Shown here: piece after piece, positions 1-64,000 of the stretch | Layout: each line of letters begins with the position of its first letter | How positions within the stretch are numbered: position 1 is the first letter of the stretch | DNA from: Brevibacterium sp. 'Marine' | GTDB taxonomy: Bacteria; Actinomycetota; Actinomycetes; Actinomycetales; Brevibacteriaceae | NCBI RefSeq assembly: GCF_012844365.1 | Contig: NZ_CP051626.1 | Span: forward strand, 620,001 to 684,000 | Length of the DNA: 64,000 bases | Direction: 5' to 3' | Position numbers and translations under genes: made by a program | The notes under the pieces: model-generated | The model's input: only the letters and a program-made list of their open reading frames with translations | Databases searched by the model: none | Told to the model about the DNA's origin: nothing

Positions 1-162
1 CAAGGGGGCTGTTGCCGAGCGGAGAGCCGTGTGACAATGACCGTGCAGTCGCTGATGCGCCCGTCGACCACGGCCCGCAGTACGGGCCAGGGCCCGAGCG
101 AGCCGACTAATGTCCGCGTCAACGACTGCAGCGCCAGGAACCGTCTGCGAAGGGAAACGGTC

Positions 163-1020
163 ATGAACAACAGAGACACGAGTGACGAGTCACCGGCCGA
201 GGAAAAGGCGCGTGACGTCGCGGCGAAACTGGACGAGGCGGCCGAGCCGCTGGCCGGGACCTCGGACATGAAGCCGCAGGCTGAAGTCGGATACACCGAG
301 CGCAACGTCGAGGCCCGTGCCCAGAACGCTGCCGACGCGGAAGGTGTGACGCTGCATCGGAACCCCGACGGCTCACACACGGCGGTGGACGAATCGAAAA
401 TCGCCGAGGCGGGCCCGAACTCGGAATCGCGCCTATCCGGGTCCTCCGCATCCTCCTCCGCCGGGTCCGTGGCCTCCTCCGCCACCGACGACACGGAAGC
501 CGGCGGCACCCGTGGCGACAGGCAGAAGCCCGCGGGAGAAGCGGCGACAGACGAGCTCAACCAGGCCGATGTCGTGAAGATCCTGCGCGGCGCCGACTCC
601 GTCATGCTCGCGACCGCGTTGGCTGACGGCAAGATCCTCGCCCACCCGATGGCGCCTCAGGAGGTCACCGAGGATGCCGACGTCTGGTTCTTCCTCGCCC
701 TCGACGGCGACCAGGCAAGTGCGCTGCGGACGAACCCTGAGGTCAATATCAGCATCGCCGAGGCAGGCAATTGGCTGTCGGTCGCCGGACGCGTCGAGTT
801 CGTCGACGACGAGGCCAAGGTCGATGAGCTGTGGTCGGATTCCGCCAAGGCATGGTTCGATGACCGTCGGGACCCGAACCTCGGGCTCATCACGGTCGTC
901 ACACACTCCGCTCAGCATTGGGGGTTGCCCGGCGGCAAGGCATCGGGCCTGTTCCGCATGGTCAAGTCCAAGATCACCGGAGACCGCCCGGCCGGCGGCA
1001 CTCAGACCACCGAACTCTGA
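163..1020 (+). CDS. Pyridoxamine 5'-phosphate oxidase-family (general stress protein 26-like) flavoprotein
   Basis: The 285-residue product has a C-terminal split-barrel PPOX/FMN-binding domain (about residues 135-270; segments VKILRGADSVMLAT, DADVWFFLAL and NPEVNISIAEAG) like the bacterial general stress protein 26 family. The first ~130 residues are Ser/Ala/Glu-rich and look disordered, with one ordered-looking motif, NPDGSHTAVDESK. I chose the ATG at 163 because GAAGGGAAA lies just upstream; an in-frame ATG at 31 would add 44 residues without family character. Role in flavin or cofactor reduction under stress is inferred from family only; the substrate is unknown. No operon partner is evident, as the next gene starts 101 bases later with its own ribosome site. 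Confidence 0.8.
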   Translation: MNNRDTSDESPAEEKARDVAAKLDEAAEPLAGTSDMKPQAEVGYTERNVEARAQNAADAEGVTLHRNPDGSHTAVDESKIAEAGPNSESRLSGSSASSSAGSVASSATDDTEAGGTRGDRQKPAGEAATDELNQADVVKILRGADSVMLATALADGKILAHPMAPQEVTEDADVWFFLALDGDQASALRTNPEVNISIAEAGNWLSVAGRVEFVDDEAKVDELWSDSAKAWFDDRRDPNLGLITVVTHSAQHWGLPGGKASGLFRMVKSKITGDRPAGGTQTTEL

Positions 1021-1121
1021 GCCGTACCAGGCTCCACGGCGCTCGGCACGGCTCCTCCTCTGTCCGTGCCGGGCACCCGCACCTCCCGCCCGACCGCCTC
1101 GGCGAGGATTAGCATGGAGGC

Positions 1122-2435
1122 ATGAGCAAGCGGATCGTCATCATCGGTGCAGGATTGGCCGGCACGACTGCGGCGCGGGAGCTGAACACGCGCGGTCAGG
1201 CCGTCACCGTCATCGACCCCCGGGCCGGCGAGACGTGTGAGCGGCCGCCGCTGTCGAAGCACCTCTTCGACGGCTCCCGCCACCACCTGCCCTACCACCT
1301 CGAATCGACCGAGCACATCACCTTCGTCCGTGATCGGGCAGAAGAGATCACCCTCGCCGAGGCGGCCGCGGACTCCCGCTACACCGCTGAGACCCAGCGG
1401 CACCCCCACCCGTTGGCCGACCACCACGCCACCGCAGGGACCGTCCACCTGGCCTCGGGGGAGTCCATCGACTTCACCCACTGCATCCTCGCCACCGGGA
1501 TGGAAGCGAACCGCCCGGAGGTTCCCGCCTACCCGGACTCCCTGCCGGTCTACGACCTCGCCGATGCCGAATGGATCCTCGCTCGCGTGAACAACGCAGC
1601 CGAAGCACTCAACGTCGGAGTGCTGGGCTCCGGTTATCTCGGAATGGAAGTGGCCACCTCGGCGGTGGCGGCCGGGCACCGCGCCACGGTCTACCTGCGC
1701 GGGAACGAACCCCTGCGCAAACAGCTCTCCGCTCCCGTCCGGCAAGCACTGTTCGAGAGGCACAAAGCCGCCGGAGTCGACTTCGTCACCCACACCTCGA
1801 GCCCGGATGACATCCCCGCCGATGTTCACGACCTATTCATCACCAGCGTCGGAGCGCGCCCGCGACTGATTCCGATCGACGGTCACCGGCCCGCTCATGC
1901 GTGGGACGTGGATGAGAGGTTGGCAACATCCCATCCGGGTGTCTTCGCCGCCGGCGACTGCGCCATCGTCACCGCCGGACCCTATGCACTCGACCACCCC
2001 TGGGCCTGTGAACCGGTGGCCGAAAGCCACGGAAAATTCCTCGCCGAACTCCTCAGCGCAGACTCGGAAGGGGCATCGATTGGTGTCGCAGACGCCCCCG
2101 AAGCCGGTTCGGGCAGCGGGTCGGCAGACGGTTCGACAGTCTGGTCCGATGTCCCCTGGCACTGGAGCTTCCAAGGCCCGGAGAAGGTGTTCACGGCGGG
2201 CCTGACGAGCCCCGACGCCGACGACACGATCATCCGATATGACCCCAGCGGAGCGAAATTCCAGGTCTTCCACTTCGACGGACCCGACCCGGAGTCGTCG
2301 CTCGTCGGTGTCGAGACGTTCAACTGGCCGCCGATGCAGGCGGCCGCCCGACGGGTACTCGGCGGTAATCACAATCCGACGAGGGCCCAGATCGCCGACC
2401 CCGACTTCGACTTCAAGGCTCACAGCCGACTGTGA
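1122..2435 (+). CDS. FAD/NAD(P)-dependent ferredoxin (rubredoxin) reductase-like oxidoreductase
   Basis: 437 residues. The N-terminal dinucleotide fold starts at once (IVIIGAGLAGTTAARELN, FAD), followed by a CERPPLSK segment typical of the rubredoxin/ferredoxin-reductase branch. A second nucleotide fold (VGVLGSGYLGMEVA) binds NAD(P)H, and GVFAAGDCA is the late FAD motif. The last ~100 residues match a reductase C-terminal domain. Such enzymes pass electrons from NAD(P)H to a small iron-sulfur partner for an oxygenase; no partner ferredoxin or oxygenase is adjacent, so the acceptor is unknown. GGAGG sits one base before the ATG, which is unusually close, so a slightly later initiation is possible. 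Confidence 0.85.
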   Translation: MSKRIVIIGAGLAGTTAARELNTRGQAVTVIDPRAGETCERPPLSKHLFDGSRHHLPYHLESTEHITFVRDRAEEITLAEAAADSRYTAETQRHPHPLADHHATAGTVHLASGESIDFTHCILATGMEANRPEVPAYPDSLPVYDLADAEWILARVNNAAEALNVGVLGSGYLGMEVATSAVAAGHRATVYLRGNEPLRKQLSAPVRQALFERHKAAGVDFVTHTSSPDDIPADVHDLFITSVGARPRLIPIDGHRPAHAWDVDERLATSHPGVFAAGDCAIVTAGPYALDHPWACEPVAESHGKFLAELLSADSEGASIGVADAPEAGSGSGSADGSTVWSDVPWHWSFQGPEKVFTAGLTSPDADDTIIRYDPSGAKFQVFHFDGPDPESSLVGVETFNWPPMQAAARRVLGGNHNPTRAQIADPDFDFKAHSRL

Positions 2436-2506
2436 GTCTGCGCTAGTCTCATCCCGTAGACTCTTCCTGTTCTATCCCCAGTCGCCGACGAGAGAATTTT
2501 CTGTTC

Positions 2507-3364
2507 ATGGATATGGCCAGGCTTGCTGCCGACCACGGGCTCGAGAGAGTGGGTGGACGGCCGTCTCTGCCCCAGTACGTCAAACAGCTTCTCAACCGAA
2601 GCGACTTCACGTACACGCTTGCGAAGTATCGGATGCAGTCCGAGAACGAGCGCAATCGCCTCGGCATGCTCTGGGTGCTGCTGCGCCCGGCGTTCTCGGC
2701 GCTGATCTACGGCACGGTCTTCGGCTTCATCATGCGGGGCGCCACCGCCCGGCCCGACGATTTCGCCCCCTTCGTCATCATCGGCGTCTTCGTCCTCGAG
2801 TTCTTCAACACCTCGATGAACGGCGGGGCGAAATCGATCATCTCGAACGCCTCTCTCGTCCAATCGCTGCCGTTCCCGCGCATCGTGCTGCCGATCGCCA
2901 CGGTGTTCCAGAACCTGCTGAACTTCATTCCCACCTTCATCTTCATGGCACTGCTCGTCATGCTGTGGGGTGCGAAACCAGGGTGGGACTGGTTCCTCTT
3001 CATCCCCTTGGTCTTCCTGTTCTGGGTCTTCAACCAGGGTGTGGCCTTCATCTTCGCCCGCGCGACGGTCCACTTCCGTGACCTGTCCCAGGTGACTCCG
3101 TTCATCTCCCGGATGATCTTCTACACCTCGGGCGTCTTCTTCGACCTCAAGGTCATGGTCGAGAAGATCAACCCGGCGCTGCAGCCCTTCGCTGATTGGC
3201 AGCCGCTGAACAACGTCCTGGCGATCGCCCGCGGCATCCTCATGAAGGACGGTGTCATTCCCTACGATTACTTCTGGCACCTGGCGATCTGGGCATTCGG
3301 CATCTTCATCATCGGCTTCGTGTTCTTCTGGCAGGCCGAGGAAAGGTTCGGTCGTGATGAGTGA
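2507..3364 (+). CDS. Polysaccharide/teichoic-acid ABC exporter permease (Wzm/TagG type)
   Basis: 285-residue ABC-2 permease with about six membrane segments. The cytoplasmic N-terminus ends in the family-typical stretch YRMQSENERNRLGMLWVLLRP before the first helix. It overlaps the ATPase gene by 8 bases, so the two are translated together as a half-exporter pair. Family knowledge: such pairs flip undecaprenyl-linked glycan or teichoic acid across the membrane. No glycosyltransferases adjoin this pair, unlike the second exporter at 38.9-41.1 kb, so it may serve a constitutive wall polymer. Confidence 0.9.
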   Translation: MDMARLAADHGLERVGGRPSLPQYVKQLLNRSDFTYTLAKYRMQSENERNRLGMLWVLLRPAFSALIYGTVFGFIMRGATARPDDFAPFVIIGVFVLEFFNTSMNGGAKSIISNASLVQSLPFPRIVLPIATVFQNLLNFIPTFIFMALLVMLWGAKPGWDWFLFIPLVFLFWVFNQGVAFIFARATVHFRDLSQVTPFISRMIFYTSGVFFDLKVMVEKINPALQPFADWQPLNNVLAIARGILMKDGVIPYDYFWHLAIWAFGIFIIGFVFFWQAEERFGRDE

Positions 3365-4184
3365 GACGAACGAAGAGCAGACCTTCGACACCGGCAGCCT
3401 GCCCGAGGTGACGCGGAACAACCCGCCCGTCGTCGTCTGCGACAACGTCCACGTCCGCTACAAGACGCTGGCCACGGGCAAGAAGCTCAAGCTCGGCAGC
3501 AAGGACGTCATGTCCAAGCGCCGCGAGCTGCGGGAGGTCCACGCCCTCAAGGGCGTCAGCTTCGTCGCGCACAAGAACGAATCCATCGGCATCATCGGCA
3601 GCAACGGCTCCGGGAAGTCCACGCTCATGCGGTCGATCACGGGGCTGACCCCGACCTCCGAGGGCGCGATCTATGCGACCTCACGGCCGAACCTCCTCGG
3701 TGTCGGTGCCGCTCTGATTCCGGACCTCTCCGGTGCTCGCAACATCATTCTCGGGTCTCTGGCGCTGGGACTCACCCGTGACGAGATCGACGAGAAGTTC
3801 GATGAGATCGTCGAATTCACCGGGCTCGAGGACTTCATCGATCTGCCGATGCGCACCTACTCCTCGGGCATGTCCCAGCGGTTGAAGTTCGCGATCGCGA
3901 CCTCGGTGCAGCATGAGATCCTCATCGTCGACGAGGCGCTCAACGTCGGTGACAAGAAGTTCCGTGACCGTTCCGAGGGCCGAATCCGGTCCATCCGTGA
4001 GAACGCCGGCACCGTCTTCCTCGTCTCGCACTCGATGCGCACGATCAAGGACACGTGCAACCGTGCTCTGTGGATCGAGAAGGGCGAGCTGCTCGCCGAC
4101 GGCCCGGCGCTCGAGGTCATTCGCAAGTACCAGGCCTTCACCAAAGCTGAAAAGGCCAAGGAAGTCGAGCAGGAGCCGGGCTGA
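3357..4184 (+). CDS. Polysaccharide/teichoic-acid ABC exporter ATPase (Wzt/TagH type)
   Basis: 275 residues. Walker A GSNGSGKST at 81-89, signature YSSGMSQRL, Walker B ILIVDEAL, and the H-loop SHS are all present. The segment between the first strand and Walker A contains the long linker (KLKLGSKD...KRRELREVHALKGV) seen in glycan-export ATPases. There is no extra C-terminal carbohydrate-binding domain, so it belongs to the short Wzt/TagH class. The start at 3357 overlaps the permease stop; the reading frame stays open upstream but that part overlaps the permease in another frame and has no family similarity. Confidence 0.9.
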   Translation: MSETNEEQTFDTGSLPEVTRNNPPVVVCDNVHVRYKTLATGKKLKLGSKDVMSKRRELREVHALKGVSFVAHKNESIGIIGSNGSGKSTLMRSITGLTPTSEGAIYATSRPNLLGVGAALIPDLSGARNIILGSLALGLTRDEIDEKFDEIVEFTGLEDFIDLPMRTYSSGMSQRLKFAIATSVQHEILIVDEALNVGDKKFRDRSEGRIRSIRENAGTVFLVSHSMRTIKDTCNRALWIEKGELLADGPALEVIRKYQAFTKAEKAKEVEQEPG

Positions 4185-4234
4185 GGCACCGCATCCCCTA
4201 GCCGAGTCACAGTTCGCTCGGTAGATTCGACGGC

Positions 4235-4579
4235 ATGGACAACAGTTCACGCGAGCCGATCGAGTCACGTCGCATCAGTGACCAGCCTGCGCTGCGCAGC
4301 TCGTCCGGCACGATCTGGATCGTGGCCGGAGGGATCTTCCTCGTCGTCATCGCGGGTGTGCTCACAGCGATCATCGTCTTCGGCAGCACGGCGGTGCCCA
4401 CAGCGATCACCACGATCGTGATAGCGGCAGTGCTCTATCTGATCCTGCTCATCGCCCGCTTCGCCTTTCGACCGGGTCGAGTGCGTCTGTGGGTCATGGC
4501 CGTAGCAATGATCGGCATGGCCGTTGCCTCGCTCGTCGGTCTCGTCCTCTGCGTGGGCGCTGCCGCGAGCGGAGCCTGA
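4235..4579 (+). CDS. Small membrane protein, unknown function
   Basis: 114 residues: a polar N-terminus of ~28 residues, then three hydrophobic stretches (IWIVAGGIFLVVIAGVLTAI, ITTIVIAAVLYLILLIA, VMAVAMIGMAVASLVGLVLC) joined by a basic loop FRPGRVRLW. I do not recognise a family. It ends 67 bases before the convergent UvrA-like gene and follows the exporter pair by 50 bases, so it could be co-transcribed with it. Codon use matches its neighbours, which supports a real gene. Confidence 0.65.
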   Translation: MDNSSREPIESRRISDQPALRSSSGTIWIVAGGIFLVVIAGVLTAIIVFGSTAVPTAITTIVIAAVLYLILLIARFAFRPGRVRLWVMAVAMIGMAVASLVGLVLCVGAAASGA

Positions 4580-4646
4580 GACTGCTCAGGCGAGCAGGGA
4601 CGTGCGCTCGGGCGCGCGGGGCGGCTCTGTCCCTATGCGTTGGACC

Positions 4647-7175
4647 CTATCCGGCAGAGTTCGGCTGCAAATGCCCCTTGAGGTACTCACCGGTCACGCT
4701 GTGTGAGGTGTCCGCGACCTGCTGCGGGGTTCCCGTCGCGACGATCTGTCCACCGTCCTGACCCCCGCCGGGACCGAGGTCGATGATCCAATCGGCGTTT
4801 GCGATCATGTCGAGGTCGTGTTCGATGACGAGGACCGTTGCGCCATGGTCAAGCAGCTGTTGGAAGACGCGCACAAGCACACGCACATCCTCGGGGTGCA
4901 GGCCCACGGTCGGTTCGTCGAAGACGAAGAGCGTGTGCTGCTGCGACTTCCCGAGCTCGGTGGCGAGCTTGAGCCGCTGCGCTTCTCCGCCGGACAGTGC
5001 CGGTGTCGCCTCGTGGAGGGTGAGGTATCCGAGTCCTACATCTTTCAGCGCCCTCAGCCGGGCGTGGACCTTGCGCATCTCGGCAAGGTGGGGCAGCGCC
5101 TCGGCGACGGTCATCGCCAACAGATCAGGCAGCGACAGCGGCTGACCATCAGCATCCGAGGCACGGCTGTACTCGTCTGCGTCCGGACTGTACCGGCGGC
5201 CCTCGCAGTCAGGGCAGGGGATGTCGACATCGGGGAGGAACTGCACGTCAAGGGTGATCTCGCCGGTTCCTTCGCATTTCGGGCAGCGCAGGGAACCCGT
5301 GTTGTACGAGAAGTCCCCGGCCGTGAGCCCGTCGACCTTCGCCGACTCGAGGCGGGCGTACGCTCGGCGAAGGTCGTCGAGCACGCCGGAATACGTGGCC
5401 ACGGTGGAGCGGACATTGATGCCGATCGGGGTGGCGTCGACGACGTTGACCCGGTCGATCCCGTCGGCGTCGATCTCACGCACATGACCGGGCCGCGAAC
5501 GTGCGTCGGGGGCCTTGAGCGCGGGGACGAGGCTGTCGAGGACGAGGGTGGTCTTGCCCGATCCGGACACTCCTGTGACGACGGTCAGCCGCTGCCGTGG
5601 GATCTCCGCGTCGAGGGCATGGACCGTGTGGATCGGTGCGGTGCGCAATCGGATCCGCCCGTGATCGAAGGTCGCCGAGGCGGCTGCGGACTCGCGTACG
5701 AGCGTTTCGGCACGGCCGGTGAGGTAGGGGCCGATGCGGCTCTCGGGATGATTGTCGAGGTCGGCGACGGTGCCGGTGGCCACGACCGTTCCGCCGTCGC
5801 GTCCGGAGCCGGGACCGATCTCGATGAGGTGGTCGGCGGCGCGGAGGACCAGCGGGTCGTGGTCGACCATGACGACGGAGTTGCCCTCGTCGAGGAGGTC
5901 GGTGATGACGCCCTGAAGGCCGGTGATGTTCGAGGGGTGGAGACCGATCGAGGGTTCGTCGAGGACGTAGAGGACTCCAGTCGTCTCATTGCGCACGGCG
6001 CGGGCAAGCTGGACGCGTTGGCGTTCACCGGTCGACAGGGACGAACCGGCCCGGTCGAGGGCGAGGTAGCCGAGTCCGAGATCGAGCAATCGGCGGGCCA
6101 TTCCGAGCAGCACGTTCACCAACGATCTGGCCATGGATTGCATCGATGAGGGAAGCCCGGCAGGTACGTCCGCGGCCCAGTCGACGAGTTCGTCGAGGGT
6201 CTTGGCGGTCGCCTCGGCGAGGCCGATCTCACCGATGCGCGGTGCACGGGCGGCAGGGGAGAGTCGGGTGCCTTTACAGTCGGGGCAGACCTGTTCGGAG
6301 AGGAAGCGGCTGACCCGGGCGAAGCGCTTCTCATCGTCCGCGCGTTTGAGTTCCTCGGTCACGGTCAGGCGGGCGTTGCGGAAGGTGAAGTCGAGGTCGT
6401 GCAGTCCCTTCTTCGAGGTGACCGTGATGTGCTTCTTCTCTTCGGGGCCCGCAAAGACGATGTCGCGTTCCCAGCTCTCGAGGTCGCGCCAGGCCACGTC
6501 GGTGCGGACGCCGAACTCGCGGGCGATCTGTGGTTGGACGTTGAAGCCGAACATCTGCCAGGGGATGACGGTGCCGTCGTCGATCGACAGGTCGGGGTCG
6601 CGGATGAGGGAGGCATCGTCGACTTCTCTGATGGTGCCGATGCCCTCGCAGCGGGGGCAGGCTCCACCGGAATTGAAGGCAAGCTCCTCGGCGCCGGGAG
6701 CGTGGACGGTCTCACCGCATTCGGGGCAGTCGAAGGGCTCCTCGGCGGCGACGTTGAGGGTCGGCTTCTGTCGGTGTCCGTTGGGACAGAGGTGGGAGGC
6801 CAGTCGGGAGAACATCAGGCGGATGACGTTGAGCAGCTCGGTGGAGGTGCCGAACGTCGAGCGGACTCCGGGGACTCCGGGGCGTTGCCGCAGGGCGAGG
6901 GCGGCGGGGATATGGCGGACGGTGTCGACATCGGCACGGGCGGCTTGAGCCATGCGCCGGCGGGTGTACGTCGACAGTGCTTCGATGTAGCGCCGCGACC
7001 CTTCGGCATAGAGCACTCCCATGGCCAGTGAAGACTTGCCCGACCCGGAGACGCCGGCGATGGCGACGAGGGTGTTCAGAGGCACGTCGATGTCGATGCC
7101 CTGCAGGTTGTGCACGCGGGCACCGCGGACCTCGACCGCCGTGGCAGGAGCAGGATTGCGGGCTTCGGTCGACAT
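4647..7175 (-). CDS. UvrA-like tandem ABC ATPase lacking the UvrB-binding domain
   Basis: 842 residues with the UvrA plan: Walker A GVSGSGKSSLAMG, a first signature SSLSTGERQRVQLARAV, a second Walker A GVSGSGKTTLVLD, zinc-binding CPKC...CPDC and CPEC...CPRC pairs, and a second signature PALSGGEAQRLKLA. It is about 100 residues shorter than canonical UvrA. Only about 45 residues separate CPNGHR from the zinc segment GGACPRCEG, where canonical UvrA holds the UvrB-binding domain. It is therefore a UvrA2/DrrC-like paralogue, a group linked by family knowledge to DNA-binding drug or damage tolerance rather than standard repair. I chose the ATG at 7175; 29 further codons upstream are open but unlike the family. 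Confidence 0.88.
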   Translation of the reverse strand: MSTEARNPAPATAVEVRGARVHNLQGIDIDVPLNTLVAIAGVSGSGKSSLAMGVLYAEGSRRYIEALSTYTRRRMAQAARADVDTVRHIPAALALRQRPGVPGVRSTFGTSTELLNVIRLMFSRLASHLCPNGHRQKPTLNVAAEEPFDCPECGETVHAPGAEELAFNSGGACPRCEGIGTIREVDDASLIRDPDLSIDDGTVIPWQMFGFNVQPQIAREFGVRTDVAWRDLESWERDIVFAGPEEKKHITVTSKKGLHDLDFTFRNARLTVTEELKRADDEKRFARVSRFLSEQVCPDCKGTRLSPAARAPRIGEIGLAEATAKTLDELVDWAADVPAGLPSSMQSMARSLVNVLLGMARRLLDLGLGYLALDRAGSSLSTGERQRVQLARAVRNETTGVLYVLDEPSIGLHPSNITGLQGVITDLLDEGNSVVMVDHDPLVLRAADHLIEIGPGSGRDGGTVVATGTVADLDNHPESRIGPYLTGRAETLVRESAAASATFDHGRIRLRTAPIHTVHALDAEIPRQRLTVVTGVSGSGKTTLVLDSLVPALKAPDARSRPGHVREIDADGIDRVNVVDATPIGINVRSTVATYSGVLDDLRRAYARLESAKVDGLTAGDFSYNTGSLRCPKCEGTGEITLDVQFLPDVDIPCPDCEGRRYSPDADEYSRASDADGQPLSLPDLLAMTVAEALPHLAEMRKVHARLRALKDVGLGYLTLHEATPALSGGEAQRLKLATELGKSQQHTLFVFDEPTVGLHPEDVRVLVRVFQQLLDHGATVLVIEHDLDMIANADWIIDLGPGGGQDGGQIVATGTPQQVADTSHSVTGEYLKGHLQPNSAG

Positions 7176-7431
7176 ATCGTGATCGTAACAACCAGCGCTG
7201 ACATGCCGGACGCTTGCTGAGACAGTATTTGCGACCGGGTATGACCGGACTACAATCGTCACGCTGACGACAACAGGGGCGTACTCGCCAGATCAGAGAC
7301 ACCGATCGGAACGACAGCAAGCAACACCAGACCCAGGATGGCGAGCAACGGTGCCTGCATCCCGTAAGCCAACGAACCACCACCGGCTCCGCCGACCACG
7401 GCACCCGGGCACCTACAAGAAGAGGCACACG

Positions 7432-8703
7432 ATGAGTGAGACGATCGAGGTCACCCGCGAAGAGAAGTCGCGGGCCCGCAAAGCCGTAGTGGCGGCCGGA
7501 TTGGGCAATGCCCTCGAGTGGTACGACATCATCCTCTTCGGGTTCATGGCCACCTCCATCACCGCGGTCTTCTACCCCGGCGAGGGCCTGTCCGCGCAGC
7601 TGATGACCTGGGCGACGTTCGCCATCACCTTCGTCGTCCGCCCGCTCGGCGCCATCCTCATCGGCCGCTACGCCGACAAACACGGCCGCAAGTCCGCCCT
7701 GTCGCTGACGATCGGTCTGATGACGCTCGGCGTGTTCATCATCGTCATCCTGCCCGGTGAGGCGACCATCGGCATCTGGGGTGCGATCGGCCTCATCATC
7801 GCCCGCATCATCCAGGGCATCTCCGCCGGCGGCGAATTCGGATCCGCCACCGCCTTCCTCACCGAGAACGCCAAGCGCGGCAAGGCCTACTACGCGTCCT
7901 TCCAGACTGCGACCCAGGGCATCTCGATGTTCCTCGCTGCCGGTGTCTCGTGGATCTTCAGCTCGACCCTGAGCGAAGAGGACCTGCACTCCTGGGGCTG
8001 GCGTGTGGCCTTCGCCCTCGGCCTGCTCATCGGACCCGTCGGCTGGTACATCCGCTCGAAGATGGACGACACCCCCGAATTCAAGGCCGCCGAGAAGACC
8101 GACAACCCGCTGCGCGTCCTCCTCGGCGAGCACTTCGGTCGTCTGTTCTCCGCGTTCCTCATCATCGCGATGGCCACGATCTCGGTCTACCTCATCACCT
8201 TCCTGCCGCAGTTCGCCGTCGGCAACCTCGGACTCGAACCGTGGGCGGCGTTCCCCGGTGCCGTCGTCGCCGGCCTCATCACCCTCATCGGCGCCCCGTT
8301 CGCCGGCCGCCTGGCCGACCGAGTGGGTCCGACGACCGTGATGATCCCGACGACTATCGTCGGCATCATCGTCGCGTGGCCGATGTTCATCCTCCTGACC
8401 GCGAACCCGTCGATCAGCGTCCTCACCCTGTGCGAGGCGATCGTCGGCCTGTTCATGGTCTTCTACTTCGGCCCGATGCCGGCCCTGCTGTCCGAACTGT
8501 TCCCCGTCAAGGTGCGCAGCTCCGGCATGACCATCGCCTACAGCTTCGGTGTCGCGATCTTCGGCGGCTTCGCCCCGCTCATCCTCACCGCCCTGCTCGG
8601 CGCGACGGGTCTGCTGACCGTGCCCGGCTTCTACTACGCCGGCCTGTCGCTGCTGTCCCTGATCGGCGTCATCGTCGCCCGGAAGGGGTACAAGCAGGCG
8701 TGA
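7432..8703 (+). CDS. MFS transporter, metabolite:H+ symporter (MHS) type
   Basis: 423 residues with about 12 membrane helices. The opening GNALEWYDIILFGFMA and the loop GRYADKHGRKSALSLTI are hallmarks of the MHS branch (proline/betaine, shikimate, citrate and alpha-ketoglutarate carriers). The loop RIIQGISAGGEFGSATAFL is also typical. The substrate cannot be read from sequence. An AGAAGAGG ribosome site precedes the ATG at 7432; 27 in-frame codons upstream are basic and proline-rich and were excluded. It is divergent from the UvrA-like gene and followed by a hairpin array. Confidence 0.88.
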   Translation: MSETIEVTREEKSRARKAVVAAGLGNALEWYDIILFGFMATSITAVFYPGEGLSAQLMTWATFAITFVVRPLGAILIGRYADKHGRKSALSLTIGLMTLGVFIIVILPGEATIGIWGAIGLIIARIIQGISAGGEFGSATAFLTENAKRGKAYYASFQTATQGISMFLAAGVSWIFSSTLSEEDLHSWGWRVAFALGLLIGPVGWYIRSKMDDTPEFKAAEKTDNPLRVLLGEHFGRLFSAFLIIAMATISVYLITFLPQFAVGNLGLEPWAAFPGAVVAGLITLIGAPFAGRLADRVGPTTVMIPTTIVGIIVAWPMFILLTANPSISVLTLCEAIVGLFMVFYFGPMPALLSELFPVKVRSSGMTIAYSFGVAIFGGFAPLILTALLGATGLLTVPGFYYAGLSLLSLIGVIVARKGYKQA

Positions 8704-8835
8704 TCCTCGCCGAGGCGGCGCTGACCCCATGTGGGGGCGCTGACCTCGTGCACGGGTGCCGACCCCACCGAGGTGGGGTTGGCCTCGCCGAGGTGCGCTG
8801 ACCTCGCCGAGGCGGCGCTGACCTCGCCGAGAAGA
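8701..8835 (+). repeat. Tandem ~20-bp units, each a small palindrome (hairpin array)
   Basis: From the MFS stop codon on, about seven units of 17-21 bases follow one another. Most read roughly GCTGACC-palindrome-GGC. The palindrome core changes from unit to unit but stays self-complementary: CCTCGCCGAGG (8705, 8783, 8802, 8822 partial), CCCCATGTGGGG (8725) and CCCCACCGAGGTGGGG (8762). A weaker unit CTCGTGCACGGG lies at 8745. No ORF with family character crosses it. It may serve as terminator for the MFS gene or be a repeat family of its own. Confidence 0.7.
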
Positions 8836-8945
8836 CGTCGATTCACCATGAATTGACGCACCGACCCATCCGATGCGCAGAGTGCTCCGAATCACGAGTG
8901 TTCGATCCCGACTGGGACCGTCCGACTATGAGGAGGAAAGACACC

Positions 8946-9758
8946 ATGCGCACAGCGAAGAAGCTCATGCTCACCCCGGTGCTCGCCCTGACCGCGTTCG
9001 GCCTGGCAGCAGGCCCCGCGGCCGCGGCGACAGCCGGAAGCAGCGACTCCGAACAGGGCTGGACCTACCAGGCCGATCTCAATGAGGTCAACGACAGCGG
9101 CGCCTCGGGCGACATCATGATCACGCTCAAAGGCGATCAGGCGATGATCACCGAACACGTCGAAGGACTGGCCGAAGACTTCCAGGACGGCCCGTACCCC
9201 CACGTCCAGCACATCCACGTCAAGGCCAACGGCAGCGCCGAGTGCCCGACCGCCTCGGCGGATGAGGACGGCGACGGAATCGTCAACACCCCCGAAGGCG
9301 GAGCCGCCTACGGTGAGGTGTCCGCGACCCTGACCGACTCCGGTGACACCAGCGCCGACGCCGCGGTCGATGTCGAACACGCCGGCATCAAGGGCGGGTC
9401 GGCCACCTACGAGCGGACCATCGACCTCGACGCCGACACGAAGGAAGCGATCAAGGACGGTCGCGCCACCGTCGTCGTGCACGGACTCGATCCCGCCAAG
9501 CAGTCGCAGGAGGTCCAGGACGCCAAGAGCCCCCTCGACGACAGCCTGCCGCAGGCCGCCACGGCCCCGGCACTGTGCGGGACGCTGGCTGACAGCCAGA
9601 TGGGACAGCCGCCCAAGGGCGGACCGGACACCGGCGGCGGAAGCACCGCCGGCACCGATGACACCGTGATGCTCGCCGCCGGCGGGGGAGTCCTCGTGGC
9701 AGCGGGAGCCGCTTTCGCGATCTCCCGGAAGCGGAAGTCATCGGCCGAAACCCGGTGA
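8946..9758 (+). CDS. Secreted CHRD-domain protein with sortase-like C-terminal signal
   Basis: 270 residues. A signal peptide (MRTAKKLMLTPVLALTAFGL, cleavage probably after the AAAA stretch near residue 28) leads to a CHRD-like domain (about 40-215; HVQHIHVKANG and GGAAYGEVSATLTDSGD are characteristic). The tail has a Gly/Pro linker, GPDTG at 226-230, a hydrophobic helix (VMLAAGGGVLVAAGAAFAI) and RKRK. This is a cell-wall sorting layout with Gly where LPXTG has Leu. AGGAGGAAAG precedes the ATG. The class F sortase gene begins 29 bases downstream, so the protein is probably its substrate. The biochemical role of CHRD proteins is largely unknown. Confidence 0.85.
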   Translation: MRTAKKLMLTPVLALTAFGLAAGPAAAATAGSSDSEQGWTYQADLNEVNDSGASGDIMITLKGDQAMITEHVEGLAEDFQDGPYPHVQHIHVKANGSAECPTASADEDGDGIVNTPEGGAAYGEVSATLTDSGDTSADAAVDVEHAGIKGGSATYERTIDLDADTKEAIKDGRATVVVHGLDPAKQSQEVQDAKSPLDDSLPQAATAPALCGTLADSQMGQPPKGGPDTGGGSTAGTDDTVMLAAGGGVLVAAGAAFAISRKRKSSAETR

Positions 9759-9787
9759 CCTTCGACCACGACTGAGACAGGAGCGAG

Positions 9788-10501
9788 ATGAACGGCAAGC
9801 AGGCCAGGACCGGCCGCGGCAGAATCGCATGGACCGCGGCGGCCCTGGCCCTGCTTGCCATCGCTGCCGTGCTCATCACCGCCGGTCTTCTCACCGACCA
9901 CTCACCACCCCAACCCGATGCCGACTCCGCTGCTGAACAGTCCGAGTCGCGCACGACACCGTCGGCCGATGCACAGCCGACGGATCCCTCGACTCCCCGG
10001 ACCGAACAGAGCAGCGACGGCGATCAGCAAGCCGGTATGGAGGCCTCGGCCCCCACCCGGCTGCGGATCCCGGCGATCGACGTCGACACCAGCCTCATGG
10101 ACTTGGGGCTGACCGCCGACGACGAGCTCGAAGTCCCACCCCTGGGCAAGGACGCGCCCGCCGGCTGGTACAAGCGTTCACCCACCCCCGGCGAGGTGGG
10201 GCCTTCCCTCATCGTCGGACACGTCGACTCCGCCTCGGAGGGACCTGCAGTGTTCTACCGCCTCGGTGCACTCGAGCCCGGAGACACCGTGTCGGTCACC
10301 CGGGAAGACGGCTCCGAAGCCGAGTTCACCATCGACGACGTCACCGACTACGGCAAGGACTCGTTCCCCGACTACCGGGTCTACGGCAACACCGAGGACC
10401 CCGAGATCCGCCTGATCACCTGCGGCGGGGAGTTCGACGACGACACCGGTCACTATGAGGACAACATCGTCGTCACCGGCCACCTCAGCGACGGCGGGTG
10501 A
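9788..10501 (+). CDS. Class F sortase
   Basis: 237 residues: N-terminal membrane anchor (about 13-34), a Ser/Thr/Pro/Asp-rich linker to residue ~88, then the sortase barrel starting RLRIPAIDVDTSLMDLG. The catalytic His is H145 (IVGHVDS) and Cys is C212 (LITCGGEFD). No arginine follows C212 to the C-terminus; the nearest is R208, so the usual catalytic Arg is displaced or replaced. Family knowledge: class F enzymes are single-pass transpeptidases anchoring one or few secreted proteins. It sits directly after its likely substrate, with ribosome site ACAGGAGCGAG. Confidence 0.9.
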   Translation: MNGKQARTGRGRIAWTAAALALLAIAAVLITAGLLTDHSPPQPDADSAAEQSESRTTPSADAQPTDPSTPRTEQSSDGDQQAGMEASAPTRLRIPAIDVDTSLMDLGLTADDELEVPPLGKDAPAGWYKRSPTPGEVGPSLIVGHVDSASEGPAVFYRLGALEPGDTVSVTREDGSEAEFTIDDVTDYGKDSFPDYRVYGNTEDPEIRLITCGGEFDDDTGHYEDNIVVTGHLSDGG

Positions 10502-10537
10502 GGCTAAGCGACGGCGGGTGAGTCCCCGCAACCGCTT

Positions 10538-10630
10538 GTGAGCGCCCGCAACCGCGTGTCCAAAGGGCAGGTGCAGAGCCTTAGGGGTCTGCGCCTGCCC
10601 TTTGAGCACGCGGATGCAACTTCAGTTGCC
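10538..10630 (+). repeat. 93-bp hairpin repeat, copy 1
   Basis: Near-identical to the copy at 11553-11645 in the same orientation. The central part (10552-10613) folds into a stem of about 25 pairs: CCGCGTGTCCAAAGGGCAGG against CCTGCCCTTTGAGCACGCGG, with one G-T and one C-A pair, closed by TGCAGA/TCTGCG around a short loop. The 3' end is a second mini-hairpin, GCAAC-TTCA-GTTGC. It separates the convergent ends of the sortase and DUF4396 genes, so it may act as a bidirectional terminator. Just upstream, GCGACGGCGGGTGAG is repeated across the sortase stop codon. Confidence 0.8.
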
Positions 10631-10632
10631 GC

Positions 10633-11307
10633 CTACATGGCATGTTTGACGCCCTTCCTGACCAACACCCAGTTCGCCGGAAAACTCGTGAGGAAGCCCA
10701 GCATCATCGCAATCTGCATCATCAGCCAGAAGACCGGTGAATCGGGTTCTGGCGGCGAGGAGAAGAAGACCAGAGACACCAGTGCCATCCAGCCGAACAT
10801 GCCGACTTCGAATGCGACCAGCGAGAGTGTGTCTGCCTTGATGGCATTCTTCAGGGCGTCCTTGGGGCTGTCGTGTTTGGTGAACCCCATCCCGAAGTAC
10901 TGGAAGGCGATGCCGAAGATGTATGCCAGTGCGAACTCAACGACGTAGTCGGTGAGCAGGCTCGAACCGGCGATGACGAAGCCGGTGAGGAAGACCAAGG
11001 GTGCACCGATCATATCGCCGAGTGAGCAGCCGGCACTGCAGTGAGTTGTAGAGACGAACACGCTCTGCCAGAACGGCTTGCCCTGATCGTGGGAGTCCGT
11101 GGCATCCGTTGATTCGTGGTGCGACCGTCCCAGTGTGAAGTACGCCCAGATGCCGACGAGAGGGAAGAAAAGGCCGATGAGCGGCCAGACGAGGTTCATG
11201 ATCGGCATCATCGACTGCCGGTGGCGCGTGATGTCGATGCTGATCGTCACTGCCTGGCCAGCGCTGACGGCGAGGGAAGTCCAGGCGAGCACTTCAAGCC
11301 ATTCCAT
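10633..11307 (-). CDS. DUF4396-family membrane protein
   Basis: 224 residues with about six hydrophobic segments. The conserved core STTHCSAGCSLGDMIGAP (His-Cys-x2-Gly-Cys) is the DUF4396 signature and could hold a metal or redox pair. The ATG at 11307 has GGAGA upstream; the open frame extends 79 codons further but is arginine/proline-rich shadow. Function is not established; the motif and its position beside sulfur-assimilation genes only suggest a metal or redox role. The gene is bracketed by the two 93-bp repeats. Confidence 0.8.
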   Translation of the reverse strand: MEWLEVLAWTSLAVSAGQAVTISIDITRHRQSMMPIMNLVWPLIGLFFPLVGIWAYFTLGRSHHESTDATDSHDQGKPFWQSVFVSTTHCSAGCSLGDMIGAPLVFLTGFVIAGSSLLTDYVVEFALAYIFGIAFQYFGMGFTKHDSPKDALKNAIKADTLSLVAFEVGMFGWMALVSLVFFSSPPEPDSPVFWLMMQIAMMLGFLTSFPANWVLVRKGVKHAM

Positions 11308-11552
11308 GGCGTCTCCGATCTGCCGTGGTCCGAGCCTTCCTGTCTGTCGCAGGCGCACACTTCGATCAGTGGGCGGACGCGACTGTGGCCACTCTATTCC
11401 CATGCGCGGCGCTCGTACACCGGGTGCCGGGACCGGGTCGTTGCCACGATCGCACCTTAAGCGAATCCGCTCGACGGGGCGGCGGAATGAACGCCACTCA
11501 CCTGCCGGTGGTCGCTTCGGGCCCGGCCTCCCGACGCCGCTCACCCGCCGTG

Positions 11553-11645
11553 GTGAGTGCCCGCAACCGCGTGTTCAAAGGGCAGGTGCAGAGCCTTATG
11601 GGTCTGCGCCTGCCCTTTGAACACGCGGATGCAATTTCAGTTGCC
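11553..11645 (+). repeat. 93-bp hairpin repeat, copy 2
   Basis: Same length and orientation as copy 1. Here the stem 11567-11628 is perfect over its outer 20 pairs, because both imperfect pairs of copy 1 are A-T pairs in this copy. The last bases overlap the stop codon of the TauE/SafE gene (11637-11639), so the repeat forms part of that gene's 3' end and probably its terminator. Confidence 0.8.
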
Positions 11646-12554
11646 GACGGCCACCTCGACGCCGGCCTCCTCGGCCTCCTCGGCCTTCCGCGCCTTCGCG
11701 GCCACCCGCTCCAGGCGGACGACGTGAGCGAGCAGTGCGAACCAGACGAGAGCCAGGCCGGCGAGCGTCAGCCACACAGCAGATGCATCCAACCCGAAGG
11801 CGAGCAGGATGGTGCGGATATTCGTGAGGATGATGATTCCGCCTGCGGCGACAGCCAACACCTTCGCCGGCAGCAGCTTGACCAGCCATGCGGCGAACGG
11901 TGCGGCGATGACGCCGCCGACGAGCAGCGCCGCCACGATCTGCCACTCGATGCCCTGCGATCCCAACGCGATGAGGAACCCGAGCGAACCGCCGACGGCG
12001 ACGACGAACTCACTCGTGTCGATCGATCCGATGACCTTCCGCGGCTCCAAACGACCTGATGAGAGCAGCGTCGTCGTCCCGACCGGACCCCAGCCGCCAC
12101 CGCCGATGGCATCGAGTGCTCCACCGACGAAGCCGACCGGCACGAGCATCCCCGCACTCGGCCGCGACTTGAACTCCGGACGCTTCCCACCCAGTGCAAG
12201 GAACCGCCAGATCACGTACACCCCGAGCGCGAGCAGGATCCCCGAGATCCACGGGGTCGCAGCCTCCCCATTGAGACTGGCGAGGAACGTCGACCCGAGG
12301 ACCGCGCCGATGAAGCCGGGCCCGGCGAGGATGCCCACCGTCCGCCAGTCGACGTTGCCGAACCGATGATGGGAGATCCCCGACACCAGACTTGTGCCCA
12401 GCTCGGAGAAATGCACCGCCGCCGAGGCGGCCGCCGGTGCCGTCCCCGCCGCGAGCAGCAACGTGGTTGAGGTGACCCCATAGGCCATGCCCAGGGAACC
12501 GTCAATGAGCTGCGCAATGAGGCCGACGATCCCGAGGATGATGAGCTGACGCAT
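11637..12554 (-). CDS. TauE/SafE (TSUP) family sulfite/sulfonate exporter-like permease
   Basis: 305 residues with about eight membrane helices. LIAQLIDGSLGMAYGVTS and the later repeat GFVGGALDAIGGGGWGPV are the paired TSUP motifs. The C-terminus is a charged tail (KARKAEEAEEAG). Family members move sulfite, sulfoacetate or other organosulfur anions. Divergence from the sirohydrochlorin chelatase/sulfite reductase genes makes export of excess sulfite, or sulfur-anion uptake, the natural guess. Its stop lies in a 93-bp hairpin repeat. Confidence 0.88.
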   Translation of the reverse strand: MRQLIILGIVGLIAQLIDGSLGMAYGVTSTTLLLAAGTAPAAASAAVHFSELGTSLVSGISHHRFGNVDWRTVGILAGPGFIGAVLGSTFLASLNGEAATPWISGILLALGVYVIWRFLALGGKRPEFKSRPSAGMLVPVGFVGGALDAIGGGGWGPVGTTTLLSSGRLEPRKVIGSIDTSEFVVAVGGSLGFLIALGSQGIEWQIVAALLVGGVIAAPFAAWLVKLLPAKVLAVAAGGIIILTNIRTILLAFGLDASAVWLTLAGLALVWFALLAHVVRLERVAAKARKAEEAEEAGVEVAVGN

Positions 12555-12889
12555 GTGCTTGCCTTTCGTGGATGACGCGAAGGAGGTGGAGGCGCAGACG
12601 GTGAGGACGACGTCGACGACGCGGACGTGTCAGACGCGCAGAAGTGCGTTGACAACACACACTAGCGAAACTGTTGAGCAGAATGGGAAATCAACGGCAA
12701 TCCTACGAACTCGGTCGCCGTATGTCGAAAGATGACGCCACATGGCGAAATTACGCTGATGACAAGCCTGAGTGCAGGCCCCAAGCGGATGGGTTACGCT
12801 GTGGCAATGCATTCAAGAGTGACGAAAGCTGATCGCACCGGCCGCTCAGCCGTTGAGCAATCAACGTATTCGACTCATGGGCGGGCACT
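12555..12889. promoter_or_regulatory. Divergent control region between sulfite exporter and sirohydrochlorin chelatase
   Basis: No gene fits here. It holds a TTGACA box at 12649-12654, a TGTTGAGCA element at 12672 whose half-site is mirrored by ATCAAC ending at 12695, a perfect palindrome CGCCACATGGCG at 12736-12747, and the compact palindrome CGTTGAGCAATCAACG at 12851-12866. These are plausible promoter and operator pieces for both flanking genes; which regulator binds is unknown. Confidence 0.5.
12851..12866. promoter_or_regulatory. Palindromic operator candidate CGTTGAGCAATCAACG
   Basis: Perfect inverted repeat (CGTTGA-GCAA-TCAACG) 23 bases before the GTG of the chelatase gene, so a bound protein would block initiation. 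The GTTGAGCA half recurs at 12673 and at 13795. Confidence 0.45.
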
Positions 12890-13732
12890 GTGACACGGGC
12901 CGACGCTGGGATACCGGTGGGCGCTGTGACGGGGCTGCCGTCGGTGGGTCTGATCTCCCACGGAACCTCATCGCCGACCGGTCAGGTCCTCATCGAGGTG
13001 CTCGCCGCGGAGGTCGCCACGGACCTGCGCATTCGGGGCATCGCCGACGAGGTCATGCTCGGGCATGTCGACGTCCAGAAGCCCGACGTCGACGAGGTGA
13101 TCGCCCGACTGCCCGCCGACCGTCCGGTGATTCTCGTGCCGCTTCTGCTCTCGCCGGGCTATCACGTCCATGTCGACCTCGCCGAGGCGGTCGGTCGTGC
13201 CGCTGAATCGGGCCGTGATGTTCGACGGACCCCCACGCTCGGCCCGGATCCGCGGCTCGCGGAGATCCTCGCCGATCGACTTCCGCCCTTGCGGGACAAT
13301 GACGAGGTCATCCTCGCCGCCGCCGGTTCGAGTGACGAGCGGGCGAACGAGTCCTGCCGTGAGATGGGCATGCTGCTGGCGGCAGAGCTCGAGCGTCCCG
13401 TCGAGGTCGGCTTCCTCGCCGGCGGGGGAGTGCCGTTGAAAGACCTCGTCGAGCAGAGCCGCAGTCGCGGTGCCCGCCCCGTGCTCGCGAACTACCTGCT
13501 GGCTCCGGGATTCTTCGACGACCTCGCACGCAGACTCGTCGAGGCCGGGGCGAACGGCGACAGTGGCCCGGTGGGTGTCCTCGCTCCGCCTCTGCTCACC
13601 GGCGGCGCCGCTTCCGCTGTGCCGCCGCGGCTCGTCGACATCGTCCGCGATCGAGTCCGCGAAGGCGTCCGCGCCCAGCAGCAACCCCGCGCTCAGATCC
13701 ACGAATCCGCGCCGGACATGCTCAACGCCTGA
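12890..13732 (+). CDS. Sirohydrochlorin ferrochelatase (SirB/CbiX type, two-domain)
   Basis: 280 residues, the long form made of two fused chelatase lobes. The first lobe has the metal-binding His in GLISHGTSS and a second in SPGYHVHVDLAE; the second lobe begins at about VILAAAGSSDE. The reaction is insertion of Fe2+ into sirohydrochlorin to give siroheme, the prosthetic group of the sulfite reductase encoded next. I used the GTG at 12890; a second in-frame GTG at 12926, starting MTGLPSVGLISHG, is equally plausible. It lies 128 bases upstream of sir and is probably coregulated, since the GTTGAGCA motif precedes both. Confidence 0.85.
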   Translation: MTRADAGIPVGAVTGLPSVGLISHGTSSPTGQVLIEVLAAEVATDLRIRGIADEVMLGHVDVQKPDVDEVIARLPADRPVILVPLLLSPGYHVHVDLAEAVGRAAESGRDVRRTPTLGPDPRLAEILADRLPPLRDNDEVILAAAGSSDERANESCREMGMLLAAELERPVEVGFLAGGGVPLKDLVEQSRSRGARPVLANYLLAPGFFDDLARRLVEAGANGDSGPVGVLAPPLLTGGAASAVPPRLVDIVRDRVREGVRAQQQPRAQIHESAPDMLNA

Positions 13733-13793
13733 CCGCACTCGTGGCAGACCGTGACGCCATATGTCACTCCGTGACACAAACCCTTCGGTAATT

Positions 13794-13805
13794 TGTTGAG
13801 CAATT
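13794..13805. promoter_or_regulatory. GTTGAGCA element upstream of sulfite reductase
   Basis: TGTTGAGCAATT lies 56 bases before the sir ATG. It matches nine bases of the element at 12672 and nine of the palindrome at 12851. A separate inverted repeat, GTGAC-GCCATAT-GTCAC, sits at 13751-13767. Shared occurrence in three upstream regions of one pathway suggests a common regulator. Confidence 0.4.
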
Positions 13806-13860
13806 CGGCATTCATGTAGCGTGACTCATCACTGGTTCCCCTCAGCGTTTGGAGACAGCA

Positions 13861-15588
13861 ATGTCCACTCAGGTGGAAGAGAACAAGGAAACGGCAGGTA
13901 AACGAGCCGCAAAGCGGCCCGTCAGCCCGAAGAAGTCCAATGGGCAGTGGAAGATCGACGGTCATGAACCGTTGAACAAAAACGAAATCGACAAGGCCGA
14001 GGACAACGGCCTCAACGTTCGCGCCCGGATTGAGACCATCTACGCCAAGCGCGGATTCTCTTCGATCGACTCCGACGACCTGCACGGCCGCTTCCGCTGG
14101 TGGGGACTGTACACCCAGCGCAAACCCGGAATCGACGGCGGTCGCACCGCGAAGCTCGAACCGCATGAGCTCGAAGACGAATACTTCATGCTCCGTGTCC
14201 GGATCGACGGCGGCAAGCTCACCACCGAACAGCTGCGGGTCATTGCGGACATCTCCACCGAATTCGCCCGCGACAGCGCCGATCTCACCGACCGCCAGAA
14301 CATCCAGCTGCACTGGATCGAGATCGAGAGCATGCCCGAGATCTGGCGCCGCCTCGAAGCCGTCGGACTCCAGACCACCGAAGCCTGCGGCGACGTTCCC
14401 CGCGTCATCCTCGGCTCACCCGTGGCCGGCATCGCCGCCGACGAACTCATCGACCCGACACCGGCGATCGAAGAGATCTCCCGCCGCTACATCGGCGACC
14501 AGTCACTGTCGAACCTGCCGCGCAAGTACAAGACCGCGATCACCGGCCACCCCAGCCAGGACGTCGTTCACGAGATCAACGACTGCTCCTTCGTCGCCGT
14601 CGACCACCCCGAACACGGCATCGGCTACGACCTGTGGGTCGGCGGCGCCCTGTCCGTCGTGCCCCGCTTCGCCGAACGCCTCGGCACCTGGGTCGCCCCC
14701 GACCAGGTCGTCGAGACGTGGCTGGGCGTCACCCAGATCTTCCGCGACTACGGCTTCCGCCGCCTGCGCAACAAGGCCCGACTGAAGTTCCTGCTCGCCG
14801 ACTGGGGTCCGGAGAAGTTCCGCGAGATCCTCGAAACCGAATACCTCGGCTACAAACTCGCCGACGGTCCGGCACCGGCCAAGCCGCTCACCGCCGGCGA
14901 CCACGTCGGCGTGCACAAGCAGACCGATGGCCGCTACTACATCGGCGTCAGCCCCGTCGTCGGTCGCGTCTCGGGCACCCTGCTCGGCCAACTCGTCGAC
15001 CTCGCCGAGAAGTACGGATCCACCCGCCTGCGCACCACCCCGCACCAGAAGGTCCTGTTGCTCGACATCGAGGAGAAGGACGTCGAAGCCGTCGTCGCAG
15101 AACTCGACGCCTTGGGCCTGTCCAGCCGCAAGGACCTCTTCCGCCGCTCGACGATTGCGTGCACCGGCATCGAATACTGCAAACTCGCCATCGTCGAGAC
15201 CAAGCAGACCGCAGCCGACACCATCACCAAGCTCGAGGAGCGCCTGGCTGACATCGAGGAGCTGCCCCACCCGATCAGCTTCCACCTCAACGGCTGCCCG
15301 AACTCCTGCGCCCGCATCCAGACCGCCGACATCGGGCTCAAGGGCCAGATCGTCACCACCGACGACGGCGAACAGGTCCCCGGCTTCCAGGTCCACGTCG
15401 GCGGAGGCCTGGCCTCGAAAGACCGCGACGAAGCCGGACTCGGCCGCACCGTCCGCGGACTCAAGGTCACCGCCGAGAACCTCAGCGACTACGTCGAGAA
15501 GCTCGTCCGCCGCTTCCTCGCCGGGCGCGAGGAGACCGAAACATTCTCCGAATGGGCCCACCGCGTTGACGAGGAGGAACTGGTATGA
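13861..15588 (+). CDS. sir: Ferredoxin-dependent sulfite reductase (assimilatory)
   Basis: 575 residues. The siroheme/[4Fe-4S] ligands are C434 and C440 (CTGIEYC) and C479 and C483 (NGCPNSC). Two ferredoxin-like half repeats are visible, each with a LTDRQNIQLHWI- or TTPHQKVLLLDI-type strand. It reduces sulfite to sulfide with six electrons from ferredoxin; sulfite rather than nitrite is assigned from its cys neighbours. GGAG precedes the ATG at 13861; a TTG four codons upstream overlaps that ribosome site and was rejected. cysH overlaps the stop by four bases (ATGA), so this is the first gene of the tight operon. Confidence 0.93.
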   Translation: MSTQVEENKETAGKRAAKRPVSPKKSNGQWKIDGHEPLNKNEIDKAEDNGLNVRARIETIYAKRGFSSIDSDDLHGRFRWWGLYTQRKPGIDGGRTAKLEPHELEDEYFMLRVRIDGGKLTTEQLRVIADISTEFARDSADLTDRQNIQLHWIEIESMPEIWRRLEAVGLQTTEACGDVPRVILGSPVAGIAADELIDPTPAIEEISRRYIGDQSLSNLPRKYKTAITGHPSQDVVHEINDCSFVAVDHPEHGIGYDLWVGGALSVVPRFAERLGTWVAPDQVVETWLGVTQIFRDYGFRRLRNKARLKFLLADWGPEKFREILETEYLGYKLADGPAPAKPLTAGDHVGVHKQTDGRYYIGVSPVVGRVSGTLLGQLVDLAEKYGSTRLRTTPHQKVLLLDIEEKDVEAVVAELDALGLSSRKDLFRRSTIACTGIEYCKLAIVETKQTAADTITKLEERLADIEELPHPISFHLNGCPNSCARIQTADIGLKGQIVTTDDGEQVPGFQVHVGGGLASKDRDEAGLGRTVRGLKVTAENLSDYVEKLVRRFLAGREETETFSEWAHRVDEEELV

Positions 15589-16370
15589 GCACCACCGACA
15601 CAACCGCGAACCGAACAACGGCCCAGACACCGGCGCAGCCCCGCCCCGAACCACGTCCGGTCGAGGAGCTCAAAGCCCTCGCCGAGGCGGGTGCCCGTGA
15701 ACTCGCCGGTGACCCTGAGAACGGTGTTCCCGAGGCCAACCCCGCCGACGTCATCCGCTGGGTGTCCCGGAACTTCGACACCGCGGCCTGCGCCGTGGCC
15801 TGCTCGATGGCCGACGCCGCCCTGCCGCACTACGTCGCCCAGTACCAGCCCGGCGTCGACGTCCTCTTCCTCGACACCGGCTACCACTTCAAAGAGACCT
15901 ATGACACCCGCAACGAGGTGGCCCGCCGGGTCGATGTCCACATCGTCGACGTCCTCCCGGAGCAGACCGTCGAAGAGCAGGACGCCGAATTCGGCAAGGA
16001 CCTCTTCGCCCGCGACCCGGGCCTGTGCTGCGCCCGCCGCAAGGTCGCACCGTTGAAGAAGTCACTGAAGGGCTACGAACTCTGGTTCACCGGAGTCCGC
16101 CGTGACGAGGCCCCGACCCGGACGAACACACCGCTGATCACCTTCGATGAGAAGAACGGCCTGGTCAAGGTCAACCCCCTGGCCGCGTGGTCCTTCGATG
16201 ACCTCCTCGACTACTCGCGCGCCTTCGACGTCCCGGTCAACCCGCTGCTTGACCAGGGATACCCGTCGATCGGCTGCCAGCCCTGCACTCGCCCCGTCGC
16301 CGAAGGGGAAGACCCCCGCGCCGGCCGTTGGGCCGGATCGACCAAAACAGAATGCGGACTCCACACATGA
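15585..16370 (+). CDS. cysH: APS/PAPS reductase (adenylyl-sulfate reductase)
   Basis: 261 residues. The iron-sulfur pairs C148-C149 (GLCCARRK) and C231/C234 (CQPC) mark it as the [4Fe-4S] type that reduces adenosine 5'-phosphosulfate directly. The catalytic Cys is C257 in the terminal ECGLHT. The product is sulfite, used by the reductase encoded just upstream. No APS kinase is seen in the operon, consistent with APS as substrate. It overlaps sir and cysD through ATGA junctions. Confidence 0.94.
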   Translation: MSTTDTTANRTTAQTPAQPRPEPRPVEELKALAEAGARELAGDPENGVPEANPADVIRWVSRNFDTAACAVACSMADAALPHYVAQYQPGVDVLFLDTGYHFKETYDTRNEVARRVDVHIVDVLPEQTVEEQDAEFGKDLFARDPGLCCARRKVAPLKKSLKGYELWFTGVRRDEAPTRTNTPLITFDEKNGLVKVNPLAAWSFDDLLDYSRAFDVPVNPLLDQGYPSIGCQPCTRPVAEGEDPRAGRWAGSTKTECGLHT

Positions 16371-17332
16371 GCATCGACGCCCAGTTCAACCACGACACCC
16401 GCACCACCGCCGAGGCGGCACCCGCCCACAACTCGGGCGCGAGCCTGTCCACCCTCGACGTCCTCGAATCCGAAGCGATCCACATCATCCGTGAGGTCGC
16501 CGCCGAGTTCGAACGCCCCGTGCTGCTGTTCTCCGGCGGCAAGGACTCCGTGACGGTCCTGCACCTCGCGGCGAAGGCGTTCTGGCCGGCGAAGATCCCG
16601 TTCGGACTCCTCCACGTCGACACCGGACACAATTTCGACGAGATCATCCGCTTCCGTGATGAGACCGCGGAGAAGTACGGCCTTGACCTCACGGTGGCGA
16701 AAGTTCAGGACTACATCGACGACGGCCGCCTGCGCGAACGCCCCGACGGGACCCGCAACACTCTGCAGACCCAGCCTTTGCTCGACGCGATCACCGGCGG
16801 GAAGTTCGACGCCGTCTTCGGCGGTGCCCGCCGCGACGAGGACAAAGCTCGGGCAAAGGAGCGGATCCTGTCCCTGCGCGACGAGTTCGGCAGTTGGAAC
16901 CCCAGCAGCCAGCGCCCCGAACTGTGGAACCTCTTCAACGGCCGCCACCTGCCCGGCGAACACGTCCGCGTGTTCCCGATCTCGAACTTCACCGAACTCG
17001 ACGTGTGGAGCTACATCGCCCGCGAAGGCATCGACCTGCCCGAGCTCTACTTCGCCCACGACCGCGAAGTCTTCGCCCGCGACGGCATGTGGTGGGCCAC
17101 GGGCGAATTCTCCACCCCGCGCGAGGACGAGACAGTCACGACCAAGAAGGTCCGCTACCGCACCGTCGGGGATATGAGCTGCACCGGAGCCGTCGAATCG
17201 AGCGCCGATGACCTCGAGTCCATCCTCGCCGAGGTGGCCGCCACCACTGTGACCGAGCGCGGAGCCACGCGCGCCGACGACCGGATCTCGGCCGCGGCGA
17301 TGGAAGACCGCAAGAAGGACGGGTACTTCTGA
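16367..17332 (+). CDS. cysD: Sulfate adenylyltransferase small subunit
   Basis: 321 residues. PP-loop motif SGGKDS at 56-61 activates ATP; family segments LLHVDTGHNFDEIIRFRDE, GGARRDEDKARAKERI and HLPGEHVRVFPISNFTELDVW are intact. With CysN it forms ATP sulfurylase, making APS from sulfate and ATP. The ATG at 16367 overlaps the cysH stop; a longer in-frame start at 16328 would lie inside cysH and was rejected. Confidence 0.95.
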   Translation: MSIDAQFNHDTRTTAEAAPAHNSGASLSTLDVLESEAIHIIREVAAEFERPVLLFSGGKDSVTVLHLAAKAFWPAKIPFGLLHVDTGHNFDEIIRFRDETAEKYGLDLTVAKVQDYIDDGRLRERPDGTRNTLQTQPLLDAITGGKFDAVFGGARRDEDKARAKERILSLRDEFGSWNPSSQRPELWNLFNGRHLPGEHVRVFPISNFTELDVWSYIAREGIDLPELYFAHDREVFARDGMWWATGEFSTPREDETVTTKKVRYRTVGDMSCTGAVESSADDLESILAEVAATTVTERGATRADDRISAAAMEDRKKDGYF

Positions 17333-18729
17333 TGACCACAACCACTGACGCAACCGCCGCCACCACCACCGTGGCGACGCCGACCTTGGACACGACGACG
17401 AAGACGCTGCTGCGCTTCGCCACCGCCGGATCCGTCGACGACGGCAAATCCACCCTCGTCGGCCGGCTCCTCCACGATGCGAAGGCGATACTGGCCGACC
17501 AGCTCGCCGCCGTGACCGCGACCAGCCGGGAACGCGGATTCCTGGGAGGTGAGTTCGACTTCGCTCTGCTCACCGACGGTCTGCGGGCCGAACGGGAACA
17601 GGGCATCACCATCGACGTGGCCTACCGGTACTTCGCCACCGACCGTCGCTCGTTCATCCTCGCCGACTGCCCCGGACACGTGCAGTACACGCGGAACATG
17701 GTCACGGGAGCCTCGACCGCCGATGCTGTCGTCGTCCTCATCGACGCCCGCACCGGAGCGACCGAGCAGACCCGTCGACATCTGACCGTCGTGTCCCGTC
17801 TGGGCATCCGCCACGTCATCATCGCCGTCAACAAGATCGACCTCGTCGACTACGACCAGGCAGCGATCGAGACGGTTGAAAACGACATCAAGACCCTCGC
17901 GGACGAGATCGGCCTCGAGACCCCGCACCTCATCCCGATCTCCGCACTGGCCGGGGACAACATCGCTGCGACCTCGGACAACACACCGTGGTACCAGGGT
18001 TCGGCACTGCTCGAACTCCTCGAGACCCTGCCGAGTGCGGATGAGGACACCGCCGCCCTCGAGGCCTTCCGCCTCGACGTGCAGACCGTGCTGCGTCCGC
18101 AAGGGGGACTGGCACCGGGGCTCGACCCCGAGGAATTCCGGGACTACCGGGCGGTGGCCGGACAGATCACGGCCGGGCGGGTCAGCCTCGGCGATGAGAT
18201 CGAGATCCACCCCGCCGGGCTGACAACGACCGTAACCGGAATCGATACCGCCAGCGGTCCCCTCGAAACCGCGAGTGCGCCGCTGTCGGTGGCGCTGCGA
18301 CTGGCCGATGACGTCGATACCGCGCGCGGCAGCGTCATCGCCGCGGCCGGAACCCTGCCCACCCCGCGCCGGGAACTGCGCGCCGAGGTCTTCCCCTTCA
18401 CCGCCGAGGGCCTGCGCACCGGGGATCGGGTGCTCATCAAGACGGGGACGACGACCGTGAAGGGCATCGTCACCATCGAGGCCAAACGCAACCTCGAGAC
18501 CTCCAAGACCGAACCCGCCGAGGTGCTCGCCGGCAACGACATCGGCCTGGCCCGGGTGAAGCTGTCCGCCGAGCTGCCGGTCCCGGACTTCCGCGACCAC
18601 GGTACGGCCGGAGCCTTCGTCGTCATCGACCCGCAGTCGGGCAACACCCTCGCGGCGGGAATCCACACTCCCGAGGCGGCCCACGCCGTCGAGGCCCCCA
18701 GCCCCGAATCCATCGAGGACCAGTCATGA
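17332..18729 (+). CDS. cysN: Sulfate adenylyltransferase large subunit (GTPase)
   Basis: 465 residues of the elongation-factor-like GTPase class: P-loop AGSVDDGKST at 32-41, switch EREQGITIDVAYRYF, G3 DCPGHVQYTRNM and G4 NKIDLVD. GTP hydrolysis drives APS synthesis by CysD. There is no fused CysC kinase domain; the length is that of stand-alone CysN. It is joined to cysD and cobA by four-base overlaps. Confidence 0.95.
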   Translation: MTTTTDATAATTTVATPTLDTTTKTLLRFATAGSVDDGKSTLVGRLLHDAKAILADQLAAVTATSRERGFLGGEFDFALLTDGLRAEREQGITIDVAYRYFATDRRSFILADCPGHVQYTRNMVTGASTADAVVVLIDARTGATEQTRRHLTVVSRLGIRHVIIAVNKIDLVDYDQAAIETVENDIKTLADEIGLETPHLIPISALAGDNIAATSDNTPWYQGSALLELLETLPSADEDTAALEAFRLDVQTVLRPQGGLAPGLDPEEFRDYRAVAGQITAGRVSLGDEIEIHPAGLTTTVTGIDTASGPLETASAPLSVALRLADDVDTARGSVIAAAGTLPTPRRELRAEVFPFTAEGLRTGDRVLIKTGTTTVKGIVTIEAKRNLETSKTEPAEVLAGNDIGLARVKLSAELPVPDFRDHGTAGAFVVIDPQSGNTLAAGIHTPEAAHAVEAPSPESIEDQS

Positions 18730-19535
18730 CACTCTTCCTCCCACAGCAGCCCGGAACGGTGCTGCTCGTCGGTGCCGGACCGGGCGATCTCGGACTGCTC
18801 ACCGTCACCGGTCTGCGCGCCTTGGAACGCGCCGATGTCATCGTGGCCGACCGGCTCGGCGCCCGATCGGTCATCGATCAGCTCGAAACCGAACGCGGCG
18901 CACCCCTGGAGGCGGAGATCATCGACGTCGGCAAGCAGCCGGGGCACCATCCGGTGCCGCAGAGTGGAATCAACGACATCCTCGTCGAACAGGCGAAGCT
19001 GGGCCACCGGGTCGTCCGCCTCAAGGGCGGGGACCCGTTCGTCCTCGGACGTGGGGGAGAGGAGGTCACCGCCTGCCGGGCCGCCGGAGTCGATGTCCGC
19101 GTCGTTCCCGGGGTGACCAGCGCGAACTCCGTTCCCGCGGTCGCCGGAATCCCGCTCACCCACCGAGGTGTGGCCACCTCGTACACAGTCGTGACCGGTC
19201 ACGACCAGCTCAGCGAGATCGGCGGGGGACGCGACCACACCGTCGTCGTGCTCATGGGAGTGGGCACACTCATCAACTCGGCGATGGTGCTCGCCCGCAC
19301 CGGACGCGGTGACGACTGCCCGGTCGCGATCGTCGAAGACGGATTCGGTGAGAACCAGCGGGTGACCATCGGCACCCTCGGCGACATCGCCTTCCGTGCG
19401 GCTCGCCGAGGCGTCCGGTCACCGGCCGTGATCGTCGCCGGTGATGTCGTGACCCTGAGCCCCTACGCCGATGGTGCGTTCACTCAGGCGACCGAGCCTG
19501 CTGCATCGGCATCCGAACTCGTGAGGAACCCATGA
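18726..19535 (+). CDS. cobA: Uroporphyrinogen-III C-methyltransferase
   Basis: 269 residues of the SAM-dependent tetrapyrrole methylase fold: VLLVGAGPGDLGLLTVTGLRALERADVI at the N-terminus, VRLKGGDPFVLGRGGEE, PGVTSANSVPAVAGIPLTHRG and the late LMGVGTL. It makes precorrin-2, the entry to siroheme. It is the single-function form, without the CysG dehydrogenase/chelatase part. The chelatase is the divergent-side gene upstream of sir; a precorrin-2 dehydrogenase is not in the window. Confidence 0.93.
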   Translation: MTLFLPQQPGTVLLVGAGPGDLGLLTVTGLRALERADVIVADRLGARSVIDQLETERGAPLEAEIIDVGKQPGHHPVPQSGINDILVEQAKLGHRVVRLKGGDPFVLGRGGEEVTACRAAGVDVRVVPGVTSANSVPAVAGIPLTHRGVATSYTVVTGHDQLSEIGGGRDHTVVVLMGVGTLINSAMVLARTGRGDDCPVAIVEDGFGENQRVTIGTLGDIAFRAARRGVRSPAVIVAGDVVTLSPYADGAFTQATEPAASASELVRNP

Positions 19536-19858
19536 CCTACATCATCGCCCAGCCGTGCGTGGACCTGAAGGACCGAGCCTGCATCGAAGAGTGCCCGGTC
19601 GACTGCATCTACGAAGGCACCCGCTCCCTCTACATCCACCCCGACGAATGCGTCGACTGCGGGGCGTGCGAACCCGTGTGCCCCGTCGAGGCGATCTTCT
19701 ACGAAGACGATGTGCCCGATGAGTGGGAGGCCTACTACAAGGCGAACGTCGAATTCTTCGACGACATCGGCTCCCCGGGCGGAGCAGCCGCCCACGGGGT
19801 CGTCGACAAAGACCATCCCTTCATCGCCGCACTGCCGCCGCAGAACACCGACGACTGA
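19532..19858 (+). CDS. fdxA: Seven-iron type ferredoxin
   Basis: 108 residues. Two cluster motifs are seen: CVDLKDRACIEECPVDC near the N-terminus (3Fe-4S/4Fe-4S arrangement) and CVDCGACEPVCP. The C-terminal half, DEWEAYYKANVEFFDDIGSPGGA, is the usual tail of actinobacterial FdxA. Overlap with cobA and the downstream reductase gene make it the probable electron donor to the sulfite reductase of this operon. Confidence 0.93.
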   Translation: MTYIIAQPCVDLKDRACIEECPVDCIYEGTRSLYIHPDECVDCGACEPVCPVEAIFYEDDVPDEWEAYYKANVEFFDDIGSPGGAAAHGVVDKDHPFIAALPPQNTDD

Positions 19859-19940
19859 ACTCCAGCGACAACTGAATTCCAGCGACTTCGCTCCACCATT
19901 CCGAGCGACTCCTCTCACCTCCGAATGACCAAGGAAACCC

Positions 19941-21350
19941 ATGCCTGCTATTCCCTTCAGAGTGGCCATCATCGGTGCCGGTCCCGCCGGCATCTACGCC
20001 GCTGACCTGCTGACCAAGGCCGAACATGACCTGGAACTGAGCATCGACCTGTTCGAACGCCTGCCCTCTCCCTTCGGGCTCGTCCGCTACGGAGTCGCCC
20101 CCGATCATCCGCGGATCAAGGGCATCATCAATGCGCTCATCAAGGTCCTCGACCGTGGTGACATCCGTCTGTTCGGCAACGTCGAATACGGTGCGGACAT
20201 CAGCCTCGGCGAGCTCACCGACCGCTACGATGCAGTGATCTTCTCCACCGGCTGCTTCGTCGACGCGCCGCTGTCGCTGCCCGGGATCGACCTGCCCGGT
20301 TCCTATGGGGCAGCCGACTTCGTCAACTGGTACGACTCACACCCCGATGTGGCACAGACCTGGCCGCTGGATGCGGAGAAGGTCGCCGTGCTCGGCAACG
20401 GCAATGTCGCCCTCGATGTGGCCCGGGTGCTCGCGAAGCAGGCCGATGACCTCCACACCACGGAGATCCCCGATCACGTCTATGAGGGGCTGAAGTCCTC
20501 GAAGGTCACCGACGTCCACGTGTTCGGCCGCCGGGGTCCCGCGCAGGCGAAATTCACGCCTCTCGAGCTGCGCGAGCTCGGTCAGGTCAAAGACGTCGAC
20601 ATCATCGTCTATCCCGAGGACTACGAATTCGATCAGGGATCGCTCGAGGCCATCGAGTCGAGCAACCAGGTCAAGCAGGTGACGAAGACGCTCACGGACT
20701 TTGCGATGCGCGAGGAGACCGGGGCGAAGCGGCGTCTGCACCTGCACTTCCTGCACGCACCGGTGGCCATCCTCGGCGAGGATCGGGTGACCGGGCTGCG
20801 CACGGAACGTCAGGAGCTCGACGGCATCGGTGGCGTCAACGGCACCGGGGACTTCCACGACTGGGACATCGATGCCGTGTACCGGGCGGTCGGCTATGCG
20901 GGTACGCAGCTGCCGCAGCTGCCCTTCGACGAGGCCAAGAAGGTCATCCCCAATCACGAAGGGCGCGTTGTCGACGCCGAGGATCAGACCAAGGCCGCCG
21001 AGGCGGACGTCATCCCCGGCGTGTACACGACCGGATGGATCAAGCGCGGTCCCGTCGGGCTCATCGGTCACACGAAGGGCGATGCGCTCGAGACGATCGG
21101 GCACATCCTCGATGATCAGGCCGCCGGAGCGCTCACCGAACCCGTGTACCCGGAGGAGTCCTCGATCGTCGAGCTGCTCGAGTCGAAGGGCGTCGACTTC
21201 ACCGATTGGGAGGGCTACCACCGGCTCGAGGCCGCCGAGAAGGCCCTCGGCGAGGCCGAAGGACGTGAGCGCGTGAAGATCGCGACCCGTGACGCCATGC
21301 TCGCCGAGGCGCGCGCCCACCTGACCGCGGACGCGAACGCCGGGAGCTGA
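19941..21350 (+). CDS. fprA: Ferredoxin-NADP+ reductase, FprA (adrenodoxin-reductase) type
   Basis: 469 residues. FAD fold FRVAIIGAGPAGIYAADLL, family signature LPSPFGLVRYGVAPDHPRIKGI, NADPH fold VAVLGNGNVALDVARVL, and the late YTTGWIKRGPVGLIGHTKGDA. It moves electrons from NADPH to ferredoxin. It follows fdxA by 82 bases, so this operon carries its own NADPH-ferredoxin-sulfite reductase chain. A strong terminator follows 65 bases after the stop. Confidence 0.93.
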   Translation: MPAIPFRVAIIGAGPAGIYAADLLTKAEHDLELSIDLFERLPSPFGLVRYGVAPDHPRIKGIINALIKVLDRGDIRLFGNVEYGADISLGELTDRYDAVIFSTGCFVDAPLSLPGIDLPGSYGAADFVNWYDSHPDVAQTWPLDAEKVAVLGNGNVALDVARVLAKQADDLHTTEIPDHVYEGLKSSKVTDVHVFGRRGPAQAKFTPLELRELGQVKDVDIIVYPEDYEFDQGSLEAIESSNQVKQVTKTLTDFAMREETGAKRRLHLHFLHAPVAILGEDRVTGLRTERQELDGIGGVNGTGDFHDWDIDAVYRAVGYAGTQLPQLPFDEAKKVIPNHEGRVVDAEDQTKAAEADVIPGVYTTGWIKRGPVGLIGHTKGDALETIGHILDDQAAGALTEPVYPEESSIVELLESKGVDFTDWEGYHRLEAAEKALGEAEGRERVKIATRDAMLAEARAHLTADANAGS

Positions 21351-21415
21351 GCGGGGCAGCAGCCGAGACCCGAAGGCCCAAATCCTCACATAGTGACCCT
21401 CAACGTTCCGCCATT

Positions 21416-21450
21416 CGACCCCGAACACCCAAAAGGCGTGTTCGGGGTCG
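21416..21450 (+). terminator. Intrinsic terminator after the sulfur operon
   Basis: Perfect 13-bp stem CGACCCCGAACAC / GTGTTCGGGGTCG with a nine-base loop, followed by TTTG. It ends the sir-fprA transcription unit. Confidence 0.8.
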
Positions 21451-21558
21451 TTTGAGTCTGTGACCTTGCCGTATAACCCAGCTATGTAATTGACATCACG
21501 TTTCGGCAGGAGAAAGCTGGCGGCGGAAACTCAGCCGTCACTACCTAGGGAGGCACTG

Positions 21559-23229
21559 ATGTCCTTACGCAATTCCCTGTCATCGGGCTCGCAGACGAGC
21601 GTGACAGTCGTCCATGACAAAGGACTCAAACGCGATATCGGCAAGACCGGGCTGCTCTTCACCGGAGTCGGGTCGATCATCGGCTCCGGTTGGCTCTTCG
21701 GTGCCTTCGACGCCGCGAGCATGGCCGGCCCGGCCGCGATTCTGTCCTGGGCCATCGGTGCCATCCTCATCATCTTCGTGGCACTCAATTACTCCGAACT
21801 CGGTGTCATGTTCCCCGTCGCCGGCGGTGTCGTGCGCTACCCGCACTATGCTTTCGGTTCGTTCGCCAGCTACACCAGCGGGTGGATCACGTGGCTGTCG
21901 GCGGCGGGAACCGTCGGCATCGAGGTCCTCGCGGCCGTCCAGTACGCCTCGAGCTATATGCCGTGGCTGATGGAGTCGAAGGACGGCGTGCTCGTCCTCA
22001 CGGTGCCGGGCATCTTCGTGAGCATCGCGATGGTCGCGGTCTTCTGCATCATCAACATGTTCGGCGTGAAGTTCTTCGCCCAGTTCAACAACGTGCTCGT
22101 GTGGTGGAAGCTGCTCGTCATCGTCCTCGTCTTCGTCGGTCTGGCGCTGCTGGCGTTCAACCCCGGTCACTTCCACATGCCCGAGTTCGGCGGTTTCGCC
22201 CCCAACGGCATCGCCCCGATCTTCGCGGCCCTGCCCGCGGCGGGCATCGTCTTCTCCTACCTCGGCTTCCGTCAGGGCGTGGAGTTCGCCGGTGAGACGA
22301 AGAACCCGCAGAAGAACGTGCCCTTCGCTGTCATCGGTTCGATCGTGCTCACCGGCATCATCTACATCCTCCTGCAGGTCGCGTTCATCGGCGCCATTCC
22401 CACCGACCTGCTCAAGGACGGCTGGAGCGGACTGTCGTTCTCGAACTCGGCAGGACCATGGGCCGAGATCGCGCTCATGCTCGGCGCGATGTGGCTGGCG
22501 ATCATCCTCTACATCGACGCCGTCGTCTCTCCCGCCGACACCGGTCTGATCTTCACCGCGCTCACCCCGCGACTGTCGTACTCGCAGGCGCGCGTGGGCA
22601 ATGCCCCGCACGCGATGACGAAGCTGAACAAGAAGGGCATCCCGTGGTTCGGTCTGCTCATCACCTTCATCGTCGCCTGTTTCCTGTTCTTCCCGTTCCC
22701 GTCGTGGGCGAAGATGGTCGGGTTCATCACCTCCGGCACCGTCATCTCCTTCGGATCCGGCCCGGTCACGGTGGCGGCGCTGCGACGTCAGCTGCCCGAT
22801 CAGGAGCGCCCGTTCAAACTGCCCGGCGGAGACATCCTGCCGTTCCTCGGGTTCCTCGCCGCGAACCTCATCGTCTTCTGGACCGGCTGGGACACGAACT
22901 GGAAGTTGTTCCTGGCGATGGCGCTGGGCTATGTGGTCCTCGGCCTGCACTACGCGTTCAGCGACCGCAGCAAAATCCCGCCGCTGCAGTTCAAGTCCGG
23001 GTGGTGGATGATCCTGTGGCTCGGCGGTCTGGCCGTGCTCAGCCTGCTGAGCAACTACGGCGACGGCGCCATGGGCGTACTCACGTTCGGCTGGGGCGAG
23101 CTGATCTGTGCGATCTTCACCGCCATCGTCTTCTACGTCGGCATCAGGACCCGCCTGAAGTCGGAGGAGGTCATCGCCAACGTCGAGAACACCAAGGAGA
23201 CCGCAGCCGAACACATCGACGGGGAATGA
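21559..23229 (+). CDS. APC-family amino acid permease
   Basis: 556 residues with about 12-14 membrane helices. GLLFTGVGSIIGSGWLFG is the conserved APC helix-1 motif and GGVVRYPHYAFGSFASYTSGWI the following loop. The segment FSYLGFRQGVEFAGETKNPQKNVP is the helix-6/loop region. The substrate is not readable. The ATG at 21559 has GGGAGG six bases upstream; a frame opening at 21490 was rejected for lack of a ribosome site. Confidence 0.88.
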   Translation: MSLRNSLSSGSQTSVTVVHDKGLKRDIGKTGLLFTGVGSIIGSGWLFGAFDAASMAGPAAILSWAIGAILIIFVALNYSELGVMFPVAGGVVRYPHYAFGSFASYTSGWITWLSAAGTVGIEVLAAVQYASSYMPWLMESKDGVLVLTVPGIFVSIAMVAVFCIINMFGVKFFAQFNNVLVWWKLLVIVLVFVGLALLAFNPGHFHMPEFGGFAPNGIAPIFAALPAAGIVFSYLGFRQGVEFAGETKNPQKNVPFAVIGSIVLTGIIYILLQVAFIGAIPTDLLKDGWSGLSFSNSAGPWAEIALMLGAMWLAIILYIDAVVSPADTGLIFTALTPRLSYSQARVGNAPHAMTKLNKKGIPWFGLLITFIVACFLFFPFPSWAKMVGFITSGTVISFGSGPVTVAALRRQLPDQERPFKLPGGDILPFLGFLAANLIVFWTGWDTNWKLFLAMALGYVVLGLHYAFSDRSKIPPLQFKSGWWMILWLGGLAVLSLLSNYGDGAMGVLTFGWGELICAIFTAIVFYVGIRTRLKSEEVIANVENTKETAAEHIDGE

Positions 23230-23276
23230 TCCCGTCGAATCGTTCGACGTGAGGTAGCGAAACCCTCGCCGAGGCG

Positions 23277-23319
23277 GCCCGACCCCGTACATCCACGACA
23301 GTGGCGTACAGGGTCGGGC
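23277..23319 (+). terminator. Hairpin terminator after the amino acid permease
   Basis: GCCCGACCCCGTAC pairs with GTACAGGGTCGGGC (13 of 14 pairs) around a 15-base loop. No T-run follows. A copy of the ACCCTCGCCGAGGCGG element lies just upstream at 23262. Confidence 0.65.
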
Positions 23320-23352
23320 AAGTTCGTGCGACGTGGGAGACTCAGCCGCCCG

Positions 23353-23436
23353 TCAGGGTTGTGCAACTTGGGCTATGTCGTCGACATACTGCTGGGCCAG
23401 AGATTCGCGGCTCAGATCCGGAATCGGAGTAACGAA
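23353..23436 (-). pseudogene. 3' remnant of an interrupted gene
   Basis: Immediately downstream of the OLD gene on the same strand, 27 codons stay open to a TGA and read like the end of a protein with high-GC codon use (…PDLSRES…, ending YVDDIAQVAQP). There is no start codon or ribosome site. The change from AT-rich to GC-rich sequence falls at this point. I infer that the OLD gene entered and removed or displaced the rest. The parent protein is not recognised, and a chance open frame cannot be excluded. Confidence 0.35.
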
Positions 23437-23439
23437 AGT

Positions 23440-25563
23440 TCAATTTTGCTTCACAGTTGACTCCTCCTCGCGATAGATGCTCGAGAATATTTTCCGTAGC
23501 TCTCCAACGACGCCTTCGGCGTCAGAACCATGAACCTGCTTGAGCTTCTCGAGTGATGTCGTGTCGCTACAAAATTTGATAGCCGCGTTCACCTTTTTGC
23601 TATCAACAGAATTGCCACAATAGTCCTCGAGGTCCCCTCGACGCAGCACGTAGGTACCCTCTTGCGCAAGCAAATAGATCACGTCATCAATGGCGTGCTC
23701 GATGTCTGCGGTTGGAGGGTCGGAGATTAGTCTATATTTGTCGCCGCTTTGACCACGTTGGAAGAGCTTGGTAAGGGCATCAATGGCGCCTTGAGCTGAA
23801 GATTCGGATTTCTCAACTCGCCATGTTGCAAAGCTTTCTTGTGCTGCCGACCAGAGCTCTCTGGCACTGTCTGACTTAACGATACTTTTGGTTTTTTTGG
23901 CGCTGATGTCAACCTTATCGGTTAGGTGGGCGCCGACCTTTGACATCAGGTTCGAATGAGCTTCTTTAATCGAGTGAGTTGAAGTTAGATGATTGAAACC
24001 ATCCGATAGAGCATCCAAATCTGTGATTACGTGTACTGGAACGCCGAACTTCTTGAAGAACTCGCGATATCGTGTAATGTTTCCTTTGCCTTCAATCTTC
24101 ACGAACATTATACCGCGCTCGATGTGATCCCATTCTTTTGCAAAGAGCTTCGCTAGGTGAGGGTAGACAAACGTGTCGCTGTCGCCCTCGACCAGCACAA
24201 CAAGCTTCGCAAAAAAGGCAGCTTCGTTGTTTTCATGTCGAATGATTTGATACGCGTCGCGGAGGGACATGTCTACTAGATCGACTGGCCTCGCACAGAC
24301 TCCTTGCGTCGTTTTATAGAGGCGAGTAAATCCCGTAGTGCCGGGTTGAAAGAATCCGGGTGAGTGCGTCGTCACCAGGACTTGATGATCTTTCGCGAAC
24401 TGAGCGAGTGCGCTCATAAGCTGACGCTGAGCTCGAGGGTGAAGGTAGAGTTCGGGCTCTTCGAAAAGCAGCAAGTATGATCGTCTGCTTGTGGTACCAA
24501 CCGAGGAGTCCGATGGTTGCGATTCGTTGAGCCCTTGATATCTCATGTCGTTATAAGCTCGAAGTAGTGCAAAAAGGACGGTTCTTTGTAAGCCATCTCC
24601 TTTCGTGACTACCCCGCCGATGTGCCCGTCGTCAATCTGGAGATCCGCATTATCTAGAAGCAGCGACAAAGTAGGGGCCGGGACATTCAAATTGATTCGT
24701 ATGCCAGGAAAACTCATCCCCACATACTCCTCAATCACTGATTCAATTCGTTGAACGGCGGGGAGGCGCTCATCTGTCATGTCCCCATCGCTATTCAGGT
24801 GTCGGCTCAGCTTCTTGTGGACCTCTTTGAATTCGCTCTCGATGCTCTGAAACTGGTCTTGGACTTCGTCAAATAGCATTCCCAGAAGTCTGGCAAACGC
24901 GGCAGTCCCTGTCGCTTTGGTTTCAGAGGACGCGTCCTTAACTGCGGGAATGTAGATAATCGAAGGCAGGAGCGGCTTGATTGATGCATATATTCCAGTA
25001 GGAAAATCTGTTGGTTCCTCTTTGAGCTGATCTTCGGGCAGACCCTCTACTAGGACCTGCCAGGCTCTATTCACTTCGTCCTGCTTGGGCTTTTCACTGA
25101 GGTATGGGTCTAGCTCTGGACGAATATCAACTGCAGCTTTTCGGAGTGCTGGCCCAGACTTGCGCTTTATAGCTTCAGCGAGATGTTCGTAGTTCCAGCT
25201 TGGATTAATCGGAACGATCTTCAAATATTTAGCCTCTGCTTTTGAGCCTAAAGCCTGAGTTCTGATAATTGTTAGTTTGCCTTCATTGAGTATGCCAGAT
25301 ACTTTTAATCGATTATTTTCGCTGACGCGTTCAAGATCGGTATCTGTGATGCCGTCAATATGGACCGTCACTTTTATGAGTTGATCCGTGTCGTGGAAAT
25401 CTCGTTCGTCGATCTTCTTCTCGTCGAACGCGAACTGTAGCGCATGTAAAATTGATGATTTCCCGGCATTATTCTCTCCAATGAGACAGCCGAGCTGTTC
25501 CAAGGGTATTTCAGTGGCCGTATGAGCGCGGAAATTCTCTATTTTTACTTTTGAGAGTCGCAT
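23440..25563 (-). CDS. OLD-family ATP-dependent endonuclease (probable phage defence)
   Basis: 707 residues. N-terminal ABC/SMC-like ATPase: MRLSKVKIENFRAH, Walker A GENNAGKSS at 29-37, Walker B YLLLFEEPELYLHP, and VTTHSPGFF. The C-terminal part is a TOPRIM nuclease: LVVLVEGDSDTFVYP (Glu) and VHVITDLDAL (DxD). It is a stand-alone, class 1-like OLD; no helicase (GajB) or second gene is adjacent, so it is not a Gabija pair. Base composition is much more AT-rich than both neighbours, pointing to recent acquisition. The ATG at 25563 was chosen because family similarity starts there. Confidence 0.88.
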   Translation of the reverse strand: MRLSKVKIENFRAHTATEIPLEQLGCLIGENNAGKSSILHALQFAFDEKKIDERDFHDTDQLIKVTVHIDGITDTDLERVSENNRLKVSGILNEGKLTIIRTQALGSKAEAKYLKIVPINPSWNYEHLAEAIKRKSGPALRKAAVDIRPELDPYLSEKPKQDEVNRAWQVLVEGLPEDQLKEEPTDFPTGIYASIKPLLPSIIYIPAVKDASSETKATGTAAFARLLGMLFDEVQDQFQSIESEFKEVHKKLSRHLNSDGDMTDERLPAVQRIESVIEEYVGMSFPGIRINLNVPAPTLSLLLDNADLQIDDGHIGGVVTKGDGLQRTVLFALLRAYNDMRYQGLNESQPSDSSVGTTSRRSYLLLFEEPELYLHPRAQRQLMSALAQFAKDHQVLVTTHSPGFFQPGTTGFTRLYKTTQGVCARPVDLVDMSLRDAYQIIRHENNEAAFFAKLVVLVEGDSDTFVYPHLAKLFAKEWDHIERGIMFVKIEGKGNITRYREFFKKFGVPVHVITDLDALSDGFNHLTSTHSIKEAHSNLMSKVGAHLTDKVDISAKKTKSIVKSDSARELWSAAQESFATWRVEKSESSAQGAIDALTKLFQRGQSGDKYRLISDPPTADIEHAIDDVIYLLAQEGTYVLRRGDLEDYCGNSVDSKKVNAAIKFCSDTTSLEKLKQVHGSDAEGVVGELRKIFSSIYREEESTVKQN

Positions 25564-25747
25564 AGTCGTTCCTTGGTTGGGTTCCGAGAGGAGTGGGCGC
25601 TCTGACTGTACCAATGTTGCTCCACGTTTGATCGAAAGAAACGTAACGGGTAGTTAACGAACTGCGATTAGATGCGCTTGGTACCGAATCGTTTCCGTTC
25701 GTTTCGGCTCAGATGTTTTAGGGAGTCAGTGGGGCGGCTGCGATTAC

Positions 25748-27733
25748 TTATGCTGGACACGTCCCACCCGCGAACCGCACAAAGTACTCCAGCGCCTCAA
25801 ACGAATCAACAGCATCCGCATTCGCCACACGATCCAGATCATGCCCCTGGATGAGCCGCTTCACGGGCACTTCCAGCTTCTTCCCCGTCTTCGTGTGCGG
25901 AATGGCCGGGACCGCAATGATGTCATCGGGCACATGCCGCGGGGACGCCTTGGACCGCAGTTCCGCCGCGATCCGCGACCGCAACCCAGAATCCAACGAA
26001 ACCCCCGAACCCAGCACCACGAACAGCGGCATCCAGTACCCACCATCCGGCTGCTCGGCGCCGATGACCAGGGATTCGGCCACCTCGGGGATGCCGTCGA
26101 CGACGTCGTAGATGTCGGCGCTGCCCAGGCGCACGCCCTGCCGGTTGAGCGTGGCGTCCGAGCGGCCGGAGATGATGACGCTGCCGTGGTCGGTGATGGT
26201 GATCCAGTCGCCGTGGCGCCAGACTCCGGGGAACATCGAGAAGTACGTGTCGCGGTAGCGCTCACCGTCGGGATCGTTCCAGAACTTCACCGGCATCGAC
26301 GGCATCGGGGCGGTGATGACCATCTCGCCGACCTCGTCGACCAACGGCTGACCGTTGTCGTCCCAGGACTCCAAGGCCACACCGAGGACCGGCCGTGAGA
26401 GCTCCCCGGCCCAGACCGGGACGTTCGGCGCGGATCCGGCGAAGCCGCTGACGACATCCGTGCCGCCGCTCGTCGAGGCCAGCTGCACGCGTTCGCCGAC
26501 AGCATCGCGCACCCACGGGAAGCAGTGGGCGGGCACCGGGGCACCGGTGGCGCCGATCGTCCGCAGCGCGGAGAGGTCGAATTCCGTGCCGGGTTCAAGC
26601 CCGGCCTTCATCCCGGCCAGGAAGATCCCGGGACTGACCCCGAGCACATTCGCCTTCGTGTCCGCGGCGATCTCCCACAGCCGGCCCGGCCCCGGATAGA
26701 GGGGGCTGCCGTCGAAGCACACCGTGGTCGCACCGCCCACCAGCGCCGAGGCGACGAGGTTCCACATCATCCAGTTCGTGTTCGTGTACCAGAAGAACCG
26801 GTCACCCGGCCGGATGTCGAGGTGGAGACCCAGCAGGCGCAGGTGATCGATGACGACCCCGCCGTGGCTGTGCACGATCCCCTTGGGAATCCCCGTCGTG
26901 CCCGAGGAGTACAGCACCCACAGCGGGGTATCGAAATCGACGCGCGCGAACTCGGGTTCAACATCCCCGGAGGCAACATCGTCCCAGGTGACAAGGTTCG
27001 TGATCTGGCCGTGTTCGTCGATGAATTCCTCGCCGAGGTTGCCCACCCCGACCACGGCCCGCAGGCTCGGCATCCGGTTGGCCAATTCCGCGACCTGGTC
27101 GCGGCGGTCAAAAGCCTGACCGTTCCACAGGTAGCCGTCGGCAGCGAAGAGAACAGTCGGTTCAAGTTGGCCGAGTTTCGTCGCAGCACCTTCGGCGGCG
27201 TAGTCCTGGGCGCAGGCGGACCAGATGGCGCCGATTGAGGCGGTCGCGAGGAATGCGATGAGCGTGTGGTGGGTGTTCGGCAGGTAGCCGACGACGCGGT
27301 CGCCTTCTCCGACTCCTTGGCCGCGCAGCCAGGCGGCGACGGATCCGACCTGGCGACGCAGTTCGCGCCAAGTGGTTTCGGTTCGCTCGCCGGATTCTTT
27401 GATAGTGATGATGGCCGGTTCGTCGGCGAGTGTGTCGTCGAGGCCGGCCCGCAGTGCATGTTCGGCGTAGTTGAGGCGGGTGCCGGGGAACCAGGTGGCG
27501 CCGGGCATGGACCGATCGGCGAGCACCTCGGTGTAGGGCTCATCGGCGATGACGTCGAAGAAGTCCCAGACAGCACCCCAGAACCCGTCGAGGTCGCTCA
27601 CCGACCAATTCCACAGATCCTCATACCCTGCCATGGTTTGGTCGGTGCGTTGGTTGGCGAAGTCGATGAAGTCGGCGATCTGCGGTCGCGGGGTCTGGTC
27701 AGGGTCGGGAAGCCAGATCGGTTCAGCGGTCAA
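25748..27733 (-). CDS. aacS: Acetoacetyl-CoA synthetase
   Basis: 661 residues of the adenylate-forming (ACS) superfamily. The P-loop VLYSSGTTGIPKGIVHSHGG, the FWYTNTNWMMWN core, GDWITITDHGSVIISGRSDATLNRQGVRLG and the final PHTKTGKKLEVPVK (catalytic Lys) are intact. The N-terminal WNWSVSDLDGFWGAVWDFF and the overall length are typical of AacS. It activates acetoacetate to acetoacetyl-CoA, salvaging ketone-body or PHB carbon. Translation appears to start at TTG with AGGAGGAGAA directly before it; no suitable ATG lies near. Confidence 0.9.
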   Translation of the reverse strand: MTAEPIWLPDPDQTPRPQIADFIDFANQRTDQTMAGYEDLWNWSVSDLDGFWGAVWDFFDVIADEPYTEVLADRSMPGATWFPGTRLNYAEHALRAGLDDTLADEPAIITIKESGERTETTWRELRRQVGSVAAWLRGQGVGEGDRVVGYLPNTHHTLIAFLATASIGAIWSACAQDYAAEGAATKLGQLEPTVLFAADGYLWNGQAFDRRDQVAELANRMPSLRAVVGVGNLGEEFIDEHGQITNLVTWDDVASGDVEPEFARVDFDTPLWVLYSSGTTGIPKGIVHSHGGVVIDHLRLLGLHLDIRPGDRFFWYTNTNWMMWNLVASALVGGATTVCFDGSPLYPGPGRLWEIAADTKANVLGVSPGIFLAGMKAGLEPGTEFDLSALRTIGATGAPVPAHCFPWVRDAVGERVQLASTSGGTDVVSGFAGSAPNVPVWAGELSRPVLGVALESWDDNGQPLVDEVGEMVITAPMPSMPVKFWNDPDGERYRDTYFSMFPGVWRHGDWITITDHGSVIISGRSDATLNRQGVRLGSADIYDVVDGIPEVAESLVIGAEQPDGGYWMPLFVVLGSGVSLDSGLRSRIAAELRSKASPRHVPDDIIAVPAIPHTKTGKKLEVPVKRLIQGHDLDRVANADAVDSFEALEYFVRFAGGTCPA

Positions 27734-27873
27734 TTCTCCTCCTCAGCACAGCGGTGGGCGGTAGCGATAGCGGTCTCCACCAGCCGAAACGAGGCGCACT
27801 CGTTTTGCAGCGGAGACGTTGAGACCACCATACGCCGCCATCCCAGCGACCATTGCAGGCAGTCTGGAACACA

Positions 27874-27905
27874 ACTGCGCCGCTGAGAATTCTCAGCGGC
27901 GCAGT
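27874..27905 (-). terminator. Perfect 32-bp palindrome, terminator of wecC
   Basis: ACTGCGCCGCTGAGAA followed at once by its exact reverse complement. It lies 23 bases beyond the wecC stop on that strand. Being symmetrical, it could also stop leftward or rightward read-through between the glycan locus and aacS. Confidence 0.7.
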
Positions 27906-27927
27906 CGACAGGGAGATGGGTTGAGGC

Positions 27928-29187
27928 TCAGCCCCACACGCCCCGTGTGTCGTGGACGATCTTCTGCGCGAGCAGCGAAGCATCCAAGTTGATGAACTCG
28001 TTGTGATCGACCAGCAGGAGAACGATGTCGGCCTGCTCGACCGCGGTTTCGGTCTCGGCCAGGGTCACATTCTCGCGAGACTCCAACTCTGCAGGAAGCT
28101 CGTCGATGTTCGGCTCGACGGCGAGAATCGTCGCTTCAGGCAGCTCTTCGGCAAGACGGTTGACGATCTGACGAGCGGGGCTCTCACGCAGGTCATCGAT
28201 ATTGGGTTTGAATGCCAATCCGAGCGTCGCGATCTTCGCCTCGTTGATGCGCTTCGCCTGAGGGATGAGCTTGTCCAAGACGAATCCGGGCTTGGAGTCG
28301 TTCACTTCGCGGGCAGTCTTGATGAGTGATGACTGCTCTGGCGCAGTGGCGACAATGAACCACGGGTCCACGGCAATGCAATGGCCACCGACACCGGGGC
28401 CCGGCTGCAGAATGTTGACACGAGGGTGGTGGTTGGCCAGTTCGATGAGTTCCCAGACGTTGATGTCGAGACCATCGGCGATCATCGACAGTTCATTGGC
28501 GAAGGCGATGTTGACGTCGCGGTAGGCATTCTCTGTCAGCTTGGACAGCTCGGCCGTGCGCGCATCGGTCATGAGGAACTCGCCCTCACAGAACAGCTGG
28601 TAGAGGTCGCGGGCCCGCTCACCGGCATTTCCGTTGAGCGTGCCGACGATGCGGTCGTTCGTCCGCAGCTCAATCATGATGCGGCCGGGCAGGACGCGTT
28701 CGGGGCAGTGAGCGAAGTAGATCGTCTTGGACGTGCCTTCATCAAGCGTCAGATCTGGGCGCTGCGACAGAATCGTGTCGGCCAGGTATTCGGTTGCGCC
28801 GGGAGGCGAAGTCGACTCGAGGATGACGAGCTCATTGCCCTCAAGCAGCGGCGCGATCTGTTTACCGGCGGTCCCGATGTAGGAGAGGTCTGGTTTGTGC
28901 CCATCCTTGAACGGCGTGGGCACGGCGACGATGTAATTGTCGGCGTGTGGGGTCTCAGTCGTGGCTTTCAGGTATCCTTGTGAGACAACACCAGCCACTG
29001 TTGTCGACATATCGGGCTCGACGAACGGGACTTCGCCCTGGTTGATGAGATCGACAGCTTTCTGGTTGATATCGACGCCGACGACGTTCGCTCCAGAGCT
29101 AGCCAGCACGGCCGCAGTAGGGAGTCCAATATAGCCGAGTCCGATGACGGCGACCGAAGGCCGGTTACGCTCGGGAGTAGGGGTCAT
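27928..29187 (-). CDS. wecC: UDP-N-acetyl-D-mannosamine dehydrogenase
   Basis: 419 residues. NAD fold VAVIGLGYIGLPTAAVLASSG; central domain HCPERVLPGRIMIEL and ELSKLTENAYRDVNIAFANEL; catalytic Cys in GPGVGGHCIAVDPWF; C-terminal lobe LGLAFKPNIDDLRESPA. It oxidises UDP-ManNAc to UDP-ManNAcA. The divergent wecB supplies UDP-ManNAc, so the two make the uronic acid donor of teichuronic-type or enterobacterial-common-antigen-like glycans. The ATG at 29187 has AGAGAAGAGCT upstream; a longer start at 29235 lacks family similarity. Confidence 0.92.
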   Translation of the reverse strand: MTPTPERNRPSVAVIGLGYIGLPTAAVLASSGANVVGVDINQKAVDLINQGEVPFVEPDMSTTVAGVVSQGYLKATTETPHADNYIVAVPTPFKDGHKPDLSYIGTAGKQIAPLLEGNELVILESTSPPGATEYLADTILSQRPDLTLDEGTSKTIYFAHCPERVLPGRIMIELRTNDRIVGTLNGNAGERARDLYQLFCEGEFLMTDARTAELSKLTENAYRDVNIAFANELSMIADGLDINVWELIELANHHPRVNILQPGPGVGGHCIAVDPWFIVATAPEQSSLIKTAREVNDSKPGFVLDKLIPQAKRINEAKIATLGLAFKPNIDDLRESPARQIVNRLAEELPEATILAVEPNIDELPAELESRENVTLAETETAVEQADIVLLLVDHNEFINLDASLLAQKIVHDTRGVWG

Positions 29188-29536
29188 AGCTCTTCTCTCT
29201 GGGTTGTAGCGTCGGCCATAGGTCGCGACGGGCATCTAGTGTCGGCGACCGTCACTCTCCGTGGCACACAACAAATGAAATGGTATTGGATAACCACACG
29301 ACCGCGAAACGATCTTCGGTGATAACCTGAGCGTGTGATGTGGAACACCCGGTCAATTAAGGATCAGTGAATTTTCTACGCACTTCGATAATTTAAGGGA
29401 AAACCACTGTCGAAATGTGGTTGAATCTTGTGGAAACTATAGGATTTCTCATGCATTCTGGCGGGTCCGGCCATGAGTCAACGGTCGGCCCGCTATTTAC
29501 ATTTGGAGCAAGTTTTCAATTGACGAAGGAGCCGTA
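29188..29536. promoter_or_regulatory. Divergent wecC/wecB control region
   Basis: 349 bases without a gene, noticeably AT-richer than the flanking genes, so it should hold promoters for both directions. I see no convincing palindrome or riboswitch fold; a partial pair AACCAC/GTGGTT around 29382-29406 (ACCACTGTCGAAATGTGGT) could form a small hairpin in the wecB leader. Confidence 0.4.
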
Positions 29537-30679
29537 TTGAGCGCTGGCAAGTCAGGTATCCCCCCGAAGGTCATGGTTGTGTATGGAACCAGGCCAGAGG
29601 CGATCAAGGTGGCCCCGGTGATTAAGGCTCTTGAAGCGGATCCGAATCTTGAACCGATCGTCGTCGTCACTGCTCAGCATCGTGAGATGCTCGACCAGGT
29701 CAATCAGGTGTTCGAAATCGAACCCGATGTGGACCTCAATCTCATGGCTCACGGACAGACTCTCAATACCATCGCGGGCAGCGTCATTAGCAAGATCGAC
29801 GAAGTACTTGCCGACCACGAACCAGACGCCGTCGTAGTCCAAGGCGATACGACGACGGTGATGGGTGCCGCGATCGCGGCCTTCAACCGGGAGATTCCAG
29901 TTGTCCATCTCGAAGCAGGATTGCGCAGCGGAGACATCAATTCGCCGTTCCCCGAAGAGGCCAATCGGAAGATCGTCTCCCAGATCGCTCGCGTGCATCT
30001 CGCACCGACTATGGTCTCTCGGAGCAATCTGCTCGCGGACGGGGTCCCTGATGAGAATATCCACGTCATCGGCAATACGGTCATCGACGCTCTGCAGTGG
30101 GCCGTTGAGCGCCCGGTCGAGTTCAGTGTTCCTGAGCTTCAGGCGCTGGAGTCTGATGAGCGCCGAGTGCTGCTGGTAACCACTCACCGCCGGGAGAACC
30201 TTGGCGACAACATGGTGAACATTGGCAAAGCCATGCGAAACCTGGCCACAAACTATCCCGATCTGCTCATCATTTGGCCTGCGCACAAGAACCCCAAGGT
30301 CCGCGCGTCGATCGCTCCTCAGATCGAAGACCTCGACAATGTGATCTCAATCGAGCCCGTTGAGTACGGCGAGTTCTCGCACCTCATCAACGCCTCCGAC
30401 ATCGTGCTTACAGACTCGGGAGGAATCCAGGAAGAAGCCCCCAGCCTGGGCAAGCCGGTTCTGGTTCTCCGAGAAAACACGGAACGCCCCGAAGCTGTGG
30501 ATGCAGGGACGGTGAAGTTGATCGGTACTGCAACCGAGAAGATCATCTCCGAGGTTTCACGACTCCTCGATGACAAGAAGGCCTACCGGGACATGGCCAA
30601 TGCTGTGAATCCCTACGGTGACGGCCATTCAGCCGGTCGCAGCGTCGATATTCTCAACGACCTTCTCGGAGACAGCTGA
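29537..30679 (+). CDS. wecB: UDP-N-acetylglucosamine 2-epimerase (non-hydrolysing)
   Basis: 380 residues. VMVVYGTRPEAIKVAPVI, VVQGDTTTVMGAA, HLEAGLRSGDINSPFPEEANR and LTDSGGIQEEAPSLGKPVLVLRENTERPEA are the family blocks. It interconverts UDP-GlcNAc and UDP-ManNAc. Initiation is at TTG 29537 with GAAGGAG seven bases upstream; the next ATG (29573) would cut into the conserved first strand. It ends eight bases before the convergent glycosyltransferase gene. Confidence 0.93.
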   Translation: MSAGKSGIPPKVMVVYGTRPEAIKVAPVIKALEADPNLEPIVVVTAQHREMLDQVNQVFEIEPDVDLNLMAHGQTLNTIAGSVISKIDEVLADHEPDAVVVQGDTTTVMGAAIAAFNREIPVVHLEAGLRSGDINSPFPEEANRKIVSQIARVHLAPTMVSRSNLLADGVPDENIHVIGNTVIDALQWAVERPVEFSVPELQALESDERRVLLVTTHRRENLGDNMVNIGKAMRNLATNYPDLLIIWPAHKNPKVRASIAPQIEDLDNVISIEPVEYGEFSHLINASDIVLTDSGGIQEEAPSLGKPVLVLRENTERPEAVDAGTVKLIGTATEKIISEVSRLLDDKKAYRDMANAVNPYGDGHSAGRSVDILNDLLGDS

Positions 30680-30687
30680 GCCTTCGG

Positions 30688-32571
30688 TCAGAAGCAGTAG
30701 TGTCCACGGCTGAATCCGAAGCTGTGGACGTTACTGTTGGCCAACAGCAGATCGTCGTCGACATTCCACGTATGACTATGCGAGTCACGAATTTGGACGA
30801 AGTTGAAACGGTCTGCAGAGTAGATCCGTGCTCCGTCGGAGACGAGTCGCCGCTGCAGGTCGGTATCTTCGCCCAAAGTGCGGTCAGCGAATGGGAACCG
30901 TTGGAACAGCTCTCTGCTCCCCATCAGGGTGGGGCCCATGACAAGATCGGTGAAACGGTGCTCGCGTTCGGGGAACCGGCACATAACGATATCGCGGTTG
31001 CGCAGGTGAAGGTAGTGAGCCTGTTTGCCGACGAGGTCCGCATTTGAAAAGCGCAGAGCTGCGAGCTGGTCCGTCAGATAGTGCTCACCGTAGACGTCGT
31101 CATCATCCATCTTGGCGATGACGTCGCCGGATGCCGCTTCGATACCGCGGTTAAGGCACGCGCCCAGGGAATCCGAGCCCGGGGCCTCGAGCAATATCAG
31201 GTTTTCGATCCCCAGTTCGGTTGCATAATTCAGCATCTCCGGCGATGAAACGAACCCATGCTGGACGATGATGAGCTCTCGATTCTCAATATTCTGTGCG
31301 GCGTGTGTCTCAAGGACGTTGCTGAGGTGTTCCGGGCGATTCGTCGATACCACGACAGACATGGAACGAGGAATTGGATCGCTGTACTCGACCCCAACGG
31401 AGTCCATGATCGTCATCGCGCGATGAGTGTAGGTGTGTTCGTTCCAGATGCGCCGTTGCGCGAGATGTACCGTGCGGTCTCGAAGTTCGCCGCTTCTCAC
31501 ATATGCCCTGAGGATAAGTTCGGCCTCTTCTTGCGTCTCAGGCTGAGGAAGCTCTGAAAGTGGGAAGAACCGCTTCGTCGCTTCACTGGGGCTCGAGATG
31601 ACCGGAGTCCCGGCGGCAGTGATCTCGAAAATGCGCCTCGCGCACATGCTCGGCGAATCGACTACCGAGTTCACATTGAGGAATGCCTTGTAGTTCTTGT
31701 AGGCCGTCAGAAGGTTTCGGTAAGGCAGAGACCCGACGACTCTTTCGGCCAGAGTGCCGGGAAATTGATAGCGCTCATCGTCGCCGAGGAAGCGGGAGAA
31801 GATCTCAAGCCCGTGCTCCATCCGAGGGGACACTTTATCTGCCGCTCCCAAGAGCAGGTCCATCTGAGCCCGGCGCTCGGGGAATTTATGAGTGAAGTAC
31901 ATTCCCGCGAATGCGATATCGCGTGCGGCGTAATTGTGCGCAGGTCGGACGGGAGAATGAATCGCGGGTTGAGCGGCGAAAGCTAAGGGAGCGATGCGGT
32001 CATGTCCGAGATGTTCCCGGTACTGATGGACAAGTCGCACATCGCTGGTGAAGACGACATCGAACAGCTTGGCCAGCGGAAGGAAATCGTCGAAATGGGG
32101 AGGATCTTCCTTGTTCCAGAACACTGTTGGGATTTTGCGATGACGACACTCTGCCAGCAGTTCGATGACCTCGGGACTTGGGCCTGTCGTGCCGGTGAGC
32201 TTGAACTTCCAGTCCCCACCGTTGCCGTTCCACGCTGATTCGATAAAGACGAAGTCGACCGAGTCCAGCTGCGATGTCCATCCATCGCGTTTCAGTGGGA
32301 CAGTCGCCCATTCGTAACCGAAGCTCTCCGCTGAGAACTCGTCGAGGATGGTGCCGACTCTGAGATCGTCGAAGACAGGCCGACGATCGGACTTCGGAGC
32401 TGCAGGAAACGCCTCTAACAGATTGTCCGCAGTGAGCTGGTCGTTCGTCCGTCCATCGGCAACGCCTTGGTGAAGATTCCGACGGCGCCTCCACTTCAAG
32501 AATTGAGCTGGGCCGCCGTGGCGCAGATGCCAGAGACCGGTCCGCAATGTGCGAAGAGGAGTTTGAGGCAC
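30688..32571 (-). CDS. Two-module glycosyltransferase: CgeB-like domain plus GT2
   Basis: 627 residues. Residues ~70-390 form a CgeB/DUF3880-like module (VDFVFIESAWNGNGGDW, IPTVFWNKEDPPHFDDF, AFLNVNSVVDSPSMCARRIFEITAAGTPVISS). Residues ~400-600 are a GT-A, family-2-like module: SMSVVVSTNRPEHL, AKMDDDDVYGEHYL (metal-binding Asp cluster), and GEDTDLQRR as probable catalytic region. The first module reappears inside the 1520-residue protein at 42.2 kb. It probably adds two residues of the glycan or glycosylates in the cytoplasm. Its start is preceded by AAAGGATCCGACTGTGCCTCAA, with no strong Shine-Dalgarno close by. Confidence 0.85.
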   Translation of the reverse strand: MPQTPLRTLRTGLWHLRHGGPAQFLKWRRRRNLHQGVADGRTNDQLTADNLLEAFPAAPKSDRRPVFDDLRVGTILDEFSAESFGYEWATVPLKRDGWTSQLDSVDFVFIESAWNGNGGDWKFKLTGTTGPSPEVIELLAECRHRKIPTVFWNKEDPPHFDDFLPLAKLFDVVFTSDVRLVHQYREHLGHDRIAPLAFAAQPAIHSPVRPAHNYAARDIAFAGMYFTHKFPERRAQMDLLLGAADKVSPRMEHGLEIFSRFLGDDERYQFPGTLAERVVGSLPYRNLLTAYKNYKAFLNVNSVVDSPSMCARRIFEITAAGTPVISSPSEATKRFFPLSELPQPETQEEAELILRAYVRSGELRDRTVHLAQRRIWNEHTYTHRAMTIMDSVGVEYSDPIPRSMSVVVSTNRPEHLSNVLETHAAQNIENRELIIVQHGFVSSPEMLNYATELGIENLILLEAPGSDSLGACLNRGIEAASGDVIAKMDDDDVYGEHYLTDQLAALRFSNADLVGKQAHYLHLRNRDIVMCRFPEREHRFTDLVMGPTLMGSRELFQRFPFADRTLGEDTDLQRRLVSDGARIYSADRFNFVQIRDSHSHTWNVDDDLLLANSNVHSFGFSRGHYCF

Positions 32572-32856
32572 AGTCGGATCCTTTCGACCTGATCAGAATC
32601 GCGCAAAGTCCTGTTTCGCAGAGACCCGGTTCAAGTAGGCGCGAGCATAACGGGATTTATCCCACTCTACTTGCAGTGGGGCAACCTAAATGAAACCATT
32701 TCTTAACGCTTTCAACAGTCTTCCTGTGCGGAAGCTGACAAGCCCAATAGTACAATCAAGAGGTTGCAAGACGCTCGGTCGGATGCCGCGAGATGTGCAC
32801 GGCGCAATCGTAGACTGAGTTGAACCAGACCATGTAAGCCGAGGGAAAAGAGGACA

Positions 32857-34833
32857 GTGGGAAGCAACACAGGGCCCATTCCCTCACGGACCCCAATGAG
32901 ACGGCACGGCAGAGCCATGGCGCTGTCACTCATCGACGGTCTCGTCTTCGCGTTCCTCGTCGTATCGATGACACTCGTGAGGTACGACTTCCATGCATCT
33001 CTCGTCAACGTGCCGGGAATGCTCGTCTGTTCGGCGGTTGGTCTGATCGTCTTTCTCATCGGCGGGCCTCTGGCAATCTACCGCGGTCGCTACCGACGTG
33101 GTTCGACCGATCAGTTCGCCGCAATCGTGGGAACGGTTGCTCTGGGTGTCGGCATCATGTGGGTGGCCGAATTTACCTTCGCCAATCGACTGCTCATCCC
33201 GACCAGCGTCCCCATTACGGCGGGAGCGCTCATGGTCGTGGTCAAGAGCCTCGAGAATTGGATTCGTCGCAACTTGAGGCAACGCAGTCTCACCACGTCC
33301 GGTGCATCCCGGCCCACGATCGTCGTCGGCGCGGGAAACCAGGGCATGCTCGCTCTCGATATGATCGCTCAGGACACACACAACGAATTCGTCGCTGTCG
33401 GCATCCTCGACGACGACCCTGCCAAGCGGCATCTTCGCTACAACGGAATCCGCGTGCTCGGACCGATCGCCGACATCGCCACCCATGTCGATCGCACCGG
33501 AGCTGGGGCCGTCATCATTGCGATCGCTGACCTGCCGCCCGAAGAGCTCTCCCGTATCGCGTCGAATCTCGAATCCCGGCCAGTCGAGATCAAGATCATG
33601 CCGAAACTCTCGGACTCCGCGTTGGCACGTCCCGAGCCTGACGCCCATGACGTCGCCGACCTGCGTCATCGCAGCTTCCGCGATGTCAGCCTCGAAGACC
33701 TCATCGGACGCAAACCAATCTCGACGAATATCGACGACATCGCCTCGGCGATCACCGGAAAGGTAGTCCTCGTCACCGGTGCAGGCGGCTCCATCGGCTC
33801 ACAATTGTGCCGTCAGGTCGCACGGTTCGATCCGGCCCGACTCATTATGACCGACCGGGACGAATCCGGCCTGCACGCCACTGAGCTCGGTCTCGAGGGG
33901 TCAGCCCTTCTGACCAGTGATGAACTCGTCCTCGGAGACCTGCGAGATCCGGCATTCATCGATGCCCTCGTCGCCGAGGCGAAGCCGGACATCATCTTCC
34001 ACGCCGCGGCTCTCAAGCACCTGACCTTCCTCGAGCGTTTCCCGGAACAGGCAGTGCGCACGAATGTCGGTGCCAGCCTTGACCTGCTCAATGCAGCGGT
34101 GGCTCATGACGTCGATGCCTTCGTCCACATCTCCACCGACAAAGCCGCCGGTGCGACCTCAGTGCTGGGGCGGACGAAGTTCTCCATCGAACGGGCGATC
34201 GCCTCTGTGGCCGCGGCGACCGGCCGACGTTATATGTCAGTGCGATTCGGCAATGTTCTCGGTTCCCGAGGATCCGTGCTCGAGACCTTTGTGGCTCAGG
34301 TGGCGGCCGGTGATCCTGTCACAGTCACCGACCCGGAGGTCACTCGATACTTCATGACCGCCGATGAGGCCTGTGAACTCGTCCTTCAGGCCGCAGCAAT
34401 CGGTGGCCCCGGAGAGACCTTGGTCCTCGACATGGGCGAACCGATCCGCATCGATGACCTCGCCAAGCGAGTGATCGCGCTGTCGGGGCGCAGTGATGCG
34501 CAGATCGTCTACACGGGACTGCGGCCGGGGGAGAAACTCACCGAGGCTCTGCTGTCGCCCGGAGAGGTCGACAGCCGACCCACCCATCCGCTGATCACTC
34601 AGGTGCCGATCACTCCGATCGATCTGGAGAAACTCGGTGCCCTGGTCGCCGAATCACGTGACCCACAGGTCTTCACTCACAGGTCGGGCCTCGAAGAGCA
34701 CCTGACGCGTCTCCTCGACTCCGAGACGGCACCGGCCACCGGTGACGCGACGGAGGCCATTGAGACGGCAGCGACAACGTCAAGAGCCCCCGAGCCAGGC
34801 GCAGACCCCCATGACACCGGAGTCGGCCTCTGA
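32857..34833 (+). CDS. FlaA1/CapD-type nucleotide-sugar 4,6-dehydratase, membrane-anchored
   Basis: 658 residues. Four N-terminal membrane helices (about 22-135), a first Rossmann domain beginning PTIVVGAGNQGMLALDMIA, then the catalytic SDR domain: VVLVTGAGGSIGSQLCRQV, FHAAALKHLTFLERFPEQA, HISTDKAAGATSVLGRTK and VRFGNVLGSRGSVLETF. Family members make 4-keto-6-deoxy UDP-HexNAc for amino- or deoxy-sugars. Translation starts at GTG 32857 behind GAGGGAAAAGAGG; the stop overlaps the next start. The C-terminal 40 residues are Ala/Thr/Glu-rich and beyond the family core. Confidence 0.88.
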   Translation: MGSNTGPIPSRTPMRRHGRAMALSLIDGLVFAFLVVSMTLVRYDFHASLVNVPGMLVCSAVGLIVFLIGGPLAIYRGRYRRGSTDQFAAIVGTVALGVGIMWVAEFTFANRLLIPTSVPITAGALMVVVKSLENWIRRNLRQRSLTTSGASRPTIVVGAGNQGMLALDMIAQDTHNEFVAVGILDDDPAKRHLRYNGIRVLGPIADIATHVDRTGAGAVIIAIADLPPEELSRIASNLESRPVEIKIMPKLSDSALARPEPDAHDVADLRHRSFRDVSLEDLIGRKPISTNIDDIASAITGKVVLVTGAGGSIGSQLCRQVARFDPARLIMTDRDESGLHATELGLEGSALLTSDELVLGDLRDPAFIDALVAEAKPDIIFHAAALKHLTFLERFPEQAVRTNVGASLDLLNAAVAHDVDAFVHISTDKAAGATSVLGRTKFSIERAIASVAAATGRRYMSVRFGNVLGSRGSVLETFVAQVAAGDPVTVTDPEVTRYFMTADEACELVLQAAAIGGPGETLVLDMGEPIRIDDLAKRVIALSGRSDAQIVYTGLRPGEKLTEALLSPGEVDSRPTHPLITQVPITPIDLEKLGALVAESRDPQVFTHRSGLEEHLTRLLDSETAPATGDATEAIETAATTSRAPEPGADPHDTGVGL

Positions 34834-35870
34834 TGGCTCTGCAGTCGCTGGTGATCCTGGTAGTGGCCGCGGTGGTCACGGTTCTCAGCGCCCTCATCGC
34901 CTTTCCGCTGCTGCGTCGAGCGGGGATCGTCGATGTCCCCTCTCATCGCTCCTCGCATACGCTGTCGACCGTACGCGGCGGGGGAATCGCCATCGGCTGC
35001 GGCATCACCGTGGCCACGATTCTGGCCATGGTGTGGACCGTCAGCGAAGACGGTGTCTTCGGCCTCGGCGGGGTCCTCCTTCCGGTCGGTTTCCTGGTCC
35101 TGACCTGGTGCTATTCGGCCATCGGGATGAGCGACGATCTCGACTCGCTGCGCCCCGCCGGGCGGCTGATCGGACAGGTGATCTTGGCTCTGCTGTTCAG
35201 CGCGATCATCGCCATGTTCTCAACACAGGGAATCGCTCACGTCATCGCCTTCGCGGTCATCGGCGTGACCACTGTCAACGCCGTGAACTTCGTCGACGGA
35301 CTCAACGGCTATGTCACCGAGTGGACCATCGTCACCGCTGGATGGTTCGCCTTCGTCGGTTCCTGGGAAGGAGAGAACGACATTGCACTACTTGCTCTGG
35401 CGCTGGCCGGCGCTGCTGTCGGGTTCCTCCCGTTCAACCTCGGTCGGGCCAAGGCGTTCCTCGGAGACACGGGCAGCTACGGGATCGGAGCGGCCGTCTT
35501 CGCTCTCGCGGTCTGGCTGTTTGTCCAAGGCGTCCCGATCGTCGTCATCATCGCACCGATGATCTTCGTCTTCTTCGACGTCGGACTCACTTTGGTCCTA
35601 CGGCTCTTCCGGGGAGAGAATATTCTCTTGCCTCATCGTGAACATATCTACCAGCGGATCCAGCAGGCGGGCTGGCCACACAGCTCCGTTTCGCTCTTCC
35701 ACGCCGCATTGAGCGTCCTCGCTTGCATAATGGCCGTCCCGACTCTCATCAGCGGAAATACGGCGACAACCTACCCGGCCCATGTGTTCTGGGTCGCGTT
35801 GCTCGCCCTCTATGCGCTGTTGCCGCTTTGGTTGCGGCGCCGGGCGCTGAAGGAGGTGACGACCGCATGA
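34833..35870 (+). CDS. WecA/MraY-like polyprenyl-phosphate sugar-1-phosphate transferase
   Basis: 345 residues with about ten membrane helices. Catalytic motifs: HRSSHTLSTVRGGGIAI, the Asp pair in SDDLDSLRPAGRL, NAVNFVDGLNGY, FLGDTGSYGIG and PHREHIYQR. It transfers a HexNAc-1-phosphate to undecaprenyl phosphate and so starts the lipid-linked glycan. Start and stop overlap with both neighbours by four bases, placing it in one operon with the dehydratase and the following glycosyltransferase. Confidence 0.9.
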   Translation: MALQSLVILVVAAVVTVLSALIAFPLLRRAGIVDVPSHRSSHTLSTVRGGGIAIGCGITVATILAMVWTVSEDGVFGLGGVLLPVGFLVLTWCYSAIGMSDDLDSLRPAGRLIGQVILALLFSAIIAMFSTQGIAHVIAFAVIGVTTVNAVNFVDGLNGYVTEWTIVTAGWFAFVGSWEGENDIALLALALAGAAVGFLPFNLGRAKAFLGDTGSYGIGAAVFALAVWLFVQGVPIVVIIAPMIFVFFDVGLTLVLRLFRGENILLPHREHIYQRIQQAGWPHSSVSLFHAALSVLACIMAVPTLISGNTATTYPAHVFWVALLALYALLPLWLRRRALKEVTTA

Positions 35871-37126
35871 AGATCCTTCTGCTCAGCCACTATTACTGGC
35901 CCGAGGTCGGCGCTCCGCAACGACGGTGGGCGACTCTCGTCAGTCATTTCGTTCGCCAGGGACACCAAGTAGTTGTTGCAGCACCCCACCCGCATTACCC
36001 GCACAGCAGACGGGACGAGTTCTTCGGATCCGCCGTCGGCCGCTTCCGCACTCGTGTGGACGCGAAGCTCGGTGGAACATGGGAGCTCGGCGAACTGGGG
36101 GAAAGGATCATTCGCGTTCCATACCTGCACAGTGGGTCTTCGATGGCTCGGCAGCTGCTCGACCAAGGAGTCGCCTCTGCCGGTGCGGTCAATGCGATCA
36201 TCCGCCGGATGGGCGGACCTTACGCACCCGACGTCGTGATCTCGACGACCCCTGCTCTGCCGTTCCTCTTTGCGGGGGATGCCGTTGCCAGAGCACTGCG
36301 TGTGCCTCATATCGCCGAGGTGCGTGATGTCTGGCCTGACCTCATCAGCGACCTGTCGCTGGTGAAGAACGCGGTCGGGAAGTATCTTCCTCGTGCGGCG
36401 ACTGCTTATCTTGAGGAGAAAGTTCTACCCGGCTTGCTCACGCTAGTGCAACGTCGCGCATCTGCGGTGGTCGTGACGACGGAAAGTTTCCGCTATCTTT
36501 TGGAACGGAGAGGAATAAGGTCTGAAGTTGTTCGCAGCGGTGTCGGACAGTCGGAGATCGACCAGCTTCCCCACCGGTGCACCGTGGCCGACTGCGACAG
36601 GAAGCTGCTCTACGTCGGTACCGTTGGACGCTCACAGGACCTTTCCTCGGCGATCGCTGCGGCTTCTCGAGTCCCCGGAATCAAGCTGCGCATCGTCGGC
36701 GACGGCGCCGACAGAGCAAATCTAGAGACACTAGCCCGCACACTTGGCGCGCCAGTTGAGTTCTTCGAACAGACCACAGGTCAGGCGCTTGCCGAGCATT
36801 GGGAATGGGCCGATGTGGGGCTCGTCAGCCTCGGCGATGTCCCCGCCCATGCACTCACAGTTCCATCGAAGCTCTATTCGCTCATGGCACGCAGAGTGCC
36901 GATTCTCGGCATCGTAGCGGGGGAGGCCGCCGAGATCATCAGTGAGAACCGTGCTGGCGTCGTTGCCAGACCAGGAGACGTGGATTCGATCGTCACGGCG
37001 CTGCAAGCCTTGGTCCAAGGAGTCAAAAGCCCCGATTCGGTGGGGCATGAATGGGTGGTCAACCACGCGTCCGTCGATGTCATGGGTGCTGAGTACGATC
37101 GGATCCTCGAGCGGGTGAGGCCATGA
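35867..37126 (+). CDS. Glycosyltransferase family 4 (WbuB-like)
   Basis: 419 residues of GT-B fold. MKILLLSHYYWPEVGAPQRRW is the usual WbuB-type opening; HIAEVRDVWPDLI and the donor-site region GLVSLGDVPAHALTVPSKLYSLMARRVPILGIV are family-typical. AAGGAGGTGA lies before the ATG at 35867, which overlaps the previous stop. As the first transferase after the WecA-like step it probably adds the second sugar of the repeat unit. Confidence 0.9.
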   Translation: MKILLLSHYYWPEVGAPQRRWATLVSHFVRQGHQVVVAAPHPHYPHSRRDEFFGSAVGRFRTRVDAKLGGTWELGELGERIIRVPYLHSGSSMARQLLDQGVASAGAVNAIIRRMGGPYAPDVVISTTPALPFLFAGDAVARALRVPHIAEVRDVWPDLISDLSLVKNAVGKYLPRAATAYLEEKVLPGLLTLVQRRASAVVVTTESFRYLLERRGIRSEVVRSGVGQSEIDQLPHRCTVADCDRKLLYVGTVGRSQDLSSAIAAASRVPGIKLRIVGDGADRANLETLARTLGAPVEFFEQTTGQALAEHWEWADVGLVSLGDVPAHALTVPSKLYSLMARRVPILGIVAGEAAEIISENRAGVVARPGDVDSIVTALQALVQGVKSPDSVGHEWVVNHASVDVMGAEYDRILERVRP

Positions 37127-38862
37127 ATCTCGCATTTCTTGCCAAGCAGATTGCCAATGGGGCTATCACGATGTCAGGCCACCTCTATGAAGACCGCGTA
37201 TTCTTCTCGATGCAGTTGGCACGCAGACTCCCGAAATCGGCATCGAGAATGGCCGGCCGACTGGTCGGAAACGTACCCGGTGTAGCCGCAGAGGCTGCCT
37301 CGGCGTGGTTGTTGGGCCAGGAGCTGCGAGCCAGGACAATCATCACGGTAGCCAAAGATAGGCAGCCGTCCCTACTGCTCGGAGAGATCGCGCTCAACCT
37401 CGGAATGCTTGATACTGCGACACGTATCGCAGGCTCCCTTGCATCCGCGGCCTCGCTGCGTTCCCGTATCCTGTGGACAGAGGGCAATCTCGACAAAGCG
37501 ATCGCCGTCCTTCCGGACAGCCGCCGTAGGCGACGCCTCAGCGAAGAGCGGCGGTCGATGTCCCCAGGATGGTGGCCGGAAACGGCCGCTCACCTCATCG
37601 CACGACCAGCCCGCCACGTGAGCGAGGGGCCCGCAGCGTCACTGCACGTTCTGACGAACTCGCTGCCGCATACGCGATCAGGTTACGCCTACCGCAGTCA
37701 TCTCATTCTTTCCACTCTCAGCGACGCAGGGCACCAGGTCGCCGCTGTGACTCGCCCATCTTTTCCCGTGACGATCGGTCGCTTGAGTCGCGGCAAGGTT
37801 GAGGTCGTTGACGGAATCGACTATTTGCGGAATGTGCCGCTTCGTCCTTCCACTACACCAACTGCGCGTCTAGTAGACCAGGCAGCCTGGATCGCAGACC
37901 GCGCCCTCGCACGCCAAGCCGACGTTCTCCACACCACGACCCACTACGTCAACGGATTGGCGACCGGAGCTGCGGCCAGGGCCATCGGACTGCCCTGGGT
38001 ATACGAAGTCCGAGGGGTTCTCGAAGAGACCTGGGCCGCGGCAGGCACCACCTCTGCTGACCGTGCAGCACGCCGAGAGAGCCAACGTTTTGCCCTCATG
38101 CGGGCGAAGGAGATCGAGGTTGCCTCGGCGGCCGACGCCGTCATCACCCTCGGCGAGACCATGCGCGAGCATCTCATCGCAGGGGGAGTACCCGCCGACT
38201 CGATCATGCTCATCCCAAACTCGATCTCAGAGGCCGTCGTTGACGCTGATACCACCCAACCAACTTCTCACGTGAGGGCCGGGCTTGGGCTGCCGACAGG
38301 AGGCTTCTGGGTTGGTACCGCTGCGTCAATCGTCGGCTATGAAGGACTTGACGATTTAGTTGACGCGGTTCGTATCTCTAGGGCGGAAGGGGTTGATATA
38401 CGATTGCTGATCGCGGGTGACGGAGTTGCACTTCCTGAGCTGCGGGAACGTGCCGTTGATCTCGGCGACCACGCGGTCTTCACAGGTAGAGTCTCCCAGT
38501 CGCAAGCTATTCAATACCAGCTTGCGATGGATGCGGTCGTTGTGCCCCGGAAAGACCAGCCTGTATGCAGACTGGTGACGCCCATTAAGCCAATTGAAGC
38601 CATGGGGTTGGCACGACCAGTAGTCATTTCTGATCTGCCGGCACTCCGTGAGCTCGTGCCATCGACAGCAGGACTGAAAATTGCCAGCGAAGATCCGCAT
38701 ACGTTGGCGAGTGCACTATCGCAGTTGGCCAAGGACGAGGACCTGTGCTCACGTCTTGGGGCTTTTGGGCGCCAACATGCACTAGCGACCCGAAGGTGGA
38801 AAAATATCGGAATGCGATATGGGAAACTGTATTCTCAACTAATGGAAACCGGTGTGAAGTGA
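37123..38862 (+). CDS. Glycosyltransferase family 4 with N-terminal helical extension
   Basis: 579 residues. The first ~165 residues are helical and rich in Ala, Arg and Leu, with no match I recognise. The GT-B part (about 172-575) begins LHVLTNSLPHTRSGYAYRSH and includes LPWVYEVRGVLEETWA, AGDGVALPELRERA, VVPRKDQPVCRLVTPIKPIEAMG. It is clearly paralogous to the GT4 module of the 1520-residue protein (shared VYEVRG, VGYEGLD and VTP-KP-E blocks). It overlaps both neighbours by four bases. Confidence 0.87.
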   Translation: MNLAFLAKQIANGAITMSGHLYEDRVFFSMQLARRLPKSASRMAGRLVGNVPGVAAEAASAWLLGQELRARTIITVAKDRQPSLLLGEIALNLGMLDTATRIAGSLASAASLRSRILWTEGNLDKAIAVLPDSRRRRRLSEERRSMSPGWWPETAAHLIARPARHVSEGPAASLHVLTNSLPHTRSGYAYRSHLILSTLSDAGHQVAAVTRPSFPVTIGRLSRGKVEVVDGIDYLRNVPLRPSTTPTARLVDQAAWIADRALARQADVLHTTTHYVNGLATGAAARAIGLPWVYEVRGVLEETWAAAGTTSADRAARRESQRFALMRAKEIEVASAADAVITLGETMREHLIAGGVPADSIMLIPNSISEAVVDADTTQPTSHVRAGLGLPTGGFWVGTAASIVGYEGLDDLVDAVRISRAEGVDIRLLIAGDGVALPELRERAVDLGDHAVFTGRVSQSQAIQYQLAMDAVVVPRKDQPVCRLVTPIKPIEAMGLARPVVISDLPALRELVPSTAGLKIASEDPHTLASALSQLAKDEDLCSRLGAFGRQHALATRRWKNIGMRYGKLYSQLMETGVK

Positions 38863-39743
38863 CTACAACAAATCCACTGGGGCTGACCTCCATGCGATCG
38901 GTCCCAAGCGAGGGACTCGTCCCTGTTGGTAAGCGAGCCAGTCTGAAGCACTATTTGGCGAGCTTATGGGATCGCAGACATTTCATAGTTGCTGAGTCGC
39001 GTGCGAAGATGAGCGGTTCTACGCGAAAGAACCTCCTCGGCTATGGATGGCTATTCCTTAATCCGATGCTGTCAGTACTGGCATACTCGTTCATCTTCGG
39101 TTTCATTTTGAACACTGCCAGGGGGGTGGAGAACTTCCTCGGCTTCCTGGTGATCGGCGTATTCTTCTTCCAGTACACACTGAAATGCATGACAGGTGGT
39201 GCCGGCGCAATCCGGTCTGGGTCCGCTATGATCAAGGCCTTTCAATTTCCCAGGGCAGCATTGCCTATTTCGATAGTCGTTCGGAACCTGCTCGATTTCG
39301 TTCCGACCCTGGCTGTGATGGTCATCGTGCTTATCGTCGTACCTCCTGCGGAAACGATCACCTGGCGTGTCATACTCATCATTCCTCTTGTTTTATTGCA
39401 GACTATCTTCAATGTTGGCCTTGCATGTTTCATGGCCAGGTTTGGGCACCGAATTCCCGACCTCAGTAACATTACGTCAATCATCGGCCGATTCTGGCTG
39501 TATGGGTCCGGAGTATTCTTCGTAATTGATGAGAAACTCGCTGACAAACCAACACTGCTGGCAGTCATGCATGCGAACCCTATGTATTCGGTACTTGAGC
39601 TGAGTCGCAATTGCATCCTCTATGGCGTCGACTCACCGTTATGGATGTGGGCCTCAGTTGTATTGTGGGCATTTGGACTCCTTTTATTCGGTTTCCTGTA
39701 TTTCTGGAGAGGGGAGGAGAGCTATGGTCGCCACCGAGCTTGA
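38859..39743 (+). CDS. Second polysaccharide ABC exporter permease (Wzm type)
   Basis: 294 residues, about six helices, with the same plan as the permease at 2.5 kb (ESRAKMSGSTRKNLLGYGWLFLNPMLSVLAY; PMYSVLELSRNCIL). I start it at GTG 38859, which overlaps the preceding stop as GTGA; an ATG at 38892 is an alternative. From here on the sequence becomes more AT-rich. The ATPase gene starts inside its 3' end, so the exporter is assembled from coupled translation. It is the likely exporter of the glycan made by this locus. Confidence 0.88.
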   Translation: MTTTNPLGLTSMRSVPSEGLVPVGKRASLKHYLASLWDRRHFIVAESRAKMSGSTRKNLLGYGWLFLNPMLSVLAYSFIFGFILNTARGVENFLGFLVIGVFFFQYTLKCMTGGAGAIRSGSAMIKAFQFPRAALPISIVVRNLLDFVPTLAVMVIVLIVVPPAETITWRVILIIPLVLLQTIFNVGLACFMARFGHRIPDLSNITSIIGRFWLYGSGVFFVIDEKLADKPTLLAVMHANPMYSVLELSRNCILYGVDSPLWMWASVVLWAFGLLLFGFLYFWRGEESYGRHRA

Positions 39744-41103
39744 AGCTCCGAATATCGTTGCCGAAAACGTACAGGTTCGATATACCGTTGGAACTCGAGA
39801 CCCTGGTCAGCGGTCGCGCGGTATACAACGCCTTGCAGATATTGCGTTGGGACGTCAGGGGCGGACGACAGTCCGCGCTCTTAGAGGCGTGAACTTCGTC
39901 GCTCGCGAAGGAGAGATGGTAGGAATCGTCGGAGCCAACGGTTCAGGCAAATCTACATTACTGAGAAATGTAGCGGGTGTTGAACAACCGGATCGAGGAC
40001 GGATCCTGGTGCGGTACCAGCCGCTGCTCCTCGGTGTCTCGGCGGCTTTGCAACCGTCTCTGTCTGGAAGTGAAAACGTGAGATTGGGATGCCTGGCAAT
40101 GGGCCTGACACCTGACGAGGCCACCGAAGCTTTCGACTATGTCGTCGACCTTTCGGCGCTAGGGCCGGCCATTCATCGGCCGATGGGGACCTATTCTTCC
40201 GGAATGGGGTCTCGCTTGAGGTTTGCCATCGCGTTGGCCGCCCGCCCCAAGATCCTCCTCATCGACGAAGCGTTGTCTACTGGTGACGCGACGTTTGCCG
40301 AACGGAGCGAACGAGCAATGGATGGGCTTCTTGCAGAGGCCGGAACCGTGCTGTTGGTCAACCATGCCGCCAAGGTGATTCAGGAACTTTGTACCCGAGC
40401 AGTTTGGATCCATCGTGGAGAGATCATCATGGACGGCCCGGCAGAATCAGTTGCGGAGAAATATCGATGGTGGGCGTGGAATGTCGCACAAGGTAAGCAG
40501 GAAGTCTCTGACAAGCTCCTACACGACGTGGTCAGCAACGCAGTCAAGGAAGAGTTAAATGTCCTTGAACCTGAACTCGTCAATAATCCCGTACCGCGGC
40601 ATGCCGCCCGCCGGGCAAATAATCGAGGAAAGATAAAACAAAGTACGCCGGCGGCGCGACATGTCCAACGGCGTGAACAAATGGATCCTGTAGAGGACGC
40701 TGAGATTCCACGGTTAGCGACTGCAGAGTCCCAAGTCTGGCCGGTGGAATTGGAAAAGCCACTGCAGCAGGCAAAGTTTCCTGTGCTTCCAAAGCCTGTT
40801 TCCCAGGTCGTCGGTTCTAGGTCACAGCACGAGCCCCCGGCTTTAAAATTGCGACCCAGCGGCAAGAGAATTATCCTCAGGGCTGAAAATCCTGATGATC
40901 GTGCGTCCTCAGTTGCTGCGAAAGGAGACCTTACCGGGCGTCGCCTTGCGTCCCGGGCGCGTGAGATCGCAGAACAGAGATATCAGGACCGGCTTCAGGC
41001 ACGCGCGAAGAATGACGAAGGCGCGGCTAGGCCGGAACGCTTGACTGAGGAATCCGCACAGTCAGCCGTTTCCCCAGAATCGACAAGAGATTCTGTGCAA
41101 TGA
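39724..41103 (+). CDS. Second polysaccharide ABC exporter ATPase (Wzt type) with long charged tail
   Basis: 459 residues. ATPase domain to about residue 250: Walker A GANGSGKST at 70-78, signature YSSGMGSRLRFA, Walker B ILLIDEAL. The remaining ~205 residues are rich in Arg, Gln, Glu and Pro, with short motifs such as RLASRAREIAEQRYQDRLQARA, and look disordered or coiled. This tail is absent from the first exporter ATPase. In known Wzt proteins a C-terminal domain can read the glycan end; here the tail does not look like that beta-sandwich, so its role is open. GGGGAGGAGAG precedes the ATG at 39724. Confidence 0.87.
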   Translation: MVATELEAPNIVAENVQVRYTVGTRDPGQRSRGIQRLADIALGRQGRTTVRALRGVNFVAREGEMVGIVGANGSGKSTLLRNVAGVEQPDRGRILVRYQPLLLGVSAALQPSLSGSENVRLGCLAMGLTPDEATEAFDYVVDLSALGPAIHRPMGTYSSGMGSRLRFAIALAARPKILLIDEALSTGDATFAERSERAMDGLLAEAGTVLLVNHAAKVIQELCTRAVWIHRGEIIMDGPAESVAEKYRWWAWNVAQGKQEVSDKLLHDVVSNAVKEELNVLEPELVNNPVPRHAARRANNRGKIKQSTPAARHVQRREQMDPVEDAEIPRLATAESQVWPVELEKPLQQAKFPVLPKPVSQVVGSRSQHEPPALKLRPSGKRIILRAENPDDRASSVAAKGDLTGRRLASRAREIAEQRYQDRLQARAKNDEGAARPERLTEESAQSAVSPESTRDSVQ

Positions 41104-41975
41104 ATATTGCAATATTCGGTTCGTGCGTTAGCCGAGATACATGCGAGTTTATACCAGGTGCCAATGTCCTTGAGTATGTAGCTCGACAGTCGGTGACTAG
41201 TCTTATCTCACCTCACGGCGACCGCGATGTGGATATTAGCGGCCTGGAGTCTCCGTTTCAAACAAGAATGGTTGAGAGCGATCTGCTAGGGAGCGGCGCA
41301 GATAGAGTTATCTCGCATAACAAAGAAATCGATGTAGTGCTGATCGATCTTGTCGATGAGAGACGAGGGTTCTGGCTTTTTCCGGACTCGACTACGATAA
41401 CGAATTCTTTGGAGATCGAATCCTGCGGCGCTGCGGATTGGGCGGTTGGGCAGGGCGCTGAATTGATCGAGTTCGCGACAGAACGGCACTTCGAAGCATG
41501 GAAGCACGGGTTTGAGCTCTTGGTCACTAAGCTACGCGATGCTCAAATGTGGGATCGAACCATACTTCTTGATATTGAATGGGCGCGAGTGTTTAGCGGT
41601 TCGCTATATCCCGCGAACGAGACTATCGCCAAGCTGGGGCGTCGTTGGAGACAGGCTCAAAGGGGAATACGTAATGCTGAACGGCAACTTTCGAGCGGCC
41701 ACGGCGTTTCGAGCGCCTGGAAGCAGTTGTGGAACTTGAAGCCGACAGATGCTGAAGAATTCGCTGATCGAGCAGTTCGAGCCAACCACGAGTACGTGCG
41801 TTATAGAGATTTTGCACGTTCGATGGTGGCCGCGACAGTAACCCGGGAGAGTTGGGAATTGCGGATAAACGGTGACCATAAGTGGGGGCCGCAACCATTC
41901 CACTATCGTGACGGCGACTACAAGTCGGTCGTCGAAAGTATTTTGGTCCTGTATCAGGGGGCTCCGTGGAAGTGA
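41100..41975 (+). CDS. DUF6270-family protein (SGNH-like, glycan-locus associated)
   Basis: 291 residues. The start MNIAIFGSCVSRDTCEF and LEYVARQSVTSLIS match the DUF6270 family, which opens with a GSCVSRD block like a nucleophile strand of SGNH-type esterases; HYRDGDYKSVVESIL near the end is also family-like. Function is not established; acyl- or phosphate-type modification of the glycan is a guess from context. It overlaps the ABC ATPase gene by four bases, so it belongs to the export operon. It is more AT-rich than genes before 38.8 kb. Confidence 0.75.
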   Translation: MNIAIFGSCVSRDTCEFIPGANVLEYVARQSVTSLISPHGDRDVDISGLESPFQTRMVESDLLGSGADRVISHNKEIDVVLIDLVDERRGFWLFPDSTTITNSLEIESCGAADWAVGQGAELIEFATERHFEAWKHGFELLVTKLRDAQMWDRTILLDIEWARVFSGSLYPANETIAKLGRRWRQAQRGIRNAERQLSSGHGVSSAWKQLWNLKPTDAEEFADRAVRANHEYVRYRDFARSMVAATVTRESWELRINGDHKWGPQPFHYRDGDYKSVVESILVLYQGAPWK

Positions 41976-42236
41976 GAGGCATAAAAAAGGGCGGGCAGTG
42001 TTCAAAAAGCGTCTCCACAGAACGTTGACGGTTGACATTTTCTGGACACATTTGTGAACTGTGGTTGTTCAAAAACTTCAATTGATTGAATGACTCACGT
42101 TGAATCGAAAATAACGGTAGGTGATTGGAATAGCATGTATTTTAGATCCAGTCCGCAGCGGCCATTTGTGAACGTGGTGGGAGGCGTATGTTGCATCGTT
42201 CCCGTATTGTTAAATTCCATTGTTGAGGCGTGAAGT

Positions 42237-45200
42237 ATGACTATTCATTCGGACGAGCACCGATCTACTGAAATTCTATTCAAACAACGATCCTCTGAAT
42301 TGCTTTCTGATCCTGACGAACTTGTTCGCAAATTCGAAGAATTGGCGGTTCGCGAGGGCGAATACATAACTAAAATTGAGAAGCTCGAAGAAGAGCTGAA
42401 AGCGGTAAATCAGTTTGCATTCGAAAAGAAAAGCGTACTTTCTGAGCAGACGAAAGCCCTTGGAAGTGCCAGGGCTTCGTTGGAGGCATATCGGGATGAG
42501 AACAAGCGACTCAAAGAGGACTTGAAACGCGTTCGCGGATCTAGCTCTTTGGCGCTTGGAAAGGCGCTTCTCTCGCCGATTCATTCGGTGAAGAAGCTGT
42601 TCGAAAGCGAGGAAAAGCGGCCCGATAGACCTAGCTCAGCTACGTCAACACCTACCGAGTCTACGAAACCGTCGCAGGCTAAGTCGCCAGACAATATAGG
42701 CAAAACGCGCGCGCTTGCTGAGATAGAAATGCCCGAATCTCACGCGTCTGCTGTGTTTTCGGTGGGGCGGAATGGAGAGACAGACCAGGATGGCCGTCTG
42801 GCTAAGCTAGCGCAATCGTTTAACGAAACCCGAAGCGCGATTGATCTTGCGAAGCTCTTGACTTACCAGTGGTATGTATGTGGCATGGTGTCCGAACCCG
42901 CCCGAGTGCTCGCCCGGAACAACAAAGTCCGTGAAGCTCTTGATACGAAGACCAGTATCTTGGCTGCACGGATAGTGGGAGCTGCCAACATGAGTGAGGC
43001 TCAAGAACTGATCCCTGCTCGAGCGAAAGGTCCGGTGTATACCCCCGAACGCGAACGCGTGATGTATTGCGCCCATTCGACTCCGATGTTCAACTCGAAT
43101 GGCTATTCGACACGGACCAGGGGGGTGGTAGCCGGTCTTGCGCAAGCTGGAATCGATGTGACGGTGGTCGCCCGCGCCGGGTACCCGTGGGACTCTGCAG
43201 TAGATACAGTAGTACCAAATGAGACTCGTTATGTTTCTGAACTAGACGACGTCCGATATGTACATCTGCCTGGACCCAACCTCAATAATTATCCACTTGA
43301 CAGATATACGATTCAGGCAGCGGACTCGCTAGTGCGCGAAGCGAAGCTTTTGCGTCCATCGATTATCCACGCAGCATCTAATTTCCGCAATGCGCTTCCG
43401 GCACTAATCGCCGCTCGCCGTCTCGGGCTTCCGTTCGTATATGAGGTCAGGGGACTATGGGAGGTCACTGAGGCTTCTAATAAAGAGGGTTGGGATGCTA
43501 CTGAGCGATATAGTCTCATGGCAAACCTCGAGACGCTTGTGGCGACAGAAGCTGATGCGATCTTGGCGATCACTCAGGAAGTCGCTGATGAGCTGATTGC
43601 TCGAGGCGTCACCGCGACCAAAATCAAGATTGCTCCAAATTCAGTGGATTCGAACTCATTCCTTCCGCTTCCTGTTGACGCGGAGTATGCCAAGAAGAGA
43701 AACATTCGAACGGACGTCCCAACCATCGGTTTCGCTGGGAGTCTAGTTGAGTACGAAGGTTTGGACACCCTGTTGGAAGCGGGCAAGATTCTTGACGAGC
43801 ATGATCGAGAGTTCCAAATCGTGATTGCCGGATCTGGCAGCTACGAGGCTGAATTGCGCAAGAAGTGCGACGACGAAAGAATTCGGAACGTCGCATTCAC
43901 TGGACGAGTGCCCATCGCTGAGATGCGTAGATTGTACAGTTTGTTCGACATCATGCCATGCCCCCGAAAATCGTTGCCAGTTACAGAAATGGTGTCTCCA
44001 CTCAAGCCGCTTGAATCCTTCGCTTCCAGTAAGGCAGTAGTTCTCTCAGACGTGTCTCCACATCGAATTTTGGCTGGAAAAAACGAGGAGCGGGCGTTGC
44101 TCTTTCCTGCGGGCAACGCCGAGGCATTGGCGGCGGTACTGGAACGGCTCATAGACGATCATGAACTAACAGAGGAGCTCGGCCGGAGAGGGCGGCGCTG
44201 GGTACGATCAAGTCGCAGTTGGACGAGTCTAGGACTGAACATCCGAGAGTGGTACCGCGAAGCACGTGACCACTACGGTAATGCGATAGATATCGAGTGT
44301 AGGTCTCTGGATCAGTTGAAGGTCGGAGTCATTGCCGATGAATTCACCCGGAAGACTCTTGCAGGGTCCGTCAACGCAGTGCCGCTCGGTCGACGCACAT
44401 GGAAAAACCAACTTTCCGAAGTCAAGGTCGACGCGGTATTTATCGAATCGGCTTGGGAAGGCAACGAAGGTGAATGGCATCGCGGGGTCGGCTATTACGG
44501 TGACGATGAGAATAGGGATCTTTGCGACTTAATTTCCTATTGCGTCGCCCGCAGCATTCCGACGATTTTCTGGAATAAGGAAGACCCGGTTCATTTCAAT
44601 AGATTCCGTCGTACGGCCGCTCGATTTGACTTTGTATTCACTACGGACGCAAATATGGTGCCTCTCTACCTTTCCACGGAATGGGCAAGGACCAAAGTGG
44701 CCGCTTCATTACCATTCTATGCGCAACCGAAGATCCACAATCCTCTACCTGGCGAAATTCCTTATGACGAATCGGTAGCATACGCAGGGACGTATTACGG
44801 TGATCGGTACAAAGAGCGGTCGAAGACTTTGACCGCAATTCTGGCGGCGGCTCAGCCTTATGGGCTGAGTATTTATGATCGCCAACTGGCATTCGCGGAT
44901 TCTCCATACAGTTTTCCGCGGGAGTTCAAGGCGAACGTCAAAGGGGCTCTTCCCTATGACGCAGTTATCGATTCATATAAAGCCCATATTGCTCACTTGA
45001 ACGTCAATTCAGTTGTCGAATCGCCTTCGATGTACTCGCGTCGTTTAGTCGAGATTCCGGCAAGCGGTGGTGTGGTACTTTCCGGACCGGGCCGTGGCAT
45101 CATTGAAACATTTGGAACTACTATTCCGGCCATGAGCGACATGCAGGACTGGCGTGCCCTACTCCATTCGTGGACGACGGATCCAGTGGAGCGAATTGCA

Positions 45201-46799
45201 GAATCATGGATGCAGTACCGATCCGTAATGAGGGCACATACTGTGGACACCGAGCTCACGGTCATGTTCCGAATCGCTGGCATTCCGGTGGCGGGCCCCG
45301 CGCTTGATACCTACTCGATTGTGATTTCAAATGAGTCTGACGAAACAATCGATGATGTGATCGAATCACTGGTTAGCCAGTCAGTTCTTCCCCATACGGT
45401 GTTCGTAGGGTCAGATGTGGAACGAGTTCGCGAGTATTTCGCTGGTACTGCTGTCCTGGTACAAACCCTCGATAAGGTTGAGGCTACTGCCAGCGATTGG
45501 ATAGGTGTACTGTCGGGCCCAGTACCTCGTACTCATTTTGAGGATTTGCTGTACGCGGGGCGCTTCGGCAATTGGACTCGCATAACTGCTAAGCAAGCTA
45601 GCTGGACAGATCGTGGCTCAACAATCGCACGAAGAGTCAATCAGACCACTAGCAAGGAAGGATTGATCCGCACCTCAGAAGTGAATCTAACTAAGAGTTT
45701 ATACTCACAACTCTCGGTAACAACCGGCTCGATAATCGAATGGATAGTTCCAAGACTGAGACTGGAAGACGGCAATGCTGCTCCGGTGTGCACCGAGCAC
45801 TCAGCGACGGAGCTTACAGTTGTCGTAGCCAGTCATGACCTCAAGTTTGCCGACAATATTATTGACGAGCTGAGGAGCGCAGGCCACCGCGTACTCATCG
45901 ACAAATGGGAATCGCATACGTCTCATGACGAAGCTACATCGCGTCAATTGCTCGACCGCGCGGATGTGATCTTCTGCGAATGGGGACTTGGTAACGCAGT
46001 ATGGTATTCGAAGAACAAATTACCGCATCAGCGCCTAGTCATACGTGTCCATTCCCAAGAATTGCGACGCCCGTATTTACAAGAACTGACGATGGTTAAC
46101 GTCGATGCCTTCGTGTTTGTCGGAGAGCTAACCCGTCAAGCCGCTATCAGCGGACATAATATTCCGGCAAATAAAACGTTCGTGATTCCCAACTTCGTGG
46201 ACAACGATGGATTGAAGCAACCGAAGTATTCGAAGACTGAGAAGAATCTCGGCTTAGTTGGTATCGTTCCGAAGTCGAAACGTATGGACCGTGCTCTGGA
46301 TATTCTTGAGAAGCTGCTAGAAGTCGACACGGAATACCGACTGTTCGTCAAAGGGAAAGGGACAGGCGACTATCCGTGGCTGAAAAATCGACCGGACGAG
46401 ATAGAGTACTACGACGCTCAGTACGCTCGTGTAGAGAGCATCAATAGGAGATTTCCGGGCTCTGTTATCTTCGACAAGTTTTCATCAGATATGTCGGAGT
46501 GGTATAGGAAGATTGGCGCCGTCTTATCGGTCAGTGATTTCGAATCTTTTCACTACACCATCCCGGACGGAGCTGCGTCGGGCGCAGAACCATTCTGCTT
46601 GGCGTGGCCCGGTGCTGACCTCTTATATCCCGACGATTGGGTTTACGACAGTATAGATGATATTGTTTCTGCCATTAGTCAGCGGCAGCCCGGTAGTGAA
46701 GACGCTAACCGACAATTTGTATCGGCTTATTTTAATGGCCAGGAATCCACGGCGCTGCTCCTTAACATGATTGTGGGAGGAAGCTCTCCTCTGAAGTAA
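42237..46799 (+). CDS. Giant multi-module glycosyltransferase (GT4 + CgeB-like + GT2-like + GT4-like)
   Basis: 1520 residues. Residues ~30-105 are a coiled coil (EELAVREGEYITKIEKLEEEL onward), followed by a linker. A GT4 module spans about 275-685 (MFNSNGYSTRTRGVVAGL, LPFVYEVRGLWEVTEAS, VTEMVSPLKPLESFASSKAV). A CgeB-like module spans 694-1020 (VDAVFIESAWEGNEGEW, IPTIFWNKEDPVHFNRF, HLNVNSVVESPSMYSRRL). About 1025-1185 looks like a reduced GT2 fold (YSIVISNESDETIDDVIESL). About 1190-1510 is another GT-B-like module (IRVHSQELRRPYL, GLVGIVPKSKRMDRALDIL, SVSDFESFHYTIPDG). It may assemble several bonds of a repeat unit in one chain. Confidence 0.85.
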   Translation: MTIHSDEHRSTEILFKQRSSELLSDPDELVRKFEELAVREGEYITKIEKLEEELKAVNQFAFEKKSVLSEQTKALGSARASLEAYRDENKRLKEDLKRVRGSSSLALGKALLSPIHSVKKLFESEEKRPDRPSSATSTPTESTKPSQAKSPDNIGKTRALAEIEMPESHASAVFSVGRNGETDQDGRLAKLAQSFNETRSAIDLAKLLTYQWYVCGMVSEPARVLARNNKVREALDTKTSILAARIVGAANMSEAQELIPARAKGPVYTPERERVMYCAHSTPMFNSNGYSTRTRGVVAGLAQAGIDVTVVARAGYPWDSAVDTVVPNETRYVSELDDVRYVHLPGPNLNNYPLDRYTIQAADSLVREAKLLRPSIIHAASNFRNALPALIAARRLGLPFVYEVRGLWEVTEASNKEGWDATERYSLMANLETLVATEADAILAITQEVADELIARGVTATKIKIAPNSVDSNSFLPLPVDAEYAKKRNIRTDVPTIGFAGSLVEYEGLDTLLEAGKILDEHDREFQIVIAGSGSYEAELRKKCDDERIRNVAFTGRVPIAEMRRLYSLFDIMPCPRKSLPVTEMVSPLKPLESFASSKAVVLSDVSPHRILAGKNEERALLFPAGNAEALAAVLERLIDDHELTEELGRRGRRWVRSSRSWTSLGLNIREWYREARDHYGNAIDIECRSLDQLKVGVIADEFTRKTLAGSVNAVPLGRRTWKNQLSEVKVDAVFIESAWEGNEGEWHRGVGYYGDDENRDLCDLISYCVARSIPTIFWNKEDPVHFNRFRRTAARFDFVFTTDANMVPLYLSTEWARTKVAASLPFYAQPKIHNPLPGEIPYDESVAYAGTYYGDRYKERSKTLTAILAAAQPYGLSIYDRQLAFADSPYSFPREFKANVKGALPYDAVIDSYKAHIAHLNVNSVVESPSMYSRRLVEIPASGGVVLSGPGRGIIETFGTTIPAMSDMQDWRALLHSWTTDPVERIAESWMQYRSVMRAHTVDTELTVMFRIAGIPVAGPALDTYSIVISNESDETIDDVIESLVSQSVLPHTVFVGSDVERVREYFAGTAVLVQTLDKVEATASDWIGVLSGPVPRTHFEDLLYAGRFGNWTRITAKQASWTDRGSTIARRVNQTTSKEGLIRTSEVNLTKSLYSQLSVTTGSIIEWIVPRLRLEDGNAAPVCTEHSATELTVVVASHDLKFADNIIDELRSAGHRVLIDKWESHTSHDEATSRQLLDRADVIFCEWGLGNAVWYSKNKLPHQRLVIRVHSQELRRPYLQELTMVNVDAFVFVGELTRQAAISGHNIPANKTFVIPNFVDNDGLKQPKYSKTEKNLGLVGIVPKSKRMDRALDILEKLLEVDTEYRLFVKGKGTGDYPWLKNRPDEIEYYDAQYARVESINRRFPGSVIFDKFSSDMSEWYRKIGAVLSVSDFESFHYTIPDGAASGAEPFCLAWPGADLLYPDDWVYDSIDDIVSAISQRQPGSEDANRQFVSAYFNGQESTALLLNMIVGGSSPLK

Positions 46800-47082
46800 A
46801 GATAAATTCACATTTGGGAATTCAGGGCTCAAAGTGTCGATCTACTGAAAAGTGCGGACTTTTGACCTGAAGTTCAAAATGCATTGATAAATGTAATGTG
46901 AATTTAGTTAATCACTATGTGACTATTGATCAATTCATCGTGAGCCTGGGTCGAAAGAACCTGGGTGTAACAATATGCATCCTTGGCTGGCCTCGAGAAC
47001 CGTAGTCGCCAACGGGATCAGCAGGTTCGGTCAGCTCTCCGTTCCTGTCTCCACCCACGGCGTATTGTTCTTTAAGCCTTGT
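46800..47082. other. AT-rich stretch without a gene, ahead of an IS110 relic
   Basis: The first 170 bases are strongly AT-rich and hold no ribosome site or clear terminator. Codons from 46975 on are open but lack family character. I see nothing functional here beyond a possible promoter or insertion scar. Confidence 0.4.
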
Positions 47083-47276
47083 CCTGAGTTGCTTTACTTT
47101 AGACAATATGAGGGAAAGATGCGGCTGGGCCTCCGTGCATCAAAGCATTCGTGGGTTACCCAGCCACAGACACCCTCCTACCGGGAGCACCGGTTTCGGG
47201 TGTGTACTGGTGGAGCCACATTTGAGCTCTTGGAGGTCCCGACTTGCTCAAGACTACCTTTATCGGACTCGGTTCA
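47083..47276 (+). mobile_element. IS110-family left end (copy A): non-coding leader plus transposase start
   Basis: About 94% identical to 55838-56034. It begins CCTGAGTTGCTT, runs ~160 bases without coding potential, and ends in the transposase start reading MLKTTFIGL. Small stems are visible inside (TGGGTTACCCA, CTCC-TACCG-GGAG, GTGG-AG-CCAC). In IS110-family elements the non-coding end carries the bridge RNA, so this leader is a candidate for such a relic. Copy A lacks two bases that keep IGLDV in frame in copy B. Confidence 0.65.
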
Positions 47277-47515
47277 CGCGAAGACTGTGACTGCAGCAGC
47301 GCTGAACGCGAACACTGGCGCGATCGACCGGGCCACGATGCACGCCGACAATCTCACAGTCGTTTCGTGAGTGAAGACTCATGGGGTGGACGTTGCGGTC
47401 ACTTACGAGGTCGGACCGACAGGCTACGGACTCGCTCGAGATCTGACAGATCGCGACATCGCATGCACGGTTGCGGCGCCGTCGAAACTTCTTCGAGCCC
47501 CGGGTGATCGGGGCC
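47244..47515 (+). pseudogene. Degraded IS110-family transposase fragment
   Basis: Starting at TTG 47244, MLKTTFIGL is followed by a two-base deletion that removes the catalytic Asp of IGLDV and shifts frame. Continuing in the corrected frames gives VHAKTVTAAALNANTGAIDR and then VTYEVGPTGYGLARDL and CTVAAPSKLLRAPGDRG, all typical of the DEDD-type IS110 N-terminal domain. The block between them is shortened and the whole C-terminal serine domain is missing. It cannot be active. Confidence 0.7.
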
Positions 47516-47568
47516 TGACACGGAGTGGGACACAGCCGTGGGCGTGTGATTGAATAGTACCTGAGAGG

Positions 47569-47632
47569 TGCCCCTTTCTGAGCGGGAAATGGAGACTTAG
47601 AACATCACCATTTTCCCCGTCCGAAAGGGGCA
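47569..47632. repeat. Imperfect inverted repeat (~24-bp arms)
   Basis: TGCCCCTTTCTGAGCGGGAA on the left faces CCCCGTCCGAAAGGGGCA on the right across a 15-base spacer; most positions pair. It lies just after the transposase relic. It could be a terminator, or two ends of a small insertion sequence with its body lost. Confidence 0.5.
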
Positions 47633-47784
47633 TTTCCATTTCACGCAATGCCTGATCCGGCTACTTGCATCGGTGGGTCAAGGTTAAGCCAAAAAAGGGT
47701 TCCAGCCGATCGGATTATATTCCCTAGTTCTCGACCGTCTCCAGCCGAGCATGGTAATTCGGGGCTAGTCCGACACCGCGAATT

Positions 47785-47813
47785 TTGCGCGTGCATGCTA
47801 CAGGTAAGATACT
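47785..47813 (+). promoter_or_regulatory. Candidate promoter of UDP-glucose dehydrogenase gene
   Basis: TTGCGC and GATACT are separated by 17 bases, a fair match to a housekeeping -35/-10 pair. Transcription would start about 45 bases before the TTG start codon. Confidence 0.35.
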
Positions 47814-47865
47814 AGTGATACATAAACACCCCAAGCCTCAAAGTCTGCACATAGGAGTACTCGGT

Positions 47866-49173
47866 TTGAAGATTTCAGTCATCGGATGCGGATACCTAGG
47901 TGCAGTGCATGCTGCTGCAATGGCATCTCTGGGACACGACGTCATTGGCATCGACGTTGACGAGGTCAAGGTCGATGCCCTGACCGCGGGGCTTCCGCCC
48001 TTTTTTGAGCCAGGCTTGAGTGAACTACTCCTCGCAGGTCAGGACCGCGGAAGCCTCAAATTCGCAACCGATATCTCGCAGGTTGCAGGCGCGAAAGTTC
48101 ATTTCATTTGTGTAGGAACTCCGCAGAAGGCCGGCGAGTTCGCTGCAGATGTCACGTACGTTGACGCGGCTGTGGAATCTCTACGTCCACATTTGGACAC
48201 CGACTCTATCGTTGTAGGGAAGTCGACGGTACCGGTCGGAACTGCTGAACGCCTTGCTGGTGCCATTTCAGAGTCAGGGGCCTCCCTGATGTGGAATCCA
48301 GAGTTCCTGCGCGAGGGGCATGCCGTCGACGACACGCTACACCCGAACCGCCTCGTATACGGTGTTGCCGATGGCGAACCGGGGAAGCGGGCGACCAGAT
48401 ACCTCGACGAAGTTTATGCCGAGATGCTATCGGACAGTCTTCCGCGTTTAATTACGGATTTCGCTACTGCGGAACTGGTCAAAACCGCAGCGAACTCCTT
48501 TCTCGCGACGAAGATCTCTTTCATAAATGCGATGTCTGAACTTTGTGAAGCTTCAGGCGCTGACGTCACTCAGCTTGCGGACGCTATAGGAATGGATGAC
48601 CGCATCGGACGCAAGTTCCTCAACGCCGGACTTGGATTCGGTGGGGGTTGTTTGCCCAAGGACATTCGAGCGTTCATGGCGAGAGCAGGCGAGCTCGGCG
48701 CGGATCAGGCTGTGGCGTTTCTGCGCGAAATTGATTCGATCAATATGCGTCGACGAGTTCGCATCGTGGATATCGCTCGTGATGCCCTGCATGGGTCATT
48801 TATTGGGAAGAGGATCACCGTACTTGGTGCGGCGTTCAAGCCCGATAGCGACGACGTTCGGGACTCCCCTGCTCTGGCAGTCGCTCGCCTCATAGCCACC
48901 CAGGGTGGAGTGGTAACCGTGACGGACCCCCAAGCGATCGATAACGCTTCGAAATCGTTTCCCGAACTCAACTATGTAATCAACACCTCCGACGCGTTGC
49001 TCAATGCGGATGCGGTGCTTCTGCTCACCGAATGGCGCGAGTATCAAGATCTTGACCCGAAGCAGACAGCTTCGCTCGTCGCCGGAAGGATCTTGATCGA
49101 CGGCCGTAATGTGCTCTCTCCTGAGCTATGGCGTAAGGCGGGCTGGACATATCGAGCTCTTGGCCGACCGTGA
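47866..49173 (+). CDS. ugd: UDP-glucose 6-dehydrogenase
   Basis: 435 residues. KISVIGCGYLGAVHAAAMASLGHDVIGIDVD (NAD), PPFFEPGLSELL, VGTPQKAGEFAADVTYVD, MWNPEFLREGHAVDDTLHPNRLVYG, the catalytic Cys in GFGGGCLPKDIRAF, and LGAAFKPDSDDVRDSPA. It makes UDP-glucuronate for the glycan. Translation begins at TTG 47866 with AGGAG eight bases upstream; the open frame from 47785 would add 27 residues lacking family similarity. Confidence 0.9.
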   Translation: MKISVIGCGYLGAVHAAAMASLGHDVIGIDVDEVKVDALTAGLPPFFEPGLSELLLAGQDRGSLKFATDISQVAGAKVHFICVGTPQKAGEFAADVTYVDAAVESLRPHLDTDSIVVGKSTVPVGTAERLAGAISESGASLMWNPEFLREGHAVDDTLHPNRLVYGVADGEPGKRATRYLDEVYAEMLSDSLPRLITDFATAELVKTAANSFLATKISFINAMSELCEASGADVTQLADAIGMDDRIGRKFLNAGLGFGGGCLPKDIRAFMARAGELGADQAVAFLREIDSINMRRRVRIVDIARDALHGSFIGKRITVLGAAFKPDSDDVRDSPALAVARLIATQGGVVTVTDPQAIDNASKSFPELNYVINTSDALLNADAVLLLTEWREYQDLDPKQTASLVAGRILIDGRNVLSPELWRKAGWTYRALGRP

Positions 49174-49902
49174 ATGCTCAACAGGCGCGGCGTATATCTC
49201 GAACCGAGAGACTCCAACTCAGGAATGTAACAAATGCATGGAAAATACTCAATCAATCGCATTGCCAAGCCGCTAATTCGCGAGGGCTTAACGTGATGTC
49301 TAGCGCAGCAGCTTAGAGGCCGGTACTCTAGCCGACCGTTGCAAGAAAGTGGACTCCTGTTGCCCTGGAGGAACTGAACGAACGTAAAGAACTGCGATGG
49401 AACTCGCCAGTTATGACAGGGATCGGATCCTGAGGTCGCCCGATTTATTTCTTGCAACTGGTGATTGCTTGAATCAAGCGCAGGTTCCTGTGAAGGCAAT
49501 TCAGATGGACTTAAGCACGGCGGTTGGGAGGTCTGAAGCAAAAATAATACGAGTTGAAACTGCTGGAGGTAAGCGCGGACGCTAAAGGAGTTTACGCAGT
49601 TTAAATCTTTCCGAATGCAGACACTCAGATATTCACAACGAGAAGAAGAACCGTAGTCTGTACGAGTATCGACTAACCATCTCGTTGGATCTTACAATTT
49701 TGAACTGCAATTTTCGGATAATCCGCGGTTTAGTAGTATGAAGAAACAAGATAAATACGTAATGGACTCATGATTGGCTCGCGCAGGCAGATCCAAATCA
49801 GTAGCCGACAGTTGGAACCCGAAGAGCCCGCTGAGGATCCTGGCTGTCGCGAGATGCCGAGAGCACGAGGCACCGTGATATTATCAACAGGAGTCTAAAG
49901 TC
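49174..49902. other. 729-base region without a supported gene
   Basis: Several stop-rich, mixed-composition stretches. One 62-codon frame (49397-49585) has a moderately placed GGAGG 27 bases before its ATG but resembles nothing and was not called. The region looks like eroded DNA between two glycan gene blocks; a promoter for the following genes must lie near its 3' end. Confidence 0.4.
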
Positions 49903-50367
49903 ATGCGCACAGTAGCGCAGCACCATCGTGAAAGGGCCAGTGGTGTGGAAGATACCTTATCGTTTAATCTCCCGACTGCAGCAATGGAAGTGGTACCGGG
50001 GATTAGAGTTACAGCGAGTGTAAGTTCAAAGAGCTATATAGCCTGCTTCTCATTTGAAGGGCCAGGTGTTCGTGTTGAATCAGCGGAAGAGACGCCGATA
50101 GGTCTCTATTGGTCAAAGACGCTGAATTCTCCGTTTCAGTATTTTAGTGAGATAGAATTTGAGCCCTCGGAGTCCTATCAGATTGTATATCTAAAAAAAT
50201 TCCGACCGCCGCTTGGCGCGAATAAGATCAAGATTAAAATACTTCCGTGGTCACAAAGTGCTGGTTCGACGCTATCACCATTCTCCGGAGTAATTCTAGA
50301 AACCAATATACTCGATCGTCCTGCAATCATTATGCCAGAAGAGGTAGATCATTTTGGAAACTTTTGA
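49903..50367 (+). CDS. Hypothetical protein in glycan locus
   Basis: 154 residues, not recognised. Alternating hydrophobic and polar residues (GIRVTASVSSKSYIACFSFEG; NKIKIKILPWSQSAGSTLSPFSGVILETNI) suggest an all-beta sandwich without signal peptide or membrane helix. Its 3' end overlaps the next glycosyltransferase by 14 bases, so the two are translationally linked. A small sugar-binding or accessory role for that enzyme is possible but unproven. GGAG lies about 13 bases upstream of the ATG. Confidence 0.6.
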   Translation: MRTVAQHHRERASGVEDTLSFNLPTAAMEVVPGIRVTASVSSKSYIACFSFEGPGVRVESAEETPIGLYWSKTLNSPFQYFSEIEFEPSESYQIVYLKKFRPPLGANKIKIKILPWSQSAGSTLSPFSGVILETNILDRPAIIMPEEVDHFGNF

Positions 50368-52390
50368 CGTATCTGTGGTCATAGGGTTTCGCGATTGGGG
50401 TGCTGATCGCATAAGGCGGTCGGCTAGCAGCATAATGCAAGCATTTAATGGCGTCTCTGGCGAGTTGATAATATCGGATTATGGTAGCGTTGATCCTGAA
50501 CCTGTGAAACAGGTGGCTGATCAAATCGGCGCGAGGTATGTGTATACTGCTGGCGACCCAGTCTGGTCACGTTCAAGAGCTTTGAACGCCGGTTTCGCAA
50601 TTGCGCAGGGCGAACTACTTGTTTCGACCGATGCGGATATGTTGTTTTCCCCTAAATCAATTAGAACAATTGTTGAGACCGCCCGAGAAGCTGAAGATTG
50701 CGCGCTATTCTTGCAATGCAGGGATTTGCCGCAAAGTATGGATGATGAATTCTTTTCCAATCATCCAACGGTCGACTGGGTACAGCTGGAAAGAGCGGGT
50801 CGCCTTCGTCCGCGTTGGGGCATGGGCGGCATGATGGCCATCCCCGCTCGCGGATTCGAAGTAATACGTGGATTCGACGAGCGTCTTCATACCTATGGCG
50901 GTGAAGATTTGGATTTTGCCCAACGAGCTCGACGCGCTGGATACCGTACGGTTTGGGTCGATGACCCGGAGGTCCGCATGTATCACATGTGGCACCCGCC
51001 AACTATCCGCACAGTTGAACAAACAGAAGCTGGCCGTGAAGCGGTGGCCTTCAATAAGCAGGTTGTCTACAAAGACAAAACGTTTACGAGAAATACATTG
51101 GCGTGGAATTGGAAGCCTAAGGGTGCGGCCCCGCTGGTTAGTATAGTCTTTGCTACTAAGAATCGCGCTGACCTTCTCGTTGAAGCTATACGCTCTGTAT
51201 TGATCCAATCAGTTCAGGACTTTGAGGTGATAGTCGTCGATGATGGATCGGACGATGATTCGACTCAGGTGGCTGTCGAAAGCTTCAACGATAATCGAAT
51301 CAGATACTTCAAGCAGCCATCCGAGGGTATTTCCGTCGCACGAAATCTCGCGCTAGCTGAAACTCGAGGGTATTTTACAGCAGTAATGGACGATGATGAC
51401 ATCATGCCGCCACAACGGCTTGAATGGCAACTTGAGTCTATCACCGCTGACCATGTCGGCTCAGCTGGTTCATTTGTCAACTTTGATGATGAAACCGGCG
51501 AGTTGCATCTGATCGTCTCTAGGCTACCTACAATTGCCCAAGCCGCTGAAAAGGGCGGAGCTCCCGGGCACGGGACGTGGCTAATAAGAACCGACGTAAT
51601 GAGGTCCATTCGGTACGATGAAACTCTAACAAGCGGTGTCGACAATAACTTCTTCCTTCGTCTGCTTAGGTCTGGATATAAGATTGCACATTGTGGTAAA
51701 CCTGTGTTACTAAGACGCCGCCATAAAAGTCAGGTGTCCGTAGTTGACAATTCGAATCAGGGAGATGCCGCGAAGCAAGCGCTTCAGTACTTCAATTTTG
51801 GGCTGGGTAAGTGGCACTTGAAACAGCTTGCCGAAGAGGCTAAGGAGTTGAGCTATCCACAAATCGGAGAAAAAGCGGATTATATTCGCAGTGTGCAGTC
51901 TTATCTGCCAGATTCGCTTGTGCGACGTAATGCTACGGTGCGAGTTACAGACGATATAAAATTCTTGCCACGTTTTGATGGCTCTCCCTATTTTCAAAGA
52001 CTCAGTCGCGATGGGTTGACTCTGTCTGCGCGATTAACAGTATTGAACGCCTCATACTCTGATCTGGTTTACTTAATGTCATTGGGACGCGACCTTGAGG
52101 CAGAACTTGTCGAATCTGAAAATGACGCTCTATCACCGAAGACTCAAGCAGGCTGGGTGCTCTCCGCACTTGAGGACTACCTCGAGCAAACTCCCACAGG
52201 AGAGGCGGTCTCTATACACAGGAACAACGAAAGTTTCAACGGTGAAGTCCATAGGGGTGTCAATTACGAGATGATTAGTGGTGAAGTTACTGAGTCTATA
52301 AATATATGCCGCCACGAAATCGGAGATGCCGTGGAAGTGCCGGTGCCGTGGGTAGTTTACGGTCGAACTGCTAAGGAGTTTTGGTCATGA
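50354..52390 (+). CDS. Tandem GT2 glycosyltransferase
   Basis: 678 residues with two GT-A modules. The first (1-235) has VSVVIGFRDWGADRIRRS, LVSTDADMLFS (DAD) and GEDLDFAQRARR. The second (259-500) has VSIVFATKNRADLLVEAIRSV, VVDDGSDDDS, AVMDDDDIMPPQR and GVDNNFFLRLLRSG. The last ~170 residues are not recognised. Two GT2 modules in one chain are typical of polymerases that add alternating sugars, such as chondroitin or hyaluronan synthases, so this could build a disaccharide backbone. Start is TTG 50354 within the previous gene. Confidence 0.87.
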   Translation: METFDVSVVIGFRDWGADRIRRSASSIMQAFNGVSGELIISDYGSVDPEPVKQVADQIGARYVYTAGDPVWSRSRALNAGFAIAQGELLVSTDADMLFSPKSIRTIVETAREAEDCALFLQCRDLPQSMDDEFFSNHPTVDWVQLERAGRLRPRWGMGGMMAIPARGFEVIRGFDERLHTYGGEDLDFAQRARRAGYRTVWVDDPEVRMYHMWHPPTIRTVEQTEAGREAVAFNKQVVYKDKTFTRNTLAWNWKPKGAAPLVSIVFATKNRADLLVEAIRSVLIQSVQDFEVIVVDDGSDDDSTQVAVESFNDNRIRYFKQPSEGISVARNLALAETRGYFTAVMDDDDIMPPQRLEWQLESITADHVGSAGSFVNFDDETGELHLIVSRLPTIAQAAEKGGAPGHGTWLIRTDVMRSIRYDETLTSGVDNNFFLRLLRSGYKIAHCGKPVLLRRRHKSQVSVVDNSNQGDAAKQALQYFNFGLGKWHLKQLAEEAKELSYPQIGEKADYIRSVQSYLPDSLVRRNATVRVTDDIKFLPRFDGSPYFQRLSRDGLTLSARLTVLNASYSDLVYLMSLGRDLEAELVESENDALSPKTQAGWVLSALEDYLEQTPTGEAVSIHRNNESFNGEVHRGVNYEMISGEVTESINICRHEIGDAVEVPVPWVVYGRTAKEFWS

Positions 52391-53010
52391 AATTGACGTG
52401 GCAAGGGACAAACTACGCTCAGGTGGGTTTTCACAGCGAGTTGCATGAGTACGATGCGGCTCCGCCTGTGTCCTCACTGCTGATGGACCGAGCTCCTGTA
52501 TCTATTAATCCTGAACGCGAAGCTATCGCCGGCTATCTCGCCTTCGGGCGGTGGGTTAGTGGAGATTTACAGCTGCCACATAGGTTGGGCCCAAATACTG
52601 CCGCGGCTATTGAAAACGACTTAGATCATGTCCAGGTTAGGCCCGGACCCATCGAATATTATCCAAAGCCGTTAGAAATCGGTCTGCGAGAAGTCGAACT
52701 GAATTTCGACACTAAATTTCCAACAGTCGCTGATTGTGCACTGACTATATTGCCTGCATCAGAGTGGTCAGGTTCTCTCCGATCATTGCGGTCAATGGCG
52801 ATAGCTTCTAATGCGTTTGTCTTAGACGCGGCTGCAAGCTCGTCCTCTGTGTCAATACGTGCCAGGCTCGCGGTTGCCGTTCTGTTTGCAGGCGATCTTT
52901 CCGCTGATTCTTTCGTTATTAGCGCGGATATCGAAGAGCGGGAGAAGCAAAAGTTGGGGAATCTGTTGCTCTCGGTGCGTCTGGGCGTGCGTTTTGTTGA
53001 AAGATGGTGA
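52387..53010 (+). CDS. Unknown protein, possible half-size relative of the PP-loop gene product
   Basis: 207 residues, starting at an ATG that overlaps the previous stop (ATGA). No family recognised. The N-terminal ~105 residues resemble those of the PP-loop protein at 54.5 kb in order and spacing (a REAIAGYLA versus DDLIAGFFA block, then GPNTAAAIEND versus SPAIVDVIEEF), but no SGG-DS loop follows. Beyond the stop a different frame stays open to 53125 and reads protein-like (GGWFNGRKLFMMWRARES), so the gene may be frameshifted or its tail lost. Confidence 0.55.
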   Translation: MKLTWQGTNYAQVGFHSELHEYDAAPPVSSLLMDRAPVSINPEREAIAGYLAFGRWVSGDLQLPHRLGPNTAAAIENDLDHVQVRPGPIEYYPKPLEIGLREVELNFDTKFPTVADCALTILPASEWSGSLRSLRSMAIASNAFVLDAAASSSSVSIRARLAVAVLFAGDLSADSFVISADIEEREKQKLGNLLLSVRLGVRFVERW

Positions 53011-53181
53011 GTCCAAAGGATTCAGTGGATTCGGCTCTGGAGTTCGGCCCATCCGCTTGTTGGGTGGGTGGTTTAACGGTCGGAAGTTGTTCATGATGTG
53101 GCGCGCAAGGGAAAGCATGACGTAGGATCGCTGAAACGGCCGTGAAAGACTCGTATGCTTTAAGTGATAATCCGCATCTCA

Positions 53182-54336
53182 ATGAAAGATGAGCGTGAAA
53201 TGCAGACTGTTGGTGTGATGGGCGGAAAATGGCACATGCCTCTGAGCTATCCTGGCGAAATTGAGGGTAATGCCGGCGACATGATACATACGATGGCGCC
53301 TCTGGAAATTCTTTCCGGCAGTGTCTATTCGTCAGACCCGATGTTTAAGCTGTCGGGCGCCAGAACGTTTCGACAGTTTGTCAATGATCGCGGAACTCAC
53401 CTTGTAATAGTGTTGGCGAACATTTTACGGAATGGCAGAGAAGATGGTGCTAGTTATGCTCGGTTGCAGAACGCTTTAGAAAAGTACAACAAGCCTATTG
53501 TCGTTTTTGGCCTTGGTATGCAGTCAGCTACTACCAATATTGAGGACGTCTGGTTACCGCGAGAAGCTGTGGAGTTAATGCAGTTTCTGTCGTCGCGTGC
53601 CCCATTGCTTGGGGTTCGGGGAGAGTTCACCAAGCGTGTACTCGTTGAATTGTGCGGCGTAAAGAATGCGTTTGTGACTGGTTGTCCCTCCTTATACAGT
53701 CGTCCGACAGCGATTCGGGATTTGTGGGAAATGCACAAAGAAGGGGGTACCAGATTCGATAGGCTTCGGGGCGTTGCTTCTGCCAATGTCACTAATCTGG
53801 CACGGGAGTCCGAGCGTCGTATCTTGGCATCGGCCATTCGGTCTAATCACTACCTAGTCGAACCGGTCTCAAGGGTTGGTTATGAATATCACGTCGCACT
53901 CCAGCGAGGCGAAGATGCCGAACTTCCATATTATTTCAAAGCTATGTTGAAAGATCGGTCTTATGGCTTGTCCCGTAAAAGTGTGGAGTATTACTATCGC
54001 TCGAATTATCGATACTTCCGACATACAGCACCCTGGTTGGAGTTCAACTCCGAATTCTGCAGCTGGAGTTACGGTTCACGGTTCCACGTAAACATGGCGA
54101 CGCTATTAAGCGGAAGGCCGGCATTGTGGTTGACCCATGATGCTCGCACAGTGGAGTTGACATCTTTCATGGGCCTCCCGAATTACGACTTGGAGTCCGC
54201 TTCGGAACTTTCCGAATCCGAACTGTATCGCGAGATGAATCTAGATCTGTTGTTCGATAAAATACCGTGGTTATTTCAGAACTTTTCCACCTATCTTTCG
54301 GAGAATGGTCTAAATGGTGTAGCGTCGCCAATCTGA
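53182..54336 (+). CDS. Polysaccharide pyruvyl transferase-family protein
   Basis: 384 residues from the ATG used. The N-terminal NAGDMIHTMAPLEIL, the middle LGVRGEFTKRVLVELCGVKNAFVTGCPSLY and the late HVNMATLLSGRPALWLTHDARTVEL are typical of the WcaK/CsaB pyruvyl transferase fold. It would transfer pyruvate from phosphoenolpyruvate as a ketal onto a sugar, adding negative charge. Start is uncertain: GTG 53164, ATG 53182 and ATG 53200 are all in frame and none has a strong ribosome site. Composition is AT-rich like its neighbours. Confidence 0.8.
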   Translation: MKDEREMQTVGVMGGKWHMPLSYPGEIEGNAGDMIHTMAPLEILSGSVYSSDPMFKLSGARTFRQFVNDRGTHLVIVLANILRNGREDGASYARLQNALEKYNKPIVVFGLGMQSATTNIEDVWLPREAVELMQFLSSRAPLLGVRGEFTKRVLVELCGVKNAFVTGCPSLYSRPTAIRDLWEMHKEGGTRFDRLRGVASANVTNLARESERRILASAIRSNHYLVEPVSRVGYEYHVALQRGEDAELPYYFKAMLKDRSYGLSRKSVEYYYRSNYRYFRHTAPWLEFNSEFCSWSYGSRFHVNMATLLSGRPALWLTHDARTVELTSFMGLPNYDLESASELSESELYREMNLDLLFDKIPWLFQNFSTYLSENGLNGVASPI

Positions 54337-54464
54337 GTTCATTTATATATTCGGTCAGTTCTTACAAGGGTTGGCGGAGCTACAGCAGCTCTTGGCTTTG
54401 TGGAGACGGGCGCTTGTGAGGCGCGCATATTCGATGTAGTCGATCAACTAATGGGAGTAAAGAT

Positions 54465-55625
54465 ATGGAAGCGTCTTTTACAGGAGTCAGATGGGAGGGG
54501 ACTACTCTCTCGTTTGATGCGGATTTGGGTTCTCTTTCTAAGGAGTTATGGATATCGCTGCCAGCGGGGACTCCGAGGCCAAACGATGACCTAATTGCTG
54601 GGTTCTTTGCTTCCCTGGCGGGTCCGGAGTTGGATAGTATCAACATGGAGCTATCCGTGTCTCCCGCAATCGTTGACGTGATTGAAGAATTTTGCGGTTG
54701 CAAAGTTCATTGTGATCTTGCAATCGAAAGTGTTGACTGGCGCACGGGCTTCGCTGAGCATGCTGTTTCGTTTTCGGGGGGCTTCGACTCGCTTGCCGCT
54801 TGGACTCTGCTCCCCGGGGATCCGACACTGATTTCAATGGATTTCGGTGGTTGGTTTAAACGAGAGACCGAGTTTTTTGTTGAGTTTAGTCCTCAGGTTG
54901 TCAGCACGAACTTCCGAATGGAAGGTTTTGGCCGTCGAAGCTGGATTTTTATGCTCGCTGGTGTGATTTTGTTAAAGCAGCATCTGAATATTGGTCGCTA
55001 TACGACTGGAAGCATTCTAGAGAGTTCTCCTTGGAACTATCGGAAGAATATCGATCAGACATTTAAAGCCGCTCCTTTGTTGCATGGTTTTGGGTTTGAG
55101 CAAGTTAATACCACTCTTGGGATAACTGAAGTCGGTACGACTTTACTTGCTATGCGTCATTACCCCAACCTGATTGGTCGATCGCTTGACAGCTTAGCCG
55201 CTCCGGGCAGTGGCAAGAGTCTGCGGAAGCAAATGCTTGTTGAATCGCTTTATCGGGAAAAAAAGGCGGACTTGAATGTTCAGCCCGTGGTGGCCTCCGT
55301 GGATAGTCCGCCATTGAAGTGGGGCCAGAGTCTTACTGATGATATGTTGACTCCATACATGATTAAGCATTGTGGCCTGGAGGCATCGCGGCGATTGATG
55401 GCAGATATCCCTGATGACGTCATTTCACTAGCTCAGAATAGTAGGCTTCACTTCTATGAGCGTTATCATACTGGTTTATACATGGGCATTCCTGAAGAGA
55501 TAGGATCTCACCTCAGGGAAACGCTTTATGATTCTGGCATAGTGCCGTTTACTGAACTTGACTGGTTGGAGTACCGAACTCTTACCGAGCTGCTGTCCGC
55601 GTACCATGAACTGAATATTAATTGA
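54465..55625 (+). CDS. PP-loop (adenine-nucleotide alpha hydrolase-like) protein of glycan locus
   Basis: 386 residues. An N-terminal domain of ~95 residues precedes the PP-loop SFSGGFDSLAAW (S104-G-G-F-D-S109), the ATP-pyrophosphatase motif shared by QueC, asparagine synthetase and tRNA thiolases. ISMDFGGWFKRE and YTTGSILESSP follow, as in QueC-like folds. It should adenylate a carboxylate or amide of an unknown substrate; uronic acids made in this locus are obvious candidates, giving a sugar amide. GGGAG lies before the ATG. It is the last gene of the locus and is followed by IS110 debris. Confidence 0.7.
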   Translation: MEASFTGVRWEGTTLSFDADLGSLSKELWISLPAGTPRPNDDLIAGFFASLAGPELDSINMELSVSPAIVDVIEEFCGCKVHCDLAIESVDWRTGFAEHAVSFSGGFDSLAAWTLLPGDPTLISMDFGGWFKRETEFFVEFSPQVVSTNFRMEGFGRRSWIFMLAGVILLKQHLNIGRYTTGSILESSPWNYRKNIDQTFKAAPLLHGFGFEQVNTTLGITEVGTTLLAMRHYPNLIGRSLDSLAAPGSGKSLRKQMLVESLYREKKADLNVQPVVASVDSPPLKWGQSLTDDMLTPYMIKHCGLEASRRLMADIPDDVISLAQNSRLHFYERYHTGLYMGIPEEIGSHLRETLYDSGIVPFTELDWLEYRTLTELLSAYHELNIN

Positions 55626-55759
55626 CTTTTGTCGGATAGTGTTGGTATCGCGGTGGTGTTCGGTGTTTAGGATTGGTTTGAGACAGAGATAGCATTTTCG
55701 CGGCCGGTAGTCGGTTCGCGAGTTTCTCGATCGGTGGATGGTTAGGTTCACTATTGTGC

Positions 55760-55837
55760 GGTCCAACGTGGTCAGTATCCTAGCGAGGCTAGATGGCGGA
55801 AGAAGTCAGCCAGTTCGTTGCTGGCCAGAGTGTTTTT
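55760..55837 (-). pseudogene. 78-bp 3' fragment of a second LCP-like gene
   Basis: Matches 56524-56601 with four differences. On the minus strand it reads the last ~20 codons and stop of the LCP-like gene (NELADFFRHLASLGY versus NELADLFRYLASLGY) plus 3' flank. The matching stops exactly where the IS110 left end begins. A paralogous gene, or a duplication of this gene's end, was evidently broken here. Confidence 0.7.
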
Positions 55838-56034
55838 CCTGAGTTGCTTCACTCTAGACAATATGAGGGAAGGGTGGGGCCGGGGCCTCCGTGCATCAAA
55901 GCATTCGTGGGTTACCCAGCCACAGGCACCCTCCTACCGGGAGCACTGGCTTCGGGTGTGTACTGGTGGAGCCACATTTGAGCTCTTGGAGGTCCCGACA
56001 TGCTCAAGACTACCTTTATCGGACTCGACGTTCA
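55838..56034 (+). mobile_element. IS110-family left end (copy B): non-coding leader plus transposase start
   Basis: Second copy of the element at 47083. It keeps the transposase start ATG at 56000 (MLKTTFIGLDV, with the first catalytic Asp), after which similarity ends. The ~162-base leader is retained almost unchanged, including its small stems. There is no remaining transposase body, so it is a solo end. Confidence 0.65.
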
Positions 56035-56523
56035 GCTGATTGTACGGGATGACACTATGGGCAGCCAGGCCAGCCGGCTGAGCGACGCTCGGTTTTAGAC
56101 CACGGGAAGCTCCGGTTCGAATAATCGTCATGAGGTAGTCAATCCTCAAATATCAGTCTGGCCATGTGTGTATAGAAGTGGCGTTCTGTAGCAGGTGTGT
56201 AACGAAGCGGTGTGTAACCTCGCTACATCGTGGACACTGAATCTCACCTCTTCGGGGACACCAGATCTCAGAGCTTTGTATGTCGCTCCACGGCTGCTAC
56301 CGAATTCGGCTTCTTAGCACAACGACGCGTCTGAACCTCGGCCCCTGCCGCGGCGGTACTCTTACATGCCCGGGTACGACGACATGCGATCCGGGAAAAT
56401 ATCGTTCTGCCTCTTGACTATTGGGCCCACATATCAGTGTCCCAATTCCACGCAATACAACTCTCTCACCAGTACTAATGCCGAATCAATACCCAATAAT
56501 CGGCCTAGGTGCAGCAAGCCAGG
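56035..56523. other. 489-base region without a supported gene
   Basis: Short stop-interrupted frames, no ribosome sites, no recognisable IS end or terminator. It joins the solo IS110 end to the 3' end of the LCP-like gene and is probably recombination debris. Confidence 0.4.
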
Positions 56524-56535
56524 GGTCCAACGGGG

Positions 56536-57459
56536 TCAGTATCCTAGCGAGGCTAGATAGCGGAATAAGTCAGCCAGTTCGTTGTTGGCCAGAGTGTTTT
56601 TGAGAGCTGGCACTGCCTCGGGGTCGAAGTCGATGATGACCGTGCCGTCATCCTCGCGACGTGAGTTCGTGGGCACGGTGACCACCGCGATGTCGTCCTT
56701 CTGCAGGGTGCGGAGGCCGTTGGCGATCTTGACGAGATCACTCGTGGTCAGCTCGGCGTTGCGCTGAATACCTGACGCGAAATGTCCGAGCACGGCCGCG
56801 CCCTTGTTCGGATCTTTGACCAGCCCGCCTGACTTGAGTGTTTGAACGAGCGCACGCACGACCGCACGTTGATTGCGTGTGCGCGTCTGGCCGGCATCAT
56901 CGACCGGGTCTGCCGCAGTGAAGATCGCCGATGTCGCTCCGTCGAGGTTATTCGTCCCCTCGACGAAATCGGTGCCGCCGGCGCTGAACGCAACTCGGCT
57001 GTAGACCTGCAGGCCGCCGATTTCATCGATGACGCGTCCGAGCGCGTCTGCCTCCAGCTGTGCGATGTGATCGATGCGGACGCCAAGGAACTCCTCAACC
57101 ATGGCGACGACGACCGGCCACCCACCTTCGTCGACGATGGTGCCGAACGTCTGACCTGCTTCGATCTGTGTGGAGGGATTGAGCACGAGCACGGCAGCGA
57201 ATTCACCGGCGGCGGGAACATGGATGACAGCGAAAGTGTCACCTTGGCTCGATGACTGCGGAGCCGCCTCGGCGGGGTTTCCGGGATTCGTCACCCGAAG
57301 CATCAGGGTGCGGGAGTCGTCCGCGCTGGGACGGATGTCTGCGGGTGGGAAGGCAGCCTCGGCGGGAATGGTCTTCGATGCGTCATCGAACTCGGCGCGG
57401 GCGGAGTTGAGGTCCTTGAGAGAACCGATGGCGGAAACCATCTTCGTCAGCTTGGCCAT
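56536..57459 (-). CDS. LytR-CpsA-Psr (LCP)-like protein without membrane anchor
   Basis: 307 residues. LCP-domain character: GDTFAVIHVP, VVVAMVEEFLGVRIDHIAQLEADALGRVIDEIGGLQV, NNLDGATSAIFTAADP and the polyprenyl-pyrophosphate-contacting region TRTRNQRAVVRALVQTL. The usual N-terminal membrane helix is missing: the chain starts MAKLTKMVSAIGSLKDLNSAR and is polar for 65 residues. LCP enzymes attach lipid-linked glycans to peptidoglycan outside the cell, so an anchorless form is odd. It could be secreted differently, regulate, or be a truncated relic. GGAAGTAGGA precedes the ATG. Confidence 0.75.
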   Translation of the reverse strand: MAKLTKMVSAIGSLKDLNSARAEFDDASKTIPAEAAFPPADIRPSADDSRTLMLRVTNPGNPAEAAPQSSSQGDTFAVIHVPAAGEFAAVLVLNPSTQIEAGQTFGTIVDEGGWPVVVAMVEEFLGVRIDHIAQLEADALGRVIDEIGGLQVYSRVAFSAGGTDFVEGTNNLDGATSAIFTAADPVDDAGQTRTRNQRAVVRALVQTLKSGGLVKDPNKGAAVLGHFASGIQRNAELTTSDLVKIANGLRTLQKDDIAVVTVPTNSRREDDGTVIIDFDPEAVPALKNTLANNELADLFRYLASLGY

Positions 57460-57509
57460 GGCAGTCCTACTTCCTCTGTCCGGTCATTTGGTGCTGGTCT
57501 CAATAGTAG

Positions 57510-57549
57510 CCGCGGGTGAGATCGGCTCGTGTACCGATCTCACCCGCGG
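57510..57549 (-). terminator. Hairpin terminator of the YceI gene
   Basis: Perfect 16-bp stem CCGCGGGTGAGATCGG / CCGATCTCACCCGCGG with an eight-base loop, 47 bases beyond the YceI stop; no T-run. Confidence 0.7.
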
Positions 57550-57596
57550 TGAGGACTGCTGTGCTGGGTCGCTGAAGTCAGCGGACGTGCGCTGGT

Positions 57597-58361
57597 TCAG
57601 CGGAGGCCGAAGAGCTTTCCTAAGCCGTTTCCGGACGGTTGAGCATCCGGCTGCTTGGTCTCCGGTGTCTTCTCTGCCGGCTTGTCAGCGGGCTTGACCG
57701 GCGGCGGGGGAGGGAACTCCTTGCCGGCGGGCTCAGCGGTCGGGGCTGCCTCCGGGGTCTTCGGCGCTGGAGGGGCGGTCTCGTCGGCCTCGTCCTCATC
57801 GGCGGGGGCCGCCTCGGCGAGGTTCTTGATCAGGGAGAGCTCGAACTCGAGGGTGATCTTGTCACTGACGAGCACGCCACCGGAATCGAGCGTCGTATTC
57901 CAGGTCACGCCCCAGTCCTTGCGGTCGATGCGGCGCGAGCCCTCGAGGCCGGCACGCAGGTTGCCGAAGGGATCGGTCTCGACGCCGATGAGCTCGAGCG
58001 GAACCGACACGGTCTTCGTCATGTCACGGATCGTCAGCTCACCGGTGACGATGTAGGAGCCTTCCTCGACCTCGTCGATGGCGGAGGAGACGAAACGGAT
58101 CTCCGGGTAGGTCTCCACATCGAAGAAGTCCGCCGAACGCAGGTGCTCGTCGCGACCCTCGCTGCGGGTGTCGATGCTCGCGGTCTGGATGATGACCTCG
58201 GCGGTCGAGTCGGCAAGATCCTCGGCGATGTCGGCCGAACCGGAGACATCATTGAACGCTCCACGCACACGCGAGACCATGGCGTGGCGTGTGGAGAATC
58301 CCAGTCGAGAATGTGAGGGATCGATGTCCCAATGACCTGTGATCCCAGGATTTTCTGTCAT
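57597..58361 (-). CDS. YceI-family protein with proline-rich C-terminal tail
   Basis: 254 residues. GHWDIDPSHSRLGFSTRHAMVSRVRGAF opens the YceI lipocalin-like domain (about 8-180), with SIDTRSEGRDEHLRSADFFDVETYPEIRF and the GELTIRDMTKTVSVPLEL strand. YceI proteins bind isoprenoid-like lipids. There is no signal peptide, so it is probably cytoplasmic as in other actinobacteria. The last ~70 residues are Pro/Ala/Glu-rich and disordered. AAGGAG lies before the ATG at 58361. Confidence 0.9.
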   Translation of the reverse strand: MTENPGITGHWDIDPSHSRLGFSTRHAMVSRVRGAFNDVSGSADIAEDLADSTAEVIIQTASIDTRSEGRDEHLRSADFFDVETYPEIRFVSSAIDEVEEGSYIVTGELTIRDMTKTVSVPLELIGVETDPFGNLRAGLEGSRRIDRKDWGVTWNTTLDSGGVLVSDKITLEFELSLIKNLAEAAPADEDEADETAPPAPKTPEAAPTAEPAGKEFPPPPPVKPADKPAEKTPETKQPDAQPSGNGLGKLFGLR

Positions 58362-58602
58362 GGGGGATAGCTCCTTCGGTTCCTCCGCGCTCCTGTGGGG
58401 GAGGCTGTCGTAGTCGGTGTGCCAATTCGCAGATCGAGCGATCATTGAAAAAGCAATCGCCTACGTAGTCTTACACGGGCGGTCGGGTGAGTGCCACCTC
58501 GCCGGCGGTAAGCTCGGCGGGGTCGCGCTGACGTCGACTCGGCGGCCGGACGATTTCAGAAAAACTCCCGTCACAGAACCGGCATTCGATGTCGGGGAGA
58601 AG

Positions 58603-59361
58603 TCAATCCAACAGTGCTGCGACGAAGGGGACGGCGTAATTCCAGTCGTCTCCGTCCGGATCGGCAATTCCCGCCTTGTCCAGCCAGGTCTGGTCAGCCT
58701 GGGGGTGAGGGCCGACCAGACCTGCCATACCGTCACCGTGGTCGTAGCGTGCTGCGGCGATGTCGCCGTTGCCATAGCGCGCGAACACGTCGGCGCGATC
58801 CCCGGGTGGAGGAAGGACTGCGCCCTCTTGGAAGAATGTCTGGCGATGATGACCGTCCCACGCGACGTCGACCACGGTCTCTCTGCTGTCGGTGACTGGG
58901 AATTCGGGACGGCCGACCTCACCGTCGAGGTCCGATTCGACGAGGCCGAAGGCGACCGGCCCCGCCAGGTAGGCTCCCATGCACAGACCGAGGTAACGAC
59001 CGCCGTCTGCAACATACTGTTCAAGGCCCCCGACGAATCGAGGCGGCAGCGCTTCGGCGGCAGCGTCGATGTCATCCCCGCCACCGGGTTGGACGTAGAG
59101 GTCCACGTCTGCAAGGGAATCGGCCTGCAGCGGCAGACGTTCACCGCGACCGATGAAGACCACCTCGGCGTCGGTGAACGAGGCTCTCAGCCGTTGTGCG
59201 ACCGTCTCGGGGCACCCGTCGCACGCGGCCTCACCGCGGTACACGGCCACGAGCGGGGAATCTGGACTTGAAGTGTCTGCGGCGGCGCAGCCCACGGAGC
59301 CGGTCGCGGTGAAGAGACTGACCAAGAGAGCTGCACCGGCTCGTCGGATGGGGGCGGTCAT
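58603..59361 (-). CDS. BPL_N-domain (glutamine amidotransferase-like) lipoprotein
   Basis: 252 residues. A lipoprotein signal (RRAGAALLVSLFTATGSVGC, lipobox ending in Cys) precedes a class I amidotransferase-like fold of the biotin-protein-ligase N-terminal type: VAVYRGEAAC, YVQPGGGDDIDAA, GRYLGLCMGAYLAG (nucleophile-elbow Cys). Such secreted proteins are of unknown function. The ATG at 59361 gives a proper signal; 49 upstream in-frame codons do not. Confidence 0.8.
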   Translation of the reverse strand: MTAPIRRAGAALLVSLFTATGSVGCAAADTSSPDSPLVAVYRGEAACDGCPETVAQRLRASFTDAEVVFIGRGERLPLQADSLADVDLYVQPGGGDDIDAAAEALPPRFVGGLEQYVADGGRYLGLCMGAYLAGPVAFGLVESDLDGEVGRPEFPVTDSRETVVDVAWDGHHRQTFFQEGAVLPPPGDRADVFARYGNGDIAAARYDHGDGMAGLVGPHPQADQTWLDKAGIADPDGDDWNYAVPFVAALLD

Positions 59362-59443
59362 GACGCTAGGCCCGGGGCATACCCGGACTCCTCGGACACA
59401 GATGGGGGAGTTCCGCAGGTTGCGATCATCGTTTCGCACTAGG

Positions 59444-60721
59444 TTAGTTGTCGGAACGGCGAGAGGCAGTTGAGAGTATTCCGGCGATTCCCTGCCCGGC
59501 TCGATCACCGGAGATCAGTGCGCCTTGGATCGAGCCGGTGTCACGGTGGTCGCCGCAGACGAATATTCTCTCGGAGATCCGCTGCACGGATCGGTCGATC
59601 AGAGGGGGAGCCGAGGCCGGCAGTGCGTGCGGAAGCCGATGATTGATCAGGACCTGCCACCGGCGCGTCGACGTGCCGTAGATGCGTTCGAGGTGCTGTC
59701 GGATCTCCCGTTCGTCGGCCAGACCGTCGGGCCGATCGAGCAGAGTCGTCGCCTCAATGAGCGCCGATCCCGCAGGTGCGTAGCTCGGTGCTGCATTTGA
59801 GACCACTGCCGTGTGCCAGACGGGCCCATCTGGGCCTCCTTGGGGAGCCGAGGCATCCAGCACCAACAGCGGATCCTCGAGTGGTGGCTCCGGAGCTTGG
59901 AACCACCAGGTCGTCAGTCCGCGTGTAGGAGGAGTCTTCTCGACGGTCAGTTCCTCGAGATCCTCAGCACCGACCGCGGTGACAGCGACACGCGCTCGTA
60001 TCCGTCCCTGGTCGGTGTCGACTTCCACACCATCATCGGTCTCGCGAAGGTCTCGTACGGCGGTGTTCACGCGCACGGGCGTTTCGAGAGAAGCCGCCAT
60101 CTGTTCGGGTAGAGCCGCCATGCCTTTCCTGGGCAGACCGGGGATCGCGCGCACGAATGATCTCATCAGCAGTCGAGCATAGTTCGCCGAGCTCGCGCCA
60201 GTACTGTCGGCCAGCACACCGGCGAGGAACGTGTCGATGACGTCTCGGCGCAAAGCTCCCGTGACTCCCGCAGCCTCCAAAGATTCGGCGAGAGTTGAGT
60301 CCCGCGTTGCGCGCGAGGCTGACGATGGCCGCAGCAGAGTCGGACCGAGCCATCGCAGAAGTCCGCGGATCTCCTTCGGTCTGAGCAGTCCGGAACTCAA
60401 ACCGGATGACTCGGTGCCACGTCGGCTCAAGGATGCGCGCAGCGTGGTCAGACGCTGTCCCTTGCGGACCATCACTCCTGCCCCGAAAGTCTGCAGGTCC
60501 AGTGAGGCGACGTCGATGAAAGCGCGCACTGCAGGGTACGCGGGGTTGAGCAGCTGAAACCCACGGTCACAGAGGAACCCGTCGATTCGATCGGTGCGCA
60601 CGCGGCCGCCCACATCATCACTCGATTCGCAGACCTGGACAGTCAAACCGTTGCGCTGCAACCGTCTGGCACATTGCAGGCCCGCGAGACCTGCTCCCAC
60701 GACTACGACGTCGGCGTCCAC
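59444..60721 (-). CDS. FAD-dependent amine oxidase/phytoene desaturase-like oxidoreductase
   Basis: 425 residues. ADVVVVGAGLAGLQCARRLQRNGLTVQVCESSDDVGGRVRTD is the dinucleotide fold with the GGRVRT motif of the flavin amine oxidase/desaturase superfamily; the C-terminal ISERIFVCGDHRDTGSIQGALISG is the second FAD contact. The substrate is not predictable. I start it at GTG 60721 with AGAGGGGAATC upstream; 21 in-frame codons before it are Arg/Cys-rich and unlike the family. Confidence 0.85.
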   Translation of the reverse strand: MDADVVVVGAGLAGLQCARRLQRNGLTVQVCESSDDVGGRVRTDRIDGFLCDRGFQLLNPAYPAVRAFIDVASLDLQTFGAGVMVRKGQRLTTLRASLSRRGTESSGLSSGLLRPKEIRGLLRWLGPTLLRPSSASRATRDSTLAESLEAAGVTGALRRDVIDTFLAGVLADSTGASSANYARLLMRSFVRAIPGLPRKGMAALPEQMAASLETPVRVNTAVRDLRETDDGVEVDTDQGRIRARVAVTAVGAEDLEELTVEKTPPTRGLTTWWFQAPEPPLEDPLLVLDASAPQGGPDGPVWHTAVVSNAAPSYAPAGSALIEATTLLDRPDGLADEREIRQHLERIYGTSTRRWQVLINHRLPHALPASAPPLIDRSVQRISERIFVCGDHRDTGSIQGALISGDRAGQGIAGILSTASRRSDN

Positions 60722-60985
60722 GATTCCCCTCTTCTCGGTTCGACACCAGCATACGCGTCGCGCCACCGTGAAACATCGAGTCATCAGAACAGTGGGAACT
60801 CAGAGACCGAGAACGCCGAGTCAGGTCACAGCGGGCGTGCCGACGACCTCGAAAGATAGCGGAGATGTCCGAGACGCTGATGCAGATCTCGCCAACGGGA
60901 ATGCCGCGGATCGCGGCGACTCCAGCAGGAACCGGGAGTGTCCGGAGATGGAGTAGTTGCGCAGCAGCGAATGCTTCCTCCGGAG

Positions 60986-61464
60986 CGGGACTCACAGGGA
61001 CATCTTCAGCTGGGGTTCATCGAAGAATCACATGTTCCAGTGGGTCTGCACAGTCATGTGGTCCACTAAGACGAATTGCTGGTGGCGATCGGACCCCGAT
61101 ATGAATGGCCCTACGAAGAGGGCAGATCAATTTGCAAGAACTGGCCGCGACCGCGCTTGTGACGAGGGAACCCGGGTCGGGAACGTATGAGGCTGCGCGG
61201 GATCTCCTCGTCGATCATGTGCCAGTCGAACCAGCTCTGGTGCTCAGCAGCAATGCGGCGGTCCGAGTCGCCGTCGCCTCGGATACTGGTCCGGCCATAC
61301 TGAGCGAACTCGCTTTACGGGGTCATCTCGCCCGTGGTCATTTGCTGCGTGTGCCGTTCGAGGGGAGTGGCATCACCCGCCCTCTCACCGCGGTTTGGCC
61401 CGGTTCGCGGCGCCTCCCTCGACGTCGGCCCACACCTTGTGCCAATGCTCTGCGAGGCTGCTGA
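60986..61464 (+). pseudogene. Broken LysR-type regulator (effector-binding part)
   Basis: Reading from 61007 gives QLGFIEESHVPVGLH then HVVH, a TAA at 61067, and DELLVAIGPRYEWPYEEG; a one-base shift near 61120 continues as QINLQELAATALVTREPGSGTY, AVASDTGPAILSELA and RPLTAVWPGSRRL. These blocks follow the LysR substrate-binding domain in order. The N-terminal helix-turn-helix is not found upstream, and the 3' end runs into the convergent Mug gene. Stop, frameshift and missing N-terminus make it non-functional. Confidence 0.7.
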
Positions 61465-62077
61465 GCGTCTCATGCGCATTCAGCCCGCTGGGATGGGGAA
61501 GAGCCCATAAAGAGGTTTGATCAGGCCAACCATTGAGCTGGTTGGTGTCCTGTCTGCCCACCACCGCACGAGGAAGATCGAACGCTTTCCGGAAGGCCGT
61601 GATCCCGACGACGGCTACGGAGAGGGGGAGCAGAGTGCTCACTCGACTCACCGTCCTCTGGCCACCGCGGCGAAGTTCAGCATCATCGAGCTCAGCGGCT
61701 CGGGCGGTGGGCCGAGAGACCAAATTCGTCATGGCGAGGCCGCGCTCCGCGAGCATCCTCTCATCTGCGCTGCTCAACCCGCGAGATGCGTCGACCACGG
61801 TTTCAGTGACCCCGGCGCGATGGAGCGAAGGCCAGAAGCGATTCCCCGGTCGGGCAAAGGGCGCGTTGACGGCAATGGTCCACGGGCTCGGATTGATCCC
61901 GACGATGAGGAGGCGTATTTTTCCCCTGCACAGTTCATCGTCTGGGTAGGGAAGAACGTCTTCACGGCCCCTGCCGCAAAGACTGGCCCGTTCGAGGTCG
62001 GACCGACCGGGTCTACGTCCCTCCAGCGATGACGGCGTGCGCCAGGGTTGCCAGTCGTCTGGAACACTCGTGTGCAT
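61385..62077 (-). CDS. mug: Mismatch-specific (G/U, G/T) DNA glycosylase, Mug type
   Basis: 230 residues. LLIVGINPSPWTIAVNAPFARPGNRFWPSLHRAG holds the uracil-pocket GINPS motif, TNLVSRPTARAAEL follows, and LPHPSGLNAH is the DNA-contact loop. It removes uracil or thymine mispaired with guanine. The first ~50 residues are a poorly conserved extension; the ATG at 62077 is used, with no strong ribosome site, so a shorter protein is possible. Confidence 0.88.
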   Translation of the reverse strand: MHTSVPDDWQPWRTPSSLEGRRPGRSDLERASLCGRGREDVLPYPDDELCRGKIRLLIVGINPSPWTIAVNAPFARPGNRFWPSLHRAGVTETVVDASRGLSSADERMLAERGLAMTNLVSRPTARAAELDDAELRRGGQRTVSRVSTLLPLSVAVVGITAFRKAFDLPRAVVGRQDTNQLNGWPDQTSLWALPHPSGLNAHETLSSLAEHWHKVWADVEGGAANRAKPR

Positions 62078-62421
62078 GCGCTCAGTCTAATTCTCGGCCT
62101 GTCAGTGTGGCCGACTGGGTCGCATGCGGATCCGAACGGAGCTTCAGTGCTTGAGGCTCACTCCAAGCCGCGCTTTCCGTTTCGAAGTTCGGTGGGGGCA
62201 GAGCTTCATTTCATCGCTCGCGCGGAATTCCCAGCGGAGGATTCCCGGTCGAGTCGAAGGGGCTATCGCGTTCACGTCATCGCTGACAGACTTGGTCAAG
62301 AGCTTCAACTATCTTCCCCGGTTGCGGGCGCATCTGTTCACAGAACGCGAGACGACACCAGCCCCAGCGATTGCGTCTGCGACACGGTTGCTCGACAGCA
62401 TGCCATAGGAGGACAGACAGC
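62078..62421. other. 344-base intergenic region
   Basis: It should carry the promoters of the divergent Mug and NADH dehydrogenase genes. Two overlapping frames of about 95-125 codons cross it, but neither resembles a family or has a ribosome site. No clear operator seen. Confidence 0.4.
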
Positions 62422-63771
62422 ATGAACGAAACTTCTACCGATCAACGGACCGCGGGCGAGGACTCCGTGGCACGAACCTACGAAGTCGTGATCGTCGGCG
62501 CCGGATTCGCTGGCCTCGAAGCAGCCAAGCGCCTCGGGCGGGCCGGAGTCGACGTGCTCTTGCTCGATCAGAACAACTATCACCAGTTCCAGCCCCTGTT
62601 GTACCAAGTGGCAACCGCCCAGATCGCCCTTTCAACGGTGGCTCGCCCCCTGCGCTCCATCCTCCACCGGGAGCGGAAGCATGTCACAATTCGCACGGCG
62701 CAAGTAGTTGCGCTCAATGCAGCGAAGAAAACGGTCACCACCGCAGACGGTGTGCGCTACCGAGCGGAGATCTTGGTGATCTCCTCGGGTGCGGAGCCGA
62801 ACTTCTTCGATACTCCCGGAGCGGAAGAACACGCCTACCCCCTGTATTCGGTCGACGACGCCGCCCGATTGTCATCAGCACTGCTCGGAGCTTTGGAACG
62901 AGCATCGGCGAACCACGACCACTCCACAAACCAGAATTTCACGGTTGCCGTCGTGGGCGCGGGTCCCAATGGTGTGGAAACTGCCGGGGCCATCGCCGAA
63001 AACATCAGGGACGTAGTCGGCAAGTACTACTCGCACAGTTTCGCTTCGTCGTGCGCGGTTCACCTGGTGGACATGGTCGACACTGTGCTGCCGCCCTTCT
63101 CGCAGACGTCCCAGCAATACACCAGGAACCGGTTGGAGAAACTCGGCGTCAAGGTGCATTTGGGAAGTGCTGTCTCGGAAGTCTCCGATACAGATATCTC
63201 CCTTGCTGATGGGACGAAGATCGATGCGGAAATCGTCGTCTGGGCCGCCGGATTGAAAGCCTCGCACCTACTGGAGCCTGCCGGACTCACGACCGGTCGT
63301 GGGGGACGGATCGATGTGGCCAAAGACCTCACGGCACCGGAGTGCCAGGGAGTCTATGTCTTAGGCGATGCCGCCAATATCGTTGATGCCAAGGATCGGA
63401 AGCTGCCGCAGTTGGGCTCGGTCGCCAAACAGTCGGGCCGATGGGCGGCAGAGAATATTCGAGCCGACCTGACTGGACGGCCTCGCCGCGAATTCAAGTT
63501 CGTCGATATGGGGTATATGGCGATGATCGGTCGAGGGCAGTCGGTGGCCGAGCTGACTCCGCGCCGATACCAAGTGCAGGGAATGCCGGCGTTCCTTGGC
63601 TGGCTGGCAGTCCACGCAGGTCTTCTCTCAGGCTGGCAGCAACGTGCCGCAGCGGTGGTGTCCTGGGCTCGTGACTATCTGACGACGAGTCGTCCTCACG
63701 CCGTGATCTATCGACCGGAGGCCTATGAGATCGCCAGGTATGCCCGAACAGACGATTCATCCACGGTCTGA
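62422..63771 (+). CDS. ndh: Type II NADH:quinone dehydrogenase (NDH-2)
   Basis: 449 residues. VIVGAGFAGLEAAKRLGRAGVDVLLLDQNNYHQFQPLLYQVATAQI is the family opening (FAD plus the YHxFQPLLYQVAT quinone-side motif); VAVVGAGPNGVETAGAIAE binds NADH; VYVLGDAANI and PQLGSVAKQSGRWAAENI are the late FAD block. A C-terminal amphipathic/hydrophobic part (FLGWLAVHAGLLSGW) anchors it to the membrane. It feeds NADH electrons to menaquinone without pumping protons. AGGAGG lies nine bases before the ATG. Confidence 0.92.
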   Translation: MNETSTDQRTAGEDSVARTYEVVIVGAGFAGLEAAKRLGRAGVDVLLLDQNNYHQFQPLLYQVATAQIALSTVARPLRSILHRERKHVTIRTAQVVALNAAKKTVTTADGVRYRAEILVISSGAEPNFFDTPGAEEHAYPLYSVDDAARLSSALLGALERASANHDHSTNQNFTVAVVGAGPNGVETAGAIAENIRDVVGKYYSHSFASSCAVHLVDMVDTVLPPFSQTSQQYTRNRLEKLGVKVHLGSAVSEVSDTDISLADGTKIDAEIVVWAAGLKASHLLEPAGLTTGRGGRIDVAKDLTAPECQGVYVLGDAANIVDAKDRKLPQLGSVAKQSGRWAAENIRADLTGRPRREFKFVDMGYMAMIGRGQSVAELTPRRYQVQGMPAFLGWLAVHAGLLSGWQQRAAAVVSWARDYLTTSRPHAVIYRPEAYEIARYARTDDSSTV

Positions 63772-63790
63772 GGCCAATCTGAGATTGTTC

Positions 63791-63818
63791 ACCGGGCGCA
63801 CTCTACGGTGCGCCCGGT
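63791..63818 (+). terminator. Terminator of the NDH-2 gene
   Basis: Stem ACCGGGCGCAC / GTGCGCCCGGT (11 perfect pairs) with a six-base loop, 20 bases after the stop. Confidence 0.75.
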
Positions 63819-63984
63819 TCAATACGCGCTGGTTGAGTATCTCCACGGCCGCCCTGGACTGTGACTCCTTTCTTGGACTCCGTCAGTATTGGGAGCATCG
63901 AGCATCGCGTGGCCTGGTTGCTCTTATCTAACTGGTCGGATGTGAGGGGCAGTCGCGGAACCGTTGGACTGCTAGATTGTGACC

Positions 63985-64000
63985 ATGAGCACAGAAAAGA
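63985..64000 (+). CDS. Possible start of a further gene, cut by the window end
   Basis: An ATG followed by AGCACAGAAAAG (MSTEK) lies at the edge. There is no good ribosome site upstream, and only five codons are visible. Confidence 0.2.

Follow-up and report, generated by a model that had tools for sequence, protein, structure and literature searches.

The gene at 42237-46799 encodes a real, well-formed multi-module glycosyltransferase with one dead module, an architecture that is widespread and apparently undescribed. The dead module, here called module 3, is a conserved pseudo-GT2, a remnant of GT-A fold that has lost its metal-binding Asp cluster. Because module 3 is a GT2 domain without its DXD cluster, three catalytic sites (GT4A, CgeB and GT4B) are expected in the chain and not four. 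A sequence-only reading of the same DNA had proposed four transferase-like units per chain; as folds all four are there, but as catalytic modules only three are expected.

Modules of the giant and the genes around it

The DNA comes from Brevibacterium sp. 'Marine' (GCF_012844365.1, contig NZ_CP051626.1, positions 620,001-684,000 of the forward strand). All positions below are those of the window, by which we mean the whole stretch of 64,000 nucleotides that was analysed. The giant and its parts are as follows.

42237..46799, + strand: giant multi-module glycosyltransferase, 1520 aa (intact ORF with ATG start; full-length homologues in other genera)
42315..42548, + strand: coiled coil, residues about 27-104 (heptad periodicity; weak coiled-coil Pfam matches)
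42555..42608, + strand: amphipathic helix, residues 107-124, LGKALLSPIHSVKKLFES (helical hydrophobic moment)
43059..44303, + strand: GT4A module, residues 275-689 (Pfam PF13439/PF00534; TIGR04063-like; conserved residues)
44304..45302, + strand: CgeB-like GT-B module, residues 690-1022 (PF13524; conserved residues)
45303..45803, + strand: pseudo-GT2 module (module 3), residues 1023-1189, DXD lost (hhalign, fold, absent DDDD)
45804..46796, + strand: GT4B module, residues 1190-1520 (GT-B fold with high pLDDT; conserved residues)

Translation of the frame meets no internal stop, and the full-length homologues in other genera are 39-51% identical to the giant. Conservation was counted over 46 to 74 homologues per module. 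In GT4A, domains of GT4 type lie at residues 288-655 with scores exceeding the Pfam gathering scores (PF13439, E 1e-27; PF00534, E 1e-24); Pfam and NCBIfam, the latter with a TIGR04063-like GT4 enzyme, together place the GT4 part at about 280-675. K590, E593, R577 and Y506-E507-G508 are conserved in the alignment of homologues. The EX7E motif is incomplete: its second Glu (E593) is kept, along with K590, and the residue eight before E593 is Met or another non-Glu throughout the aligned TIGR04063-like group. The CgeB module matches PF13524 with 57.4 bits (cut-off 25), the best stretch being 896-1005, and its WNKEDP, N922, N924, R935, R936 and E939 are present in 100% of 68 homologues. For GT4B, the NCBIfam matches to GT4 are weak only (1277-1373); its predicted fold is GT-B, and GT4 structures top the Foldseek list. 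R1270, H1272, E1275, K1348, E1436 and H1439 occur in 100% of 74 homologues, K1348 and E1436 corresponding to the Lys and Glu that are conserved in GT4 active sites. The sequence-only reading had credited the giant with two further GT-like modules and a coiled coil, and these were recovered as the GT2 remnant and GT4B, by profile and fold, and as a heptad periodicity.

That periodicity (102.9 degrees over residues of about 27-104) is equalled by 0.05% of shuffles, and the weak Pfam matches come in addition to it. The helix at 107-124 has a hydrophobic moment within the top 0.3% of the protein's 18-mers and is proposed to be a membrane-surface anchor. Two other giants, L036:7506 (Auritidibacter) and L042:7488 (Micrococcus terreus), begin with two hydrophobic helices, judged by eye, where this giant has its coiled coil and amphipathic helix, and giant L037, judged by position, probably has the same start. 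The two-helix N-termini of L036 and L042 suggest that the N-terminus may serve as a membrane anchor.

The giant is part of a polysaccharide locus, which also encodes a 4,6-dehydratase-like protein and the following.

27928..29235, - strand: UDP-N-acetylmannosamine dehydrogenase, WecC (NF008286 equivalog, 578.6 bits, cut-off 459)
29537..30679, + strand: UDP-GlcNAc 2-epimerase, WecB (TIGR00236 equivalog, 467.5 bits, cut-off 210)
30688..32571, - strand: single CgeB-GT2 protein, its GT2 half with intact KMDDDD (BLASTP; PF00535; motif)
34833..35870, + strand: WecA/TagO-like lipid-phosphate sugar-1-P transferase (PF00953, E 3e-26)
37123..38862, + strand: single GT4 protein, GT4A paralogue in a separate clade (BLASTP; tree)
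38745..39743, + strand: ABC exporter permease, Wzm-like (NF050109 Wzm, E 5e-12, under its cut-off)
39622..41103, + strand: ABC exporter ATPase, TagH/Wzt-like (PRK13545 TagH, E 1e-49, under cut-off; ABC_tran above cut-off)

Between 38700 and 55700 GC3 drops from about 0.6-0.8 to about 0.5, and this block is probably an imported, variable part of the locus, judging from its composition. It holds, at 50354-52390, a second multi-module transferase, a protein of 678 residues whose single chain has two matches to GT2. Four further genes downstream of the giant, at 49903-50367, 52381-53010, 53164-54336 and 54465-55625, gave no NCBIfam matches; by eye the product of the 53164 gene is polysaccharide pyruvyltransferase-like, and the 54465 gene encodes SGGFDS, a PP-loop-like motif. 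Elsewhere in the window, at 23440-25614, a low-GC (0.488) gene for an AAA-type ATPase resembling an OLD-family protein lies amid high-GC genes.

A GT2 domain without its metal site

Residues 1025-1185 have no Pfam match above cut-off. The sequence-only reading had noticed that a clear Asp cluster is missing here and had suspected a non-catalytic module. Both suggestions are borne out by comparison with the 30688 protein and its relatives, in which a GT2 domain carrying K-M-D-D-D-D-x-Y-G-x-x-Y-L-x-D-Q comes after the CgeB domain. Module 3 and the GT2 half of the 30688 protein occupy the same place in the chain, after CgeB. Plain BLASTP between them is not significant (E 0.08, equalled by 3 of 300 shuffles), so profiles were needed: in hhalign, a profile built from the module 3 sequences of 17 giants aligns over 106 columns with the GT2 half found in CgeB-GT2 proteins (E 4.6e-5, with a probability of only 69%). 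The GT2-like core comprises residues of about 1023-1140. In it the segment YGxxYLxDQLxALxYSxADxVGK can still be recognised as RTHFEDLLYAGRFGNWTRI; the DDDD ahead of the segment is missing. When giant, operonic and active versions are aligned, Asp1103 is invariant and Gln1048 nearly so.

Structure prediction gives module 3 a GT-A fold, with TarS, TarP, SpsA and RmlT as top Foldseek/VIA-align matches (best Z 10.4). Confidence is mostly good for the first 120 residues and poor beyond about 1140. Since the alignment behind the model contains active GT2 relatives, the predicted fold does not count as evidence independent of the homology.

Motif scoring found the DXD/DDDD cluster in none of the 17 giants. 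The four aspartates are confined to actinobacterial single genes, where just two of the scorable ones lack them; none of the operonic CgeB proteins of Firmicutes and Proteobacteria has them, and the YGxxYLxDL part is mostly kept there. Four operonic sequences were scored as positive by the automatic DXD search for a bare DD; each of them lacks the four-Asp cluster. Two-gene systems have an X domain ahead of GT4B, and we also considered module 3 as a possible leftover of it; the profiles did not match over the module, and the X domain is itself of GT-B type.

Origin of the giant

Within the locus the giant has two evident paralogues, as the sequence-only reading had said. Its residues 275-690 align with the 37123 protein (BLASTP, 31% identity over 402 aa, E 6e-46), and the 30688 protein aligns through its N-terminal half with residues 690-1022 (36% over 340 aa, E 3e-57); GT4B is distant from the other GT4s of the locus (E 0.002). 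The giants cluster together in each of the three module trees, for GT4A, for CgeB (support 100/100) and for GT4B, with one split gene and one fragment falling among them. The split gene, in Arthrobacter sp. OVS8 (L043:7995-12426), consists of two overlapping frames that part between GT4A and CgeB, either through sequencing error or as a natural split. AU tests reject joining the giants' GT4A with 37123 (p 6e-37) and their CgeB with 30688 (p 6e-63). The GT4A modules of giants group instead with a Halomonas GT4A-CgeB fusion, and the GT4A of this giant is up to 58% identical to giants from other families.

Full-length giants are found in several actinobacterial families, for example in Arthrobacter, Pseudarthrobacter, Paeniglutamicibacter, Micrococcus terreus, Auritidibacter and Gulosibacter. 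Complete or nearly complete ones were present in 14 of 396 genomes of the order sample, and among the sampled genomes of its own genus a full-length giant occurs in this one alone. GC3 is 0.47-0.55 in every module of the giant, as against 0.62-0.66 for the single paralogues and more than 0.8 for genes upstream of the locus. Such uniformly low GC3, together with the absence from the rest of the sampled genus, indicates that the giant was acquired by horizontal transfer as one unit.

Its parts are likely to be genes that are neighbours in other bacteria, namely those for GT4A, CgeB-GT2 and GT4B. Genomes of Listeria, Halomonas, Pseudomonas, Paenibacillus and others have an X-GT4B gene immediately after one for CgeB-(pseudo)GT2, and fusions of other kinds exist: Halomonas has GT4A-CgeB (L045) and Sulfurovum has GT4A-X-GT4B (L048). 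The N-termini of L045, L051, L087, L072, L056 and L049 match no Pfam family. We suppose that such adjacent genes would have been fused once, long ago and elsewhere.

Could the giant have been assembled on the spot, by copying and joining the 37123 and 30688 genes? The sequence-only reading favoured such shuffling within the locus, and the 31% and 36% identities speak for it. Giants and single genes do usually occupy one locus, so the singles are not missing where the giant occurs. Nevertheless the trees and AU tests contradict local shuffling, giants of other families and, for GT4A, the Halomonas fusion are closer than the local paralogues, and the composition of the giant is unlike that of the single genes; we consider local assembly ruled out and give it practically no credence. 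The low GC3 and patchy distribution might also mean that the block is a decayed or silent island, which carries the giant along as a passenger that has no role at present. The intact frame of 4.5 kb and the retention of invariant residues in three modules make this very improbable.

ManNAcA and the possible function of the giant

Several observations connect the family with N-acetylmannosaminuronic acid (ManNAcA). Within the fetched 8-kb flanks a WecC homologue occurs at 49 of 59 CgeB/GT4B loci from several phyla; by NCBIfam these are UDP-ManNAc dehydrogenases in Actinobacteria and Proteobacteria, and the Firmicute enzymes score slightly below the ManNAc-dehydrogenase cut-off. Of 297 genomes of the order, 57 have CgeB, 61 have WecC and 55 have both (Fisher p 2e-50; 2e-18 when collapsed by genus), and WecC is present in all 11 giant genomes of that sample. 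The 37123 family shares 57 order genomes with WecC, a co-occurrence as tight as that of CgeB; hence within the order ManNAcA is tracked by the entire locus and not just by CgeB. A CgeB-specific role cannot be read from co-occurrence inside the order, where the two families are inseparable, and it is the wider phyla that point to the CgeB/GT4B pair. The only known family of ManNAcA transferases that we checked, GT26 (WecG/TagA), has no member in this genome. Where the giant is whole, most loci have ABC exporter genes close to it; at two loci of giants, L034 and L041, neither WecC nor an exporter is seen within 8 kb. Our literature search turned up nothing that treats ManNAcA transferases together with ABC exporters, and no paper describing a role of CgeB or PF13524 in ManNAcA polymers or assigning a donor to a CgeB-type enzyme.

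We suggest, with about an even chance of being right, that the giant, fused once and transferred as a unit, polymerises a wall glycan containing ManNAcA, in association with the membrane and coupled to the ABC exporter. Its substrates, order of action, polymerase role and membrane binding we infer as follows. The WecA-like enzyme (34833) would begin the glycan on undecaprenyl phosphate. The giant, oligomerised and kept at the membrane by its coiled coil and amphipathic helix, would add sugars in turn onto the growing end through GT4A, CgeB and GT4B. The CgeB module would most likely transfer ManNAcA from UDP-ManNAcA, the donor that WecB and WecC of the locus would make, although donor specificity is a reasoned guess that could go either way. 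Lying between CgeB and GT4B, residues 1023-1189 might serve as a scaffold or as a wedge that binds the acceptor. The product, an acidic cell-wall polysaccharide containing ManNAcA, would leave through the Wzm/Wzt-like exporter encoded just upstream of the giant.

The main rival to a polymerase is an enzyme that decorates or completes a repeat unit: the single GT4 and CgeB-GT2 proteins would make the backbone, and the giant would attach a fixed oligosaccharide to it, for instance two or three residues of a side chain. Genomes of the same genus have WecC, a single CgeB-GT2 and a single GT4 and no giant; decoration would explain why these congeners keep the rest of the locus. In several loci, moreover, the giant adjoins both single genes. 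What speaks against it is that in Firmicutes and Proteobacteria the CgeB/GT4B pair accompanies WecC, and sometimes an ABC exporter, in the manner of core enzymes and without the actinobacterial singles. We hold decoration to be possible yet doubtful. A different question is whether module 3 is dead at all or is a working, unusual, metal-independent GT2. Some GT-A enzymes function without DXD, and module 3 has retained the GT-A core with the two conserved residues Gln1048 and Asp1103. However, the DXD position is unconserved among giants, the part beyond the core is the poorly modelled one and the module falls short of the length of a GT2 domain, so that an active module 3 appears unlikely.

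Multi-active-site polymerases are a common bacterial route to surface glycans, and CgeB, which belongs to the same domain family (PF13524) as the CgeB module of the giant, is known from a spore-surface gene of Bacillus subtilis. ABC-exported O-antigens are built by coiled-coil proteins with several GT modules (Klebsiella O7 ORF6, WbbB of O12, WbdA/WbdD; PMC11231755). The giant is like them in having several GT modules per chain, a coiled coil and a Wzm/Wzt exporter in the locus (38745, 39622); it differs in its modules (GT4, CgeB-like, pseudo-GT2 and GT4B) and in belonging to an actinobacterial wall locus. Unlike WbbB, WbdD and O7 ORF6, it has no terminator on the chain, and its coiled coil is short and N-terminal, with only about 26 residues ahead. 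CgeB proteins with an N-terminal methyltransferase domain occur in Chelativorans (L055:5991-7991) and a planctomycete (L067:6321-7991), the latter continuing with coiled-coil-like sequence; these resemble a WbdD-type chain terminator with its molecular ruler.

Micrococcus luteus has a membrane-associated complex, the teichuronic acid synthetase (TUAS), whose glucosyl- and ManNAcA-transferase activities make a teichuronic acid of ManNAcA and glucose and whose subunits are of 54 and 52.5 kDa (PMC3005890). The setting is similar, as giants occur in Micrococcaceae, including Micrococcus terreus, and WecB and WecC are encoded in the giant's locus; the chain of 1520 residues is far larger than the TUAS subunits. 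The TagF-like capsule polymerase (PDB 8qoy; Bcs3, PMC10299916) also has several active sites in one chain, as proposed for the giant, and is the top Foldseek match to residues 681-1520 (E 1.6e-11, with TM-scores of only 0.24/0.20). No phosphotransferase module was recognised in the giant, in contrast to TagF-like polymerases, and there is no sign of common descent of the whole proteins.

Still more tentatively than the polymerase role itself, we propose that the CgeB-pseudo-GT2 pair is an unrecognised, multi-phylum family of UDP-ManNAcA-dependent polymerising transferases, in which the GT2 domain became a conserved non-catalytic scaffold and of which the actinobacterial giants may be the one-chain version. 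The giant ties a CgeB-type transferase to ManNAcA supply across several phyla, and shows a GT2 domain that has been held in place after the loss of its metal site. Two questions are thereby made testable: which enzyme transfers ManNAcA in actinobacterial wall polymers when WecG/TagA is lacking, and what role dead transferase domains may have in the assembly of glycans.
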